Part shown: in pieces, positions 1 to 64,000 of the stretch
How the letters are laid out: every line of letters starts with the position of its first letter
Numbering within the stretch: the first letter of the stretch is position 1
DNA from: Lutibacter sp. A64
Lineage (GTDB): Bacteria > Bacteroidota > Bacteroidia > Flavobacteriales > Flavobacteriaceae
Reading direction: 5' to 3'
NCBI RefSeq assembly: GCF_022429565.1
Contig: NZ_CP092487.1
Location: 3,428,001 to 3,492,000 of the forward strand
DNA: 64,000 nt
The notes under the pieces: model-generated
What the model was told of the DNA's origin: nothing
What the model saw: only the letters and a program-made list of their open reading frames with translations
Database searches by the model: none
Position numbers and translations under genes: made by a program

Positions 1-225
1 GACTCTGATAATTTGCATTCTGTATTAAGAGATGTTGCCGCTGCGCTTGGAGATAAAGCTAAGGTGATAAAAATTGATATTGAAAAAAATGAAATATTAG
101 CAAATGCATTAAGAATCAAAGGAAATCCAACCTTTATTATTTATAAAGATGGAGAAATGAAATGGAGACAATCCGGTGATCAAGATGCAAATTCATTAAT
201 TACTTTAGTGCAGCAATATGTTTAG
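1..225 (+). CDS. Thioredoxin-fold protein, C-terminal fragment
   Basis: The reading frame is open from the first base of the window, so this is the 3' end of a longer gene; a TTG at position 13 is unlikely to be the true start. The 74 visible residues have the second half of a thioredoxin fold: an alpha helix, the strand VIKIDIE, then the cis-proline region GNPTFIIYKDGE and a last helix. The N-terminal half, which would carry any CxxC redox site, is outside the window, so thiol-disulfide activity cannot be confirmed. Family call is good; specific role is unknown. Confidence 0.8.
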   Translation, partial: DSDNLHSVLRDVAAALGDKAKVIKIDIEKNEILANALRIKGNPTFIIYKDGEMKWRQSGDQDANSLITLVQQYV

Positions 226-487
226 GCTGCTGTTGCTCTTATTTATTGTAATTAGTATGATAGTAATTACGTATACAATCTAGTGTTTTCTTAAAATTAC
301 TATAGTAAAAACCTCTTTCTAGTAGTTAATAATATTATTTTACCCTAAGATTGTTATTTATTAAAAAAAATAGATTAATATTGGTGTGTATTTTTGTTTA
401 GTAAAACAGACATATGAAAAATTATAAATCAATAATAATGATTAATAGCAAACAACTTCTTCTTGTTAAAGCAAAATAATATAACAC

Positions 488-1336
488 ATGAAAGTTTTAC
501 CTTTTACTATTCCAAAACCTAAAAATGTTACAATGTATGCGGAGCATTACAAAGGTGAAAACTTTTACGAAAAATTACACCAACATAAAGAAATTCAAAT
601 TAGTTTAGTTCTTGCAGGAGAAGGCACTTTTGTAATTGGTGACTGTGTAGGTAGTTTTAAGAAAAATGATATTTTTGTTTTAGGTGAAAATTTACCTCAT
701 GTTTTTAAACGTGATGTTGCTTTTGAAGAAGAAACTGAAATGGTAACCCTATTTTTTGCCAAAAATTGTTTTGGAGAAGTTTTTTTTGATTTACCAGAGT
801 TTGAGAGTTTTACAGGTTTTTTTGATAGTGCGGTTTTAGGATATTCGGTTCTGTCAAATAAAAAAGAGATTACATCAATTTTTTCCAAGATTAAGTCGTA
901 TTCAAAATACCAACAATTTATAAATTTTTTAGAAGTTTTACGTTTAATTTCTGGTGCAAAAAAACGCAAATTATCTTCGTTAATAAATTTAAAAAAATAT
1001 GCGGGAAATGAAGGAAAACGAATGAGCGATATTTTTCAATATACAATGGATAATTTTCATAAGGAAATAAGCTTGCACGATGTTGCAAATATTGCAAATA
1101 TGACTCCTAATGCATTTTGTAGGTATTTTAAACAACGAACAACAAAAACATTTGTAAATTTTTTAATTGATATTAGAATAGGAAATGCTTGTAAATTATT
1201 AGCTAAGAAAAACGATTTAAGTATTACTGAGATTTCTTACAAATCTGGTTTTAATAATTTGGCAAATTTTAATAGAAAGTTTAAATTTATAAAAGGTGTA
1301 ACACCTTCAGAATACAGAAAAAAACATAATTATTAA
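488..1336 (+). CDS. AraC family transcriptional regulator
   Basis: This 282-aa protein has an N-terminal cupin-like sensor region (about residues 15-80, with H32-x-H34 near the usual ligand-facing turn and a later ENLPHVF) and a C-terminal AraC double helix-turn-helix (about residues 180-280; ISLHDVANIANMTPNAF and then ITEISYKSGFNNLANFNRKFK). Proteins of this form normally sense a small molecule such as a sugar and activate nearby genes. It has a 262-bp upstream intergenic region and overlaps the convergent MmcQ-like gene by 4 bp. No obvious target operon is adjacent, so the ligand is unknown. Confidence 0.88.
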   Translation: MKVLPFTIPKPKNVTMYAEHYKGENFYEKLHQHKEIQISLVLAGEGTFVIGDCVGSFKKNDIFVLGENLPHVFKRDVAFEEETEMVTLFFAKNCFGEVFFDLPEFESFTGFFDSAVLGYSVLSNKKEITSIFSKIKSYSKYQQFINFLEVLRLISGAKKRKLSSLINLKKYAGNEGKRMSDIFQYTMDNFHKEISLHDVANIANMTPNAFCRYFKQRTTKTFVNFLIDIRIGNACKLLAKKNDLSITEISYKSGFNNLANFNRKFKFIKGVTPSEYRKKHNY

Positions 1337-1689
1337 AGAAAACCTAATTCTTTTTGAAGCTTTTTTGTAAGCCCGTTTACAACTAAGTTGTATGAGTGGT
1401 CTATTAATTCTTCAATTAATTTGTTGGATAAATTACTAGTTATAGTTACAGTGTTCCAATGTTTTTTGCTCATATGATAGCCTGCAATAATTTCTGAATA
1501 TTCTTCGCGTAGCTGTATAGCTCTTTCAGGGTTGCATTTTAAATTTACTGTTGTAGGTTGTTTGTTTAAATTGGTTAGTGCAAATAATTTATTAGCTACT
1601 TTAAAAACCAAGGTTGCATCATCAAAAGGAAAACTTTCGGTAACATGTTTTTTAGATAAGCAGTAAGTTCTAAATTGCTCTATATTCAT
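1333..1689 (-). CDS. MmcQ/YjbR family protein
   Basis: This 118-aa protein matches the MmcQ/YjbR family: it begins NIEQFRTYCLSK, has the conserved FPFDDATLVFKV and KLFAL segments, then LKCNPERAIQLRE and the family signature GYHMSKKHWNTV. Family members have a CyaY-like fold and are suspected to bind DNA, but no cellular role is established. It is the last gene of a minus-strand group hemW - DUF4230 - mmcQ, with a 3-bp gap to the DUF4230 gene, so co-transcription is likely. Confidence 0.88.
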   Translation of the reverse strand: MNIEQFRTYCLSKKHVTESFPFDDATLVFKVANKLFALTNLNKQPTTVNLKCNPERAIQLREEYSEIIAGYHMSKKHWNTVTITSNLSNKLIEELIDHSYNLVVNGLTKKLQKELGFL

Positions 1690-1692
1690 AAA

Positions 1693-2304
1693 TTACTTAC
1701 TTAGTTCTTTAAGTTCTCCGTTTGGTAATATTAATTGAGAATAATTTAATTTCCAACCAGAAGTTTCTAGCATTTTTTCAATCATTAAAATGGTATCTAA
1801 AGCTTCTTTTTTTGCTGAATTTAACAATCCTGTTTCAGGAATTTTAGCTACAATAAATTGTTTTGCTTCTTTTTGAAGATCGGTTAAATCTGAAGCTTCA
1901 AATTTGTTAAAAATACCATCTTTTTTATCGTAATATTTTACATCGGTTTCAACAGAAAGGATTTTTGGTTCAGGAAAATGAGTTAAAACAATTTCTTTAG
2001 TGTCGTTATTGGCGTTTAATTTAATTTGAGATAAATCGAAACCAATATGTGCTTTTGCATTTATTAATAAAACTGCTTTTTTTCTGCTTGTAAATAAATT
2101 TAAAAAACGATTTTTTGTGTCTTCAAAATGATAAATTTCAGCAAAATCTCCTTCAACAGAAATTAATTTACAAACACTTTTAATTTTTTCAATTAATACA
2201 ACCGATTGTTTCTCTATTTGATCGACTCCTTTTTTTCGGTTAAAGAAAGAAAAACCCCAATAAGATGCTATTGCACCTAATAAAATTCCAGTTAATAATT
2301 CCAT
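1693..2304 (-). CDS. DUF4230 domain protein
   Basis: This is a 203-aa protein with one N-terminal membrane segment (about residues 3-20) followed by a soluble domain of the DUF4230 type: a strand-rich part with SVCKLISVEGDFAEIYHFED, then a helical C-terminal part containing a conserved LLNSAKKEALDTI stretch. The function of the family is not known. It lies 26 bp downstream of hemW and 3 bp upstream of the MmcQ-like gene on the same strand. Confidence 0.8.
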   Translation of the reverse strand: MELLTGILLGAIASYWGFSFFNRKKGVDQIEKQSVVLIEKIKSVCKLISVEGDFAEIYHFEDTKNRFLNLFTSRKKAVLLINAKAHIGFDLSQIKLNANNDTKEIVLTHFPEPKILSVETDVKYYDKKDGIFNKFEASDLTDLQKEAKQFIVAKIPETGLLNSAKKEALDTILMIEKMLETSGWKLNYSQLILPNGELKELSK

Positions 2305-2330
2305 AGTTATTTATTCTTATTCAAATATAG

Positions 2331-3458
2331 TTAAACTTTAAATAAATCGCTTGCAATTCCGTCTGCTAAAAATTTTCCTTTTTTTGTAGTTATTAATTTA
2401 TTTTCTGAAGTAATTTTCAACAAATCTTTTTCTATAAATTGCTCAGAGTTTTTAATTAATTCATTTAAATAAAGTGTTCCAAAGTCGTTATTTATTTTAT
2501 TTAAATCAACACCCCAAATTGTTCGTAATCCTGTCATAATATACTCGTTAAATCTATTTTCAATTGAAAGTTTTTCAAACTCTAACGGAAGTATATTATT
2601 CTTAATTGCCTTTATGTATTTTGCATTATTTGCAATATTCCAAGAGCGTTGTGCACCGTTAAAAGAATGCGCCGAAGGACCAAAACCAATATATTTTTTT
2701 CCTAACCAATAAGAAGTATTGTGTTTTGAAAAGTAGTCGGGTTTTCCAAAATTAGAAATTTCATAATGTACAAACCCTTGTTTTTCGGTTTCAGCAACTA
2801 AAATATTAAAATGTTCTAAAGCTTGTTGTTCATCAACTGCGGGTACTTTTCCTTTTTTAATAAAATTGTCTAAAGCTGTGTTTTTTTCAACGGTAAGTGC
2901 ATAACTAGATATATGCGATACTCCAAAATTAAAAGCCGTTTCTAAATTTTCTTTCCATTTTTTGTTGCTCATATTTGGTACGCCGTAAATTAAATCTATG
3001 GTAATATTATCAAAATACTGCATTGCTACAGTTAGCGATTTTTTAGATTCTTGGGCTGTATGTGCACGATTCATAAATTTTAAATCGTCTTCAAAAAAAG
3101 ATTGAATTCCTATACTTAATCTATTTATAGGTGATTTTGCTAAGGCTTTAATATTGTTTTCAGATAAATCGTCTGGATTTGCTTCTAAGGTAATTTCTGG
3201 ACTTGTAATTACCTTATAATTGCTGTAGATTACTTTAAAAATAGCATCAATTTCTTTTGTAGTTAAAAGTGATGGTGTGCCTCCTCCAAAATAAATGGTT
3301 TCAACTATTTCATTTTCTAATTCTTTTTTTCGCATTTGTAATTCGCCTAAAATTGCTTGTAACATTTCTTCTTTTCTTTTTACTGAAGTTGAAAAATGAA
3401 AATCGCAATAATAACATGCTTGTTTACAAAATGGAATGTGAATGTATATTCCAGCCAA
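2331..3458 (-). CDS. hemW: Radical SAM haem chaperone HemW
   Basis: This 375-aa protein is a HemW-type (HemN-like) radical SAM protein. The N-terminus GIYIHIPFCKQACYYCDFH carries the CxxxCxxC cluster site (C10, C14, C17) and continues with the family's YFGGGTPSLL. HemW proteins bind haem and insert it into target haemoproteins; they are not active coproporphyrinogen dehydrogenases, which differ by an extra N-terminal region and the CxxxCxxCxC form. The C-terminal HemN-like domain (about 290-375) is present. It heads the hemW - DUF4230 - mmcQ group. Confidence 0.92.
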   Translation of the reverse strand: MAGIYIHIPFCKQACYYCDFHFSTSVKRKEEMLQAILGELQMRKKELENEIVETIYFGGGTPSLLTTKEIDAIFKVIYSNYKVITSPEITLEANPDDLSENNIKALAKSPINRLSIGIQSFFEDDLKFMNRAHTAQESKKSLTVAMQYFDNITIDLIYGVPNMSNKKWKENLETAFNFGVSHISSYALTVEKNTALDNFIKKGKVPAVDEQQALEHFNILVAETEKQGFVHYEISNFGKPDYFSKHNTSYWLGKKYIGFGPSAHSFNGAQRSWNIANNAKYIKAIKNNILPLEFEKLSIENRFNEYIMTGLRTIWGVDLNKINNDFGTLYLNELIKNSEQFIEKDLLKITSENKLITTKKGKFLADGIASDLFKV

Positions 3459-3571
3459 TTTAATTTATTTTTAGATTTTTCAAAAGTACAACTAAATAGA
3501 ATACCACAAAAGGTGATTTAAGTTACTGTTGGTGTTAAATCAGTTACGTAAATTTGATAAAAGCCTTTGTT

Positions 3572-3859
3572 ATGTATACCTATATAGTTTCATTTAAAGT
3601 TAAAGACGGTGAGGGAATTACTTTTGTTGAATTGCAGAAATTTGAAGAATTAACAGAAGCTAAACCTGCCGGATTGGATCATTTTCATATTTTTAAAGAT
3701 AGAAATGAAGAAAATCGTTATTTTTTAGTTGAATATTGGACTTCTATTGAAGATCGTATTAAAATGGAAAAGTCTAAAGAACATTATTTATTTAAAGAGC
3801 ATAGAAAACTTATAATCGATAAAAAATACGAAACCTACGAATGCGATGTGATTGTATAA
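3572..3859 (+). CDS. Antibiotic biosynthesis monooxygenase-like (ABM) small protein
   Basis: This small ferredoxin-like protein (95 aa from ATG 3572) has an ABM/quinol-monooxygenase pattern: an N-terminal strand YTYIVSFKVKDGE, the central HFHIFKDRNEENRYFLVEYW and a final helix KEHYLFKEHRKLI. A TTG at 3554 would add six residues; the ATG is preferred because the family begins directly at the first strand. Members form dimers and act on quinones or other aromatics, or bind haem. It stands alone on the plus strand between hemW and ruvC, so no substrate is suggested by context. Confidence 0.7.
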   Translation: MYTYIVSFKVKDGEGITFVELQKFEELTEAKPAGLDHFHIFKDRNEENRYFLVEYWTSIEDRIKMEKSKEHYLFKEHRKLIIDKKYETYECDVIV

Positions 3860-3902
3860 AATAGTTTAAAAGTTGAGAGTTTATTAAACTTAGAAAGTTA
3901 CT

Positions 3903-4457
3903 TTACTTTTTTACTCTTTTTTCGTTTTGTTTTACAAAAGCAGCCCAGCCAGTATAATTTTTACCTGCAGTAACTTTACCACTGTTGTAATAATGGCAAA
4001 CTGCTGCTGCTAATCCATCTGTTGCGTCTAAATTTTTAGGCAATGTTTTAATTTTTAATAGACTCTGTAGCATTTTTGCAACTTGTTCTTTACTTGCATT
4101 TCCGTTACCAGTAATTGCCATTTTTATTTTTTTTGGAGAATACTCTGTTATTGGAACTTCGCGAGATAAACCGGCTGCCATTGCAACACCTTGCGCTCTT
4201 CCTAGTTTTAGCATAGATTGTACATTTTTACCAAAAAAAGGCGCTTCTATAGCAATTTCATCGGGATGATATGTTTCTATTAAGTGAATTGTGCGTTCAA
4301 AAATTAATTTTAGTTTTACATAATGGTCGTTGTATTTTTTTAATATCAGTTCATCTAACTGCATTAACTCCATTTTTTTATTTACTACCTTAATCAATCC
4401 AAAGCCCATAATAGTTGTTCCTGGATCAATACCTAATATTATTTTTTCTGAACTCAA
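3903..4457 (-). CDS. ruvC: Crossover junction endodeoxyribonuclease RuvC
   Basis: This 184-aa protein resolves Holliday junctions. It has the RNase H-like fold signature ILGIDPGTTIMGFG with the first catalytic aspartate (D11), the second acidic site in IAIEAPFFGKN, and the C-terminal DATDGLAAAVCHY that carries the last acidic residues. Length is usual for the family. It is the last gene of a minus-strand run DUF4920 - cytochrome - mnmD - 44-aa protein - ruvC. Its partner ruvB lies separately at about 13 kb; no ruvA is in the window. Confidence 0.95.
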   Translation of the reverse strand: MSSEKIILGIDPGTTIMGFGLIKVVNKKMELMQLDELILKKYNDHYVKLKLIFERTIHLIETYHPDEIAIEAPFFGKNVQSMLKLGRAQGVAMAAGLSREVPITEYSPKKIKMAITGNGNASKEQVAKMLQSLLKIKTLPKNLDATDGLAAAVCHYYNSGKVTAGKNYTGWAAFVKQNEKRVKK

Positions 4458-4527
4458 TGTGTAGTATTTATTGCTGCTTTTTTTAAAAATTATTAATGAA
4501 AACTATAATTTTTAAGGAAGCATATTA

Positions 4528-4662
4528 TTATGGGTTTAAAACTTTTGTAATAATAGCTTCAATATTAAACCATAAGAAAATAATTAATAGTAGTAGAAGC
4601 ACTAATATAATGCCTCTTTTATAGTTTGGTTTTTTTCGCTTTTTAAATCGTTGACTGTCCAT
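4528..4662 (-). CDS. 44-aa basic single-pass membrane protein
   Basis: Translating the gap between mnmD and ruvC on the minus strand gives an intact 44-codon frame. The first 16 residues are strongly basic (RFKKRKKPNYKR), followed by one hydrophobic helix (about residues 17-34, IILVLLLLLIIFLWF) and a short tail. The start ATG lies 15 bp past the mnmD stop codon, which fits an operon. The charge pattern predicts the N-terminus in the cytoplasm. I recall similar short proteins near mnmD in other Flavobacteriia but cannot test this here. Function unknown. Confidence 0.65.
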   Translation of the reverse strand: MDSQRFKKRKKPNYKRGIILVLLLLLIIFLWFNIEAIITKVLNP

Positions 4663-4677
4663 GTTTGTTTAGAATAA

Positions 4678-5340
4678 TTATTTTTTTAAAGCTCTTAACA
4701 TTTCTCTTTTTCCAGGAGGACCAGGCAATCTTTCTACAATAAATCCAACAGATTGCATAGCTCTTCTAACACTACCTTTTGCGCTGTAAGTTACTAAAAT
4801 TCCACCATTTTTTAAAGCATTAAACATTGTTTTAAAAATAGTTTCGGTCCATAATTCTGGTTGAACTCTAGCGCCAAAAGCATCAAAATAAATTAAATCA
4901 AAGGTATTAATGTCTTTAATTTCATTAAAAAATTGCTTTCTTTTTGTAAGCGAAAAATTATGCGTTAACTCATTTTTAAATTCCCACTCTTGTTTGTGCA
5001 TTTGATTAAAAATGTGTTTAGAATCAATAGCGATTAACTCTGAAACGTAATTTAACTTCTCAATTTCTTCAGCAGCCACAGGATAGGCTTCAACACCAAC
5101 ATAATTTATATTTAAATTAAATTTTGGAGCTTCTAAAAAAGTTATAAAACTGTTTAAACCAGTACCAAAACCAATTTCTAAGATGGAAATTTTTTTATCT
5201 GTAAATAAAGATAAACCACTTTTAATAAATACGTGTTTTGCCTCTTGTATTGCACCGTGTTTAGAATGGTATTGTTCGTTCCATTCAGGTAAATGAATGG
5301 TTGAAGAACCATCTGAGGTAATAATTATTTCTCTTTTCAA
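4678..5340 (-). CDS. mnmD: tRNA 5-methylaminomethyl-2-thiouridine methyltransferase MnmD
   Basis: This 220-aa protein corresponds to the methyltransferase half of MnmC, which occurs alone (MnmD) in many bacteria. It has the family N-terminus TSDGSSTIHLPEWNEQYHSKHGA, the SAM-binding ILEIGFGTGLNS (about residues 54-65), a FDLIYFDAFGARVQPELW segment for the substrate site, and the C-terminal VERLPGPPGKREMLRA. It methylates the wobble uridine side chain of certain tRNAs. There is no FAD oxidase domain fused to it. It follows the cytochrome-like gene by 3 bp. Confidence 0.92.
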   Translation of the reverse strand: MKREIIITSDGSSTIHLPEWNEQYHSKHGAIQEAKHVFIKSGLSLFTDKKISILEIGFGTGLNSFITFLEAPKFNLNINYVGVEAYPVAAEEIEKLNYVSELIAIDSKHIFNQMHKQEWEFKNELTHNFSLTKRKQFFNEIKDINTFDLIYFDAFGARVQPELWTETIFKTMFNALKNGGILVTYSAKGSVRRAMQSVGFIVERLPGPPGKREMLRALKK

Positions 5341-5343
5341 AGT

Positions 5344-5775
5344 TTATTTTATAAGTAATTTTTCAATTCTTGGAATTGGGCCAGTACAGGTGGTTTTATG
5401 GCAAGCTATACAAGAGTTTACCATAAGATTGAATTGATCTTTAACTTCATCTGGAGATGCAGAATAGATCGCTTTTTGATTTTCAACAAATGCTTTCGAA
5501 AAAATTTCGAAACTAGCATCTCTATCTTTTGGATTAGTTAAAACTGCAGAATGTATGTTTAAAAATTTATCAGAAAAATCTCCAATAGCTTCTTTGTTTA
5601 TAATCTTGTTTTTTAAATCCTCATTGGCTTCGTACATTTCTTCCATAAGCAAAGCCATTTCAGAAAATTCATACATTACCAATTCTTCTTCGTTATTTTT
5701 AGGTGCTTCTCTTTTAGTAGAGTTACACGATAAAAATAAAATACTACCTAAAAGTAAGATGGTTAATGTTCTCAT
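5344..5775 (-). CDS. Cytochrome c'-like lipoprotein with a C-terminal CxxCH
   Basis: This 143-aa protein has a lipoprotein signal (LLLGSILFLSC, Cys17 as the likely lipidated residue), a helical middle and a single haem c attachment motif CIACH near the C-terminus, followed by another Cys in KTTCTG. A haem motif at the end of a four-helix protein is the arrangement of class II cytochromes (c'), though sequence identity to them cannot be judged here. Its ATG overlaps the stop of the DUF4920 gene as TAATG, so translation is probably coupled. Location is inferred to be the periplasmic face of a membrane. Confidence 0.7.
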   Translation of the reverse strand: MRTLTILLLGSILFLSCNSTKREAPKNNEEELVMYEFSEMALLMEEMYEANEDLKNKIINKEAIGDFSDKFLNIHSAVLTNPKDRDASFEIFSKAFVENQKAIYSASPDEVKDQFNLMVNSCIACHKTTCTGPIPRIEKLLIK

Positions 5776-6314
5776 TATTTTTTCATTAGAACACCATCAG
5801 CTTCAAAAGATAAAGTGTATTTAGGTTCGGTTATAGCAGCAATTTCTTCTTCTGATTTTCCTGCATCTTCTGCAAAATGACGTAATTCTTCAATAGGAGT
5901 AGTTTTAACAAATGCTTTACCATTAACAATAACTTCTCTTCCGTCTGCATTTAAAGGCATAAAAAAACCATAATCTTTAAATTTTACAAACGATTTTGTA
6001 TCGTTACCTAAATCTAAATTCATCCAACAACCTTTCTTTTTACAAACCTCATCAATCTCTGAAGTAAATTTTACTTGAATTGTATCGCCTTCTTTTAAGT
6101 CTTTATATTTTTCTAACATTTGTTCTTTAGATAGAACATTGTCATCGGTTATTTTATCTCCAAATGAAAGGTATGCAACATCTTCTTTTTCAACAACTTT
6201 TTCATTATTTTTAGCTTTTTCATTTTTACAAGAAATTACTAAAAATAAACCTACAATTACTAACATTACGTTTTTTACCATTTTCAACTTATTTAAATTC
6301 ATCATTTTTAACAA
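5775..6314 (-). CDS. DUF4920 domain lipoprotein
   Basis: This 179-aa protein has a lipoprotein signal peptide (VIVGLFLVISC) and then a DUF4920 domain: a beta-rich region with EGDTIQVKFTSEIDEVCKKKGCWMNL and FMPLNADGREVIVNGKAF. The Cys pair in EVCKKKGCWM is typical of the family and suggests metal or redox chemistry, but no function is established. The first methionine is one of three in the first 12 residues (M1, M4, M5), and an internal start at M12 is also possible. It heads the operon that continues to ruvC. Confidence 0.8.
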   Translation of the reverse strand: MLKMMNLNKLKMVKNVMLVIVGLFLVISCKNEKAKNNEKVVEKEDVAYLSFGDKITDDNVLSKEQMLEKYKDLKEGDTIQVKFTSEIDEVCKKKGCWMNLDLGNDTKSFVKFKDYGFFMPLNADGREVIVNGKAFVKTTPIEELRHFAEDAGKSEEEIAAITEPKYTLSFEADGVLMKK

Positions 6315-6377
6315 ATATATTAAAAATAAAAAACAAACCTAAAAAGCATTTAAAACTTTTTAATGAAAAAAAATAAG

Positions 6378-6385
6378 TAATTTTG
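6378..6385 (+). promoter_or_regulatory. Candidate -7 box for ilvE
   Basis: TAATTTTG fits the Bacteroidota -7 consensus TAnnTTTG and lies 22 bp before the chosen ilvE start, which would give a leader of roughly 15 nt. No clear -33 element was found. Confidence 0.45.
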
Positions 6386-6406
6386 CTTAAACAAAATTTA
6401 AGTACG

Positions 6407-7459
6407 ATGGCTTTACATATAGAAAAAATAAAAAAATCTAAAATTTCTGATGTTGATTTTAGTAATTTAAAATTTGGTCAAATATTTACAGATCATATGT
6501 TTGAGTGTGATTATGAAAATGGTGCATGGCAAACTCCTAAAATTAGACCTTATCAAGCTATTTCATTAGATCCTTCTGCAAAAGTCTTTCATTATGGTCA
6601 GGCTGTTTTTGAAGGAATGAAAGCTTATAAAGATGATAATAATGATATTTGGTTATTTAGACCAGATCAAAATCAGCAGCGTATTAACAAATCTGCAGAG
6701 CGTTTAGATATGCCTGCTTTTCCAAAGGAATATTTTTTTGAAGGTTTAACAGAATTGTTAAAATTAGATAGCGAGTGGGTTCAAAAAGGTGAAGGAAATT
6801 CTTTATACATAAGACCATTTGTAATAGCTACAGAAAACTGTGTATCTGCTTCAGCTTCTACAAATTACAAATTTATGATTATTTGTTCTCCGGTACAAGC
6901 GTATTATGCTGGTGAAGTTAGAGTTCAAATAGCTGATAAATTCAGTAGATCAGCTAATGGAGGTGTTGGTTTTGCAAAAGCTGCAGGTAACTATGCTGCA
7001 TCGTTCTATCCAGCAAAATTAGCTGAAAAACAAGGATATCAACAAGTGTTATGGACAGATGCTTCTAATCACGAATTTTTAGAAGAAGCTGGTACAATGA
7101 ATGTGTTTTTTAGAGTAAATGATACCTTATTAACAGCACCTACAAGTGAAAGAATATTAGATGGTGTTACACGTAAAAGTATAATTCAGTTTGCAGAAGA
7201 TAAAGGAATAAAAGTTGAGGTAAGACCTATTAGAGTTACAGAAATACTTGAAGCAGCTAGAAATGGAGAGCTTTTAGAAATGTTTGGCGCTGGAACAGCA
7301 GCAGTGGTAAGTCCTATTTCAGGTTTTGCACATAAAGATGAAAAATTTGAATTACCAAAAGTAGAAAATGGCTACGCTTCATTTATAAAAAAGAATTTAA
7401 CAGATATTCAAAGAAATCTTGCTGAAGATAAATTCGGATGGAGATTTAAAGTTCAGTAA
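6407..7459 (+). CDS. ilvE: Branched-chain amino acid aminotransferase IlvE
   Basis: This fold-type IV PLP aminotransferase makes or degrades Leu, Ile and Val by exchange with glutamate. From ATG 6407 it is 350 aa; an upstream TTG at 6383 would overlap the -7 box, so it is rejected. Family features are YGQAVFEGMKAY, LYIRPFVIA, the stretch GVGFAKAAGNYAAS, LWTDASNHEFLEEAGTMN and the C-terminal MFGAGTAAVVSPI. The length fits the long (type II) bacterial form. It is divergent from the DUF4920 gene and is followed by 140 bp before nadA. Confidence 0.94.
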   Translation: MALHIEKIKKSKISDVDFSNLKFGQIFTDHMFECDYENGAWQTPKIRPYQAISLDPSAKVFHYGQAVFEGMKAYKDDNNDIWLFRPDQNQQRINKSAERLDMPAFPKEYFFEGLTELLKLDSEWVQKGEGNSLYIRPFVIATENCVSASASTNYKFMIICSPVQAYYAGEVRVQIADKFSRSANGGVGFAKAAGNYAASFYPAKLAEKQGYQQVLWTDASNHEFLEEAGTMNVFFRVNDTLLTAPTSERILDGVTRKSIIQFAEDKGIKVEVRPIRVTEILEAARNGELLEMFGAGTAAVVSPISGFAHKDEKFELPKVENGYASFIKKNLTDIQRNLAEDKFGWRFKVQ

Positions 7460-7573
7460 GCAAACTTAGTAAGGCTTGCTTAAAAAAATAACTTTTTATA
7501 AATTGCAATGCTAAATTAATTTGAAAGTAAACCGATTTCAAATTCGATTTTCTTACTTTTTTTGGCATATTTA

Positions 7574-7587
7574 TTGGTTTAAACCAA
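7574..7587. promoter_or_regulatory. Perfect 14-bp palindrome upstream of nadA
   Basis: TTGGTTTAAACCAA is a perfect inverted repeat with no spacer, ending 13 bp before the nadA ATG. Its place between any promoter and the start codon suits an operator for the NAD synthesis genes. No regulator gene is adjacent, so this is a proposal. Confidence 0.35.
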
Positions 7588-7600
7588 GTAAAAAACACAT

Positions 7601-8596
7601 ATGGCTACATTAGAAAAAGCAAAACAAAACATAGAAGAAATAGGTTTTTTAGATGTTGATATTCCAAAAAGCATCGATTTTGTAAAAGAAATAAAAAAAC
7701 TAAGAAAAAAGAAAAATGCAATAATTTTAGCACATTATTACCAAGAAGATGCAATACAAGATATTGCTGATTTTGTTGGAGATAGTCTAGCATTAGCTCA
7801 AGAAGCAGCAAAAACAGAAGCTGATATTATTGTTTTTGCAGGAGTGCATTTTATGGCAGAAACTGCAAAAATTTTAAATCCTACTAAAAAGGTTTTATTA
7901 CCCGATTTAAAAGCAGGTTGCTCTTTAGCAGACTCTTGCCCTCCAGCTGATTTTGCAGCATTTAAAAAACAACATCCAGATCATATAGTTGTCTCTTATG
8001 TAAATACTTCAGCAGAAATAAAAGCATTAACAGACATTGTTTGTACTTCTTCTAATGCTGAAAAAATTATAAACTCTATTCCAAAAGATCAACCTATTAT
8101 TTTTGCTCCTGATAGAAATCTAGGAGCTTGGTTAATTAAAAAAACAGGTAGAGATATGTTGCTTTGGGATGGTGCTTGTATGGTTCATGAAGCATTTTCA
8201 ATAGATAAAATTTTAAATTTATATGCTGAAAATCCTGGAGCCGAAATTATTGCTCATCCAGAATCTGAAGCGCATCTACTAAAAGTTGCTAAGTATGTTG
8301 GATCAACTTCTGGCTTATTAAATTATGTGAAAAACAGCAAGGCTAAAACATTTATTGTTGCAACCGAAGTTGGTATTTTACATAAAATGCGACAAGAATC
8401 ACCAGATAAAATTTTAATTCCTGCACCAGTTGAAGATGATAGTTGTAACTGTAGCGAGTGTTTTTATATGAAAATGAATACTATGAAAAAATTGTATTTA
8501 TGCTTAAAACACGAATTACCACATGTAGAAGTTGATGCGGAATTAAGTAAAAAAGCATTGGTTTCAATTGAACGTATGCTAGAACTTTCTAAATAA
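7601..8596 (+). CDS. nadA: Quinolinate synthase NadA
   Basis: This 331-aa [4Fe-4S] enzyme condenses iminoaspartate with dihydroxyacetone phosphate to quinolinate in de novo NAD synthesis. Visible are the triplicated-domain start NAIILAHYYQEDAIQDIADFVGDSL in part, the cysteine of KAGCSLADSCPP, IVCTSSNAEK, FAPDRNLG and a cysteine-rich C-terminal DDSCNCSECFYMKMN. It is followed by nadB after 6 bp, so the two form an operon. The start is the ATG just after the palindrome. Confidence 0.95.
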   Translation: MATLEKAKQNIEEIGFLDVDIPKSIDFVKEIKKLRKKKNAIILAHYYQEDAIQDIADFVGDSLALAQEAAKTEADIIVFAGVHFMAETAKILNPTKKVLLPDLKAGCSLADSCPPADFAAFKKQHPDHIVVSYVNTSAEIKALTDIVCTSSNAEKIINSIPKDQPIIFAPDRNLGAWLIKKTGRDMLLWDGACMVHEAFSIDKILNLYAENPGAEIIAHPESEAHLLKVAKYVGSTSGLLNYVKNSKAKTFIVATEVGILHKMRQESPDKILIPAPVEDDSCNCSECFYMKMNTMKKLYLCLKHELPHVEVDAELSKKALVSIERMLELSK

Positions 8597-8602
8597 AATT
8601 TA

Positions 8603-10198
8603 ATGAACGCCGAGAAAAAAATAAATAAAACCGATTTTTTAGTAATCGGTTCAGGTATTGCCGGCTTGTCTTTTGCTTTAAAAATAGCAGAGCATTTTAA
8701 AGATGCTACAATTACAATAATTACTAAGTACGAAAAAAATGAGTGTAATACAAAATACGCTCAAGGTGGTATTTCAACTGTTTGGGATAAAACAGTAGAT
8801 TCTTTTGAACAACATATTCAAGATACCTTAATTGCAGGTGATGGAATTTGTGATGAAGAAATAGTTAAAATGGTTGTTGAAGATGCTCCCGATAGATTAA
8901 AAGAATTGATTAATTGGGGAACTAAATTCGATAAAACTAAAGATGGAAAATATTCTTTAGGTAGAGAAGGAGGACACTCGCAAGATAGAATTTTACACCA
9001 TAAAGATATTACCGGAGCCGAAATAGAACGTGCACTTTTAGCGCAAGTTGAAAAAGCCGAGAATATTAATTTTTTAAAATACCATTACGCAATTGATTTA
9101 ATTACAGAGCATCAGGTAAAGAAAAAACATATTAAAAGAAAAGAGAAAATAACATGTTTTGGAGCCTATGTTTTAGATGAAAAAAAGAAAATTGTAAAAA
9201 CATATTCTGCAAAAGTTACTATGTTGGCTACTGGTGGAAATGGCCAGGTTTATAGCACAACAACAAATCCGGTTGTTGCAACTGGAGATGGAATTGCAAT
9301 GGCATATAGAGCTAAAGCAGAAGTTTCTGACGTAGAGTTTATACAATTTCATCCAACAGCATTATACAATCCAGGAGAATATCCTGCGTTTTTGATTTCT
9401 GAAGCGGTAAGAGGTGAAGGTGCTATTTTAAGAGATTATTATGGCGAACGATTTATGAAAAAATACGACGATCGAGAAGAGTTAGCTTCGCGTGATATTG
9501 TTGCAAGAGCCATAGATAACGAACTTAAAAAAAGTGGAGCTCCGCATGTGTATTTAGACTGTACACATATAGATTATGACGCTTTTGAAAAACATTTTCC
9601 TAATATTACCGAAAAATGTTTGAGTTTAGGCATTGATATTAGAAAAGACTACATTCCTGTTTCGCCCGCACAACATTATATTTGTGGAGGTGTAAATGTT
9701 AATAAAAAAGCTAAAACCTCTCTTAAAAATTTATATGCTTCTGGTGAAGTTACTCGCACTGGATTACACGGGGCAAACAGATTGGCTTCAAATTCTTTAT
9801 TAGAAGGACTTGTCTTTTCTCATAATGCTTGTGAAAATTTAAAAAAACGTTTCCATAAAATTAAAGAACCTGTAAATGTTCCTATTTGGAATGATAGTGG
9901 AATTGCTAAAAACATGGAAAAAATATTAATTACGCATGATAGAAATGAAGTAAAAACTATTATGAGTAATTATGTTGGTATTGTTCGTTCAAATGAACGT
10001 TTATTAAGAGCCGAAAAAAGGTTAAGAGTATTGTATGAAGATAATAAACGCTTGTATGATCAATCTGAGCTTTCAACAGACCTATGTGAACTTAGAAATT
10101 TAATAACAACAGCATATTTAATTACACAATTTTCTAAAAATAGAAAAGAAAACCGAGGAGGTTTTTATAGTGCAGATTTAATAAAAAAGGAGCTTTAA
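8603..10198 (+). CDS. nadB: L-aspartate oxidase NadB
   Basis: This 531-aa flavoenzyme oxidises aspartate to iminoaspartate, the substrate of NadA. It has the FAD-binding N-terminus FLVIGSGIAGLSFAL, the KYAQGGIS loop, the capping region with FIQFHPTALYNP and LISEAVRGEGA, and YICGGVNVN plus GLHGANRLASNSLLE near the end of the flavin domain, followed by a helical C-terminal domain. It is co-transcribed with nadA. Its stop codon lies inside the loop of the terminator hairpin. Confidence 0.95.
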   Translation: MNAEKKINKTDFLVIGSGIAGLSFALKIAEHFKDATITIITKYEKNECNTKYAQGGISTVWDKTVDSFEQHIQDTLIAGDGICDEEIVKMVVEDAPDRLKELINWGTKFDKTKDGKYSLGREGGHSQDRILHHKDITGAEIERALLAQVEKAENINFLKYHYAIDLITEHQVKKKHIKRKEKITCFGAYVLDEKKKIVKTYSAKVTMLATGGNGQVYSTTTNPVVATGDGIAMAYRAKAEVSDVEFIQFHPTALYNPGEYPAFLISEAVRGEGAILRDYYGERFMKKYDDREELASRDIVARAIDNELKKSGAPHVYLDCTHIDYDAFEKHFPNITEKCLSLGIDIRKDYIPVSPAQHYICGGVNVNKKAKTSLKNLYASGEVTRTGLHGANRLASNSLLEGLVFSHNACENLKKRFHKIKEPVNVPIWNDSGIAKNMEKILITHDRNEVKTIMSNYVGIVRSNERLLRAEKRLRVLYEDNKRLYDQSELSTDLCELRNLITTAYLITQFSKNRKENRGGFYSADLIKKEL

Positions 10199-10212
10199 AA
10201 GCTCCTTTTTTT
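10183..10212 (+). terminator. Intrinsic terminator of nadAB
   Basis: An 11-bp stem (AAAAAAGGAGC with GCTCCTTTTTT) closes a 7-nt loop and ends in seven T. The nadB stop codon is in the loop. The A-run on the other arm also allows termination of the convergent M13 peptidase transcript. Confidence 0.85.
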
Positions 10213-10221
10213 GATATAGAT

Positions 10222-12318
10222 TTACCAGATTTTAACTCTATCTTCTGGTTTTAAATACATTTTATCTCCTTCAACAATATTAAATGCTTCGTAAAATGCA
10301 TCTACATTTTGCAGTGGCATATAAGCTCTATACATTCCTGGTGAATGTGGATCTGTTTTAATTAAATTTTTCATAGCCTCATCTCTCATAATAGTTCTCC
10401 AAATAGTAGCCCAAGACATATAAAAACGTTGTTCAGGTGTAAATCCATCAATAGCTGCAGGTTTTCCATTTTTCTCGTAGAAGATTTGTAAACCATCAAA
10501 AGCAGCATTAATACCACCTAAATCGCCAATATTTTCACCTAATGTAAACTCTCCATTTAAATTTACATCATCTATAGCTACTACAGCACTGAATTGGTCT
10601 ATTAATTTTTTACCTAATGCTGTAAATTGTTCTAAATCTTGTTCAGTCCACCAATTGTTTAAGTTACCGTCTGCATCGAATCTTGCACCAGAATCGTCAA
10701 AACAATGTGATATTTCGTGACCAATAACAGCTCCAATTCCTCCATAATTAACAGCTTCATCTGCTTGATAATTGTAGAAAGGTGGTTGTAGAATTGCTGC
10801 AGGAAAAACAATTTCATTATTTACAGGATTAAAATATGCATTTACAATTTGTGGTGCCATTCCCCATTCGGTTCTGTCAACTTCTTTTCCAAGTTTATTC
10901 ATGTTTTTTGTGAAGTTCCATTTTGCAATATTTATAGAGTTTTCAAAGTAAGAACCTCCGTCTTCAATAGCTTTTACATCCAATTCAGAATAATCTTTCC
11001 ATTTATCTGGATATGCTATTTTAACAGTCATTTTATCTAATTTTTCTATAGCTTTTATTTTGGTTTCAGGGCTCATCCATTCTAAAGCATTAATTCTTTT
11101 TTCGAAACCTAGCATAACATTTTTAATCATTTCCTCAGCTTTAGCTTTTGCTTCAGGTGGAAATTTTGCATCAACATATAATTTACCCAATGCTTCACCA
11201 ATAGAACCGTTTAGTGTTGATAAAGCTCTTTCGTTTCTTGGTCTTTGTTGTTTTGCACCGGTTAATTCTTTGCTGTAAAATTCCCAGTTTGCATTTTCTA
11301 ATTCTTCATTTAATAAACTAGCAGCTCTATCTATGGTTGTCCAGCGTAAATACAATTTAATGTTTTCAATAGAGCTTGAAGAGATTATATTTTCAACAGC
11401 TTTCATATATTTTGGTTGCATTACAATTACACGTTCAAGAGAGTTAATTCCTAAATTTTTAAAGTAAGAGTTCCAATTTATTGAGGGAGTTAAAGCAGTA
11501 AGTTCTTCAATAGTTTTTGGGTTGTAAAGTTTTCGAGTATCTCTAGATTCTTCTTTCGTAAACCTTGGTTCTGCTAAATTATACTCATAGTCAAATATTT
11601 TTTGAGCATTTGTTTTAGCCATTTCTTCAGTATCGCCAAAATATTGTAGCATTTTTGCAATATGTGCTATGTATTTTATTCGTTTTTCTTTGGTGTCTTC
11701 ATCTTGATCTACGTAATAGTCACGAGATAGCCCTAAGCCTGCAGGAGAAACATATCCAGCATTCATTTTACTATCTTTTAAATCGTTAAATACAGAAAAT
11801 CCAAAAAATCCACCATAACCATAAGGAGCTAATTCGGTAAGTAAATTTTGTAAATCGTTTATGTTATTTAAAGCCTCAATTTTATTTAAAAAGGGTAATA
11901 CTGGAGCAATACCTTGTTTATCTCTAGTTACAGTATCCATAATAGATTCGTAAAAGTTTACGGCCTTTTTTTGATCAGATTCTAAAGTTAAATTTCCTTG
12001 AGCATCTTTTAATTTTGGAAATTTGTTTTCAGCAATTGCTTCATTTAAAATTGTTAGAACATCTTCATCGGTTTTTTTTCTTAATTCGTTAAAGCTACCC
12101 CAAGAGGTTCTGTCTGCTGGAATTTCAGCTTTATCTAACCAGCTTCCATTAACATATCTAAAAAAATCGTCGTTTGGTTTTACTGAAGTGTCCATGTTTT
12201 CAACAATAATACCAGGTATTTTTTCTACTTTGGTTTGTGGTTCTTCTTTACAAGAAAAAACGAGTGATAATGCTATTATTGAAAAATATAACATTATGTT
12301 TTTGAGTTTGTTTTTCAT
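10222..12318 (-). CDS. M13 family zinc metallopeptidase lipoprotein
   Basis: This 698-aa protein resembles neprilysin and PepO. It has a lipoprotein signal (ALSLVFSC), an N-terminal helical M13 domain starting NMDTSVKPNDDFFRYVNGSW, and the C-terminal catalytic domain with VNAYFNPVNNEIVFPAAIL, the zinc motif GHEISHCFDD (HExxH), GENIGDLGG (third zinc ligand Glu) and the usual C-terminus ending in KIW. Length is normal. It is probably anchored to a membrane and cleaves peptides in the periplasm or outside. It stands alone between nadB and the MazG-like gene. Confidence 0.94.
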   Translation of the reverse strand: MKNKLKNIMLYFSIIALSLVFSCKEEPQTKVEKIPGIIVENMDTSVKPNDDFFRYVNGSWLDKAEIPADRTSWGSFNELRKKTDEDVLTILNEAIAENKFPKLKDAQGNLTLESDQKKAVNFYESIMDTVTRDKQGIAPVLPFLNKIEALNNINDLQNLLTELAPYGYGGFFGFSVFNDLKDSKMNAGYVSPAGLGLSRDYYVDQDEDTKEKRIKYIAHIAKMLQYFGDTEEMAKTNAQKIFDYEYNLAEPRFTKEESRDTRKLYNPKTIEELTALTPSINWNSYFKNLGINSLERVIVMQPKYMKAVENIISSSSIENIKLYLRWTTIDRAASLLNEELENANWEFYSKELTGAKQQRPRNERALSTLNGSIGEALGKLYVDAKFPPEAKAKAEEMIKNVMLGFEKRINALEWMSPETKIKAIEKLDKMTVKIAYPDKWKDYSELDVKAIEDGGSYFENSINIAKWNFTKNMNKLGKEVDRTEWGMAPQIVNAYFNPVNNEIVFPAAILQPPFYNYQADEAVNYGGIGAVIGHEISHCFDDSGARFDADGNLNNWWTEQDLEQFTALGKKLIDQFSAVVAIDDVNLNGEFTLGENIGDLGGINAAFDGLQIFYEKNGKPAAIDGFTPEQRFYMSWATIWRTIMRDEAMKNLIKTDPHSPGMYRAYMPLQNVDAFYEAFNIVEGDKMYLKPEDRVKIW

Positions 12319-12341
12319 ATTGAATAATTGTTAGTTTAAAG

Positions 12342-12728
12342 TTATTTTTTTAACACTTTACTTATGTTTGGCTTAAAATAATTTGGGCCTTTTAATACTT
12401 TTCCATCTTCACGATAAATTGGTTTTCCATTTGCACCTATTTTACTCATATTGCTAAGTTGAATTTCATTAAAAACTTCTTCAATTTTATGCTGCATTCC
12501 GTGTTCTAAAATTGTACCACACAAAATGTACAACATATCGCCTAATGCATCAGCAACTTCTACAAGGTCGTTTTTTTTTGCAGCTTCTAAATATTCTTCA
12601 TTTTCTTCGGCCATTAAATCGAACCGTAATTTTAATTTACTTTCTGGTAATTTTGCTGTTGGTTTTTGGTTAATGCCTAAGCCAAATGCTTCGTGAAACT
12701 CTTGTACTGCTTTTAATTTGTTTTTCAT
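12342..12728 (-). CDS. MazG-like / phosphoribosyl-ATP pyrophosphohydrolase-like protein
   Basis: This 128-aa all-helical protein has the acidic metal-binding pattern of the MazG superfamily: RFDLMAEENEEYLEAA (ExxE) and then DLVEVADALGDMLYILCG (ExxD). The C-terminal KPIYREDGKVLKGPNYFKP fits the pyrophosphohydrolase subgroup found in phages and Bacteroidota. It likely hydrolyses a nucleoside triphosphate to the monophosphate and pyrophosphate; the substrate cannot be named. It is 23 bp upstream of the M13 gene on the same strand. Confidence 0.8.
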   Translation of the reverse strand: MKNKLKAVQEFHEAFGLGINQKPTAKLPESKLKLRFDLMAEENEEYLEAAKKNDLVEVADALGDMLYILCGTILEHGMQHKIEEVFNEIQLSNMSKIGANGKPIYREDGKVLKGPNYFKPNISKVLKK

Positions 12729-12930
12729 TTAGTTGCTATTTGCTAGATTTATGTTTTAGTGTAATTTCATTTTCATTAAAAAATGATTCATTACAAATAT
12801 AGGTTTTTTATCAATGTTTACTTTTTAAGTGTTATGATGTTTAAAGTATATACCAATTTAAACGGATTTTTTTAAATTAAAATATGCACCCTCATTATTT
12901 TTGAATAGAGTATCGTCATTAATTTTTTTA

Positions 12931-12938
12931 TATCTTCG
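12931..12938 (+). promoter_or_regulatory. Candidate -7 box for ruvB
   Basis: TATCTTCG is close to TAnnTTTG and lies 24 bp before the ruvB ATG. The other candidate elements in the 234-bp gap are weak. Confidence 0.35.
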
Positions 12939-12962
12939 TGCTATCAAAGTAACGCTATAAAT

Positions 12963-13985
12963 ATGAACGAAAACTTAAATCCTGAGAACACAGATTATTC
13001 GCGAGAGGAATTAGATGTTGAAAAAAAATTAAGACCGCTAAGTTTTAATGATTTTACAGGGCAGGAGCAAGTTTTAGAAAATCTTAAAATATTTGTTGAA
13101 GCTGCCAATTTAAGAGGTGAAGCTTTAGATCATACCTTGTTTCACGGACCTCCAGGGTTAGGTAAAACTACGTTGGCTCATATTTTAGCAAATGAACTTA
13201 ATGCAGGGTTAAAGATAACTTCAGGTCCAGTGTTAGATAAACCTGGAGATTTAGCGGGTTTGCTAACAAATTTAAGTGAAAGAGATGTATTATTTATAGA
13301 TGAGATACATAGATTAAGTCCAATTGTAGAAGAATATTTATATTCGGCAATGGAAGATTATCGTATCGATATTATGATAGAATCTGGACCTAATGCAAGA
13401 ACAGTTCAAATAGATTTAGAACCTTTTACCTTAATTGGAGCAACAACACGCTCTGGGTTACTAACAGCTCCAATGCGTGCTCGTTTTGGTATTAGTAGCA
13501 GGTTACAATATTATAATAAAGAATTATTGACCACAATAATTCAAAGAAGTGCTAAAATTTTAAAAATGCCTATAGCTATGGAGGCTGCTATTGAAATTGC
13601 AGGTAGAAGTAGAGGTACACCTAGAATTGCAAATGCATTGTTAAGAAGGGTGCGCGATTTTGCACAAATTAAAGGGAACGGTACCATTACTATTGAAATT
13701 GCTAAATTTGCTTTAAATGCATTAAATGTAGATGCATACGGACTAGATGAAATGGATAATAAAATTTTAATAACTATTATTGATAAATTTAAAGGTGGCC
13801 CCGTAGGAATTAGTACGTTAGCAACTGCTGTAGGTGAAAATTCAGAAACAATTGAAGAAGTTTATGAACCGTTTTTAATACAAGAAGGTTTTATTATGAG
13901 AACTCCAAGAGGTAGAGAAGTAACCCATTTAGCTTATAAGCATTTAGGAAGAACTAAAGGAGATTCGCAAGCAGAACTATTTTAA
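12963..13985 (+). CDS. ruvB: Holliday junction branch migration helicase RuvB
   Basis: This 340-aa AAA+ motor of the RuvABC complex has the family N-terminus [11 protein letters not shown], Walker [11 protein letters not shown] (about residues 62-71), Walker [10 protein letters not shown], sensor 1 LIGATTRSG, the arginine finger region PMRARFG, and the C-terminal winged helix ending [19 protein letters not shown]. Length is standard. It stands apart from ruvC, as is common. The next gene, a SulP transporter, has its own -7 box and is probably separate. Confidence 0.96.
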
Positions 13986-14026
13986 ATATATGTAATTCTT
14001 ATTACAATATTAAAAATATAGCATCT

Positions 14027-14034
14027 TACTTTTG
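14027..14034 (+). promoter_or_regulatory. Candidate -7 box for the SulP pair
   Basis: TACTTTTG matches TAnnTTTG exactly and lies 30 bp before the first SulP start codon. Confidence 0.45.
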
Positions 14035-14063
14035 TTAATGTATAAAACTCGAAACTTATTATT

Positions 14064-15797
14064 ATGAGTTTACATAAAATATTTCCTTTTTTAACCTGGA
14101 TTCCTCTAGCTAAAAAAACATGGAAAGATGATTTAATTGCTGGAATTACAGGTACTATTATTGTGGTTCCACAAGCAGTTGCGTTTGCCATGATTGCTGG
14201 TTTACCACCAATTTATGGTTTTTATACAGCTATGATAGCACCAATAATAGCTGCTTTATTTGGGTCATCATATCATTTAATTTCTGGACCAACAACTACA
14301 GGTTCCATTGTAGTTTTTGCAATTATAAGTAAGTTTGTAACACCTGAAACAGATTTACAAGCATTTATTTCTTTAACAATATTATTGTCATTTATGGCAG
14401 GTGTTATTAAGTTATTAATGGGCTTGGTTAATATGGGCAAATTAGTAAATTTTGTTTCTTATACTGTTGTTATTGGGTTTTCTGCTGGTGCAGGAATATT
14501 AATTGCATTTAAACAATTAAAACATGTATTTGGTATAAATGTACCACAAGGAAGTTCTTTTTATGAAATTATTTCTCATATATTTTTACATATTAAAGAA
14601 ACAAACGTCTATGTTTTAGGAGTTGCTTTAACAACGCTTTTATTGGCACTTTTAATAAGACGATTAAAATATATTTCTAAATTAAATATGCTAATTGCAA
14701 TGGTTTTAGGAAGTGTTTTAGCGGTTTTATTAGGTGGAGATGCTTTTGGTATAGAAACAATAGGAAATGTTCCTTCTAATTTACCACCTTTTAAAATTCC
14801 CGATTTTAATTTTGAAGATATGAGAATGCTAACTTCAGGAGCAATTACATTGGCTTTAATTGGTTTGGTAGAAGCAGTTTCAATATCTCGGGTAATTGCA
14901 ATGAGCTCTCATCAAAAATTAAATAATAATCAAGAGTTTGTTAGTCAGGGATTAACAAATATTATTTCTAGTTTCTTTTCATCTTATGTAAGTTCTGGTT
15001 CTTTTTCGCGTTCTGGAGTAAATTATCAAGCGGGAGCAAAAACACCATTAGCAGCAATTTTTTCGGCAGTTGGACTATTATTGGTTGTCTTGTTTTTTGC
15101 AAGCTATGCTTCGTATTTAGCAAAACCTGCAATGGGTGGTATTATTTTATTAGTGGGTTATAATTTAATAGATTTTAAAAGAATTAAACAAATTGTAAAA
15201 AGTAGTAAACGAGAGTTTATTGTGTTGGCAGTAACGTTGTTAGGTACTCTGTTTTTAGAGTTAGAAACAGCATTGTTTTTAGGAATACTTATTTCTTTGT
15301 TCTTTTATTTAGAAAAAACTTCAAAACCAAATATAGCAGTTGTTGGAAAAAATAAAGACAATAAATTTATCAATATAATTAGAGATAAAACAACAAAGGA
15401 AAGCCCACAAATAAAAATGATTAGAATTGACGGTTCAATTTATTTTGGAGCTGTAGATGGTATTTCTAAATATTTTACAGACTTGTATGATAAAAATGAA
15501 CAGAAACACTTGTTAATTATGGCCAATGGTATTAACTTTATAGATATTGCTGGAGCAGAATGGTTATCTCAAGAGGCTTTAAAATGGCAAAATAGAGGTG
15601 GAGGTATCTATTTTGTAGGGTTAAAATTAATTAGTCAAGATGTACTTAGAAAAGGAGGCTTTAAAAAATTAATTAATGAAGAAAACTTTTTTAAAGATAA
15701 AAATACAGCAATTGCTACCATATATAAAAAATTAGATAAACAAATTTGTGCTAATTGTAATGTTAAAATATTTGAAGAGTGTAGGTTAAAAGTTTAA
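14064..15797 (+). CDS. SulP family anion transporter with STAS domain and C-terminal Cys cluster
   Basis: This 577-aa protein has the SulP core (about residues 10-400, around a dozen membrane segments) with the signature MIAGLPPIYGFYTAMIAPI and a later SSGSFSRSGVNYQAGAKTP region, then a cytoplasmic STAS domain (about 440-560, with NFIDIAGAEWLSQEA). Family members carry sulfate, bicarbonate or other anions by symport or exchange. The tail after STAS reads QICANCNVKIFEEC: a CxxC plus a further Cys, which its tandem partner lacks. It is 2 bp upstream of a second SulP gene and heads a sulfur-related region, so a sulfur oxyanion is the best guess. Confidence 0.9.
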   Translation: MSLHKIFPFLTWIPLAKKTWKDDLIAGITGTIIVVPQAVAFAMIAGLPPIYGFYTAMIAPIIAALFGSSYHLISGPTTTGSIVVFAIISKFVTPETDLQAFISLTILLSFMAGVIKLLMGLVNMGKLVNFVSYTVVIGFSAGAGILIAFKQLKHVFGINVPQGSSFYEIISHIFLHIKETNVYVLGVALTTLLLALLIRRLKYISKLNMLIAMVLGSVLAVLLGGDAFGIETIGNVPSNLPPFKIPDFNFEDMRMLTSGAITLALIGLVEAVSISRVIAMSSHQKLNNNQEFVSQGLTNIISSFFSSYVSSGSFSRSGVNYQAGAKTPLAAIFSAVGLLLVVLFFASYASYLAKPAMGGIILLVGYNLIDFKRIKQIVKSSKREFIVLAVTLLGTLFLELETALFLGILISLFFYLEKTSKPNIAVVGKNKDNKFINIIRDKTTKESPQIKMIRIDGSIYFGAVDGISKYFTDLYDKNEQKHLLIMANGINFIDIAGAEWLSQEALKWQNRGGGIYFVGLKLISQDVLRKGGFKKLINEENFFKDKNTAIATIYKKLDKQICANCNVKIFEECRLKV

Positions 15798-15799
15798 AA

Positions 15800-17536
15800 A
15801 TGAATTTAAAAAAAAACATACCAATTTTAGACTGGTTTCCTAACTATAAAAAAGAATGGTTAAAAGGTGATCTAGGTGCAGGTTTAACCGTAGGAATTAT
15901 GTTAATTCCACAAGGAATTGCGTATGCTATGATTGCTGGTTTACCACCAATTTATGGATTATACACAGCTATGATTCCGCAAATTGTATACGCTATTTTC
16001 GGAACCTCACGTCAATTAGCAGTTGGTCCTGCTGCAATGGATTCTTTAATAGTTGCTTCTGGAGTTGCTACATTGGCTCAAATAGGAACAGAAAATTTTA
16101 TTGAGTTTGCAATATTATTAGCGTTCATGGTAGGTTTTTTACAAGTCGTTTTTGGGTTTTTTAAATTAGGTTTTTTAGTTAATTTTTTATCAAGACCTGT
16201 AATTAGCGGGTTTACATCTGCAGCGGCATTAATTATTGGTTTAAATCAATTAAAGCATTTATTTGGAGTTCAAATAATGCGAGATAATAAAATACAGACA
16301 CTTGTTATAGAGGTTTTTAAGCATGTAAAAGAAATCAATTGGATCACTTTAGTTATTGGAATAAGCTCCATATTTATTTTGATTCTTTTAAAACGGTTGA
16401 AGTCTAAAGTCCCGGCCGCATTGGTAGTTGTAGTTTTAGGTATTTTATTGGTTCGTGTATTTCATTTAGAACAGTACGGAGTTCAAATATTGGGAGAAAT
16501 ACCAAAAGGCTTGCCTGATTTTATAGTCCCTAAATTTGAAAAAAATACACTGATTGATTTGTTTCCAATAGCCTTAACACTTTCTTTTATCGCTTTTTTA
16601 GAAGCAATATCTGTAGCTAAGGCAATTGAAATTAAACATACAGGTAATAAGGTAAAGCCAAATCAAGAATTGGTAGCAATCGGTTTAGGAAATATTGTAG
16701 GATCTTTTTTTCAAGCATATCCGTCTACAGGTGGCTTGGCAAGAACAGCTGTTAATAACCAAGCGGGAGCAAAAACACCTTTAGCTGCTATTATTTCAAG
16801 TTTAATTGTTGGTATAACATTGTTATTTTTAACACCCGTTTTTTTCTATTTACCTAAAGCAGTATTAGCTGGAATTATAATAGTTGCAGTATATAGTTTG
16901 TTAGATTTTTCAACACCAAAAGAATTGTTGAAATATTCTAAAATTGAATTGATAATTTTAATTACTACACTAATTATTACAGCAACAATTGGTATAAAAG
17001 AAGGTATATTTATAGGTGTTATGTTATCTTTAATAATGTTAATTTATAGAAGTACAAAACCACACTTTGCAGTATTAGGACAAGTGAAAGATACTACTTT
17101 TTATAGAAATGTAGATAGATTTGAAGGACTTTTAAATACTACAGAGGATGTGTTAATTGTAAGGTTTGATGCACAGTTGTATTTTGCAAACATTTCATTT
17201 TTTAAAGATAAATTAGAAGAATTTGTATTCGAAAAAGGGTCTAAACTAAAACTGATAATTATTGATGGAGAAAGTATAAATAGCATTGATAGTTCTGGTG
17301 TTTTTATGTTGAAAGAACTCATAAATAAATATAAAAACAGAGGAATAGATATCGATTTTAGTGGTATGAAAGGTCCTGTTAGAGATGTTTTAGATAAAAG
17401 TGGTGTTATAGAAAAGATTGACTATTCAAACTGTTTTATGAGTATTCAACAAGCAGTAGATGCTTTTGAAGATCGAAAAATTAATAAACAAATAGAGCGT
17501 AAATATTTTGAATACATTAAACAAACAAATCGTTAA
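15800..17536 (+). CDS. SulP family anion transporter with STAS domain
   Basis: This 578-aa protein is a tandem relative of the preceding gene, sharing about the same length and a near-identical DNA stretch over the MIAGLPPIYG motif. It has the SulP membrane core (about 10-410; GPAAMDSLIVASGVA, YPSTGGLARTAVNNQAGAKTP) and a STAS domain (about 445-560) with the classic SINSIDSSGVFMLKEL loop that holds a serine phosphorylated or nucleotide-sensing in related proteins. It starts 2 bp after the first SulP stop, so they are co-translated; two different subunits or two substrate ranges are both possible. Confidence 0.92.
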   Translation: MNLKKNIPILDWFPNYKKEWLKGDLGAGLTVGIMLIPQGIAYAMIAGLPPIYGLYTAMIPQIVYAIFGTSRQLAVGPAAMDSLIVASGVATLAQIGTENFIEFAILLAFMVGFLQVVFGFFKLGFLVNFLSRPVISGFTSAAALIIGLNQLKHLFGVQIMRDNKIQTLVIEVFKHVKEINWITLVIGISSIFILILLKRLKSKVPAALVVVVLGILLVRVFHLEQYGVQILGEIPKGLPDFIVPKFEKNTLIDLFPIALTLSFIAFLEAISVAKAIEIKHTGNKVKPNQELVAIGLGNIVGSFFQAYPSTGGLARTAVNNQAGAKTPLAAIISSLIVGITLLFLTPVFFYLPKAVLAGIIIVAVYSLLDFSTPKELLKYSKIELIILITTLIITATIGIKEGIFIGVMLSLIMLIYRSTKPHFAVLGQVKDTTFYRNVDRFEGLLNTTEDVLIVRFDAQLYFANISFFKDKLEEFVFEKGSKLKLIIIDGESINSIDSSGVFMLKELINKYKNRGIDIDFSGMKGPVRDVLDKSGVIEKIDYSNCFMSIQQAVDAFEDRKINKQIERKYFEYIKQTNR

Positions 17537-17595
17537 AGTATTCTTAATTATTGAAACAATGTAACCTCGATTACAAATAAACAGTTGCATTCTTG

Positions 17596-17603
17596 TAGCT
17601 TTG
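17596..17603 (+). promoter_or_regulatory. Candidate -7 box for the persulfide dioxygenase gene
   Basis: TAGCTTTG matches TAnnTTTG and lies 44 bp before the start codon, suggesting that this gene is transcribed separately from the SulP pair. Confidence 0.45.
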
Positions 17604-17646
17604 GAAAAAAGAAAATATATTTAAAAAAAATAAAAATCAGATAATT

Positions 17647-19062
17647 ATGAAAGTAGAACAATTATTTACGGGCTGCTTAGCTGAGATGGCTTATTATATT
17701 CATTCAAATGGTGAAGTAGCAATTATTGATCCTTTAAGAGAAACTGAGCCTTATATAGAAATGGCAAAAGCCGATGGAGCTAAAATTAAATATGTGTTTT
17801 TAACGCACTTTCATGCCGATTTTGTTTCTGGTCAAGTTGATTTAGCAAAAAAAACTGGAGCTAATATAGTCTTTGGCCCAAATGCAAATCCTAATTACGA
17901 CATTCATCAAGGTAAAGATGGTGAGCAATTTAAAATTGGGGATTTAAAATTGCAATTATTACATACCCCTGGACATACTATGGAGTCTTCATCTTATTTG
18001 TTAATTGATGAAAAAGGAGAAAAACCATATGTTTTTACAGGTGATTGTTTATTTATAGGTGATGTTGGTCGTCCAGATTTAGCCGTAAAATCAGATTTAA
18101 CACAAGAAGATTTAGCAGGGCATTTATTTGATTCACTTCGTAATAAAATAATGACCTTACCAGATGATATTATAGTATATCCAAATCACGGTGCAGGTTC
18201 TGCCTGTGGAAAAAATATGAGTTCAGAAACTTTTGATACTCTTGGAAATCAAAAGAAAACTAATTATGCTTTGCGTGCAGATATGACCAAAGAAGAATTT
18301 ATAAAAGAAGTTACTACAGGTTTAGCGCCACCGCCACAATATTTTGGGAATAATGTAAGAATGAATAAAGGTGTGAATACAAGTATTGATACAATTCTTC
18401 ATAAAGGAACAACACCAATAGATGCAGATTCATTTAAAGAATTGAGCGAACAAAAGGATATTTTGGTAATTGATACTAGAAATATTACAGTTTTTACTGA
18501 AGAAGGTACAGTGCCTGGAGCTTGGTTTATTGGAGTTGATGGTAGTTTTGCACCATGGGTAGGGGCTTTGGTAACAGACATTAATCAAAAAATAATTTTT
18601 ATTGCTGAAGAAGGTAGAGAACAAGAAGTTGTTACACGTTTTTCACGTGTAGGTTATGATAATACTTTAGGGTTTTTACGTGGAGGTATGCATTCTTGGA
18701 AAGCCGCAGGACATAAGGTTGATAAAGTAGCGTCTATTTCAGCAATTCAATTTGCAAATATGTTGAAGGATGGTGCTATGGAAATGCCTTTAGATGTTAG
18801 AAAAAAATCCGAATATTTATCGGAACACGTTGTTGGAATTGAGAACTTTCCGTTAGATACAATTCATTCTAACTTTGCAGAATTAAATCCAAATAAAAAA
18901 TACTATTTACACTGTGCAGGTGGTTATCGCTCTTTAATAGCAGCTTCCATTCTAAAAGCAAATGGTATAAGTAATGTTACCGATGTAAGAGGTGGATTTA
19001 AAGATATTAAGGAAACGGGTGTTGAATTAACAGATTATGTGTGTCCAACAACCTTATTATAA
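17647..19062 (+). CDS. CstB-like persulfide dioxygenase with two rhodanese domains
   Basis: This 471-aa protein has three domains. Residues 1-240 form a metallo-beta-lactamase fold of the ETHE1/persulfide dioxygenase type with metal ligands in THFHAD (H54, H56, D58), TPGH (H110) and TGDCLF (D133). Residues about 260-365 form a rhodanese fold whose active-site position reads FIAEEGRE and lacks cysteine, so it should be inactive. Residues about 375-471 form a second rhodanese domain with the active loop HCAGGYRS (C423). The same order occurs in staphylococcal CstB, an Fe(II) enzyme that oxidises persulfides to thiosulfate. The neighbouring SQR-like and rhodanese genes support a role in sulfide detoxification or oxidation. 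A terminator follows. Confidence 0.9.
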   Translation: MKVEQLFTGCLAEMAYYIHSNGEVAIIDPLRETEPYIEMAKADGAKIKYVFLTHFHADFVSGQVDLAKKTGANIVFGPNANPNYDIHQGKDGEQFKIGDLKLQLLHTPGHTMESSSYLLIDEKGEKPYVFTGDCLFIGDVGRPDLAVKSDLTQEDLAGHLFDSLRNKIMTLPDDIIVYPNHGAGSACGKNMSSETFDTLGNQKKTNYALRADMTKEEFIKEVTTGLAPPPQYFGNNVRMNKGVNTSIDTILHKGTTPIDADSFKELSEQKDILVIDTRNITVFTEEGTVPGAWFIGVDGSFAPWVGALVTDINQKIIFIAEEGREQEVVTRFSRVGYDNTLGFLRGGMHSWKAAGHKVDKVASISAIQFANMLKDGAMEMPLDVRKKSEYLSEHVVGIENFPLDTIHSNFAELNPNKKYYLHCAGGYRSLIAASILKANGISNVTDVRGGFKDIKETGVELTDYVCPTTLL

Positions 19063-19087
19063 TTAAATTTTTTTAAGTTAAAAATTT

Positions 19088-19118
19088 AAAAGGGAGTTTG
19101 TTAAACTCCCTTTTTTTT
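19088..19118 (+). terminator. Intrinsic terminator after the persulfide dioxygenase gene
   Basis: A perfect 12-bp stem (AAAAGGGAGTTT with AAACTCCCTTTT) with a 3-nt loop is followed by further T. It separates the dioxygenase from the rhodanese lipoprotein gene. Confidence 0.88.
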
Positions 19119-19190
19119 CAAGAAATAGTAACATAAGTTACAAGCAATGTTTAATAGTAGATTTATATTTACAAAGAAGTTTAAAAACAA

Positions 19191-19598
19191 ATGAAGTTAT
19201 TTAAAATATCACTTACAGTTTTAGTTACAATTTTTTTAATAAGCTGTAATAATAAACAACCTTCAAAAACAGAGACAAAGGCAGGTAAAATAGAAGTTGT
19301 TACTCCTGCTGATTTTAAAGAAAAATCAGAAAATCAAATAATAATTGATGTAAGAACACCAGGTGAATTTGCTCAAGGACATATTAAAGGAGCAAGAAAT
19401 ATAAATTTATTCGATAAAAATTTTATAGAACAATTTGCTGATTTAGATAAAAGTACACCGCTATATATTTACTGTAGATCGGGTTCTAGAACCTCAAAAG
19501 CGAGTAAGAAATTAGCTGAAATTGGTTTTGAAAATATTTATGATTTACATGGAGGAATTATCAACTGGCATAAAAATAATTTTCCAATTATAAAATAA
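19191..19598 (+). CDS. Rhodanese-domain lipoprotein
   Basis: This 135-aa protein has a lipoprotein signal (VTIFLISC, Cys19) and a single rhodanese domain (about residues 37-133) with IIDVRTPGEFAQGHIKGARNI and a complete active loop YCRSGSRT containing the catalytic cysteine. It probably acts as a sulfur carrier or sulfurtransferase on the outer face of the cytoplasmic membrane or in the periplasm. A TATATTTA about 28 bp upstream is a weak -7 candidate. It is 5 bp upstream of the DUF3365 gene and starts the group that runs to the flavoprotein. Confidence 0.9.
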   Translation: MKLFKISLTVLVTIFLISCNNKQPSKTETKAGKIEVVTPADFKEKSENQIIIDVRTPGEFAQGHIKGARNINLFDKNFIEQFADLDKSTPLYIYCRSGSRTSKASKKLAEIGFENIYDLHGGIINWHKNNFPIIK

Positions 19599-19603
19599 TC
19601 AAG

Positions 19604-20167
19604 ATGAAAAAAATTCTAATTTTTACAATGCTAATCAGTCTTTTTTCTTGTAATTCTGAACTTTCAGAAAAAGAAAAATTAGAATATACTGCTAAAGGAA
19701 AAGAAATAGCAAAAGCTACTTTTGATGCTTTAAGCACTCAGTTAATGGCTAAAATGAAAGCAGGTGGTCCAGCAGAAGCTGTTCCTTTTTGTAATCTTAA
19801 AGCAGCTCCAATAACAAAGCAATTGTCTGAAAAATATGATGTAGTAGTTAAAAGAGCTTCAGATAAATTAAGAAGCTGTGATAACGAACCTTCTGAACGA
19901 GAGTTAGAAATTATAAATAATTATAAAAATTTATTGGAACAAGGAAAAGAGTTACAACCAATAGTTGAGTTAGATTCAACAAATGCAAAACACTTTTATG
20001 CGCCAATAATTGTAAAAGCTAACTGTTTGGTTTGCCATGGTAAAGTAAACGAAACAATGACCGCCAAAACAGATTCAATTATAAAATTAACCTACCCTTT
20101 TGATATTGCAACTGGTTATAATGAAGGAGATGTAAGAGGGGTTTGGAGTATAGCATTTAATAAATAA
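19604..20167 (+). CDS. DUF3365 (Tll0287-like) haem-binding lipoprotein
   Basis: This 187-aa protein has a lipoprotein signal (MLISLFSC) and a DUF3365 domain with EAVPFCNLKAAPITKQLSEKY, a segment of helices, and a haem c motif CLVCHGK near residue 143. The C-terminal part YPFDIATGYNEGDVRGVWS is typical of the family. Such domains bind haem c and resemble sensor or cytochrome modules. Its position between a rhodanese lipoprotein and an SQR-like flavoprotein, 5 bp and 10 bp away, suggests electron transfer or sensing linked to sulfide oxidation; this is inference. Confidence 0.87.
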   Translation: MKKILIFTMLISLFSCNSELSEKEKLEYTAKGKEIAKATFDALSTQLMAKMKAGGPAEAVPFCNLKAAPITKQLSEKYDVVVKRASDKLRSCDNEPSERELEIINNYKNLLEQGKELQPIVELDSTNAKHFYAPIIVKANCLVCHGKVNETMTAKTDSIIKLTYPFDIATGYNEGDVRGVWSIAFNK

Positions 20168-20177
20168 TATATATATT

Positions 20178-21635
20178 ATGGCAAAAGTAGTTGTTTTAGG
20201 CGCTGGAATTTCTGGTCATACAGCGGTTTCTTATTTAAGTAGACACTTAAAAAAAGATCACGAAGTTGTAATGGTTTCACCTAACAGTAATTATCAATGG
20301 GTTCCATCAAATATTTGGGTTGGAGTTGGTTTAATGACACCAGATCAAGTAAAGTTTAAGTTAGCACCTGTTTATAAAAAAATGGGAGTAAATTATAAAC
20401 AAGCATTGGCTGTTTCTATTCATCCTGAAGGAGATACAGAGCAAAAGCAAGGTTTTGTCACTATTAAATATGTTTCTGAAGATAAAAAAGATACTATAGA
20501 AAAAGTTTCATATGATTATTTAATTAATGCTACAGGTCCAAAACTTAATTTTGAAGGAACTGAAGGTTTAGGTCCAAAATATTTTACAGAATCTGTATGT
20601 ACTTATGACCATGCTTCTCACGCTTGGACAAAGCTTCAAAGTGCTTTAGAAAAGATGGAAAATGGAGAAAAACAAACCTTTTTAATAGGTACTGGACATC
20701 CATTGGCAACTTGTCAAGGAGCTGCTTTTGAGTATGTATTAAATATAGCCTTCGAAATTAAAAAAAGAAAGCTATTGCATTTGGCTGAGATGATTTGGAT
20801 TACTAATGAATATGAATTAGGTGATTTTGGAATGGGAGGAGCCTATATTAAAAGAAATGGTTATGTAACTCCAACAAAAATATTTGCTGAATCAATTTTA
20901 AAAGAATACGGTATTCGTTGGATTAAAAGAGCAGGTGTTCAAAAAATAGAAAAAGGAGTTGCACATTACGAGAATTTAGAAGGAGAACATAAAACAGTTA
21001 ATTTTGATTTTGCAATGTTAATTCCTGGTTTTTCAGGTGCAGGAATGAAAGCTTTTAATAAAAATAATGAAGATATTAGCGCGGAAGTTTTTGCAGCAAA
21101 TGGAATGATGAAAGTAGATGCAGATTATACACCAAAACCATACGAAGAATGGAAAGCCGAAGATTGGCCTTTAACGTATCAAAGTGTAAAATACGATAAT
21201 GTGTATGCAGCTGGTATTGCATTTGCTCCACCACACGGTATGTCTAAACCAATGCAAAGCCCTAATGGAACAAAAATATTTCCAACGCCACCAAGAACAG
21301 GAATGCCATCGGGTGTAATTGGTAAAATTGTTGCCCAAAATATAATACATGCTATAAAAACAGGTAAAATAGAACACAAACATAAAGCATCTATGGCTAG
21401 TATGGGAGCTGCTTGTATAGTTTCTGCAGGATATGGAATTTCAAAAGGACAAGCTGCAGTTATGACAGTAAATCCAATAGTGCCAGATTGGGAAAAATAC
21501 CCAAAATGGGGACGAAATATTAACGATACTGTTGGAGTTGTTGGTACCGCAGGACATTGGATGAAGTTATTTATGCATTATATGTTTATTTATAAAGCAA
21601 AAGCGAAACCATTTTGGTGGTTAATACCTGAATAA
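20178..21635 (+). CDS. Sulfide:quinone oxidoreductase-like FAD protein
   Basis: This 485-aa flavoprotein starts with the dinucleotide fold KVVVLGAGISGHTAV and has NYQWVPSNIWVGVG and INATGPKLNFEGTEG, both usual in SQR/FCSD relatives. It has exactly three cysteines, C141, C179 and C413, in the regions where SQR enzymes keep their redox cysteines. The C-terminus (AGHWMKLFMHYMFIYKAKAKPFWW) is amphipathic and aromatic, as expected for monotopic membrane binding. The likely reaction is sulfide to persulfide or polysulfide with quinone reduction. It is in one group with the rhodanese and DUF3365 lipoproteins. The SQR subtype cannot be fixed from sequence inspection. Confidence 0.85.
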   Translation: MAKVVVLGAGISGHTAVSYLSRHLKKDHEVVMVSPNSNYQWVPSNIWVGVGLMTPDQVKFKLAPVYKKMGVNYKQALAVSIHPEGDTEQKQGFVTIKYVSEDKKDTIEKVSYDYLINATGPKLNFEGTEGLGPKYFTESVCTYDHASHAWTKLQSALEKMENGEKQTFLIGTGHPLATCQGAAFEYVLNIAFEIKKRKLLHLAEMIWITNEYELGDFGMGGAYIKRNGYVTPTKIFAESILKEYGIRWIKRAGVQKIEKGVAHYENLEGEHKTVNFDFAMLIPGFSGAGMKAFNKNNEDISAEVFAANGMMKVDADYTPKPYEEWKAEDWPLTYQSVKYDNVYAAGIAFAPPHGMSKPMQSPNGTKIFPTPPRTGMPSGVIGKIVAQNIIHAIKTGKIEHKHKASMASMGAACIVSAGYGISKGQAAVMTVNPIVPDWEKYPKWGRNINDTVGVVGTAGHWMKLFMHYMFIYKAKAKPFWWLIPE

Positions 21636-21745
21636 ATAATAAAAAATTAATAATAAAGTGTAATTTTATAGTAATACTGTATTATATATTAAACAGAATA
21701 GCAGTGATATTCAACCGTTTTTACCTTTAAAAAACCAGAAGTATT

Positions 21746-21910
21746 ATGAAAAATAGTATAAAAAAAACAACTCCATATAGCGATATGTCATTTGCAACCG
21801 AACCAACAAGAATGGTACGATTTATGAGATCTTTCTTTATATTTCAAATTTATAATTTTTTTAAACTAAATTTGAAAGTTATGAGAATTGTGGTAGGAGG
21901 GCACTCTTAA
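21746..21910 (+). CDS. 54-aa basic protein in the sulfur locus
   Basis: An intact 54-codon frame fills most of the gap between the SQR-like gene and the HMA gene. The N-terminal half is polar (TTPYSDMSFATEPTRMVRF), the middle is aromatic and amphipathic (RSFFIFQIYNFFKLNLKVMR) and the end is IVVGGHS. The aromatic-basic helix suggests peripheral membrane binding beside the flavoprotein. It is not a family I can name; I have an impression of similar short proteins near SQR genes in Flavobacteriia. The 110-bp gap before it allows its own promoter. Confidence 0.6.
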   Translation: MKNSIKKTTPYSDMSFATEPTRMVRFMRSFFIFQIYNFFKLNLKVMRIVVGGHS

Positions 21911-21946
21911 AACCTCAAAATTAAATGATATAAACAAAATTAAATT

Positions 21947-22222
21947 ATGACAACATTAGAAATATTAAATTTAAAATGTGGCGGTTGTGCCAATACTATA
22001 AAAAAGGGATTATTAACTATTGAAGGAGTTACTGAAGTAGATATTGATTTAGAAACTTCTAAAGTAGGCGTTAATTCTTCAGAAGAAACCGTTTTAAAAA
22101 GCGTTAAAAGCAAGTTAGCTTCTATGGGATATCCAGAAGTTGGTGATGCTAATACAATAATTCATAAAGCAAAATCTTTTGTAAGTTGCGCCACTGGTAG
22201 AATGACTTCAGAAAGCGAATAA
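21947..22222 (+). CDS. HMA-domain (heavy-metal-associated) protein
   Basis: This 91-aa protein has an HMA fold: TLEILNLKCGGCANTIKKGL with the metal-binding CxxC (C12, C15), then IEGVTEVDIDLETSKVGV and a last strand. A C-terminal extension of about 20 residues holds another Cys in VSCATGRM. Proteins of this kind bind Cu(I) or related metals as chaperones. In this locus it might instead bind sulfur species or supply metal; neither is shown. It lies 36 bp after the 54-aa gene. Confidence 0.85.
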   Translation: MTTLEILNLKCGGCANTIKKGLLTIEGVTEVDIDLETSKVGVNSSEETVLKSVKSKLASMGYPEVGDANTIIHKAKSFVSCATGRMTSESE

Positions 22223-22304
22223 GTGTAATGAAAATTTGTTAAAAGAATAGCTTCTAAATTAAAAATTTCGTATATTATTGTATTAATAAAAACAATATAT
22301 AATT

Positions 22305-22514
22305 ATGAAACTTAATATTGGAAGTACCGACAGAATTATTAGAATAATGTTAGGAATTGCAATAGGTTATTTTGCGTATTCCACGGTAATTGAAGCAAGC
22401 TGGGTACAAGTATTGTTATATGCTATTGCAGCAATATTAGTAGTTACAGCACTTATAGGCAATTGCCCCTTATATTCAATTTTCAAGATAAATACTTGTG
22501 AAATTGAAAAGTAA
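22305..22514 (+). CDS. DUF2892 (YgaP-like) two-helix membrane protein
   Basis: This 69-aa protein matches the DUF2892 family: NIGSTDRIIRIMLGIAIGYFAY, a second hydrophobic helix and the conserved end IGNCPLYSIFKINTC. DUF2892 is the membrane part of YgaP, a rhodanese membrane protein, and often occurs as a separate gene near rhodaneses. The conserved Cys in GNCPLY is present. It closes the sulfur locus and is followed by a strong terminator. Confidence 0.9.
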   Translation: MKLNIGSTDRIIRIMLGIAIGYFAYSTVIEASWVQVLLYAIAAILVVTALIGNCPLYSIFKINTCEIEK

Positions 22515-22530
22515 GAGTAAAGAGTTTAAT

Positions 22531-22570
22531 ACAAAAGAAAACCGAGGCATTTGCCTCGGTTTTCTTTTGT
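22531..22570. terminator. Bidirectional terminator between DUF2892 and the TonB receptor
   Basis: A stem of about 18 bp (ACAAAAGAAAACCGAGGC with its complement) closes a 4-nt loop, with T-rich arms in both directions. It serves both convergent genes. Confidence 0.88.
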
Positions 22571-22580
22571 ATAATGTTTA

Positions 22581-24962
22581 TTAAAATTTAAATGTAGCTC
22601 CAACTAAAAAATTTCTAGTTGCTTGTGGAAAATAGCCCTGAACTTCAAATGAATTATTAGGAGTTGACCAATAATCTAAATACGTATATCCTCGGTCTAC
22701 ATATTCTTTATTGAATATGTTGTTAACTACTCCAGAAATTACAATAGATTTAAATATAGATTTTGGATTTATGGTATATGTTAAGTTTAAATCACTTGTA
22801 AAATAACTATCTATTTTAGACGCTTCAGTATCTGTATTACTTAAATATTGTTCGCCTACAAATTTTGATAAAAAGGTGATTGTTAAATTTTCAGTTGGCT
22901 GGTAATTAATTGAATTTCCGGCTATTGTATTTGGTGAAAAAGCAATATTAGTTGTCCCAATATTTTTGCTATTTCCATCTCTTTCTAAAATAAAGTTTTT
23001 AATTTTATTAGAGCTTAATGTAAAGTTTGGACTAATAGATAAATTATCTGTAATTTTAAAATTAGCATCAATCTCTAAACCTAATCTATAACTGTCTTCA
23101 ACATTTTCTCTTAAATATTCACCAACATCATTTAATCCTCCAGTTTGAATTAATTGATTTTTGTATTGCATATAATAAAAATTGGTGTTTAAGCTAATGG
23201 CTTTATTATTTAATCTCCAACCCAATTCAATATCATTTAATATTTCATTTTTAACATTTGAGCCATTTTTAAAATCATCTCTATTAGGTTCTCTATTTGC
23301 TCTAGCAAAAGATGTGTAAATACTATTACTATTGTTAACTTTATATGTTAAACCAAATTTTGGATTAAAGAAATTATATGATTTATCAATATTTAAAGGG
23401 TCTCTGTCTGAAGTTAAGCCATCAGTTTCATAGTTTACAAATCTACCTTGTAAATCAACCAAACCACTTAAATTTTCATTTATTTTAAAAGAAGCTTTAG
23501 AGTAAATGCTAAATTCATTTTTTGTAGCATCGCTAAAATAATAGTGATCTCTTATGTTTGCATCTGCAGCAAATTGTCTAGCCCAAATTACTTCACCAAA
23601 ATGGTCTCCTTTATAGTTACTTGCAGAAATTCCGGAAATAACTTCATAAGCTTCATTTTTGTAATTAGCATTAAAGTTTAAAACGTAAAAATCGTTATCT
23701 AACCATCTTCTTACAATTAGATCTGTTGCAGGGCTACCATACCAGTCTGTTCCAGTAGCTTCAACAATATTGTTGTATTTAGATATTGCGCTTCCTTCTT
23801 TATACTGTTCAAAGTATCCTTTACCTTTTGTGTAATTCAATCCAAGATTTGTAGACCATTTATCATTTAATTTTTCATTCCAATGAAGTTGATAGTGGTC
23901 TTGCCAATAATTATCGGTTTCGTTATCATAGGTGTAAGGATTTTGTTTTCTATTTTCTTTTAATTCTTCAGCAGTAAGACCATACCAAGCCTGATATGTT
24001 TTTTCTTCATTTCCAAAGGTAATAGCTTTAATTAAAGTATTTTTATCTACATATGAAGCTTGTAAAAAATACGATTTTAAATCAGAAAAAGCTCTATCTA
24101 CATACCCATCTGAATCTATTTTAGAAAAACGACCTGCAATTTCAATATGGTCATTAATTTTTCCAGTGCTAAATTTAACGGTGTTTTTATATGTATTGTA
24201 AGATCCTATCGCACTACTTATTTCTCCGTAAGCATTTTCAGAAATAGCATCTGTTAATAAGTTTAAACTAGCACCAAAAGCACCTGCACCATTGGTAGAG
24301 GTACCCACACCACGCTGTAATTGAATACTTTGTGTTGAGGATGTGAAATCTCCTAAATTTACCCAAAATGTACCTTGACTCTCGGTATCATTATACGGAA
24401 TCCCATTTAATGTTACATTTATTCTAGAAGCATCAGAACCTCTAACTCTTATATATGTATATCCAACACCAGCACCAGCATCAGAGGAGCTTGTAACTGA
24501 AGGTAAATAGTTAAGTAAAACAGGAATATCTTGACCTAAATTACGTTTTTCTAGTTCTTCTTTAGTAACGTTACTGTGGGTTACTGGAGAACTCGATTTT
24601 ACCCGAACAGCAGAAACCAATACTTCATCTAGATTTACAAAACTATCTTCCATATTTATGGTGATAAAAGTGTTTTTAGTTAAATTAATAGTTATTTCTT
24701 TTGGTTTGCTAATAGCACTTACAATTAAGGTGTAATTTCCTTTTTTTAATGAGATTGAAAAATTTCCATCAAAATCTGAGGCTACTCCTTGTTTGGTTCC
24801 TTTTACTAAAATGCTAGCTCCTGGAACTGGATTGTTTCCGTCGGTTACTTTTCCTGAGAGTGTAAATAGTTCTTGCGCATTTGCATTTATTGAAAATGCA
24901 ATAATTAAAAAAGCTACTAAGTGCTTCACTTTTTTAAACTTTGGTTTTAAATATTGTTTCAT
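22581..24962 (-). CDS. TonB-dependent receptor controlled by a TPP riboswitch
   Basis: This 793-aa outer membrane protein has a signal peptide ending in NANAQE, a carboxypeptidase-regulatory-like domain (about residues 33-110), a plug domain (about 115-240) with YIRVRGSDASRINVTLNG, and a beta-barrel ending in FLVGATFKF with a terminal Phe. A TPP riboswitch directly upstream predicts that it takes up thiamin or a thiamin precursor or phosphate and is repressed when TPP is abundant. Thiamin-linked receptors of this kind have been predicted in Bacteroidota from comparative genomics. No SusD-like partner is present. Confidence 0.9.
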   Translation of the reverse strand: MKQYLKPKFKKVKHLVAFLIIAFSINANAQELFTLSGKVTDGNNPVPGASILVKGTKQGVASDFDGNFSISLKKGNYTLIVSAISKPKEITINLTKNTFITINMEDSFVNLDEVLVSAVRVKSSSPVTHSNVTKEELEKRNLGQDIPVLLNYLPSVTSSSDAGAGVGYTYIRVRGSDASRINVTLNGIPYNDTESQGTFWVNLGDFTSSTQSIQLQRGVGTSTNGAGAFGASLNLLTDAISENAYGEISSAIGSYNTYKNTVKFSTGKINDHIEIAGRFSKIDSDGYVDRAFSDLKSYFLQASYVDKNTLIKAITFGNEEKTYQAWYGLTAEELKENRKQNPYTYDNETDNYWQDHYQLHWNEKLNDKWSTNLGLNYTKGKGYFEQYKEGSAISKYNNIVEATGTDWYGSPATDLIVRRWLDNDFYVLNFNANYKNEAYEVISGISASNYKGDHFGEVIWARQFAADANIRDHYYFSDATKNEFSIYSKASFKINENLSGLVDLQGRFVNYETDGLTSDRDPLNIDKSYNFFNPKFGLTYKVNNSNSIYTSFARANREPNRDDFKNGSNVKNEILNDIELGWRLNNKAISLNTNFYYMQYKNQLIQTGGLNDVGEYLRENVEDSYRLGLEIDANFKITDNLSISPNFTLSSNKIKNFILERDGNSKNIGTTNIAFSPNTIAGNSINYQPTENLTITFLSKFVGEQYLSNTDTEASKIDSYFTSDLNLTYTINPKSIFKSIVISGVVNNIFNKEYVDRGYTYLDYWSTPNNSFEVQGYFPQATRNFLVGATFKF

Positions 24963-25049
24963 TTTTTTGAAAATAAAACGATATAAAAAGAGGTAATTAA
25001 TCGATGTTTTGAATAATTATACTTAGTTATTTTCCACGACAGATTGCTC

Positions 25050-25130
25050 TGTTTTGAACGTCCCTTAACAGCATTACCTGTTCAGGTTCAATGGGTTTGA
25101 TCTCAGCCGTTATCGGCACCCCTTTTGAGA
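25050..25130 (-). ncRNA. TPP riboswitch (THI element)
   Basis: Read on the minus strand, the segment carries the conserved THI-box core in order: AGGGGTGCC, GGCTGAGAT, an ACCC-like P3 end, TTGAACCTGAACAGGTAATG and a closing GGGA. These are the pyrimidine-sensing and pyrophosphate-sensing arms of the TPP aptamer. A small hairpin (ACAGA-GCAA-TCTGT, 25039-25052) follows and may form part of the expression platform. About 90 nt separate the aptamer from the receptor start codon. Control of the TonB receptor at the level of translation or transcription is expected. Confidence 0.95.
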
Positions 25131-25135
25131 TGCGA

Positions 25136-25143
25136 CAAAGCTA
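25136..25143 (-). promoter_or_regulatory. Candidate -7 box for the riboswitch transcript
   Basis: On the minus strand TAGCTTTG matches TAnnTTTG and ends a few bases before the THI element, so the transcript would begin almost exactly at the aptamer. Confidence 0.5.
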
Positions 25144-25289
25144 CAAATAAAATATGACAGAACATGTATTCTTTTTAAAAGAAAATTTTATTTTTTAAAA
25201 ATTAATTAAAATAAAATTGGCTGTAGCTATTGATTTTATTAGGAGTGCAGTACTGTTTAATTGTATGATAATTTTGAAAACTGTATAAA

Positions 25290-25691
25290 TTATACTTCAG
25301 GTTTTTTTCGAAAGGATTTTTTATAGGCGTGTTTTTTCTTTGTGTCTAAACGTTTTTGAATGCTAGATTTACTGGGTTTTGTTGGTTTTCTTTTTTTTGG
25401 AACTTTTAAACCATTTTTAATGAGTTTTAAAAAACGATTGATACTAATTTCTTTATTTTTATGCTGACTTCGACTTTCATCACAAGAAAGTAACAATATA
25501 TTTTCTTTTGTGAGTTTGCTTCTTAAATTTTTACTGAGTAGTTGTTTTTCTTCTTCAGAAAATTCAAAAGAATTTTGAAGATCAAAAAATAACTCTACTT
25601 TAGAAGACACTTTATTTACATGTTGCCCGCCAGTACCGCTACTTCTAACAGCTTTAAATTTAAGTTCTTTTATAAGTGCTTCTTTGTTCAT
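25290..25691 (-). CDS. arfB: Peptidyl-tRNA hydrolase ArfB (YaeJ-type)
   Basis: This 133-aa release-factor-like protein rescues stalled ribosomes. It has the GGQ loop in RSSGTGGQHVNKVSSKVEL (glutamine at about residue 23) and a basic C-terminal tail (KRKPTKPSKSSIQKRLDTKK) that enters the empty mRNA channel. It lacks the codon-recognition domains of RF1/RF2, as expected. It lies 4 bp downstream of the P-loop kinase gene and upstream of the TPP riboswitch, so transcription of this operon may run toward the riboswitch. Confidence 0.93.
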   Translation of the reverse strand: MNKEALIKELKFKAVRSSGTGGQHVNKVSSKVELFFDLQNSFEFSEEEKQLLSKNLRSKLTKENILLLSCDESRSQHKNKEISINRFLKLIKNGLKVPKKRKPTKPSKSSIQKRLDTKKKHAYKKSFRKKPEV

Positions 25692-25695
25692 TTAG

Positions 25696-26289
25696 TTAAG
25701 TTACTGAATATCTCTGTAAATTAGGTTTTGAAGCTAAGATTTTATCAATTGCTGTAACTGCTAAATTAAGTCTGTTTTTTTTGCTTCCTGTTAATAAAAT
25801 GTAAGGTCTGTTATATTTTATTAAAGCGTTTTCAAAAACTTCAAACATTTCTTGTCTTTTTTCAGGGTTTTCTCTAATGTCATCTGCTTCCCAAGGAGTG
25901 TCAATATAAGTTAAAAGGTACAAATCGTAAGTGTTTTCTAAGGCAGCCTTTTTTAAATTAGCGTCAATATTTTTGTCGTAATAATTTTCAAAATAAACTA
26001 CTGTTTCTAATAAATCGGTATCACAAATTTGAAGTCTATCTGCTTTTTTGGCTAATTTATTTTCTAATTTTATTTGTTCGTAAGCTATTGGAAGTTGATC
26101 ATCACTATCGCAATACTCACGTTTATTATTCCATTTATTTTGTAAATAAGTGCGTGCGTATTCTGGCACCCAAACAGTATTATAATGTCGGGCTAATTGT
26201 TTAGAAAGTGTTGTTTTACCAGTGCTTTCAGGTCCAAATAGCACAATTTTTACAATATTTCTATTGGTTTGTTTAAGAGTTTTTTCCAT
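25696..26289 (-). CDS. NadR/Ttd14-like P-loop kinase
   Basis: This 197-aa ATPase resembles the ribosylnicotinamide kinase half of NadR: Walker A GPESTGKTTL (about residues 19-28), VPEYARTYLQ, ICDTDLLETVVYFENYY and a C-terminal YILLTGSKKNRL. There is no nucleotidyltransferase domain. In Bacteroidota such genes sit next to PnuC-type permeases and are thought to phosphorylate the incoming vitamin. Here the gene overlaps the permease by 40 bp. Nicotinamide riboside is the textbook substrate, but the nearby TPP-controlled receptor makes thiamin a real alternative. Confidence 0.82.
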   Translation of the reverse strand: MEKTLKQTNRNIVKIVLFGPESTGKTTLSKQLARHYNTVWVPEYARTYLQNKWNNKREYCDSDDQLPIAYEQIKLENKLAKKADRLQICDTDLLETVVYFENYYDKNIDANLKKAALENTYDLYLLTYIDTPWEADDIRENPEKRQEMFEVFENALIKYNRPYILLTGSKKNRLNLAVTAIDKILASKPNLQRYSVT

Positions 26290-26882
26290 TCAATATATCC
26301 ATAAATTGCGATTACTGTAAATATAAGGTATTGAAAACTTGTGAACGTAAAGCCTTTATAAAAATATAAAGGAACTGAAATTACATCTCCAATAATCCAA
26401 AAAATCCAATTTTCAATTTTTTTGCGAGCCATTAACCACATTCCAACAAAAAATATGGCAGTTGTAACAGTATCAACGTATGCTACCCAACTGGTCCACT
26501 TATCAAAGCTTTTGTATATTATATAAACAAATATTAGGGTTGTAATAAATAGTAGCACAGAAATTAGTTGTTCTTTTTTTGTTATAGAAGTAATAGGTGT
26601 ATTGTGCGATGCATCTACTTTTCTGGTCCATATATACCATCCATAAATACTCATTATAAAATAATAAGCATTAATCATCATATCACCTAGCAAACTCCAT
26701 TTTAATAGTAAATACACAAAAATACTGGTGCTAATCATTCCGGTTGGGTAAACCCAAATTTTATTGTTTTTTGAATACCAAACAGATAAAAAACCAAAGA
26801 TTACTGCTATAATTTCTAGGGCTATGTCTAAATTTTCATATCCTTGGTATTGTCCAAAAAGGTAGTTGAAGATTTCGTTCAT
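26250..26882 (-). CDS. PnuC/PnuT family vitamin transporter
   Basis: This 210-aa protein has about seven membrane segments with the family's YPTGMISTSIFVYLLL, a YGWYIWTRK motif and ENWIFWIIGDVISVPLYFYKG near the end. PnuC proteins are facilitators for nicotinamide riboside (PnuC), riboflavin (PnuX) or thiamin (PnuT), with trapping by a kinase. The adjoining kinase and the TPP-regulated receptor suggest PnuT, but there is no riboswitch directly upstream of this gene. It starts 44 bp after the phosphopantetheinyl transferase gene. Confidence 0.88.
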   Translation of the reverse strand: MNEIFNYLFGQYQGYENLDIALEIIAVIFGFLSVWYSKNNKIWVYPTGMISTSIFVYLLLKWSLLGDMMINAYYFIMSIYGWYIWTRKVDASHNTPITSITKKEQLISVLLFITTLIFVYIIYKSFDKWTSWVAYVDTVTTAIFFVGMWLMARKKIENWIFWIIGDVISVPLYFYKGFTFTSFQYLIFTVIAIYGYIEWKKLLNKPIEIL

Positions 26883-26926
26883 TTTATTGAAAAGTATAAT
26901 TTAGGTTGTTTTAAAAATTGTAATTA

Positions 26927-27562
26927 TTATTTTTTTGAATTAGCAAGAGCATAAACCAAAGTGAAACCTTCAATTTGATGGAATTTAATGGTGTAATTTT
27001 TATTCCAATCTTTAGCTTTTATATATCCAGTAGTTTTTTTATCGGCAATTTGAAATGAGTTAATATCAATATCGTTTTTAAAAGTTAAACCTCCGTGAGG
27101 GTAAATTTTATACAAACTTTCTTTAGCTCCCCAAATAACGGTAAGTTGTTGAATGTAATCATCATCTTTATGAATAAATCCTCTTTCAAAATTGACAAAT
27201 TTATGTTGAATTACTTTTATTTTTTCTCTGTTTTTTTCAATGTCAATTCCAACTTCAAAATCACTAACAATAATGGCTGAAAAATTAAAAGAATGCGTAA
27301 TGGAAATATGCTTTCCGTCGGTTAAATGTGGTTTTCCATTACCATTATAAAACAAATCAAGATCTGTATAACCAGCCATTTTTAATAAATGTCTCACACT
27401 TAAAAAACCTCGACGATGTATTTCAGATTTCATAGAAAGCAATCTGTTTTTACTTCTCTCGGTTAAAACAATACCTTTAGATAAGGTTTTAATGGGTTCA
27501 TCAATTTTCCACACAAAAACTGTGGTATGTTTATTAGGTTTAATTGTTTTAAATAAAGGCAT
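26927..27562 (-). CDS. 4'-phosphopantetheinyl transferase superfamily protein
   Basis: This 211-aa protein has the Sfp/AcpT-type motifs: ISITHSFNFSAIIVS, VGIDIEKNREKI (Mg-binding Asp-x-Glu, D111-E113) and WGAKESLYKIYPHGGL. It transfers the phosphopantetheine arm from CoA to carrier proteins of fatty acid or secondary metabolism. No polyketide or peptide synthase gene is nearby, so a general acyl carrier protein role is most likely. It is divergent from ahcY; a TACATTTG -7 box on the minus strand (27572-27579) lies just upstream, with a very short leader. Confidence 0.88.
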   Translation of the reverse strand: MPLFKTIKPNKHTTVFVWKIDEPIKTLSKGIVLTERSKNRLLSMKSEIHRRGFLSVRHLLKMAGYTDLDLFYNGNGKPHLTDGKHISITHSFNFSAIIVSDFEVGIDIEKNREKIKVIQHKFVNFERGFIHKDDDYIQQLTVIWGAKESLYKIYPHGGLTFKNDIDINSFQIADKKTTGYIKAKDWNKNYTIKFHQIEGFTLVYALANSKK

Positions 27563-27584
27563 TTATATTCTCAAATGTATTTTG

Positions 27585-27592
27585 TACTTTTG
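27585..27592 (+). promoter_or_regulatory. Candidate -7 box for ahcY
   Basis: TACTTTTG matches TAnnTTTG. It lies 5 bp from an opposite-facing TACATTTG box (27572-27579), so the two divergent promoters appear back to back. Confidence 0.5.
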
Positions 27593-27649
27593 CAAAACTT
27601 TAAAACAAAAAATGTGAATTGTTTTAAATAAAAAACAAATTTAATAAAT

Positions 27650-28966
27650 ATGAGTACAGAAACATCATCTTACGTAAAATATAAAGTAAAAGATATCAAT
27701 CTTGCAGATTGGGGACGTAAAGAAATTCAATTAGCAGAGGCTGAAATGCCAGGTTTAATGAGTTTAAGAGAAGAATATAAAGGACAAAAGCCTTTAGCTG
27801 GAGCAAGAATAGCAGGTTGTTTACATATGACTATTCAAACGGCAGTTTTAATTGAAACGTTGGTAGACCTAGGAGCTGAGGTTACTTGGAGTTCTTGTAA
27901 TATTTTTTCAACACAAGACCAAGCTGCTGCTGCAATTGCTGCTGCAGGAGTTTCAGTTTACGCTTGGAAAGGTTTAAGTGAAGAAGAATTTGACTGGTGT
28001 ATTGAACAAACTTTATTTTTTGGAGAAGAAAGAAAACCATTAAACTTAATTTTAGATGATGGAGGAGATTTAACCAATATGGTATTGGATAAATATCCAG
28101 AATTAGCTGCTGGAATTAATGGCCTTTCTGAAGAAACAACTACAGGAGTTCACCGTTTATATGACAGAATGAAAGCTGGTACATTACCAATTCCTGCAAT
28201 TAATGTAAACGATTCAGTAACAAAATCTAAATTCGATAATAAATATGGATGTAGAGAAAGTGCTGTAGATGCAATTAGAAGAGCAACAGATATTATGCTA
28301 GCTGGTAAAAGAGTTGTTGTTTGTGGTTATGGAGATGTTGGAAAAGGAACAGCGGCTTCATTTAAAGGAACTGGAGCTATTGTAACAGTAACAGAAATTG
28401 ATCCAATTTGTGCTTTACAAGCTGCAATGGATGGTTTTGAAGTTAAAAAATTAGAAACTGTTGTTGGAAATGCAGATATTGTTATTACAACTACAGGTAA
28501 TAAAGATATTGTTCAAGGTCACCATTTTGAGGCAATGAAAGATAAAACCATAGTTTGTAATATTGGACATTTTGATAATGAAATTGATATGGCTTGGTTA
28601 AATGGTAAATACGGTTCAACAAAAGTGGAAATTAAACCACAAGTTGATAAATATACTGTTGGCGAAAATGAAATTATTGTTTTAGCAGAAGGACGTTTAG
28701 TAAACCTAGGTTGTGCAACTGGGCATCCTAGTTTTGTAATGAGTAATTCATTTACAAACCAAACATTGGCTCAATTAGAATTGTGGAATAACAGAGATGC
28801 TTACGAGAATAAAGTATATATGTTACCAAAACATTTAGATGAAAAAGTAGCAAAACTACATTTAGCTAAAATTGGTGTTGAATTAACAGAACTTAGAGAA
28901 GATCAAGCTAAATATATTGGTGTAAAGGTTGAAGGACCATTTAAACCAGAATATTATAGATATTAA
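27650..28966 (+). CDS. ahcY: Adenosylhomocysteinase AhcY
   Basis: This 438-aa NAD-dependent enzyme splits S-adenosylhomocysteine into adenosine and homocysteine in the methyl cycle. It has [57 protein letters not shown], the NAD-binding [13 protein letters not shown] and the C-terminal [18 protein letters not shown]. Length and ends are typical. A promoter box and a 50-bp leader precede it; no SAH riboswitch was recognised there. It is followed by a long hairpin shared with the convergent GDPD fusion gene. Confidence 0.97.
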
Positions 28967-28981
28967 AAGTTTTATACCTAT

Positions 28982-29065
28982 AAAAAAGCTGTTTAAAAGG
29001 AGCAAAACACGTCATTCCGAATTAAGTTCAGGTTGACGTTAATGTTCTTTTTAAACAGCTTTTTT
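28982..29065. terminator. Bidirectional terminator with an inserted palindromic loop
   Basis: A 17-bp perfect stem (28982-28998 with 29049-29065, AAAAAAGCTG ending and its complement) would be an ordinary bidirectional terminator, but the loop is 50 nt long. The loop holds its own palindrome (CGTCA ... TGACG, with CC.GAA ... TTC.GG inside), as if a small repeat had been inserted into a terminator. Confidence 0.75.
29010..29038. repeat. REP-like palindromic intergenic repeat
   Basis: The palindrome bounded by CGTCA and TGACG contains AAGTTCAGGTTGAC, which recurs with one change at 47014-47027. Dispersed intergenic sequences with GTCATTCCGAA and GTTGAC ends are common in Bacteroidota genomes. 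Confidence 0.5.
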
Positions 29066-29084
29066 GTTTTATATAACAAGCAAT

Positions 29085-30854
29085 CTATTTTCTTAATGGA
29101 ATTGCAATATTTGGATAATCGGTAATAATTCCATCTACACCCATATTTAGTAGATTAATCATAGCTTCTTTGTCATTTACTGTCCACGGAATTACTTGCA
29201 TATGGTTATTTTGAATTTTAGCAACTTCATCTTTGGTTAATAAAATATAATAAGGACTATAGATTTCTGGAATAAAACTTAGCATCTTCATATTTGTTTC
29301 AAAATTATTTTGATAGGTTAAAAATGATAATTTATACTCAGGGTGTGTTTTATGGAGATATTCCAAAACTCTAGGGTCAAAACTTTGTATTACTACTCTT
29401 TTTAAAGGTAAATTGGCTTTTTTTAATTGTTCTACTACTAAATCAGAAAATTTAGCAACACTTGGCTGGTAACCTTTAGCCTCTTCTGTAGGTGTACTTT
29501 TAATTTCAATATTATAAAGAATTTCAGGATTTGTAGCTTCAGCATAAGTTATAACTTCGGCTAATAATGGTTTATAGGCGGTAACTATTCTTTGTTCTGG
29601 AAATTTTGGATCGCCAATTGAACCGATATCATATTTTTTAATGTCACTGTAATTATTTTTGTAAATGTTATATGCTAAAGCAGTTTCTTCTGTTAATTTA
29701 TTTCCTTTTGAATCTAATGTGGTTTCAAAATTTAACCAAGGTTCATGAGAAACTAAAACTTTATGATCTTTACTAATAACTACGTCTAGTTCTAGGGTGT
29801 TTACACCTAATTCTAATGCTTTTTTAAAGGCTTGCATACTATTTTCTGGTTCTAAACCTCTTGCTCCTCTGTGTCCTTGTAATTCAAAATTATACGTATT
29901 CATAGTATTTAAAATTAAACTGTCTATAAAGGTAACTGTTTTGTTGTATACATTTTCCCAATCATTAGATCTTAAATCGCACGCAATTACATGGTTTCCT
30001 GTATTTGGAAAAGCAACTTTCATTTTTTTAGATGCTGGTGTTCCTAAAACATCAAACATATTTAAAATAGCAGGTACTGAAACTACTTTATCTTGTTCTT
30101 TTTCATTCTTATAGTAATATCCAATAAAAACTGGAGTTTTTACTTTTGAAAAAGTTTCAGTAATCATAGTGCTTGTTAACATTTTAATCAGAGCTTCATA
30201 ACCATTAATATGGTATGTAGTTGACCAATATTTAGCTTCTTCTTCAGGTCTGTTTTGTTTTAAAATTTCACTTCCATTCATTTTAATAAATCCTGCTTTT
30301 CCTTCAGGAGAAGCAATAGCTTTAAACGAAGGATTTATAAGATCAATAAAAGGAGAATATAGTACCAAGCCAGCAATAGAATTATCTTCTGAAGCCAATT
30401 TTAAACTTAAAGTTCCACCGGTAGATGTGCTTACTAAAATCACCTGTTTTCCTAATTGCTTCCCTATTGCTAAGGCTTTTTGAGCCGATGCTATATAGTT
30501 TTCAGGTGTTAAATTTTTAAAATTATCATCTCTATTTAATCCGTGTTCTTTTAAACGCGTCATATAAACATTGGCGTTGTATTTTTTTGAAAGCATAGAC
30601 ATTATTGGTTCGCCTTCTCTATTGCTAGCGCCAAAACCATGTAAGTACACAAATGCAATTTGGGTTTGTTGTTGCTTGTAATCTTTTGCCCAAATAATTT
30701 TAGCTTGGTTGTTAGGTTTTATTCCTTCGGTAGCGGCTTCAGAAATATTTATAGTATTTTCTATAGCTGCTAATTTATTAAGTTGAGCTACTTCTTGTGC
30801 TTTTACTAAAAAGCTTGTTGCTAAAAAAAGGAATAGTACTATTGTTTTTTTCAT
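29085..30854 (-). CDS. Secreted alpha/beta-hydrolase fused to glycerophosphodiester phosphodiesterase
   Basis: This 589-aa protein has a signal peptide ending in LVKAQ, then two catalytic domains. Residues about 50-315 are an alpha/beta hydrolase with YLHGFGASN, a nucleophile loop VSTSTGG (S144, an SxSxG variant of GxSxG) and a catalytic His candidate in NTGNHV (H288). Residues about 320-589 are a GDPD TIM barrel with QGHRGARGLEPENS (H328, R329), LELDVV (E355, D357) and VSHEPW (H370). The first domain may remove acyl chains and the second may cleave glycerophosphodiesters. It lies 64 bp downstream of a TonB receptor on the same strand, suggesting a nutrient uptake pair. Both active sites look intact. 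Confidence 0.88.
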   Translation of the reverse strand: MKKTIVLFLFLATSFLVKAQEVAQLNKLAAIENTINISEAATEGIKPNNQAKIIWAKDYKQQQTQIAFVYLHGFGASNREGEPIMSMLSKKYNANVYMTRLKEHGLNRDDNFKNLTPENYIASAQKALAIGKQLGKQVILVSTSTGGTLSLKLASEDNSIAGLVLYSPFIDLINPSFKAIASPEGKAGFIKMNGSEILKQNRPEEEAKYWSTTYHINGYEALIKMLTSTMITETFSKVKTPVFIGYYYKNEKEQDKVVSVPAILNMFDVLGTPASKKMKVAFPNTGNHVIACDLRSNDWENVYNKTVTFIDSLILNTMNTYNFELQGHRGARGLEPENSMQAFKKALELGVNTLELDVVISKDHKVLVSHEPWLNFETTLDSKGNKLTEETALAYNIYKNNYSDIKKYDIGSIGDPKFPEQRIVTAYKPLLAEVITYAEATNPEILYNIEIKSTPTEEAKGYQPSVAKFSDLVVEQLKKANLPLKRVVIQSFDPRVLEYLHKTHPEYKLSFLTYQNNFETNMKMLSFIPEIYSPYYILLTKDEVAKIQNNHMQVIPWTVNDKEAMINLLNMGVDGIITDYPNIAIPLRK

Positions 30855-30918
30855 TGGAATTTAATTTTAAATAGCAACTTACTGTAAAAATTGTAAGTTG
30901 CTATTGGGTTGTAAGGTA

Positions 30919-33423
30919 CTAAAAATTAATTTTTGCTTGTACACTATAAAATCTTGGTGCACCTGCTATATATGTCGGTATACCTAAAGCTCCACCTGTG
31001 TTTCCAGCATCAATAATATATTCTTCATCAAGAACATTGCTCATTATAAAGCTTAATTCATATTTTTTATCTATTGTAATTCCTGTTCTAAAATTTAATA
31101 AACCATACGAATCTTGTGAAATGTTAGGTAAATTAGTTTCTTCAAAAAAGACTTTAGATTTGTAAGTATATGTAGGTCTGATAAACAAAGTTAATTTGTC
31201 ATTTAATTTTGGGTTGATGTTTAATCCGAAAGCAAATGAATTTTTAGGAGTTAATCTAAATGTGTTTCCTGCCAATTCTTGTGGATTTCCATCAGAATCT
31301 TCATTATCAAAAGTTGCATCTATATAACCATAATTAGCAAAAAAGCTTGAAGTTTCTGAAAAAGCATATTGCATTGCAGCTTCAAAACCAAAAGAACTTG
31401 CATTACCACTATCTTCTGTTGTATTTGTTAAGGTTCCGTCTTCGTATTTAGTAACAGAAGTTTGGAAGTTAGAATAATCATAGATATAAGCGTTTATGTC
31501 GAATTGTAATCTGTTATTTAAAAATAATGATTTAGCTCCTATTTCATAAGAGTTTACAATTTCATCTGATAAAATATTGGTTTCTGTTGCTGTTATATTA
31601 ATTACGTTCGGTCTTCTTCCTCTAGAAACGGTACTAAATAATGTAATATTATCATTTACAGTGTAGTTTGCTGCTACACGTCCAACTGCTGATAAAAAGT
31701 TATCACTAGCTTTAATTTTTTCTCCATTTGTAGATACGTTTAATACATTTGGAAAGTTACCAGAAACATAACCTAAAAAAGAAGGATTTTCTGAATCGAT
31801 TACTTGATAAGCAGCATTTATATTTTCTAAAGTAGCTCTTAAACCTATTGTGAAAGATAATTTTTCTGTTGCATCATAAGAAGCATCAATAAAAATATCT
31901 CCAGAATAATTTTCTCCAAAATTGGTGTAAGTTTCAGTATTAAAATCGTTTAATGGAGCACCTGCAATTGGTCCAAAAGTAGCTGGATCATTTGGAATTG
32001 CTGGCAATAGCATAGGGGTTCCTTCAACTATAAAAGTAGCAGGGTTTAAAAGTAGCATTGCTAAACTTTGTTCGTTATACTCCCAAGGAACACTTTGCGA
32101 ACCATCTTCATAAAAGAAATTAGCACCAAAGAAACCCCTAAATTTTTTATCGTTATCAAAATTAAATCTAAATTCCTGACTGAATTGTTTACCTTCAGAA
32201 ATTTCATTAAAAAATAGGGCAGGAGCAGCAGTTCCATCGGCATCAAAAGCTTCGTTAGAGTCAAACTCTCTATAAGCTGTTGTTGAAGTTAAGTCCCACA
32301 TAGTATTAAAACGATGGTTTAAAATAGCTGTAATACCATAAACGGTTCTGTCTAAACCTAAATCTTCACCTCTTTCTAAATCTGCAAAGGTATTTGGATT
32401 TAAATTGCCGTTAATTGGAGCAAATGAGCCACTTTTAAACGAAGTTCCAGGAGGTGTGTCTTTTTGCCAGTTAGCAATTACATCTAATGAAGTAGCATCA
32501 CTCATTAAATATTTAAATGAAGCTCTAAAAGCAGTTGTTTCTTTACCGTTTAAATCGCCACCAGAAACATTTTCTATATATCCATCTCTAGAATTATAAA
32601 TTGCAGCAGCTCTAAAAAAAAGTTTATCTTTTGCTAAAGGAGCATTAAAATATCCAGTAATTAAATTTTGGTTAAAGTTACCATATCCTAATTTTATAGC
32701 ACCAGAGGTTTCGTTCTTAGCTTTGTTTTGTATAATGTGCATTGCGCCAATTTGAGCGCCTCTTCCAAATAAAGTCCCTTGTGGACCTTTTAAAACTTCT
32801 ACACGTTCTATGTCAAATAATTCAACAACAGAACCTCTAGATTTACTAATTGAAACGCCGTCTTGAAAAATGGAAACTCTTGGTTCTACTCTAGAATCTC
32901 CACTATCACTTGTAATCCCTCTAACTACAATTCCTGGATTGTTTACACTTTGTATTTGAACCTGAAAACCAGGTACATATTCCGATAAAGCATCGTATTC
33001 AAAAGTCCCTTGATTTTCAATAAATTCTGTGCCATAAGAGGTTATTGCAATTGGTACTTCTTTGTTTTTTTGTTCTCTTTTTTGTGATGTAACTACAATT
33101 CCTTCCAAAAGAAAAGAGCTTTCTTTTAAAACAAAGTTTTGAATAGTTTCAGTGTTTGTTATTTGAATGTTTTTAGTAATAGTATTGTATCCTAAATAAG
33201 AAATTTCAATAGTATAGTTATTTGTTGGAATTTGTTTTATCAAGTAATTTCCAGATTCGTTTGAAGTTGTTCCTAATGAGATACTTTTAATTAAAATATT
33301 TGCTCCATAAACAAGCTCTCCTTGTTCTGTAGTAATTGTGCCTTTTAAAGTTCCTGTATTTTGGGCATTTGCAATAAGTGTACAAAATAAGGTGAAAAAT
33401 GTAAGTAATTTTTTAATTTGCAT
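30919..33423 (-). CDS. TonB-dependent receptor paired with the hydrolase-GDPD fusion
   Basis: This 834-aa outer membrane receptor has a signal peptide ending in ANAQN, a carboxypeptidase-like domain (about residues 22-110), a plug (about 120-230; ITSYGTEFIENQG, LFGRGAQIGAMHI) and a barrel ending FYSVQAKINF with terminal Phe. The sequence resembles FecA/CirA-type receptors rather than SusC, and there is no SusD gene. The downstream hydrolase-GDPD gene suggests transport of a lipid-derived or glycerophosphodiester product. Substrate remains unproven; iron chelates are the main alternative. Confidence 0.88.
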   Translation of the reverse strand: MQIKKLLTFFTLFCTLIANAQNTGTLKGTITTEQGELVYGANILIKSISLGTTSNESGNYLIKQIPTNNYTIEISYLGYNTITKNIQITNTETIQNFVLKESSFLLEGIVVTSQKREQKNKEVPIAITSYGTEFIENQGTFEYDALSEYVPGFQVQIQSVNNPGIVVRGITSDSGDSRVEPRVSIFQDGVSISKSRGSVVELFDIERVEVLKGPQGTLFGRGAQIGAMHIIQNKAKNETSGAIKLGYGNFNQNLITGYFNAPLAKDKLFFRAAAIYNSRDGYIENVSGGDLNGKETTAFRASFKYLMSDATSLDVIANWQKDTPPGTSFKSGSFAPINGNLNPNTFADLERGEDLGLDRTVYGITAILNHRFNTMWDLTSTTAYREFDSNEAFDADGTAAPALFFNEISEGKQFSQEFRFNFDNDKKFRGFFGANFFYEDGSQSVPWEYNEQSLAMLLLNPATFIVEGTPMLLPAIPNDPATFGPIAGAPLNDFNTETYTNFGENYSGDIFIDASYDATEKLSFTIGLRATLENINAAYQVIDSENPSFLGYVSGNFPNVLNVSTNGEKIKASDNFLSAVGRVAANYTVNDNITLFSTVSRGRRPNVINITATETNILSDEIVNSYEIGAKSLFLNNRLQFDINAYIYDYSNFQTSVTKYEDGTLTNTTEDSGNASSFGFEAAMQYAFSETSSFFANYGYIDATFDNEDSDGNPQELAGNTFRLTPKNSFAFGLNINPKLNDKLTLFIRPTYTYKSKVFFEETNLPNISQDSYGLLNFRTGITIDKKYELSFIMSNVLDEEYIIDAGNTGGALGIPTYIAGAPRFYSVQAKINF

Positions 33424-33734
33424 GTGTTTAAGTTTGAATTAAAATTTTAGAGAATAAAAGTATCTCAGTTATGTTACTTTTCTATTAATTCAAAATTATA
33501 TGACAGTTACATTTTAGGAAGTAATAATAAAATATTTACATAAAGTTTACATAAAAAGTAGTATGCTTTTAATTGTTGCTGTTGGTTTTTAAAAATTGAT
33601 GTTTTTGTGTGGTAAAATTGTATTTAAATAGGTTAATTCTTATTCCATTTTTTAAAAAAAATGTTAAAACGGAATTTCTATTTTGAAAATTATAGAATAG
33701 ATTGTTAATTAGCTAGCTTTAAAATTAGCCCCGT
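33424..33734. other. Intergenic region between divergent genes
   Basis: This 311-bp AT-rich region holds the promoters of the TonB receptor and the beta-lactamase-like gene. A minus-strand TACTTTTA lies near 33455-33462. No RNA motif, repeat or additional frame is evident. Confidence 0.5.
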
Positions 33735-34928
33735 TTGAAAAAATATTTTAAGTACATCGTTTTCCCTTTAATAATTATATTAATTATTTTATCTTTTAAT
33801 ACTAAAACCGAAATATCACCAAGTTCGGAATTAGTGAAAAACACTTCCAAAACCATTAAAATTGAGGTTAAAAAACCAATTTCACTTGAATATTACCCTT
33901 TAGAAAAGACAAAAAAAGTAAATCATAAATTAGATTCTTTATTACAACGTATTAATAAAAGACAGGATTTTAACGGATCAGTTTTAGTAGCTAAGAATGG
34001 AAAAATAGTATATAACAACCAAGTTGGTTATGCAGATTTTAGAAAGAAACAACCAATTAATAAAACATCATTATTTCAATTGGCATCAGTAAGTAAACAA
34101 TTTACTGCCACAGCTATAATGTTACTATATCAAGAAAATAAAATTAAACTTACCGACACTGTAACTAATTATTTCCCAGATTTTCCTTACGAGCAGGTGA
34201 CCATTAAAAATTTATTAAACCATACTGCAGGTTTGCCAAAATATTTTTGGATTGCAGAGCATAAGTGGAAAAAACAAGCTGCTCCAACCAATAGTGAAAT
34301 GATGGATTTAATTGCATCTAGCAAGGTGCAGAGATTTTATAAACCAGGACAAAAATTTGACTATTCAAATACAGGTTATTTGGTTTTAGCTTCTATTGTA
34401 GAAAAGGTATCTGGTTTAAGTTTTAGCACTTTTGTAAAACAAAATATTTTTGATCCATTAGATATGAAAAACACTTTTGTGTATAGTTTTGAAAATGATA
34501 GTGTTCGAAAAAATCAGTTAGATGGTTATCGACTTTATAAAGGTTGGAGGCATTTAAAAATAAATAGTACTGTTAACGATGCTATAGTTGGTGATAAAAA
34601 TGTTTATACCACTAGTGAAGATTTGTATAGATGGATTTTAGGATTGAATAGTGGTAGCCTAATATCAAAAGAATTATTAAAATTAATGTATACCAAAGGA
34701 GAAACAATTTATAAAAGAGAAATTCCGTATGGTTTTGGATTTAGAATAGACCCAAAAGATAATAATATTGTTTATCACCACGGTAAATGGAATGGGTTTA
34801 GTACCGGACTAACACAGTATTTAGAAGAGGATTTGGTAGTAATTGTTTTAGAGCATTCTAGTTATAAAGGAATTACTTCTTTAACAGAAAATGTAAAGTC
34901 AATTGTTGCTGAAAATTTAAGTATATAA
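33735..34928 (+). CDS. Serine hydrolase, class-C beta-lactamase/esterase family
   Basis: This 397-aa protein has an N-terminal membrane anchor (about residues 5-22), a 45-residue linker and a beta-lactamase-related domain (about 75-395). The active residues are S118-x-x-K121 (SVSK), Y210-x-N212 (YSN) and a later HHGKWNG in the KTG position. The start is a TTG; no in-frame ATG precedes the signal anchor, and the anchor would be lost with later starts. Family members include D-Ala-D-Ala peptidases, esterases and beta-lactamases, and the anchor places this one in the periplasm. Substrate unknown; resistance is not implied. Confidence 0.85.
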   Translation: MKKYFKYIVFPLIIILIILSFNTKTEISPSSELVKNTSKTIKIEVKKPISLEYYPLEKTKKVNHKLDSLLQRINKRQDFNGSVLVAKNGKIVYNNQVGYADFRKKQPINKTSLFQLASVSKQFTATAIMLLYQENKIKLTDTVTNYFPDFPYEQVTIKNLLNHTAGLPKYFWIAEHKWKKQAAPTNSEMMDLIASSKVQRFYKPGQKFDYSNTGYLVLASIVEKVSGLSFSTFVKQNIFDPLDMKNTFVYSFENDSVRKNQLDGYRLYKGWRHLKINSTVNDAIVGDKNVYTTSEDLYRWILGLNSGSLISKELLKLMYTKGETIYKREIPYGFGFRIDPKDNNIVYHHGKWNGFSTGLTQYLEEDLVVIVLEHSSYKGITSLTENVKSIVAENLSI

Positions 34929-34942
34929 TAGTGTTAACAAAT

Positions 34943-34969
34943 AAAACCACTCAATATTTGAGTGGTTTT
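34943..34969 (+). terminator. Intrinsic terminator after the serine hydrolase gene
   Basis: A perfect 12-bp stem (AAAACCACTCAA with TTGAGTGGTTTT) and a 3-nt loop; the T tract is short. Confidence 0.75.
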
Positions 34970-35198
34970 GATGCAATCTCCTCTAATTATACTACTTGAT
35001 TAATCTTTTTCCTAATGTAAAAGTATCTTGTTTTCAGGTTTAAGTATAGGAGGTATTTCACTTTTTTAGGTAGGGGAAAAAGCCCCTTTTTTAATTATAA
35101 AGTGTGCTTTATTTTATTTTTATATAAAATTACGAGTTAACTTATTAAATAAATTTCATCTTTAAACATTAAATAACAAATTCAATTATAGAAATTGT

Positions 35199-35206
35199 TA
35201 CTTTCG
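35199..35206 (+). promoter_or_regulatory. Candidate -7 box for the EamA gene
   Basis: TACTTTCG is close to TAnnTTTG and lies 38 bp before the start codon. Confidence 0.4.
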
Positions 35207-35244
35207 CAAAAGTATTTAGCTATTAAAAAAGAAACCCAGACACT

Positions 35245-36087
35245 ATGAAAAATACAACAGCAATTTTTTATATGATTTTTAGTGTAATTGCATTTTCACT
35301 AATGAATGCAGTTGTAAAATATTTAAATGATTTTAGCGCGTATCAAATTGTTTTTTTTAGATCTATAGGAACCCTATTTTTTACAGTGCCATTAATTATA
35401 AGACAAAAAGTTTCTTTTTTAGGAAATAATAAAAAGTTGTTAATTATTAGAGGTGCAGCCGGGGTAATATCTTTAACTTGTTTTTTTCATTCTCTAAATT
35501 ATTTAGCGGTAGGTACTGCAGTTTCAATAAGATATACTTCTCCTATTTTTGCTGCAATTTTTGCATTTATTTTTTTAAAAGAAAAAGTAAAACCAATGCA
35601 ATGGTTTTTATTTTTATTAGCTTTTATAGGTGTTTTAATAATTAAGGGTTTTGGTGTAGAAGTGAATTCAATAGGGTTATTTTTTGTAATCTTATCTGCA
35701 ATTTCTTTAGGTGTAATATTTGTGGTAATTCGTAAAATAAAAGATACAGAAAACCCATTGGTAATTATCAATTATTTTATGGTAATGGCTTTTGTTTTTG
35801 GTGGTATTATGTCTATAAATAATTGGAAAACACCTAGTAATGTAGAATGGCTCCTTTTATTAAGTTTAGGAATTTTTGGATATGTTGGTCAATTATATAT
35901 GACAAAAGCTTTCCAATCTCATGAAACAAATGTAATTGCTCCATTAAAATATTTAGAAGTTGTTTTTATGATTATAATAGGAGCTTCTTGGTTTGGAGAA
36001 GTATATAATTTATGGACTTTATTAGGAATAGCTTTAATCTTAATTGGGTTGGTGTATAATATTTATTTAAAGAGAAAACAAAGTTAA
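35245..36087 (+). CDS. EamA/DMT family transporter
   Basis: This 280-aa protein has ten predicted membrane segments in two EamA repeats (about residues 5-135 and 140-275), with typical SLTCFFHSLNYLAVGTAVSIRYTSPIFAA in the first half and IAPLKYLEVVFMIIIGASWFGE in the second, ending in a basic KRKQS. It belongs to the drug/metabolite superfamily and probably exports or imports a small metabolite. It ends 5 bp from the convergent YifB gene. Confidence 0.9.
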   Translation: MKNTTAIFYMIFSVIAFSLMNAVVKYLNDFSAYQIVFFRSIGTLFFTVPLIIRQKVSFLGNNKKLLIIRGAAGVISLTCFFHSLNYLAVGTAVSIRYTSPIFAAIFAFIFLKEKVKPMQWFLFLLAFIGVLIIKGFGVEVNSIGLFFVILSAISLGVIFVVIRKIKDTENPLVIINYFMVMAFVFGGIMSINNWKTPSNVEWLLLLSLGIFGYVGQLYMTKAFQSHETNVIAPLKYLEVVFMIIIGASWFGEVYNLWTLLGIALILIGLVYNIYLKRKQS

Positions 36088-36092
36088 ATTAA

Positions 36093-37628
36093 TTAACCTA
36101 ACCAACCTTCTCTATCTAAGCTTCTGTATTGAATAGCTTCTGAAATATGGTTAGATGAAATGTCTTTAACACCTTCTAAGTCGGCAATTGTACGTGCAAC
36201 TTTTAAAATTCTATCGTAAGCTCTGGCAGAAAGGTTTAAACGCTCCATAGCGTTTTTTAAGAGATTTTTACTTTCTTCACTTAGTTTACAGAATTTACGA
36301 ATTTGTTTTACACTCATTTGTGCATTGTAATGTACGTTTTCGATTTCTAAAAAGCGTTCAGATTGTTTTTCCCGTGCTTTAGTAACACGTTCTCTTATAA
36401 ATTTGCTTGGTTCTCCTAATTGTTCTTCGGAAAGTTTTTCAAAGGGTACTGGGTTGACTTCAATATGAATATCTATTCTATCTAAAAGTGGTCCAGAAAT
36501 TTTACTTAAATAACGTTGCATTTCAGCAGGTGAAGAGGTTACTGGTGCATCTGGATCGTTAAAATAACCACTTGGACTCGGATTCATACTAGCAACTAAC
36601 ATAAAACTACTTGGGTAAGTAACGGTAAATCTAGCTCTAGAAATTGTAACTTCTCTGTCTTCTAAAGGTTGACGCATTACTTCTAAAACGGTGCGTTTAA
36701 ATTCTGGTAATTCATCTAAAAACAACACGCCATTATGTGATAAAGAAATTTCACCTGGTTGTGGATATTGGCCTCCACCAACTAAGGCAACATCTGAAAT
36801 TGTGTGATGCGGAGAGCGAAATGGGCGTTGACACATTAAACCACTATCTTTTATTTTGCCAACTACAGAATGTATTTTTGTTGTTTCTAGAGCTTCTTGT
36901 AACGTCATTGGTGGTAAAATGGAAGGTAAGCGTTTGCTTAGCATTGTTTTTCCACTTCCTGGTGGTCCAACAAGTATAATATTATGTCCACCTGCAGCTG
37001 CTATTTCCATAGAACGTTTTACAGATTCTTGACCTTTTACATCAGCAAAATCAAATTCTGGATTGTCTAGGCTTTTATAAAATTCGGCACGTGTATCGAT
37101 TATGGTTTGTTCGAGTTCTTTTTTTTCATCAAAAAAATTAATGACTTCAGTAATGTTTTCAACACCATATACTTGTAAATCACCAACTATTGCAGCTTCT
37201 TTAGCGTTTTGTTTTGGTAAAATAAATCCTTTAAAGCCTTCTTCTCGCGCTTTAATTGCTATTGGTAGAGCTCCTTTTATAGGTTGTAAACTTCCGTCTA
37301 AAGAAAGTTCTCCCATAATAATATAATCCCCAATTTTTTCGGATTTAATTTGGTTTGAAGCTGCTAAAATACCAATTGCCAAAGTTAGATCGTATGCAGA
37401 TCCTTCTTTGCGTAAATCGGCAGGAGCCATATTTATGGTTATTTTTTTACCTGGTAATTTGTATTTGTTATTGTTTAAGGCAGCAGAAATTCTATAGCTA
37501 CTTTCTTTAATAGCATTGTCTGGCAAACCAACTAAATGGTAACCAATTCCTTTATCTATATTTACTTCAACCGTTATAGTTGTTGCTTCTACGCCGAAAA
37601 CGGCACTACCAAAAATTTTAACAAGCAT
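36093..37628 (-). CDS. YifB/ComM family Mg-chelatase-like AAA ATPase
   Basis: This 511-aa protein has the N-terminal ChlI-like domain (about residues 1-165; VNIDKGIGYHLVGLPDNAIKES), a AAA+ domain with Walker A GPPGSGKTML (about 220-229), LSHNGVLFLDELPEF as Walker B, and a C-terminal region (about 400-505) with LNLSARAYDRILKVARTIADL. ComM of this family is a helicase promoting branch migration in natural transformation. It is the last gene of a minus-strand group penicillin acylase - lacI-type - yifB, 18 bp after the regulator. Confidence 0.93.
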   Translation of the reverse strand: MLVKIFGSAVFGVEATTITVEVNIDKGIGYHLVGLPDNAIKESSYRISAALNNNKYKLPGKKITINMAPADLRKEGSAYDLTLAIGILAASNQIKSEKIGDYIIMGELSLDGSLQPIKGALPIAIKAREEGFKGFILPKQNAKEAAIVGDLQVYGVENITEVINFFDEKKELEQTIIDTRAEFYKSLDNPEFDFADVKGQESVKRSMEIAAAGGHNIILVGPPGSGKTMLSKRLPSILPPMTLQEALETTKIHSVVGKIKDSGLMCQRPFRSPHHTISDVALVGGGQYPQPGEISLSHNGVLFLDELPEFKRTVLEVMRQPLEDREVTISRARFTVTYPSSFMLVASMNPSPSGYFNDPDAPVTSSPAEMQRYLSKISGPLLDRIDIHIEVNPVPFEKLSEEQLGEPSKFIRERVTKAREKQSERFLEIENVHYNAQMSVKQIRKFCKLSEESKNLLKNAMERLNLSARAYDRILKVARTIADLEGVKDISSNHISEAIQYRSLDREGWLG

Positions 37629-37646
37629 AGCAATTTCACTTTTTAG

Positions 37647-38681
37647 TTAAAACTTTATAAAAAGTTTTTTTGTTGAATCTCTTTCAACCAATTTAGTTTT
37701 TATAACTTCAGTTTTAATATCGTTAAACTTAATTTTACCTTCTAATTTATCTATAAGTCGTGTTGCAGCAATTTCACCAGTTGTATGGGCAAAACGATTT
37801 ACACTGGTTAATGGAGGAGATCCATATCTAGATAAAATACCATTAGTAAACCCAATAATTGATACTTCTTCAGGAATTTTAATATTTCTATTGTTTAGTA
37901 CTTGTGTTGCAATAGCTCCAGAAACTTCATCTACAGAAAAGATTCCATCTACTTCGTTATTGTCTAACATATTATTAATTCGCTCAAGCAGGTTGGTTTC
38001 GTCTTCTTGTTTAAGAATTAGGTTTTCGTTTGGAGTTATACCATATTTTGTAAGAGCTTTTAAATACCCTTTTATTCTAGATTTGTTTATGTTTAAGCCT
38101 TCAGAAGTTGAAATTATTGCAATATTTTTACAGCCAGATTTCATTAGAAAACGAGTTGCTTTATACGCACTTTTAGTATTGTCTGTTACAACTTTGTCAC
38201 AATTAATATCTTTGTGTATACGGTTGTATAAAACAATAGGGGTTTCTTCGTCTAAAATATCATGAAAGTGATCGAATTTTTTTAATTTTAGAGTTTCAAC
38301 TGAAATACAAGCAATAAAGCCATCAATAGTACCATTGGAAAGCATTTCCATAGTTTCTACTTCTTTCTTATAAGATTCATTAGTAATACAAGTAATAATA
38401 CTATACCCTTTTTCTGTAGTTACTTTTTCTATTCCACGTAATGCTCTTGCAAAGTAATAATTTAAAATATTTGGAATAATAATACCAATTGTTTTGGTTT
38501 TTTTGTTTTGTAAACTCAGTGCAAGCGTATTGGGTTTGTACTTATGAAGTTTGGCATACTCTTGTATTTTACTTTTTGTTTCGTCACTTATTTCATAACT
38601 ATCATTTAAAGCTTTTGAAACTGTTGAAATTGAAACACCTAATGCTTTTGCAATTTGTTTTATGGTTATTCGTTTATTCAT
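37647..38681 (-). CDS. LacI family transcriptional regulator
   Basis: This 344-aa protein has an N-terminal helix-turn-helix with hinge helix (TIKQIAKALGVSISTVSKAL, residues 4-23) and a periplasmic-binding-protein-like sensor domain (about residues 60-335; KTIGIIIPNILNYYFA, IVLYNRI, GIFSVDEVSGAIATQVL). Members usually repress sugar genes. Its ATG overlaps the stop of the penicillin acylase gene (ATGA), which is an unusual partner. No sugar transport gene lies next to it. Confidence 0.92.
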   Translation of the reverse strand: MNKRITIKQIAKALGVSISTVSKALNDSYEISDETKSKIQEYAKLHKYKPNTLALSLQNKKTKTIGIIIPNILNYYFARALRGIEKVTTEKGYSIITCITNESYKKEVETMEMLSNGTIDGFIACISVETLKLKKFDHFHDILDEETPIVLYNRIHKDINCDKVVTDNTKSAYKATRFLMKSGCKNIAIISTSEGLNINKSRIKGYLKALTKYGITPNENLILKQEDETNLLERINNMLDNNEVDGIFSVDEVSGAIATQVLNNRNIKIPEEVSIIGFTNGILSRYGSPPLTSVNRFAHTTGEIAATRLIDKLEGKIKFNDIKTEVIKTKLVERDSTKKLFIKF

Positions 38682-41065
38682 TTTTTTGGCTGAATAGTTA
38701 ATTTAGTTGAACTATTAATAATTTCTTCTTTATTTAGTTTCATTTTTCTGAATTCTCCGTTGTTGTACATTTCGGCTTGATCTTTATAATGTTTGCTAAA
38801 TGGGTTTCCAGATTGACCTGTTGGCAAGATACTAATACTATTTTCAATATCCGAAAAATCTATAATTCTTCTTGTAGAAGGACCCGAATTTACCGTATAT
38901 AATCCAGTTTCGTTATAATCGTAACCTCTATTGTCAATAACTTCTCTAGCTCCTTTTATAGGAAATGGGCCTACATTAAAATATTTTTTTAATGCAGCTA
39001 TTGTTCCTAACGGATGGCCGTGTTCTAAAGTATGTACTTTTCCCCATTTCCAACCTTTTATTTCTACTCCAAGTTGTTTTTCTAATGAGGTAACAGTTTC
39101 AACTAAAGATTTTGATAAAATATCTTTTCGGGTTTCGGTGATGTTTTTAGTTGTAATATTATCCCACCAAACGGATGAATCTTTTTTAATTAAATCTGCA
39201 ATAGTTCTCTTAATTAAATGAGTGCTCATTAATTGCGTAAATAATTTATCGCCCAATTCATCTTTAAGCGTATTTTTTAAATATAGATAAATCCATTTAT
39301 TATAAATAGTTGGGGCAATTTTATCTGGTGTGTTTGATCCGTCCCAGTATTTTAAAATTGAAATTGCGTCTTGTTCTTTTTCTGAAAACGAAGTATGGTC
39401 AATTATTTTTGTAAATTCTTTAATTAAATCTGGAGCCACTGCAGAGGTAACATCGTTAATCATACTTGCCATATCTTCTTTGCTCCAATTGTCTTTTGGA
39501 GCTAAAAGTTGCACTATTCTTTTGGCTCTGTCTTCTGGTAAATAATATCCTGGATACAGGCTGTTTGCAATAGTGTCTGGTTGGTTATTGGCTGAATATA
39601 CGTAATTCCAAGATGGGTTTTCTGCCATTGGATTTTCACTAAAATTTAAGTATTGTGTAATTTCGTCTTCACCAGAAGCACCATTTAAAATAAATTTACT
39701 ATTTACATGAGGTTTGTGCTTGTACAATTTTCCGGTTGCCCACCAAGCAATATTACCATTAGTATCTCCATACATAATATTTAAGCCTGGAGCGTGAATC
39801 ATAGAAGCACCTTTTTTAACATTTTCCATTTTAGTGGCTCTAGAAATAGTATGTAATGCATCTAAAACTACGCCATCTAATTGTGTGTAAACCCAAGACA
39901 TTGCAATTGGATCTGTTTCAGAAACTGTTTCTAAAACATCGTTTATTATTGGACCATGATGAGAATTTCTAACTGTAATTGTAATAGGTGATGCATCTTT
40001 AATTTTTATGGTTTTAGTAGCAGATGTGTACTCTAAATAATCATTTTTAAATTTGTATTTATTTTTTTCTGAAGGATGATTTTCTTCTTTGTAAAAGTCA
40101 ATATCATCGTTTTCAAACATGGTTAAACCGTAGGCGTAATTGTGATTATGTCCTAATAACGGAAATGGAACTCCTGCAATATAATAGCCATACATTTCGA
40201 AATTTGGAGCTGTAATATGCGCTTCGTACCAAGTTCCTGGCTGTGAATATGTAATATGTGGATCGTTAGCAAAAAGTACATTTCCAGTATTTGTTTTGTT
40301 GGCAGAAACTACCCAACTATTGCTTCCAATAAAAGGTGGAACTGGTGATTTTTTTATAATTTCACTTACACTGGCAACTATATTAGTGTAGTTTTCAACT
40401 GTTTGTTTGGCGTTTTTTATAAGCGTAGTTTTAGAATCAATAGTTATATTTAAGTCTTTTAAATAATTTGTTCCTAGTTTTTCTTTTATTGCTGAAAGCA
40501 GTGGGTCTGTTTTATGAGCCATTGCAAAACTAAAAGACATATACCCTAAAATATTGTAAATATCTTTTAGTTGATAATGCTCTTTTTCTATTCCTATTAA
40601 AGTAAATTCAATGGGAGTAGGGCCATTGTCCATAAACTGATTTATACCATCTAAATATGCAGTGGCTAATTTATAGGTTTCGTTATTCGTATTTATTTTA
40701 TCAATTGATTTAATAGCTGCTTCTTCAATTCCTAAACTTGCAAAAAACTTGTCGTTTTGAAGCATATCTTCACCAAAAATCTCCGATAATCTTCCTGGAG
40801 CAATTCTTCGCATTAATTCCATTTGCCAAAGTCTATCTTGCGCATGAGTATAGCCTAAAGCAACCATAGCATCTAATTGATTTTCTGCATAAATATGTGG
40901 AATTCCAAAATCATCAAAATAGATTTCGGATTTGTTTTCAATTCCAGTTAATTTTAAATCTCCAGAATAATTTGGTTTTAAACTGTTGAAGTACAGTATG
41001 CCACTAATTATTGCAAATACTACTATAATAATTATTAATAGAAGTATTTTTTTTAAAATTTTCAT
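38678..41065 (-). CDS. Penicillin acylase family (S45) amidase
   Basis: This 795-aa protein is an Ntn-hydrolase precursor. An N-terminal membrane helix (residues 5-27) anchors or exports it. The alpha chain has DDFGIPHIYAENQLDA and GYTHAQDRLWQMELMRR; the autocatalytic cleavage site that exposes the nucleophile serine lies in IGSNSWVVS, followed by the beta chain with NDPHITYSQPGTWYEAH and ANNQP. Family members cleave N-acyl groups from penicillins, homoserine lactones or peptides. The natural substrate is unknown; signal quenching is possible. It is the first gene of the operon with the LacI regulator. Confidence 0.92.
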   Translation of the reverse strand: MKILKKILLLIIIIVVFAIISGILYFNSLKPNYSGDLKLTGIENKSEIYFDDFGIPHIYAENQLDAMVALGYTHAQDRLWQMELMRRIAPGRLSEIFGEDMLQNDKFFASLGIEEAAIKSIDKINTNNETYKLATAYLDGINQFMDNGPTPIEFTLIGIEKEHYQLKDIYNILGYMSFSFAMAHKTDPLLSAIKEKLGTNYLKDLNITIDSKTTLIKNAKQTVENYTNIVASVSEIIKKSPVPPFIGSNSWVVSANKTNTGNVLFANDPHITYSQPGTWYEAHITAPNFEMYGYYIAGVPFPLLGHNHNYAYGLTMFENDDIDFYKEENHPSEKNKYKFKNDYLEYTSATKTIKIKDASPITITVRNSHHGPIINDVLETVSETDPIAMSWVYTQLDGVVLDALHTISRATKMENVKKGASMIHAPGLNIMYGDTNGNIAWWATGKLYKHKPHVNSKFILNGASGEDEITQYLNFSENPMAENPSWNYVYSANNQPDTIANSLYPGYYLPEDRAKRIVQLLAPKDNWSKEDMASMINDVTSAVAPDLIKEFTKIIDHTSFSEKEQDAISILKYWDGSNTPDKIAPTIYNKWIYLYLKNTLKDELGDKLFTQLMSTHLIKRTIADLIKKDSSVWWDNITTKNITETRKDILSKSLVETVTSLEKQLGVEIKGWKWGKVHTLEHGHPLGTIAALKKYFNVGPFPIKGAREVIDNRGYDYNETGLYTVNSGPSTRRIIDFSDIENSISILPTGQSGNPFSKHYKDQAEMYNNGEFRKMKLNKEEIINSSTKLTIQPKK

Positions 41066-41183
41066 GTAGCGTATCAGTTTTACAAATTCAAAGATACGTA
41101 ATTTTACGAAACCGCAATAGTAAAAATTACTTGTCTATATGTAAAATAAACCTTACATTTGAGAATATTTTAAACGATATAAT

Positions 41184-41666
41184 ATGAAATCACGATTTTT
41201 ATTTTCGCATAAATACAAACCATTAGGTTGGATTTTATTTTTGGTTGGAATTATTTTAGGAGTAATTTTAACTTTAAATGAATTTGAATTTCCAAAATGG
41301 GAAATGTCTGTTTTTCCATTATTTAGTGAAGAAAAAGGGTTTTTAACATCTAATCCCATTTTTCAATGGTCTAATAATAATATTGCAGACGAACTGGCTT
41401 CAATTTTATTAATAATTGGAGGGATTTTAGTCTCATTTTCAAAAACAAAAGATGAGGATGAGTATATTTCTAAAATTAGAATGGAAAGTTTAATTTGGGC
41501 AACTTATGTAAATTATATAGTGTTGATTTTGACTATACTTTTTGTGTTTGATTTAAGTTTTCTTAACGTAATGATTTATAATATGTTTACTATTTTGTTA
41601 TTTTTTATAATGCGTTTTCATTATGTTTTGTATAAAACTAAAAAGTCTACTAGTTATGAAGAATAA
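41184..41666 (+). CDS. Small 4-TM membrane protein paired with an XRE regulator
   Basis: This 160-aa protein has four hydrophobic segments: about residues 12-32, 68-88, 105-122 and 125-145. The short basic N-terminus (MKSRFLFSHKYKP) and the acidic loop (KTKDEDEYISK) give no known domain. It shares an 11-bp overlap with the following helix-turn-helix gene, so the two are translationally coupled. I do not recognise a named family. A sensor or effector role with the regulator is plausible. Confidence 0.75.
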   Translation: MKSRFLFSHKYKPLGWILFLVGIILGVILTLNEFEFPKWEMSVFPLFSEEKGFLTSNPIFQWSNNNIADELASILLIIGGILVSFSKTKDEDEYISKIRMESLIWATYVNYIVLILTILFVFDLSFLNVMIYNMFTILLFFIMRFHYVLYKTKKSTSYEE

Positions 41667-41856
41667 TATAAAAGTAGAACGTGCTATACATAATATAACT
41701 CAAGCCAAGCTTGCTGAAATTATAGGAGTAAGTAGGCAAACTATAAATGCTATGGAGTTAAATAAATATGTACCTTCAACGGTTTTGGCTTTAAAAATAT
41801 CCGAAATTTTTAAAAAACCTGTGAACGAAATTTTCTTTTTGGAGGATGGAGATTAG
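41656..41856 (+). CDS. XRE-family helix-turn-helix regulator
   Basis: From ATG 41656 this is a 66-aa single-domain protein with a Cro/CI helix-turn-helix: NITQAKLAEIIGVSRQTINAMELNKYVPS, then LALKISEIFKKPVNEIFFLED. It is of the YozG type, short regulators often next to membrane proteins. An upstream in-frame ATG at 41623 would extend it inside the preceding gene and is less likely. It probably represses its own two-gene unit. A long palindromic terminator follows. Confidence 0.9.
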   Translation: MKNNIKVERAIHNITQAKLAEIIGVSRQTINAMELNKYVPSTVLALKISEIFKKPVNEIFFLEDGD

Positions 41857-41894
41857 ATACTATATAAGCTTTAAAACATAAAAAGTCTAAAAGG

Positions 41895-41932
41895 AAATAG
41901 GTAGCTAAAATTTAAATTTTAGCTACCTATTT
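41895..41932. terminator. Perfect 38-bp palindromic terminator
   Basis: The sequence is a perfect inverted repeat around TTTAAA with arms AAATAGGTAGCTAAAA and its complement, then a T run. It terminates both the XRE gene and the convergent dinB gene. Confidence 0.88.
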
Positions 41933-41943
41933 TTTTTAAATAG

Positions 41944-42459
41944 TTATAGATACTTTTCTTTAATAATATTTAAATGATGTATTTGATGTCCTGCAATAAT
42001 AAAGCCTAGTGCTCTAACAGTTATATCACTATTATTTGCAGAGCCAATCATTAAAAACATTTCTGGTGTAAAACTTTTAAATAATGAAATTGTGGCATTT
42101 CTAACTTGAGTAAATTCTAAGAGTATGTCCTTAAAATTACGTTCACTTCCATTAGAATAAGTTACATACCAATCTTCATCAAAACCAGGTAAATTAGTAG
42201 CATCATTTCTTGAAAAACGCAAAGCTCTATAGCTTAAAACTCGTTCTGCATCAATAATATGCTGTACTAATTCTTTTATGTTCCATTTTCCATCAGCATA
42301 ACGATAGGTTAGCTTTTCTTCAGAAAGCTGACTAAGAGTTGCAATTAAATCATTTAATGAAGATTTTAAAATTGTTTGTAAATCAACTTGACCTAAAGCT
42401 TTTATATAATCGCTATAAAATGGTGCATATTCGCTGTTATTTAAATGTACAGAATTCAT
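41944..42459 (-). CDS. DinB family protein
   Basis: This 171-aa four-helix protein has the DinB/YfiT metal-binding histidine pattern: KWNIKELVQHIIDAERV (first His), and IIAGHQIHHLNIIKEKY near the C-terminus with the other two His. Family members bind a divalent metal; some transfer thiols (bacillithiol or glutathione), but a specific role is not shown here. It follows ppc by 2 bp on the same strand. Confidence 0.9.
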   Translation of the reverse strand: MNSVHLNNSEYAPFYSDYIKALGQVDLQTILKSSLNDLIATLSQLSEEKLTYRYADGKWNIKELVQHIIDAERVLSYRALRFSRNDATNLPGFDEDWYVTYSNGSERNFKDILLEFTQVRNATISLFKSFTPEMFLMIGSANNSDITVRALGFIIAGHQIHHLNIIKEKYL

Positions 42460-42461
42460 TT

Positions 42462-45050
42462 TTAAGCAGAATTTCTACTGGCATTTATATTTCCAAATAA
42501 TGAACGTGTAACCATTTTTTCAAATATTTTCAATAATTCAGGATCAGTATTTTCGCTTTTTTGCAATTTTTGAATATTGATTAAAGCAAATTGTTGAATA
42601 GTTATTAGTGGTAATACAATATCTTCACGTATGTCAATTGATGCTTTACCAACTTCGTTTCCTTGCATTAAAGCAGAATAACCAGTTAGTTTTAAAATTA
42701 AGCGATGCGTAGTTTCATACTCTTTAAAAATTACTTTCCAAAACTCGCCAAATTCTTCATCTTTTTCCATGTATTGTGTTAGCCCAAAAAATGATTTTGA
42801 AAGCGACATCATACTATTTCCTATTAATGTTTTAAAGAAATCTGAACTGTTGTAGAAATCAATTAGTTTATCAAATTCTCCATTATTTTCATACTTTTTT
42901 AAAGCAGTTCCAACTCCATAAAAACCAGGTACATTTTGTTTTAACTGACTCCAAGAACCTACAAAAGGTATGGCTCTTAAATCTGCAAAGTTTAATTCAT
43001 CACCACTAGAACGTTTAGATGGTCTACTACCAATATTAGTTTTTGCATAATATTTTAAAGTACTCATGCGCTCTAAATATGGTAAAAATTTAGGGTGATT
43101 TTTAAATTCTGAATATGCTTGGTAACTTAACGAAGCTAAGTCATCCATAATTTCAATATTGCTTTCGGTCATAACATTGTTAGCATTGCTAAATAATTCG
43201 TTAGCAATACCGGCACTTAATAATTGTTCTATATTATATTGTGCAGCATCTTGTGTTCCAAAATTAGAGCTAATTGTTTGTCCTTGAACGGTTAATTGAA
43301 TTTCTTCATTTTCTATAGTTGGACCTAAAGATGCGTAAAATTGGTGTGTTTTTCCACCACCACGAGCTGGAGGTCCACCACGACCATCAAAAAATATTAC
43401 TTTAATGCCGTATGCTCTAGAGATTCTTGTAAGACTTTCTTTAGCTTTAAATATAGCCCAGTTTGCCATTAAATAACCGCCATCTTTTGTCCCGTCAGAG
43501 AAACCAAGCATAATGGTTTGTTTATGCCCTCTTTCTGCTAAATGTGCCATATATGCTTTGTTTGCATATAATTTATCCATAACACTTTCAGCATTTTCTA
43601 AATCTGTGATAGTTTCAAAAAGTGGGATAATATCTGCAGTAATATTATGATTAAATCCGCATAAATTAAACATAGCAAATGTTTCCATTACATTTACTGC
43701 TTTTTGATTATTGCTAATTATATAGCGATTTGCACCACGTTCTCCATTGTTTTTTTGAATGGATTTTACGGCAAAAATAGAACCTAAAGTTTTAGAAACC
43801 ATTTCATTTTCAAAAATAGAAGGGTCTATAGAACCTTTAACTTTAGAAAGTATTTCTATTTGTTCATCTTCAGAAAGATCTAAATAATTTTCTGGAAATT
43901 CTGTATTTCCATGTTCTTGTAAGGTAGTTACAATTTCTGAGAAAACATTGTGGTGTACACGACTGTCTTGTCTAATATCTAATGTTGCAAAATGGTAACC
44001 AAATAAATGTACTTTATTTATAAAGTTATTAATTTCTTCTAGATATAACGATTGATGTTTTTCAACAATAATAGTTTTAATTTCTTCTAATTTAGCAATA
44101 AAATCTGTTAAAGATAGCATAGTTCCTAACTCTGGGTCTACACTATTGTCGAACAACAATTTTTCTAATTCGTTAATAGAATTTTCAACACCGGTAAATG
44201 TTAAACGTTTCTTTAAAATTCTAATATCTCTGTAGTAATTTTTTAAAATTGTTTGTTTTAAACGTTTGGCAACATTTAATGTAATTTCTGTTGTTACAAA
44301 CGGATTTCCATCGCGGTCACCACCTGGCCAAAAACCTAAATCAATAATTTGGTTAGGAATTTTATTACCATCAAAAATATTACTTTGTATGTAGTTGTAA
44401 GTGTCTGAAACAGAGTGGTAAAAAACGTTTTCTAAATACCAAATTAAACTAACTGCCTCGTCGTAAGGAGTTGGTTTTTCGTGTTTAAAAAATGGTGTTT
44501 TTCCTAATTGAGCTAATAATTTATTAATTAAAAGCAAATCGTTTTTTTCAATTGCATCAGCCAAGTCTGTAATAATTCCTAATACTGGACCTGGATAAAA
44601 TTGTGTTGGGTGTGCAGTTAAAACAATACGAACTTTAAAATCTTCTAAATATTTTTTTAAAGCTTCTTTTTTGTTTTCTTGCGCAGCTATTTCTTTAGAG
44701 TTTCGCATGGTTCCAACACCATCCATATTGTTTACCGTTGGAAATGCAGCATCTTCAATAGCATCAAATAAAACAACTTGACGTTCTATATATTGAATAA
44801 ATCTGAAAAGCAGATTTATTTTTTCTTCTTCTGAAGGGTTTTGTTGGTAGGTTTTAAAGAAATTTTCTACAATTTCTGTAGGGTTTAATTTCTTAGAAAA
44901 TCCATCTTTACATATTTCGTGAAACAGTGGTAATAGTACACCTGTTTTAGTAATTGTATCAAATGGAAGTGTCATAAATATACTATTATATATCTGGTAT
45001 TTAGACAGTACGTTTTCTTGAAACCGTGTTAATTTTGGTTGCTTATGCAT
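42462..45050 (-). CDS. ppc: Phosphoenolpyruvate carboxylase
   Basis: This 862-aa enzyme fixes bicarbonate onto PEP to give oxaloacetate, refilling the TCA cycle. Key features are VLTAHPTQFYPGP with the catalytic His (about residue 147), GFWPGGDRDGNPFVT, the FFDGRGGPPARGGGKTHQF loop with essential arginines, and NIGSRPSKR. The usual C-terminal NG is replaced by NASRNSA, a slight divergence seen in Bacteroidota-type enzymes. Length is within the family range. It is co-transcribed with dinB. Confidence 0.95.
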   Translation of the reverse strand: MHKQPKLTRFQENVLSKYQIYNSIFMTLPFDTITKTGVLLPLFHEICKDGFSKKLNPTEIVENFFKTYQQNPSEEEKINLLFRFIQYIERQVVLFDAIEDAAFPTVNNMDGVGTMRNSKEIAAQENKKEALKKYLEDFKVRIVLTAHPTQFYPGPVLGIITDLADAIEKNDLLLINKLLAQLGKTPFFKHEKPTPYDEAVSLIWYLENVFYHSVSDTYNYIQSNIFDGNKIPNQIIDLGFWPGGDRDGNPFVTTEITLNVAKRLKQTILKNYYRDIRILKKRLTFTGVENSINELEKLLFDNSVDPELGTMLSLTDFIAKLEEIKTIIVEKHQSLYLEEINNFINKVHLFGYHFATLDIRQDSRVHHNVFSEIVTTLQEHGNTEFPENYLDLSEDEQIEILSKVKGSIDPSIFENEMVSKTLGSIFAVKSIQKNNGERGANRYIISNNQKAVNVMETFAMFNLCGFNHNITADIIPLFETITDLENAESVMDKLYANKAYMAHLAERGHKQTIMLGFSDGTKDGGYLMANWAIFKAKESLTRISRAYGIKVIFFDGRGGPPARGGGKTHQFYASLGPTIENEEIQLTVQGQTISSNFGTQDAAQYNIEQLLSAGIANELFSNANNVMTESNIEIMDDLASLSYQAYSEFKNHPKFLPYLERMSTLKYYAKTNIGSRPSKRSSGDELNFADLRAIPFVGSWSQLKQNVPGFYGVGTALKKYENNGEFDKLIDFYNSSDFFKTLIGNSMMSLSKSFFGLTQYMEKDEEFGEFWKVIFKEYETTHRLILKLTGYSALMQGNEVGKASIDIREDIVLPLITIQQFALINIQKLQKSENTDPELLKIFEKMVTRSLFGNINASRNSA

Positions 45051-45146
45051 CTTTTTTAGTTATTTAGCCGAAAATTACAAAACGTTAATTAAAAAAACTG
45101 TTTTTAAAACATTAATTTAACGAAATCGTTTTTTTTGTGAATGATT

Positions 45147-45512
45147 TTATTTTTTTGGATTACGTGGAAGGTAAAGTTTAGAAACATCAAAAAAACTTTG
45201 TTCTAAATCGCGTTTGTTTTGAAGGTCTTTAAAAGTTTCAAAAACAAAATCGCTTGCTTTGTTTATGTTTTTAAGTGGAATTGAAAAATAACCGTTTTCA
45301 ATATTGTTAATATCAACAAAAAGAAGCTTATACTGTTTTAAATTTAGCTTATTGTTGGTAATAAAAGTACTATACTTATCATTTAAAATATCTTTAGAAT
45401 AAATGCTTTTAGGTAGTAAGCTATCTTTAAATACTACTTTTGTTTCTTGTGAAAAACAAATGTTGTAAGTAATAAAAAAAAGTATTAGTAAATAAAATTT
45501 ATTTGAAAACAT
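45147..45512 (-). CDS. Secreted protein of unknown function
   Basis: This 121-aa protein has a signal peptide (LLILFFITYNICFSQ, cleavage near residue 21) and a small mixed domain with KVVFKDSLLPKSIYSKD, KQYKLLFVDINNIENG and a basic C-terminus LPRNPKK. No domain was recognised. It lies 52 bp downstream of tilS on the same strand. Confidence 0.65.
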   Translation of the reverse strand: MFSNKFYLLILFFITYNICFSQETKVVFKDSLLPKSIYSKDILNDKYSTFITNNKLNLKQYKLLFVDINNIENGYFSIPLKNINKASDFVFETFKDLQNKRDLEQSFFDVSKLYLPRNPKK

Positions 45513-45564
45513 AGTATTAGATATAAGTGAAAATAAGAGTATTAAGTTACATGTTTTTTTGAAT

Positions 45565-46923
45565 TTAAACTAATTTATATTTTATTTTTAATAATTTAGA
45601 AGTGGTCTTTGTTACTTTAAAGCGCTCGTCTAGTCGTTTGCCAATTACCCAAATTATTGTATTGTCTAAGGTACATAAAATCCATGTATTTTCTTTTTCT
45701 AGCAACGACATTTTTTCATCTTTAAAAAATTTGCTAAGTTTCTTTTTACCATTTAAACCAATAGGGTAAAAGTAATCTCCTTTTTGCCATTTTCTTATAA
45801 TTAATGGAAATTGAATTTTATCACAATCAATAGAGATAGTATTGGGTTTGTTAAAAATTAATTCTTCTAAAACTTTATTTTGATGATTTTTTGTATCAAA
45901 AGGAATGTCTATATTTTTAAATTTAAGCTTTATCGGAACTGTTATTTTTGAAGTGTTTTTAGTAATTTTATAGGTAATTGGTTTTTTAATAGTTGCAATT
46001 TCAGATAAAATTAAAACATCTCTATCTTTAAGTAATCTATGTGTTTCGCTAAAAATTTGTTTACCACTTTGCGCATCTAATAACGCAGTTACATCATTCC
46101 ATTCTGTAAAATTATATGCTTTTAGCAGTTCGTATAAATATATTTTAGGATTGCTTAATTGTTTCAGTTTTTCGATATTAAAATGAGTTTCGTTTTTAGT
46201 TGTAATACTTACATCATTTTTAATATTTTCTATACAATTTTGTACAATTTCTTGGCTTGCTCTTAAATTTTCTAGAGTGTTATTTAAAGAATCTAATAAG
46301 TTTGGATTTATTTCTTTTAAAAAGGGAACTACTTTGTGTCTAATTTTATTTCGAACATATTTAATTGAAGAATTACTTTGATCTTCCCGCCATTGAATTT
46401 TATTTTTAGTAGCATAAATCAAAATATCATTTCTAGAAAAAGGGAGTAACGGGCGTACTATAGGTCCATTAACTTCTGGTATTCCGGTTAAACCATCTAA
46501 ACCAGTTCCTCGAGTTAAGTTTATTAAAACAGTTTCAATAATATCGTCTTTATGATGTGCTGTAATTATATAATCCAACTCATTTTCTTTCATGATTTTT
46601 TCAAACCAATTATAGCGTAATTCACGCGCAGCCATTTGTGTTGAAATACCCTTTTCTATAGCATAATTTTCGGTGTCAAATTTTACAACAGCACAAGGTA
46701 TTTTTAATTTTTTTCCTAATTCAGTTACAAATAGTTCATCTTTGTTGCTATCTTTTCCGCGTAATTGAAAGTTGCAATGTGCTAAAGAAATTGGATATTC
46801 TAGCGAATGCATTAGGTGTGTTAAAACTACGCTGTCTATACCTCCAGATATAGTAATCAATAGTTTTTTACCATTTAAAAATGCTAAATTTTTATTGATG
46901 TGTGCTTGTAAAGCTGTTTTCAT
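45565..46923 (-). CDS. tilS: tRNA(Ile)-lysidine synthetase TilS
   Basis: This enzyme puts lysine on C34 of the AUA-reading tRNA(Ile). From ATG 46923 it is 452 aa; a start at 46986 would add 21 residues that lack family resemblance. It has the PP-loop LLITISGGIDSVVLTHLM, CNFQLRGKDSNKDE, ITAHHKDDIIETVLINLTRGTGLDGL, VRPLLPF and the C-terminal substrate domain with IRKWQKGDYFYPIGLNGKKKLSKFFKDEK. Confidence 0.94.
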   Translation of the reverse strand: MKTALQAHINKNLAFLNGKKLLITISGGIDSVVLTHLMHSLEYPISLAHCNFQLRGKDSNKDELFVTELGKKLKIPCAVVKFDTENYAIEKGISTQMAARELRYNWFEKIMKENELDYIITAHHKDDIIETVLINLTRGTGLDGLTGIPEVNGPIVRPLLPFSRNDILIYATKNKIQWREDQSNSSIKYVRNKIRHKVVPFLKEINPNLLDSLNNTLENLRASQEIVQNCIENIKNDVSITTKNETHFNIEKLKQLSNPKIYLYELLKAYNFTEWNDVTALLDAQSGKQIFSETHRLLKDRDVLILSEIATIKKPITYKITKNTSKITVPIKLKFKNIDIPFDTKNHQNKVLEELIFNKPNTISIDCDKIQFPLIIRKWQKGDYFYPIGLNGKKKLSKFFKDEKMSLLEKENTWILCTLDNTIIWVIGKRLDERFKVTKTTSKLLKIKYKLV

Positions 46924-47013
46924 TGCGTAAATATAATTAATTCTAAGTGTTTGGAATTTATTTTTTGAATTTAATGAAGCTGTCAAAAAATATTAAAATC
47001 GTTATGCTAAAAG

Positions 47014-47027
47014 AAGTTCGGGTTGAC
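47014..47027 (+). repeat. Fragment of the dispersed GTTGAC repeat
   Basis: AAGTTCGGGTTGAC differs at one base from 29024-29037. It lies between tilS and pabB, as a solitary half of the palindrome. Confidence 0.4.
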
Positions 47028-47034
47028 ATATAAT

Positions 47035-48357
47035 TTACTTTTTCAACTTTCGACTATCTATGTTTAATAAAACTTGTTTCATAGCTTTTGCTTTGAGTAG
47101 GCATTCTTCATACTCTTTTTCGGGTATAGATTGTGCGGTAATTGCTCCTCCAACAGAATAAGAAACATAATTATTAGATTTATTATATAAAATACTGCGT
47201 ATTATTACATTAAAATCGAAATCTCCTTTTGGTGTAATATACCCAACAGCACCTGAATATAAACCGCGTTTTGTTACTTCTAAATCTTCAATAATTTTCA
47301 TTGCAGAAACTTTTGGAGCTCCGGTCATACTTCCCATTGGAAAAGTGTTTTTTATAATATCAATAGGGTGAACGGTTGGTTTTACTTTACATGAAATAGT
47401 TGAAATTAATTGATGTACTTGTTCAAAAGTATAAACTTTGCATAATTCATCAACTTTTACGGTTCCTTTAATTGCCGCACGAGATAAATCGTTTCTAACC
47501 AAATCAACAATCATAATGTTTTCAGCACGCTCTTTTGGGTTGTTTTCTAAAGCTGTAATTAAATTTAAATCTTCTTGTTTAGAAATTGCTCTTTTTGCGG
47601 TTCCTTTTATAGGTTGAGAAATTACGGTAGCTCCATCTTTTTTTAAATAACGTTCTGGCGAAGCAGAAAGTAAAAATTTAGTATCTAATTTTAAGAATGC
47701 TGCAAAAGGAGGTTTAGAAATATGATTTAAATTTTGATAGACTTCAACCGGATCAATTACTGCGTTTTCACAATAAAATTCCTGACAAAAATTGGTTTCA
47801 TAAATAGCTCCTCGGTGTATATGTTTTAATACCGAATTTATTTTTTTAAAATATTCATCTTTATGAATGCGAAGCTTTATTTTTAATTGCTTTTTGTTTA
47901 CTAGTTTTTGCTTGTTGTTTTTTCGTAGATTGATTTCATTTAAATCTGAATGAATTTCAGAAGAAAATGGATTCAAATATTTAATTTCAACTGTATTTCC
48001 TTTTATGAAGAATAATTTTTTAGGTTGAAAAAAATATAAATCAGGAAAATGTAGGTTGTCAAAATTATTAGAGGTTAAATTTTCAACATCATTTTTTAAA
48101 TCGTAACTTAAATAACCAAAAATATAATCGTTTGTAGTGGTTTGAAATTCTTTTAATTTATTGAAGGCGTTCTTGTAAGATGATTTAATTTCAGAAAAAC
48201 CATCTACAGCCAAAACAGCATCAAAATTTGAATGTTTTTGTTGATAGTTGTTACTATCTAACCAAACAGCAGTTTTAAATTGCTGCGCCCAAAACAGCAA
48301 TTGTGTTTTGAGTTTAGCAATATTTTCTGATTGAAATTGATAACTTGTTCTATTCAT
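47035..48357 (-). CDS. pabB: Aminodeoxychorismate synthase component I (PabB type)
   Basis: This 440-aa chorismate-binding enzyme makes the folate precursor 4-amino-4-deoxychorismate with a glutaminase subunit. It has a degenerate N-terminal domain (residues 1-150), then the catalytic domain with FCQEFYCENA, LLSASPERYLK, SQPIKGTAKRA, IMIVDLVRNDLSR, FPMGSMTGAPKVSAM and SVGGAITAQS. The PIKGT motif with Lys is the nucleophile position of PabB; TrpE has Ala here. No glutaminase gene is adjacent. Confidence 0.9.
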   Translation of the reverse strand: MNRTSYQFQSENIAKLKTQLLFWAQQFKTAVWLDSNNYQQKHSNFDAVLAVDGFSEIKSSYKNAFNKLKEFQTTTNDYIFGYLSYDLKNDVENLTSNNFDNLHFPDLYFFQPKKLFFIKGNTVEIKYLNPFSSEIHSDLNEINLRKNNKQKLVNKKQLKIKLRIHKDEYFKKINSVLKHIHRGAIYETNFCQEFYCENAVIDPVEVYQNLNHISKPPFAAFLKLDTKFLLSASPERYLKKDGATVISQPIKGTAKRAISKQEDLNLITALENNPKERAENIMIVDLVRNDLSRAAIKGTVKVDELCKVYTFEQVHQLISTISCKVKPTVHPIDIIKNTFPMGSMTGAPKVSAMKIIEDLEVTKRGLYSGAVGYITPKGDFDFNVIIRSILYNKSNNYVSYSVGGAITAQSIPEKEYEECLLKAKAMKQVLLNIDSRKLKK

Positions 48358-48369
48358 TTCGGCAAAAAT

Positions 48370-48403
48370 AAAAAAGTCATTTCAATTTGAAATGACTTTT
48401 TTT
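48370..48403. terminator. Terminator hairpin between lpdA and pabB
   Basis: A perfect 15-bp stem (AAAAAAGTCATTTCA with TGAAATGACTTTTTT) with a 3-nt loop. It would stop minus-strand transcripts from lpdA. Confidence 0.85.
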
Positions 48404-48410
48404 GTATATG

Positions 48411-48434
48411 TGACTCCTGCGAAGGTAGGAATCT
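48411..48434. repeat. Intergenic CTGCGAAGG-type repeat
   Basis: TGACTCCTGCGAAGGTAGGAAT has an inverted-repeat character and resembles the widespread intergenic repeat with ATTCCTGCCTTCGCAGGAATGAC form. It sits beside the lpdA terminator. Confidence 0.45.
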
Positions 48435-48482
48435 ATTAATTTGTTGAGTGCTATTCTAAACTTTTTAACTTTTAACTAAAAA

Positions 48483-49883
48483 TCAACTATGTATTGCTCT
48501 ATCATTTACAGCTAAACAAGCTTCTTTAAAAGCTTCGGTAAACGTTGGGTGTGCATGTGATGAACGTGCAATATCTTCACTAGATGCTCTAAACTCCATA
48601 GCGATAACTGCTTCAGCAATCATATCTGCTGCTCTAGCACCAATCATATGAACTCCTAAAATTTCGTCAGTTTCAGCATCAGCTAATACTTTTATTTGTC
48701 CATCTAAATCCATACTTGCTCTTGCTCTACCTAAAGCGCGCATTGCAAAAGAACCAGTTTTGTATTTTACACCAGCTTCTTTTAATTGCTCTTCAGTTTT
48801 ACCAACTGCAGCAACCTCTGGCCAAGTATACACAACACCTGGTATTAAGTTATAATCTATATGTGGTTTTTGACCTGCAATTATTTCTGCAACCATAGTT
48901 CCTTCTTCTTCAGCTTTGTGAGCTAACATGGCGCCTTTTACAACATCACCAATAGCATATATATTAGAAATATTTGTTTGTAAATAATCGTTGGTTTTAA
49001 TTTGTCCACGATCAGTAGTTTTAATACCTACGTTTTCTAATCCCAATCCTTCAGTATAAGGTTTTCTACCTACAGAAATTAAGGTGTAATCTCCTTTAAA
49101 TTCGGTTGGGACACCTTTTTTGTTGTCGGCAGTAACAATAACTTCATCTCCATTGTTTACAACTGAAGTTACTTTATGACTTGTAAAGAATTTAATTCCT
49201 TGTTTTTTTAAGGATTTTTGCAATTCTTTTGATAGCATTGCATCCATACCAGGAGTAATAGTTGGCATATATTCAATAACTGAAACTTGCGAACCTAAAC
49301 GGCTGTAAACAGAACCAAGTTCTAAACCTATTACACCACCACCAATAACAATTAAATGTTTTGGTATTTCGGTTAAACTTAAAGCTTCGGTAGAAGTAAT
49401 TACTCTTTTTTTATCAATTTCAATAAATGGTAAGGTTGATGGTTTTGAGCCTGTAGCAATAATAGTTTTTGCAGCTTCAATCTCTTCAGAGGTACCATCT
49501 GCTTTTGTAATTGTAATATGCGTAGCATCTTTAAAACTTCCAACACCTTGTAGTGTGTCAATGTTATTTTTATCCATTAAATAATTGATACCACCAGAGG
49601 TTTGTGAAACTACTTCATTTTTTCGTGTAATCATTTGTTTAAAATTCACTTCTAAACCTTTTGTTTCTATACCGTGTGTTGCAAAATGCTTAGTTGCATC
49701 ATAATAATGGTGCGATGAATCTAACAATGCTTTTGAAGGGATACACCCTACATTTAAACAGGTACCGCCAAGAGTATTATATTTTTCAATAATAACAGTT
49801 TTTAATCCTAATTGTGCGCAACGTATTGCAGCAACATACCCTCCAGGTCCAGAGCCTATAATGGCTACATCATATTTATTCAT
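48483..49883 (-). CDS. lpdA: Dihydrolipoyl dehydrogenase
   Basis: This 466-aa E3 enzyme of 2-oxoacid dehydrogenase complexes re-oxidises lipoamide. It has the FAD motif AIIGSGPGGYVAAIRC, the redox disulfide GGTCLNVGCIPSKALL (C42-C47), VIGGGVIGLELGSVYSRLG for NAD binding, NIYAIGDVV and the C-terminal AHPTFTEAFKEA with the catalytic His. No E1 or E2 genes are adjacent, so it is probably a shared E3. Length is standard. Confidence 0.96.
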   Translation of the reverse strand: MNKYDVAIIGSGPGGYVAAIRCAQLGLKTVIIEKYNTLGGTCLNVGCIPSKALLDSSHHYYDATKHFATHGIETKGLEVNFKQMITRKNEVVSQTSGGINYLMDKNNIDTLQGVGSFKDATHITITKADGTSEEIEAAKTIIATGSKPSTLPFIEIDKKRVITSTEALSLTEIPKHLIVIGGGVIGLELGSVYSRLGSQVSVIEYMPTITPGMDAMLSKELQKSLKKQGIKFFTSHKVTSVVNNGDEVIVTADNKKGVPTEFKGDYTLISVGRKPYTEGLGLENVGIKTTDRGQIKTNDYLQTNISNIYAIGDVVKGAMLAHKAEEEGTMVAEIIAGQKPHIDYNLIPGVVYTWPEVAAVGKTEEQLKEAGVKYKTGSFAMRALGRARASMDLDGQIKVLADAETDEILGVHMIGARAADMIAEAVIAMEFRASSEDIARSSHAHPTFTEAFKEACLAVNDRAIHS

Positions 49884-50394
49884 AATAATTTTTCTATTAG
49901 TAAGTTACAAAAATATAATATTATTTATTGAATTGAAGAAATATAAAAATATTTATAGTTAAAATTAATTTTAAAGAGTGTTTTCTGCTTGTGTGTTTGG
50001 TCTTAAGTATTTGTTTTTCAGTTTGATAGTTTGTTTTTTTGTTGTTTTATTATTTTTATGATGCTATTTTTTAACATTTTTTTACCATTTATTGTTAAAA
50101 AACATCCATTTGTTAAGTTGTTGTAAAATAAGGCTTTGTAAATGTAATAATAATTAAAATCTGTTTTATATTTGTCGTGTAATTGAGAAATGTTCCCCAC
50201 AAGACTCAAAATTTTTATACCCCACAAAATAAGCTCTATATAGAATCCCCACTATATTATCTAATGGATTTTTTCATTAGAATGTTTCATAGACCCCTAA
50301 ATTTAGATATACAATTTAGTAAATATTGTTACTAGATTAATTTTTGAAAATCATTTTTTGATTTCAAGATTAGTTTTAATTAAATAAAAAGATT
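49884..50394. other. 511-bp promoter and leader region of the giant adhesin gene
   Basis: No gene was found. The region contains a TATATTTG -7 box (50167-50174), and 3' of it three CCCCAC motifs spaced 25 and 27 bp apart (50195, 50220, 50247) and a related CCCCT at 50294. If the box is real the adhesin mRNA has a leader of about 215 nt. A minus-strand frame at 50018-50227 was judged spurious. Confidence 0.5.
50167..50174 (+). promoter_or_regulatory. Candidate -7 box for the adhesin operon
   Basis: TATATTTG matches TAnnTTTG exactly. A TTTG at 50135-50138 is farther upstream than the usual -33 spacing, so the call rests on the -7 box. Confidence 0.4.
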
Positions 50395-53300
50395 ATGAAA
50401 AAAATTACTTTTATTCGGTTTTTCGCTTTTTTAATATTGATGTTTTTGATAACTGTTGGTTATTCACAAGAGGTAAATAATAAAAGGATTGGTTTAAGTC
50501 CTGATAAAAGTCAAGTTTCTTCCAAAGCATTAAGTAAAGGGGCATTGCAATCTAAATCCCCACAAGGTTCATCAAGTATTTTAGTGCCAAATAATGATGC
50601 TACTTATGGGTCTACGCCAAAAGAATTAGTTGAAAATATTTTATCATCTACCTGTTTAACAATAGGAGACGTTAGATTTGGTTATTATAGAAGAAATAAT
50701 GATAATTGGAGTTCTAACTTTGGTAATACAACATTAGATAGGCAATTAGGTTATTTTAATGATGGAAGTGCTTCTAATTTTTTAATTGATGAAGGTTTGT
50801 TGCTTTCAACAGGTAAGATTAAAAATGCTATGGGGCCGAGTTCTTCAGGAAGTTATTCTGATGAAATGAATGAGAATGCTAGTGATCCTGATTTAGAGCT
50901 TATTACTGGATATAGAATGTATGATGCAGCAGTTCTTGAAATTAACTTTACACCAATTGGAACAAAAATTGAGTTTCAATTTGTTTTTGCTTCCGATGAA
51001 TATTTAGAATATTGTGGGACGCAATATGAGGATGTTTTTGGTTTCTTTTTAAGCGGTCCAGGTATTGCAGGAGGACAAGGTTATCAAAATGATGCTGTTA
51101 ATTTAGCTAAATTACCTAATGGTGATCCAATTACAATTAATACAATACATCCTTATGTTCCTTCAAATATTAACAATATCCCAGTAGCTGCGCAAAATGC
51201 AGCTTATTACGCTAATAATAATATAAACATTTCAACTGAATTTGATGGTGGAACTGTTGTGTTAACCGCTGAATATACAGGTTTAGTATCTGGGCAAGAG
51301 TACAAGATGAAAATGGCTATTGCAGATGCAAGTGATCAACAATATGATGCGGGAGTTTTTTTAAAAGCAAGAAGTTTTACTTCGAATGCATTGGATATAA
51401 CTAATCCTGAAGCTGTTTGTTTTGGAGAAACAGTTGATATTACGGCTTCTGAAATAACAGCTGGTAGTACATTGTCTGGACCATATACTTACTGGGAAGA
51501 TGAAGATGCTACTATACCTTATAATACTCCAACTACAGCAACTGATGGTACATATTATATTAAAGCCATTGATGGCAATAGTGGTTGTGTAATTGTTAAG
51601 CCAGTTGTTGTAACGGTTAATTCTGTTGATGTTGTTGAAATTGAATCAGAACATAATAACTTACTTTGTATTGGGGGTAATGATGGCTCATTTAAAGTTG
51701 AAGCTTCTGGAGGTGTTGCACCTTATTCTTATAGTTTAAATAATATTGATTTTAGTAATACAACAGGAGAATTTAATGGATTGACAGCAGGTACATATAC
51801 TGTATATGCTAAAGATATGATTGGTTGTGATGATTTAACACCATTAACAATTAATATTGCTCAGCCAGGAGGTGAAGTTTGTAAAATTGAAAAATCGAAT
51901 TGTCCGCCTTCAGATTTGGCTTCAGTTTGTTCAGATGGAGATGGAGGTACACCAGTATTTTGGACACCACCTCAATTTTCTTACACTTGCTGTACTGCAG
52001 GTGGCGGAGGAGATCCATATTCATTTTTTATGGAATTTGATTTACCAGAAAGTAATTTTGGAGCAAATTGTTGGGAGTTTAATTATGCACAAAGAATAGG
52101 TCTTGATAATTTAAGACTATTTCAATCATCAGGTTCTGTAGGTTCAAAATATACAGATTCGTATTTTATTAGTCCAAAACAATATTTCTTTAATTCAAGT
52201 GGAGGAACTGATATTAATATTGAATTAATAGACGTAACTGCTACTGTAAATTGGAGATTAGATGTTTTAGATCCAAATACAAATGCTGTTTTATATTCAT
52301 ATTCTATAACAGGTATTACTTCAAATGGTCAGCAAACTATTTTAATTCCAGATACAGTGCCAAATGGAGTTTATAAATTAAAATTTAATTTTTCTAGTAA
52401 TGATGCCAATGGAGGTGATAAAATTGAAGTTGATAAGGCTTATTACAACGCAACAATTGTTGACACAGATTGTGCAGGAGGAATTAATTTTGTAGTAACT
52501 TCTACACATATTCCAGGTGATGAATTTGTTGTGGGAACTACACCAGTAATTTATACTGCTACATTGTCTATTTTAAATGAAAATCCAATAACAAAAGAAT
52601 GTATTTTTGATGTTGTTGTTAATGATCCTTCAGCACCTACAGGTGAAGCAGAACAAGAGTTTTGCGCCGTTAATAACCCTACAGTTGCCAACTTAACGAC
52701 AACAACAGGGGAAGCCATTCAATGGTATGAAGATGCGACTGGAGGAACAGCATTGGATAGTACTATAGCTTTAGAAAATGAAGAAGATTATTATGCTACT
52801 CAAACTATAGGAGGTTGTGAAAGTACTACAAGACTTAAAGTTGTGGTTACTATAAGTGATCCAAATGCTCCAACAGGTGAATCAATTCAAACATTTTGTT
52901 CGTCAGACAATCCAACTGTTGGAAATTTAATAGCAATTGGTGATAATATTAAATGGTATGCAGAAGCAGGAGATAGATCTCCTTTAAGTTCAACAGATTT
53001 TTTAGATGATGGTGAAAACTATTTTGCAACTCAAACTATTGGAAGTTGCGAAAGTGATGAGAGATTTGAAGTGACTGTTACAATAAATACATTCATAAAC
53101 TCAAATGCTGGAGATGATCAGCCATTATGTGATACTTCAACTTTTAATATGTCGGCTAATAGTCCTTCACCCGGAACAGGGCTTTGGACAATAGAGAGTG
53201 GAACGGCAACAATTACAACGCCAAATTCACCTAATACAACCGTTACGGGTGTAAATTCAGGTAGTGCTGTTACTTTACGATGGACAATAGAAAATGGCGC

Positions 53301-56300
53301 TTGTAGTGATTATGATGATGTTGTTTTGACAAATAAAGCCTTAGACGATGCCAGTTTTAGTTATTCTGTGGCAGCATATTGTGCAGATGGAACAGATCCA
53401 ACACCTACAATTAGTGGATTAGCAGGAGGAACATTTAGTTCAACCACAGGATTGGTAATAAATGCAAATACAGGAGCGATAGATTTAAGTGCATCAACAC
53501 CTGGAACTTATACAGTAACCTATTCAACAGGTACAGCAGGTACTTGTACAAATAGCAGTACAGATTCAGTAACCATTAACGCTTTTGACGACGCTAGTTT
53601 TAGTTATTCAGGTTCACCATATTGTGCAGATGCAACTGATCCAGAACCAACAATTACAGGATTAGCGGGAGGAACATTTAGTTCAACAGCTGGATTGGTT
53701 ATAGATTCAACTACAGGGGAGGTAGATTTAGATGCTTCAACACCGGGAACATATATAGTTACTTATACTACAAATGGTACGTGCCCTAATAGTAGTACGC
53801 AATCTATTACAATTAATGATTTACCAACGGTATCAGTAAGTGGCGCAGGAGAATTGACATGTGCGGTTACAAGTTTAACATTAACAGCTGTACCAGTAGT
53901 AGATGGAACACCTTCTTACCAATGGTACAATGCTTCAGGAGCAATTACAGGAGCAACATCAGCTACGTATTCAGCAACAACACCAGACACTTATTATGTA
54001 ATTGTAAAAGATGGAGATGATGGATGTACAGTAACATCTTCTAATTTAGAAGTTACACAAGACATAACAGATCCAACGGTATCAGTAAGTGGTGCAGGAG
54101 AATTGACATGTGCGGTTACAAGTTTAACATTAACAGCTGTGCCAGTAGTAGATGGAACACCTTCTTACCAATGGTACAATGCTTCAGGAGCAATTACAGG
54201 AGCAACATCAGCTACGTATTCAGCAACAACACCAGACACTTATTATGTAATTGTAAAAGATGGAGATGATGGATGTACAGTAACATCTTCTAATTTAGAA
54301 GTTACACAAGACATAACAGATCCAACGGTATCAGTAAGTGGCGCAGGAGAATTGACATGTGCGGTTACAAGTTTAACATTAACAGCTGTACCAGTAGTAG
54401 ATGGAACACCTTCTTACCAATGGTACAATGCTTCAGGAGCAATTACAGGAGCAACATCAGCTACGTATTCAGCAACAACACCAGACACTTATTATGTAAT
54501 TGTAAAAGATGGAGATGATGGATGTACAGTAACATCTTCTAATTTAGAAGTTACACAAGACATAACAGATCCAACGGTATCAGTAAGTGGTGCAGGAGAA
54601 TTGACATGTGCGGTTACAAGTTTAACATTAACAGCTGTGCCAGTAGTAGATGGAACACCTTCTTACCAATGGTACAATGCTTCAGGAGCAATTACAGGAG
54701 CAACATCAGCTACGTATTCAGCAACAACACCAGACACTTATTATGTAATTGTAAAAGATGGAGATGATGGATGTACAGTAACATCTTCTAATTTAGAAGT
54801 TACACAAGACATAACAGATCCAACGGTATCAGTAAGTGGTGCAGGAGAATTGACATGTGCGGTTACAAGTTTAACATTAACAGCTGTGCCAGTAGTAGAT
54901 GGAACACCTTCTTACCAATGGTACAATGCTTCAGGAGCAATTACAGGAGCAACATCAGCTACGTATTCAGCAACAACACCAGACACTTATTATGTAATTG
55001 TAAAAGATGGAGATGATGGATGTACAGTAACATCTTCTAATTTAGAAGTTACACAAGACATAACAGATCCAACGGTATCAGTAAGTGGTGCAGGAGAATT
55101 GACATGTGCGGTTACAAGTTTAACATTAACAGCTGTGCCAGTAGTAGATGGAACACCTTCTTACCAATGGTACAATGCTTCAGGAGCAATTACAGGAGCA
55201 ACATCAGCTACGTATTCAGCAACAACACCAGACACTTATTATGTAATTGTAAAAGATGGAGATGATGGATGTACAGTAACATCTTCTAATTTAGAAGTTA
55301 CACAAGACATAACAGATCCAACGGTATCAGTAAGTGGCGCAGGAGAATTGACATGTGCGGTTACAAGTTTAACATTAACAGCTGTGCCAGTAGTAGATGG
55401 AACACCTTCTTACCAATGGTACAATGCTTCAGGAGCAATTACAGGAGCAACATCAGCTACGTATTCAGCAACAACACCAGACACTTATTATGTAATTGTA
55501 AAAGATGGAGATGATGGATGTACAGTAACATCTTCTAATTTAGAAGTTACACAAGACATAACAGATCCAACGGTATCAGTAAGTGGTGCAGGAGAATTGA
55601 CATGTGCGGTTACAAGTTTAACATTAACAGCTGTGCCAGTAGTAGATGGAACACCTTCTTACCAATGGTACAATGCTTCAGGAGCAATTACAGGAGCAAC
55701 ATCAGCTACGTATTCAGCAACAACACCAGACACTTATTATGTAATTGTAAAAGATGGAGATGATGGATGTACAGTAACATCTTCTAATTTAGAAGTTACA
55801 CAAGACATAACAGATCCAACGGTATCAGTAAGTGGCGCAGGAGAATTGACATGTGCGGTTACAAGTTTAACATTAACAGCTGTACCAGTAGTAGATGGAA
55901 CACCTTCTTACCAATGGTACAATGCTTCAGGAGCAATTACAGGAGCAACATCAGCTACGTATTCAGCAACAACACCAGACACTTATTATGTAATTGTAAA
56001 AGATGGAGATGATGGATGTACAGTAACATCTTCTAATTTAGAAGTTACACAAGACATAACAGATCCAACGGTATCAGTAAGTGGTGCAGGAGAATTGACA
56101 TGTGCGGTTACAAGTTTAACATTAACAGCTGTGCCAGTAGTAGATGGAACACCTTCTTACCAATGGTACAATGCTTCAGGAGCAATTACAGGAGCAACAT
56201 CAGCTACGTATTCAGCAACAACACCAGACACTTATTATGTAATTGTAAAAGATGGAGATGATGGATGTACAGTAACATCTTCTAATTTAGAAGTTACACA

Positions 56301-59300
56301 AGACATAACAGATCCAACGGTATCAGTAAGTGGTGCAGGAGAATTGACATGTGCGGTTACAAGTTTAACATTAACAGCTGTGCCAGTAGTAGATGGAACA
56401 CCTTCTTACCAATGGTACAATGCTTCAGGAGCAATTACAGGAGCAACATCAGCTACGTATTCAGCAACAACACCAGACACTTATTATGTAATTGTAAAAG
56501 ATGGAGATGATGGATGTACAGTAACATCTTCTAATTTAGAAGTTACACAAGACATAACAGATCCAACGGTATCAGTAAGTGGCGCAGGAGAATTGACATG
56601 TGCGGTTACAAGTTTAACATTAACAGCTGTGCCAGTAGTAGATGGAACACCTTCTTACCAATGGTACAATGCTTCAGGAGCAATTACAGGAGCAACATCA
56701 GCTACGTATTCAGCAACAACACCAGACACTTATTATGTAATTGTAAAAGATGGAGATGATGGATGTACAGTAACATCTTCTAATTTAGAAGTTACACAAG
56801 ACATAACAGATCCAACGGTATCAGTAAGTGGCGCAGGAGAATTGACATGTGCGGTTACAAGTTTAACATTAACAGCTGTGCCAGTAGTAGATGGAACACC
56901 TTCTTACCAATGGTACAATGCTTCAGGAGCAATTACAGGAGCAACATCAGCTACGTATTCAGCAACAACACCAGACACTTATTATGTAATTGTAAAAGAT
57001 GGAGATGATGGATGTACAGTAACATCTTCTAATTTAGAAGTATTACAAGATATCGTAACACCAAGTGCAGCGATTACAGGTAATGCAGAATTAACGTGTG
57101 CATTAGAGGAAATTAGTTTAAATGCAAATGGAAGTTCAGATAATCAGTCAGCAGAATTAAGTTATGCTTGGGTTGGACCAGATAATTATACAGCAACAAC
57201 AGAAATTATAGCTGTAAGTTCACCAGGCGTTTATACAGTAACAATAACTGATAAAGACAATGGATGTACTTATGAAACAGAGGTTGAAGTATTACAAGAT
57301 ATCGTAACACCAAGTGCAGCGATTACAGGTAATGCAGAATTAACGTGTGCATTAGAGGAAATTAGTTTAAATGCAAATGGAAGTTCAGATAATCAGTCAG
57401 CAGAATTAAGTTATGCTTGGGTTGGACCAGATAATTATACAGCAACAACAGAAATTATAGCTGTAAGTTCACCAGGCGTTTATACAGTAACAATAACTGA
57501 TAAAGACAATGGATGTACTTATGAAACAGAGGTTGAAGTATTACAAGATATCGTAACACCAAGTGCAGAGATTACAGGTAATGCAGAATTAACGTGTGCA
57601 TTAGAGGAAATTAGTTTAAATGCAAATGGAAGTTCAGATAATCAGTCAGCAGAATTAAGTTATGCTTGGGTTGGACCAGATAATTATACAGCAACAACAG
57701 AAATTATAGCTGTAAGTTCACCAGGAGTTTATACAGTAGTTGTAACAGATGGAGATAATGGATGTTCAGAAGAAGACAGCGTAACGGTATTACAAGACAT
57801 TGTAACACCAAGTGTAGAAATTACAGGAAATGCAGAATTAACGTGTGCATTGGAAGAAATTACATTAAATGCAAACGGAAATTCAGATAATCAGTCAGCA
57901 GAATTAAGTTATGCTTGGAGCGGACCAAATAATTATACCGCAACAACAGAAGAGATAACGGTAAGTTCACCAGGAGTTTATACCGTAGTTGTAACAGACG
58001 CAGATAATGGATGTTCAAATGAAGACAGCGTAACGGTATTACAAGATATTGTAACACCAAGTCTTGAGATCACAGGAAACGAGGAATTAACCTGTACATT
58101 AGAAGAAATTACATTAAAAGCTAATGGAAGTTCAGACAATCAATCGGCAAATTTAAGTTATGCTTGGAGCGGACCAAATAATTATACCGCAACCACAGAA
58201 GAGATAACGGTAAGTTCACCAGGAGTTTATACCGTAGTTGTAACAGACGCAGATAATGGATGTTCAAATGAAGACAGCGTAACGGTATTACAAGATATTG
58301 TAACACCAAGTCTTGAGATCACAGGAAACGAGGAATTAACCTGTACATTAGAAGAAATTACATTAAAAGCTAATGGAAGTTCAGACAATCAGTCAGCAGA
58401 TTTAAGTTATGCTTGGAGCGGACCAAATAATTATACCGCAACCACAGAAGAGATAACGGTAAGTTCACCAGGAGTTTATACCGTAGTTGTAACAGACGCA
58501 GATAATGGATGTTCAAATGAAGACAGCGTAACGGTATTACAAGATATTGTAACACCAAGTCTTGAGATCACAGGAAACGAGGAATTAACCTGTAGATTAG
58601 AAGAAATTACATTAAAAGCAAATGGAAGTTCAAACAATCAATCGGCAGATTTAAGTTATGCTTGGAGCGGACCAAATAATTATACCGCAACCACAGAAGA
58701 GATAACGGTAAGTTCACCAGGAGTTTATACAGTAGTTGTAACAGACGCAGATAATGGATGTTCTTATGAAACAGAGGTTAGAGTAACTCAAGATAGAAGT
58801 CAAGCGAATGTTGTTTTAACAGCTGAAACAACGGAGTTAAATTGTAATGTAACAAGTATTGTGTTAGATGCTAGTGAGAGTACTGGAGGTGATAATTTTT
58901 ATTGGAAAGGTGGAGCGACTTCTTCTAGTATTACTGTAACAGAGCCTGGTTCGTATTATGTTTTTTATACAAAAGATTCTAATGGTTGTACAATTTCAAA
59001 AGAGATTACAATCACTCAAAATATAGAAAAACCAATTGTTACTATAACAGGAGGTTCAGAGTTGACTTGTGAAATTACAAGTGTAATATTAGAAGCAAGC
59101 AGTTCAACAGTTCAAGGAGATGTAAGTTATTTATGGAGTACTGGAGCGGCAACAGCAACAATTGATGTAAATGAGCCAGGAATATATACAGTAACTGTAA
59201 CAGATTCAGAAAATGGATGTAGTACAACAAGTGAAGACTTTACAGTAACAGAAGATGTAGAAAAACCAGTTGTTACTATAACAGGAGAATCAGAGTTGAC

Positions 59301-61239
59301 TTGTGAAATTACAAGCGTAACATTAGATGCAAGTAGTTCAACAGTTCAAGGTGACGTAAGTTATTTATGGAGCACTGGAGCAACAACAGCAACAATTGAT
59401 GTAACTGAGCCAGGTGATTATACAGTAACTGTAACTGATTCATTGAATGGATGTAGTGCAATAAGTGAAACTTTTACAGTAACACAAAACATTACAGACG
59501 TTATTGCAATTATAACAGGAGAATCAGAGTTGACTTGTGAAATTACAAGCGTAACATTAGATGCAAGTAGTTCAACAGTTCAAGGTGACGCAAGTTATTT
59601 ATGGAGCACTGGAGCAACAACAGCAACAATTGATGTAACTGAGCCAGGTGATTATACTGTAACCGTAACAGATTCAGAAAATGGATGTGGTGCAATAAGT
59701 GAAACTTTTACAGTAACACAAAACATTACAGACGTTATTGCAATTATAACAGGAGAATCAGAGTTAACTTGTGAAATTACAAGCGTAACATTAGATGCAA
59801 GTAGTTCAACAGTTCAAGGTGACGCAAGTTATTTATGGAGCACTGGAGCAACAACAGCAATAATTGATGTAACTGAGCCTGGTGATTATACAGTAACCGT
59901 AACAGATTCATTGAATGGATGTAGTGCAATAAGTGAAACTTTTACAGTAACACAAAACATTACAGACGTTATTGCAATTATAACAGGAGAATCAGAGTTG
60001 ACTTGTGAAATTACAAACGTAACATTAGATGCAAGTAGTTCAACAGTTCAAGGAGATGTAAGTTATTTATGGAGCACTGGAGCAACAGCAGCAACAATTG
60101 ATGTAACTGAACCAGGTGATTATACAGTAACCGTAACAGATTCAGAAAATGGATGTAGTGCAATAAGTGAAACTTTTACAGTAACACAAAACATTACAAA
60201 TGTTATTGCAATTATAACAGGAGAATCAGAATTGACTTGTGAAATTACAAGCGTAACATTAGATGCAAGTAGTTCAACAGTTCAAGGTGACGCAAGTTAT
60301 TTATGGAACACTGGGGCAACAACAGCAACAATTGATGTAACTGAGCCAGGTGATTATACAGTAACTGTAACAGATTCAGAAAATGGATGTTCTCTAACAA
60401 GTGAAATTTTTAAAGTAACAGAAAACATTACAGAAGTAGTTGCTGTTATTACAGGGGAATCAGAGTTAACATGTTCAATAGAAAGTGTAACCTTAGATGC
60501 AAGTAGTTCAACAGTTCAAGGTAACGCAAGTTATTTATGGAATACTGGAGCAACAACAGCAACAATTGAGGTGTTACAAGCAGGAAGTTATACGGTAACG
60601 GTAACTGATATGAATAATGGTTGTAGTGCTTTAAGTGAAGCCTTTATAGTAACAGAAGATTTTACAGTAGAAACTATTGATAATATAGATAATGTTGTAA
60701 CACTTTGTATTGAAGATTTAGAAATAGATCTTACAACTCTATTAGTTGATGATTATGAATCTGGAGGTACTTGGGTAGATGAATTTGATAGTGGTGGCCT
60801 GACAGGTGATTATTTCGATCCTTCAATAGTGAATTTAGGAGCATATCAATTTACATATACAGAACCAGGAGAATGTGGTAGAATTATAAAAGTATATGTA
60901 GAAGTAAATGATGATTGTGTTGTGCTACCTTGTTCAACTAGTGAGTTAGAGATTTCAAAAGTTGTAACCCCTAATAATGATGGATTTAATGATCAATTTG
61001 AAATATCAGGATTAGAAGGTTGTGGTTTTACCTATGATGTTCAAATATTTAACCGTTGGGGTAAAATGGTATATCAATCAAATAATTACCAAAACGATTG
61101 GAAAGGTAATTTTAACACTGGAGGAGCAACTATTGGTTCAAGCACAGAGTTACCAACAGGAACATATTATTACATTGTTAATGTATTAAGTAGTGGTTTT
61201 GAACCTATTACTGGATATATATATTTAGGAACTAACTAA
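50395..61239 (+). CDS. Giant repeat adhesin with type B T9SS C-terminal domain
   Basis: This 3614-aa secreted protein begins with a signal peptide (ending VGYSQE). A choice-of-anchor L domain (about residues 60-330; IGTKIEFQFVFASDEYLEYC) is followed by a SprB-like repeat (about 420-500), a jelly-roll-like region, two PTGE-type Ig-like units (about 750-900) and two further Ig units. Then come three tandem arrays: 13 x 83 aa (1144-2222), 7 x 83 aa (2223-2803) and 7 x 78 aa (2881-3426). Each unit has two cysteines (xELTC ... NGC/DGC), so each likely forms a disulfide-closed Ig-like domain. The end (about 3517-3614; VVTPNNDGFNDQFEI, FNRWGKMVYQS) is the gliding-associated CHU_C domain that directs export by T9SS. 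It heads an operon with PorP/SprF and a PorE-like gene. Role: long surface stalk for adhesion or gliding (inference). Confidence 0.93.
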   Translation: MKKITFIRFFAFLILMFLITVGYSQEVNNKRIGLSPDKSQVSSKALSKGALQSKSPQGSSSILVPNNDATYGSTPKELVENILSSTCLTIGDVRFGYYRRNNDNWSSNFGNTTLDRQLGYFNDGSASNFLIDEGLLLSTGKIKNAMGPSSSGSYSDEMNENASDPDLELITGYRMYDAAVLEINFTPIGTKIEFQFVFASDEYLEYCGTQYEDVFGFFLSGPGIAGGQGYQNDAVNLAKLPNGDPITINTIHPYVPSNINNIPVAAQNAAYYANNNINISTEFDGGTVVLTAEYTGLVSGQEYKMKMAIADASDQQYDAGVFLKARSFTSNALDITNPEAVCFGETVDITASEITAGSTLSGPYTYWEDEDATIPYNTPTTATDGTYYIKAIDGNSGCVIVKPVVVTVNSVDVVEIESEHNNLLCIGGNDGSFKVEASGGVAPYSYSLNNIDFSNTTGEFNGLTAGTYTVYAKDMIGCDDLTPLTINIAQPGGEVCKIEKSNCPPSDLASVCSDGDGGTPVFWTPPQFSYTCCTAGGGGDPYSFFMEFDLPESNFGANCWEFNYAQRIGLDNLRLFQSSGSVGSKYTDSYFISPKQYFFNSSGGTDINIELIDVTATVNWRLDVLDPNTNAVLYSYSITGITSNGQQTILIPDTVPNGVYKLKFNFSSNDANGGDKIEVDKAYYNATIVDTDCAGGINFVVTSTHIPGDEFVVGTTPVIYTATLSILNENPITKECIFDVVVNDPSAPTGEAEQEFCAVNNPTVANLTTTTGEAIQWYEDATGGTALDSTIALENEEDYYATQTIGGCESTTRLKVVVTISDPNAPTGESIQTFCSSDNPTVGNLIAIGDNIKWYAEAGDRSPLSSTDFLDDGENYFATQTIGSCESDERFEVTVTINTFINSNAGDDQPLCDTSTFNMSANSPSPGTGLWTIESGTATITTPNSPNTTVTGVNSGSAVTLRWTIENGACSDYDDVVLTNKALDDASFSYSVAAYCADGTDPTPTISGLAGGTFSSTTGLVINANTGAIDLSASTPGTYTVTYSTGTAGTCTNSSTDSVTINAFDDASFSYSGSPYCADATDPEPTITGLAGGTFSSTAGLVIDSTTGEVDLDASTPGTYIVTYTTNGTCPNSSTQSITINDLPTVSVSGAGELTCAVTSLTLTAVPVVDGTPSYQWYNASGAITGATSATYSATTPDTYYVIVKDGDDGCTVTSSNLEVTQDITDPTVSVSGAGELTCAVTSLTLTAVPVVDGTPSYQWYNASGAITGATSATYSATTPDTYYVIVKDGDDGCTVTSSNLEVTQDITDPTVSVSGAGELTCAVTSLTLTAVPVVDGTPSYQWYNASGAITGATSATYSATTPDTYYVIVKDGDDGCTVTSSNLEVTQDITDPTVSVSGAGELTCAVTSLTLTAVPVVDGTPSYQWYNASGAITGATSATYSATTPDTYYVIVKDGDDGCTVTSSNLEVTQDITDPTVSVSGAGELTCAVTSLTLTAVPVVDGTPSYQWYNASGAITGATSATYSATTPDTYYVIVKDGDDGCTVTSSNLEVTQDITDPTVSVSGAGELTCAVTSLTLTAVPVVDGTPSYQWYNASGAITGATSATYSATTPDTYYVIVKDGDDGCTVTSSNLEVTQDITDPTVSVSGAGELTCAVTSLTLTAVPVVDGTPSYQWYNASGAITGATSATYSATTPDTYYVIVKDGDDGCTVTSSNLEVTQDITDPTVSVSGAGELTCAVTSLTLTAVPVVDGTPSYQWYNASGAITGATSATYSATTPDTYYVIVKDGDDGCTVTSSNLEVTQDITDPTVSVSGAGELTCAVTSLTLTAVPVVDGTPSYQWYNASGAITGATSATYSATTPDTYYVIVKDGDDGCTVTSSNLEVTQDITDPTVSVSGAGELTCAVTSLTLTAVPVVDGTPSYQWYNASGAITGATSATYSATTPDTYYVIVKDGDDGCTVTSSNLEVTQDITDPTVSVSGAGELTCAVTSLTLTAVPVVDGTPSYQWYNASGAITGATSATYSATTPDTYYVIVKDGDDGCTVTSSNLEVTQDITDPTVSVSGAGELTCAVTSLTLTAVPVVDGTPSYQWYNASGAITGATSATYSATTPDTYYVIVKDGDDGCTVTSSNLEVTQDITDPTVSVSGAGELTCAVTSLTLTAVPVVDGTPSYQWYNASGAITGATSATYSATTPDTYYVIVKDGDDGCTVTSSNLEVLQDIVTPSAAITGNAELTCALEEISLNANGSSDNQSAELSYAWVGPDNYTATTEIIAVSSPGVYTVTITDKDNGCTYETEVEVLQDIVTPSAAITGNAELTCALEEISLNANGSSDNQSAELSYAWVGPDNYTATTEIIAVSSPGVYTVTITDKDNGCTYETEVEVLQDIVTPSAEITGNAELTCALEEISLNANGSSDNQSAELSYAWVGPDNYTATTEIIAVSSPGVYTVVVTDGDNGCSEEDSVTVLQDIVTPSVEITGNAELTCALEEITLNANGNSDNQSAELSYAWSGPNNYTATTEEITVSSPGVYTVVVTDADNGCSNEDSVTVLQDIVTPSLEITGNEELTCTLEEITLKANGSSDNQSANLSYAWSGPNNYTATTEEITVSSPGVYTVVVTDADNGCSNEDSVTVLQDIVTPSLEITGNEELTCTLEEITLKANGSSDNQSADLSYAWSGPNNYTATTEEITVSSPGVYTVVVTDADNGCSNEDSVTVLQDIVTPSLEITGNEELTCRLEEITLKANGSSNNQSADLSYAWSGPNNYTATTEEITVSSPGVYTVVVTDADNGCSYETEVRVTQDRSQANVVLTAETTELNCNVTSIVLDASESTGGDNFYWKGGATSSSITVTEPGSYYVFYTKDSNGCTISKEITITQNIEKPIVTITGGSELTCEITSVILEASSSTVQGDVSYLWSTGAATATIDVNEPGIYTVTVTDSENGCSTTSEDFTVTEDVEKPVVTITGESELTCEITSVTLDASSSTVQGDVSYLWSTGATTATIDVTEPGDYTVTVTDSLNGCSAISETFTVTQNITDVIAIITGESELTCEITSVTLDASSSTVQGDASYLWSTGATTATIDVTEPGDYTVTVTDSENGCGAISETFTVTQNITDVIAIITGESELTCEITSVTLDASSSTVQGDASYLWSTGATTAIIDVTEPGDYTVTVTDSLNGCSAISETFTVTQNITDVIAIITGESELTCEITNVTLDASSSTVQGDVSYLWSTGATAATIDVTEPGDYTVTVTDSENGCSAISETFTVTQNITNVIAIITGESELTCEITSVTLDASSSTVQGDASYLWNTGATTATIDVTEPGDYTVTVTDSENGCSLTSEIFKVTENITEVVAVITGESELTCSIESVTLDASSSTVQGNASYLWNTGATTATIEVLQAGSYTVTVTDMNNGCSALSEAFIVTEDFTVETIDNIDNVVTLCIEDLEIDLTTLLVDDYESGGTWVDEFDSGGLTGDYFDPSIVNLGAYQFTYTEPGECGRIIKVYVEVNDDCVVLPCSTSELEISKVVTPNNDGFNDQFEISGLEGCGFTYDVQIFNRWGKMVYQSNNYQNDWKGNFNTGGATIGSSTELPTGTYYYIVNVLSSGFEPITGYIYLGTN
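53824..57060 (+). repeat. Array 1: 13 tandem 249-bp units inside the adhesin
   Basis: Thirteen units start every 249 bp from 53824 to 56812 with no spacer. The encoded 83-aa units are the same (VSVSGAGELTC ... DGDDGCTVTSSNLEVTQDIT), except at the outer edges. Two synonymous sites vary: the Gly codon GGC/GGT early in the unit and the Val codon GTA/GTG. Haplotypes by copy: C/A in 1, 3, 9; C/G in 7, 12, 13; T/G in the other seven. Confidence 0.97.
57061..58803 (+). repeat. Array 2: 7 tandem 249-bp units
   Basis: Units begin at 57061, 57310, 57559, 57808, 58057, 58306 and 58555. They encode ITGNAELTC ... SSPGVYTV ... NGC-type Ig-like units. Copies 1 and 2 are identical in protein; copy 3 begins like copies 1-2 and ends like copies 4-7 (VVVTD in place of TITDK), a mosaic. 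Copies 5-7 are nearly identical to each other. Confidence 0.95.
59035..60672 (+). repeat. Array 3: 7 tandem 234-bp units
   Basis: Units begin at 59035, 59269, 59503, 59737, 59971, 60205 and 60439 and encode 78-aa Ig-like units of ITGESELTCEITSVTLDASS type. They differ more than array 1, with scattered changes (GDVSY or GDASY, SENGC or SLNGC) distributed as a patchwork rather than a tree-like order. A divergent unit lies just before, at 58804-59034. Confidence 0.94.
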
Positions 61240-61250
61240 AAAATAAATCT

Positions 61251-62174
61251 ATGAAACGTATAATTATACTTACAGTAATGTTGATTTTAGGATTAGAATA
61301 TTCTAATGCGCAACAGTTGCCACAGTTTACTCAATATATGTACAATACAATTGCTATCAACCCAGCTTATGCGGGTAGTAGAGACGCATTAAGTATTGTA
61401 GGTTTAAATCGAAATCAGTGGGCTGGTTTTGACGGAGGGCCACAAACACAAACATTATCTATTCATTCTCCTTTAAGAAATGAACAAGTAGGTTTAGGTT
61501 TGTCTGTTATAAATGATAAATCAGGTTATGAAAACTTTACTTATATGTATGCAGATTTCTCATATACTATTAAGGCAAGTGAAGAAGTTGATTTAAGTTT
61601 TGGTTTAAAAGCAGGGATGACTTACTATAAACTAGCAGAAGAATTATACAATGCAACTGAAGTTAATCAAGACCCTTATTTTAACGACAAGTTAAATAGA
61701 TGGAATTCAAACTTTGGAGCGGGTATTTTATTACATTCTAATAAATGGTACGCCGGTTTATCAATACCAAAATTAATAAATCACGATTTAAATAACGATA
61801 CAGAATATGCAGCTTTAGAGAGAGTTCATTATTATGCAATTGGAGGTTATGTTTTTGATTTAAATGAAAATTTAAAGTTAAAACCTTCATTTATGTTTAA
61901 GTATACAAAAGGAGCTCCAATTTCTACAGATTTAACAGCTAACTTTTTATTTAATGAAAAGTTTTGGTTGGGAGGCTCATATAGATTTAATGGAGATCAA
62001 AAAGCATTAGGAGCTCTTGTTGATTTTCAAGTTACAGACCAATTTAGAGTAGGGTATACTTACGAGATACCTACAGGTGAAATTAGACCCTATACTTCAG
62101 GATCACATGAAATTTTGTTGATGTATGAATTTAAATTTTTGAAAAGAAAACAAAAATCTCCAAGATATTTTTAA
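61251..62174 (+). CDS. PorP/SprF family T9SS outer membrane protein
   Basis: This 307-aa protein has a signal peptide ending in SNAQ and the family opening QLPQFTQYMYNTIAINPAYAGSRDALSIVGLNRNQWAGFDGGPQTQ in parts, then a 14-strand-like beta-barrel pattern (GLGLSVINDKSGYE, FRVGYTYEI) and a C-terminal LLMYEFKFLKRK. PorP/SprF proteins anchor or help present type B T9SS cargo, and their genes commonly follow that of the cargo. Here it starts 11 bp after the adhesin stop, which strongly suggests that it serves that adhesin. Confidence 0.94.
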   Translation: MKRIIILTVMLILGLEYSNAQQLPQFTQYMYNTIAINPAYAGSRDALSIVGLNRNQWAGFDGGPQTQTLSIHSPLRNEQVGLGLSVINDKSGYENFTYMYADFSYTIKASEEVDLSFGLKAGMTYYKLAEELYNATEVNQDPYFNDKLNRWNSNFGAGILLHSNKWYAGLSIPKLINHDLNNDTEYAALERVHYYAIGGYVFDLNENLKLKPSFMFKYTKGAPISTDLTANFLFNEKFWLGGSYRFNGDQKALGALVDFQVTDQFRVGYTYEIPTGEIRPYTSGSHEILLMYEFKFLKRKQKSPRYF

Positions 62175-62182
62175 TCCAATAA

Positions 62183-64000
62183 ATGATGAAAATTATGAAA
62201 AATATAAGTATTTTATTTGTTGCTTTAGTTTTAATAAGTACATCAGTATTTGGACAAACAGCAAAACAAAAAAGAGCAGAAAGAGAGTTTAATAGTTTTT
62301 CGTTTGTAAAAGCAATTAACACTTATGAAAAATTAATTGATACAAGTTTTAATAAGCATTATGCAATGCGACAACTTGGAGATGCCTACATTATGTTACG
62401 TGAGCCAGAAAAAGCATTAGAAATTTACAAAGAAGTTGTAAAACAAGAAAATGTTCCTTCTGAATATTATTTATATTATGCACAAGCTTTACGTGCAAAT
62501 GGAAAATACGAAGCTTCTAAAAAATGGATGAAAAAATTTGAAGAAGCTGGTAATGAAGAAGATTCTAGAGTAAAACGTTTCTTTAAAAATGATGATTTAG
62601 CAAGCGCTATATTTAATACTTTAGAAAAAAATACAATTCAAAAATTACCAATTAATACAGAGTTTAATGAGTTTGGAGCTGTTGAATTAAATAATGAAAT
62701 AATATTTAGTTCATCAAGAAATGAAGGTGTTTCTATTAAAAGGTTATATGCTTGGGATAAACAACCAATGCTAGATTTGTATAGTGTTTCTAAAGATGAA
62801 GCTTCTGTTGAAGCAACATCAAAAATAGTAGGAAGTGTAAATACAATCCATCATGATGGCCCAGCAACCTTTAATAGTGATGGTACTAAAATGTATTTTT
62901 CTAGAAACAACTACTATGAGTCAAAGAAAATAAACGATGCTCAAGGGATTATGCATGTTGGAATCTTTAGCGCAGATTTAATTGATGGTGAATGGAAGAA
63001 TGTTCAACCTTCAAATTTAAATAATCCTAATTATATAGTATATCATCCGTCATTAAGTAAAGATGGTAAAAAACTGTACTTTGCATCAGACATGCCAGGT
63101 GGTTTTGGTGGAACTGATATTTATGTTAGTACTATTTTAGAAGATGGTACATTAGATAGTCCTATTAATTTAGGAGCTGTGATAAATACTGAAGGGAATG
63201 AAGCTTTTCCATTTATTAGTGAAGAAGGAACTTTGTATTTTTCTTCAGATGGACATGTTGGTTTAGGTTTAATGGATGTATTTGCTTCAGTTAAAGACAA
63301 TAATAACAACATTGTTAATGTTATAAATTTAGGGGAGCCAATAAATAGTAAAAAAGATGATTTTGCCTATTATTTAGCAAAAGATGGTTTTAACGGCTAT
63401 GTTTCTTCTAATAGAAAAGGTGGCGTAGGAGGAGACGATATTTATGCTTTTACAAGAATTCCTCCTTTAACTTTAAAAGGAACTGTTTACGATGCTGTTA
63501 ATAATGAACCTTTAGTAGGTGCAAAAATAGTGTTAGCCAGAGAAAACGGTGAAGAATTAGCTTATTTTATAACTGAAGAAGATGGCGCGTATGAACATTT
63601 AATTCCTAGAGATGAAAAATTTGTTTTAAAAGGATCTAAAGAAAAATATCAAGATGTAAGTAAAAACTTTAATTCTTTTGGTTTAGAAAAAGCAAAAGAA
63701 TTAATAGTAGATTTAAATATTGCTATGAAACCAATTGAAGATGTTGTAGTTTTGGCAGATCTTGAAACTATTTATTTTGATTTAGATAAATATAATATTA
63801 GACCAGATGCTTCTATTGAATTAGATAAAGTAGTTGCTTTAATGAATAAATATCCAGGAATGGTTATTAGATTAGAGTCTCATACAGACAGTAGAGCAAA
63901 TGATGCTTATAATATGGTATTATCAAACAATAGAGCTAAATCTACTTATGAATATATTATTTCTAAAGGTATAGATGCTTCTAGAATTACAAAGTATGAA
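62183..64000 (+). CDS. PorE-like OmpA-family protein, 3' end missing
   Basis: The frame runs open to the window end (606 codons seen). Starts at 62183, 62186 or 62195 are all possible. The order is: signal peptide (ending SVFGQ), a TPR-like helical region (about residues 35-120; YYLYYAQALRANGKYEAS), a WD40-like PD40 propeller (about 150-420; DGPATFNSDGTKMYFSR, HPSLSKDGKKLYFASDMPGG), a carboxypeptidase-regulatory-like domain (about 427-505) and an OmpA peptidoglycan-binding domain (from about 525; TIYFDLDKYNIRPDA, LESHTDSRANDAYN). This is the PorE domain order of T9SS. It lies 8 bp after PorP/SprF. Confidence 0.9.
   Translation, partial: MMKIMKNISILFVALVLISTSVFGQTAKQKRAEREFNSFSFVKAINTYEKLIDTSFNKHYAMRQLGDAYIMLREPEKALEIYKEVVKQENVPSEYYLYYAQALRANGKYEASKKWMKKFEEAGNEEDSRVKRFFKNDDLASAIFNTLEKNTIQKLPINTEFNEFGAVELNNEIIFSSSRNEGVSIKRLYAWDKQPMLDLYSVSKDEASVEATSKIVGSVNTIHHDGPATFNSDGTKMYFSRNNYYESKKINDAQGIMHVGIFSADLIDGEWKNVQPSNLNNPNYIVYHPSLSKDGKKLYFASDMPGGFGGTDIYVSTILEDGTLDSPINLGAVINTEGNEAFPFISEEGTLYFSSDGHVGLGLMDVFASVKDNNNNIVNVINLGEPINSKKDDFAYYLAKDGFNGYVSSNRKGGVGGDDIYAFTRIPPLTLKGTVYDAVNNEPLVGAKIVLARENGEELAYFITEEDGAYEHLIPRDEKFVLKGSKEKYQDVSKNFNSFGLEKAKELIVDLNIAMKPIEDVVVLADLETIYFDLDKYNIRPDASIELDKVVALMNKYPGMVIRLESHTDSRANDAYNMVLSNNRAKSTYEYIISKGIDASRITKYE

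Follow-up and report, generated by a model that had tools for sequence, protein, structure and literature searches.

How a tandem array of almost identical units is kept uniform within a single gene, and what it does for the protein, is the question raised by the 64,000-nt stretch of the Lutibacter sp. A64 genome (G000) analyzed here, hereafter called the window. The array (array 1) and two later arrays are enclosed by one open reading frame (ORF) of 3614 aa. The answer that we hold to be likely is that array 1 is a homogenized array of Ig-like domains in the stalk of a probably fixed adhesin that uses the type IX secretion system (T9SS) for export, and that its copy number changes by recombination.

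The features of the locus are collected in Table 1. The adhesin ORF matched the choice-of-anchor L model (NF038133, choice_anch_L) with 192.5 bits, compared with a cut-off of 27, and CHU_C (PF13585) with 82.9 bits. Its C-terminus scored 46.8 bits against TIGR04131 (cut-off, 35) and 52.4 bits in a genome search, which classifies it as a type B sorting domain. This domain lies at one end of the protein and the choice_anch_L match at the other. The start of the protein, judged by eye, resembles a signal peptide.

Table 1. Features of the adhesin locus, with positions in the window. G026 is the sister species used for comparison.
Feature	Position	Strand	Content or basis
Giant adhesin, T9SS type B substrate	50395..61239	+	NF038133, TIGR04131, and PF13585 matches
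N-terminal head	50395..53293 (3' limit approximate)	+	Choice-of-anchor L domain, one SprB repeat (aa 421-452), Ig_7 domain
Domain immediately 5' of array 1	53569..53823	+	Colinear homology to G026 back by here, dS 0.29
Array 1: 12 full 249-bp units and 230 bases of a 13th, two synonymous variable sites	53824..57041	+	Tandem Repeats Finder, unit comparison
Array 2: seven 249-bp units in the array-1 register, mean pairwise difference 14.6%	57061..58803	+	
Array 3: seven 234-bp units, mean pairwise difference 13.6%	59029..60666	+	
T9SS type B C-terminal sorting domain	60949..61227	+	CHU_C aa 3519-3611; TIGR04131 aa 3519-3609
PorP/SprF-family carrier, 307 aa, no cysteine	61251..62174	+	PF11751 294 bits, TIGR03519 276.6 bits
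PorE-like gene, 642 aa in full, runs beyond the window end	62183..64000	+	Own ORF; TPR, PD40, and OmpA domains (Pfam on the G026 orthologue only)

Tandem Repeats Finder returned a period of 249, 12.9 copies, and a 99% match for 53824-57041, which confirmed the thirteen 249-bp units described in the initial annotation. The array had been placed there at 53824-57060; the start is correct, but the repeat identity stops at 57041. Unit 13 equals unit 12 for 230 of 249 bases up to this point and ends EVLQDIVT, not EVTQDITD. Identity in protein, claimed for all thirteen units, holds for units 1-12 over all 83 aa and for unit 13 just up to the hand-over to array 2. Direct comparison of the 13 units gave the two variable sites that had been described, both synonymous, at unit positions 21 (GGC/GGT, glycine) and 69 (GTA/GTG, valine), and the haplotypes agreed exactly with the earlier reading: C/A in units 1, 3, and 9; C/G in 7, 12, and 13; T/G in 2, 4, 5, 6, 8, 10, and 11. 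Near-identity is limited to array 1 among the three stalk arrays, as the mean differences in arrays 2 and 3 demonstrate (14.6% and 13.6%). All three belong to one Ig-like domain family, with a cysteine pair and a tryptophan invariant in 15 aligned unit pairs; the array-1 unit itself scored 24.2 bits against Pfam Ig_7, under the cut-off of 27.3. A search of the genome (a single 4.03-Mb contig) with the unit DNA returned 13 matches, all in array 1, and donors for conversion elsewhere in the genome were rejected because no unit copy lies outside this array.

We compared the same locus in the sister species G026. It holds 24 units that are identical over the first 230 bases, 23 of them over all 249, and the last unit diverges from base 240. 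Every G026 unit differs from the A64 units at positions 36, 154, and 155, and all carry C and G at the two sites that vary in A64. The recent expansion and strong homogenization proposed from the A64 sequence alone are thus upheld by 24 uniform units with fixed differences of their own. Array 2 of G026 is also largely homogenized. The counts of 13 and 24, taken from the assembly of one genome per species, support a copy number that varies between species.

The C/G class had been thought to look recombinant, but this was rejected, since only three of the four possible gametes occur at the two sites and these need no recombination. Because G026 is fixed for C/G, this class is most simply read as ancestral, and the two derived classes would need one change each. 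The proposed test of haplotype order was run and found 4 equal pairs among the 12 adjacent ones, which is what shuffled orders give (P 0.66). Block duplication was also considered and rejected: at lag 6, five of seven pairs match, with P 0.048 for this lag alone and 0.099 over lags 1-7. Haplotype order does not separate unequal crossing over from gene conversion. As for the view that the protein sequence is held constant, both changes are indeed synonymous, but the evidence is weak (chance 0.067), and selection for a constant protein was set aside because it rests on these two changes only. Moreover, the main array of L. profundi (G010), built of about 26 SprB-repeat units of 249 bp, has one variable site in units 1-25, and this one changes the protein (Glu/Val, units 6 and 14).

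An array of this kind invites the suspicion that copy number or haplotype order is wrong in the assembly, and the warning about short-read assembly given in the initial annotation was well founded: in 23 of the 27 draft Lutibacter genomes with the gene, the contig ends in or near the stalk. Counted as a contig end no more than 3.3 kb upstream of the C-terminal domain, a distance chosen from the data, such breaks were expected in 3.65 of the 27 (P 1.4e-20), as derived from rounded contig counts. For the 80 best carrier relatives in named genomes, contigs ended within 10 kb on the upstream side in 54 cases and on the downstream side in 15 (discordant, 40 vs 1). Seven of the 80 records also belong to the genus drafts, which makes the two counts overlap. 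The drafts thus break at the adhesin gene, but the A64 genome is a single contig in which the frame stays open through the units, and two other single-contig genomes, one of them sequenced by PacBio, hold comparable arrays. The PacBio genome is that of L. profundi, and such arrays are therefore real. Collapse of reads would also be unlikely to yield interspersed variants, and we consider an artefact in A64 quite unlikely. The gene is often cut off in Lutibacter drafts, and in Flavobacteriaceae more widely, which biases draft-based surveys of adhesins. The 80 carrier relatives include 26 intact loci; an array of period 150 or more is present in 23 of these, with a match of 60-98%, and four of the 26 reach 95% or more, so intact genes in these assemblies tend toward diverged arrays.

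Across the genus, 30 of 38 genomes, A64 included, closely match the C-terminal region (E below 1e-38); the remaining eight have weaker matches only (best E 9e-17). Seven of the 30 were counted as having complete adhesin genes (G000, G026, G010, G008, G029, G019, and G003). G016 and G013 were counted as broken: each has an in-contig upstream stop codon, but the contig stops short of the C-terminal domain, by 1.1 and 1.4 kb, respectively. All six complete relatives have lpdA and pabB as upstream neighbors (part of pabB only in the G026 stretch) and the carrier directly downstream, as in A64. Residues 21-340 of the seven proteins fall into five groups without mutual BLAST similarity at E 0.001: choice_anch_L heads in A64 and L. 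profundi, a VWA head in G026, one type common to G029 and G019, and a type of its own in each of G008 and G003. At the DNA level, A64 and G026 match until 17 bases into the adhesin ORF, and the rest of the head has no DNA match. Colinear homology is back at 53569, and 53294-53585 matches the same G026 domain at 75%. G026 has an extra 163-aa ORF in this stretch.

The repeated domain also differs at this locus. The A64 adhesin has one SprB match, in the head, and L. profundi has a long SprB array; a different domain has therefore been amplified at the same locus. Protein matches to the A64 unit in the genus outside A64 and G026 were at most 55% identical. The available text of the L. profundi genome paper discusses adhesins and gliding genes, and SprB is absent from it (PMC5219744). 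Near two other type B domains of the A64 genome, no tandem arrays were found in 3.3 kb around each, a stretch shorter than those genes.

We estimated dS between A64 and G026 for 18 segments drawn from the 46 window ORFs of at least 100 aa: 16 selected genes plus the C-terminal region and the carrier. Values ranged from 0.07 to 0.68, with a median of 0.46. The array-1 unit, compared as the C/G haplotype, has dS 0.016, or 1 of 64 synonymous sites. This compares with 0.29 for the domain preceding array 1, 0.215 for the C-terminal region, and no less than 0.12 for array-2 unit pairs. The chance of at most one difference in 64 sites is 2.8e-5 at dS 0.215. Our preferred reading of the low value, to which we give an even chance, is a recent transfer of array 1, through homologous recombination in the repeats, from one lineage to the other or from a third into both, followed by a change of copy number in each. 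Such an exchange is compatible with the homogenized stalk proposed above, and the spread of dS among the segments suggests further exchanged tracts. On the other hand, the unit offers only 64 synonymous sites, and at the lowest gene dS in the window, 0.07, the same chance is 0.067. Array 1 is also not unique: one of the 42 array-3 pairs has dS 0.02, and values of 0.08 occur in several. A donor search of 397 sampled genomes of the family, with two candidates scored per genome, did not reveal a source; among the matches listed, full-length ones were in the A64 genome alone, those elsewhere were partial (strongest, 86 bases), and G026 did not appear.

Conversion biased to the majority unit could instead slow divergence of the array in both species without exchange, and the 24 uniform G026 units together with the two variable sites in A64 do point to very active homogenization. 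Unbiased homogenization leaves the long-term substitution rate unreduced, so the bias must be assumed. In addition, array 2 of G026 is largely homogenized and yet differs from array 2 of A64 by dS 0.12 or more. We regard biased conversion as unlikely and retain exchange as the preferred reading.

The genes that follow the adhesin bear on how it would be held. A PorP/SprF-like carrier pairs specifically with a type B substrate, whose gene often lies immediately upstream, and such a carrier gene directly downstream is described as common but not universal for type B substrates in the available text of PMC12618676. In Flavobacterium johnsoniae, SprB and SprF likewise represent a type B substrate and a PorP/SprF-family carrier encoded directly downstream (PMC12618676, PMC12635249, in part). 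The A64 protein could accordingly be a gliding adhesin of the SprB type, moved along the cell by an SprF-like carrier, given the same substrate class and carrier family. However, SprF requires a Cys-Xaa-Cys tail for gliding, as the available part of PMC12635249 states, and no cysteine was found in the seven carriers of this locus (A64 and its six complete relatives). This comparison has no positive control within the genome, where none of eight PorP-family carriers has the Cys-Xaa-Cys tail, and because of this the missing motif does not set the carrier apart. Either gliding by this route is absent from A64, or the motif is not a general one. A second difference from SprB/SprF is the PorE-like gene that comes next; a set including such a gene is speculated, in the accessible text of PMC12618676, to be a static complex. 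Gliding was not observed in L. profundi, according to the portion of PMC5219744 available. We therefore consider a gliding adhesin distinctly improbable, and a fixed anchor is favored, mainly from the gene set.

Taken together, these features suggest how the locus may work. The T9SS would export the adhesin through its type B domain and hand it to the adjacent PorP/SprF-like carrier, and the PorE-like OmpA protein would probably hold it fixed at the cell wall. Array 1 would form the part of the stalk that adjoins the head. Each 83-aa unit is presumably an Ig-like domain with one cysteine pair, and 13 in a row may make a rod that keeps the N-terminal head off the cell; secretion, rod shape, fixed anchoring, and a function for stalk length are what we infer. 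What the data show directly is the sequence with its domain matches, the synteny, the divergence of copy number and heads between species, and a homogenization particular to each species. Recombination between near-identical units, by unequal crossing over and perhaps gene conversion, would both make the DNA uniform and alter the copy number. The anchor appears to evolve more slowly than the heads, the stalk units, and the number of units. A bolder reading, which we find doubtful, is that the locus serves as an exchangeable adhesin chassis, in which a conserved anchor (type B domain, PorP-like carrier, and PorE-like protein) is kept, unrelated heads are swapped, different stalk domains are newly amplified, and the near-identical array provides the homology for passing arrays, and perhaps heads, between species.

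The stalk of A64 is Periscope-like. Periscope Proteins (SasG, Rib, and Sgo_0707) have an N-terminal head, a stalk of highly identical tandem domains, and a C-terminal anchor; their copy number is proposed to shift by recombination between the DNA repeats, and short reads fail on them (PMC8201768, PMC9704523, as far as available). Their defining units exceed 50 residues with very high DNA identity, and the A64 units have 83 aa with two variable sites in 13 units. The mechanism is ordinary for identical-repeat stalks and known in principle from other bacteria. Unlike Periscope Proteins, the A64 adhesin would be exported by the T9SS with PorP-like anchoring, and at this one locus species of a single genus differ in their heads and even in which type of domain is repeated. 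Another counterpart is MpAFP, the ice adhesin of Marinomonas primoryensis, which has roughly 120 tandem identical Ig-like repeats of 104 residues (PMC4083281, available text) and resembles the A64 protein in carrying identical Ig-like repeats in tandem within one giant adhesin. It differs in its bacterial group, in a Ca2+-dependent repeat, and in its far larger number of copies. In the literature on giant Bacteroidetes genes and SprB-repeat copy number, nothing on this locus was found among the matches listed. The A64 locus adds an adhesin of the T9SS to the proteins with identical-repeat stalks, and A64 and G026 form a clean pair (13 vs 24 units, the same neighboring genes, different heads) for measuring homogenization, copy-number change, and exchange. 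With the species comparison, the differing heads, and the re-amplified stalk, it is a good test case, and both the length and the tip of such proteins seem to change fast.

Finally, we modeled a pair of units. The model predicts two Ig-like sandwiches, with pLDDT 83.3 and pTM 0.56 (mean pLDDT of five models, 63.8 to 83.3). The angle between the domains is uncertain because of this pTM, the spread of pLDDT, and the origin of all 15 repeat pairs underlying the model in the same protein. With such predicted domains in series, it is plausible that the copy number of array 1 sets the length of the stalk. A search of solved structures with the repeat profile gave weak sequence matches only, to three chains (E 1.1e-4 to 0.008). 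The grappling hook protein GhpA of Aureispira is likewise a giant surface protein with an Ig-like stalk and a C-terminus that aligns with the type B domain. GhpA has a hook-shaped tip and assembles from multiple chains. The whole adhesin aligned with GhpA over 16 stretches in phmmer (E 7.2e-105, a value inflated by repeats on both sides), including aa 3516-3598 with GhpA 5812-5885, and GhpA fragments (PDB 9flp and others) align to the two-unit model at 20-23% identity.

The hand-over from the array of 249-bp units (array 1) to the second array (array 2) of the adhesin proceeds from unit base 231 in Lutibacter sp. A64 and from base 240 in the sister species (G026), and the residues there are LQDIV in the former and TQDIV in the latter. 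From the sequences, it looks as if this border was shifted through conversion. Elsewhere in the window, two genes had low dS against G026, and dS of the remaining segments compared between the two genomes was 0.2 to 0.7. These two genes look as if they had been exchanged between the two species.

At the position where the A64 adhesin begins, G026 carries an ORF of 163 aa whose start is signal-like and which had no match in NCBIfam at E 0.01.

The eight PorP-family carriers of A64 (L201-L208) all lack the Cys-Xaa-Cys tail that is described for the gliding carrier SprF; L207 has one cysteine among its last 40 residues. Two PorP-like paralogues, L202 and L203, lie outside the window in 2.7-kb stretches with 98.2% DNA identity to each other, and each adjoins a giant ORF of type B, one of 4159 aa and the other of 5199 aa. 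Two other open frames of A64 match the type B domain, the shorter one below the family cut-off.

Locations of the features described
Feature	Location	Value
Array 1/array 2 hand-over	window 57041-57060	
Low-dS gene	window 10222-12318	dS 0.07
Low-dS gene	window 20178-21635	dS 0.10
G026 ORF	L032 (G026 adhesin locus) 2814-3305	
L202	G000:C1 (A64 contig) near 2722654	
L203	G000:C1 near 3391665	
Type B frame	G000:C1 near 2336010	10083 aa
Type B frame	G000:C1 near 3538109	8587 aa
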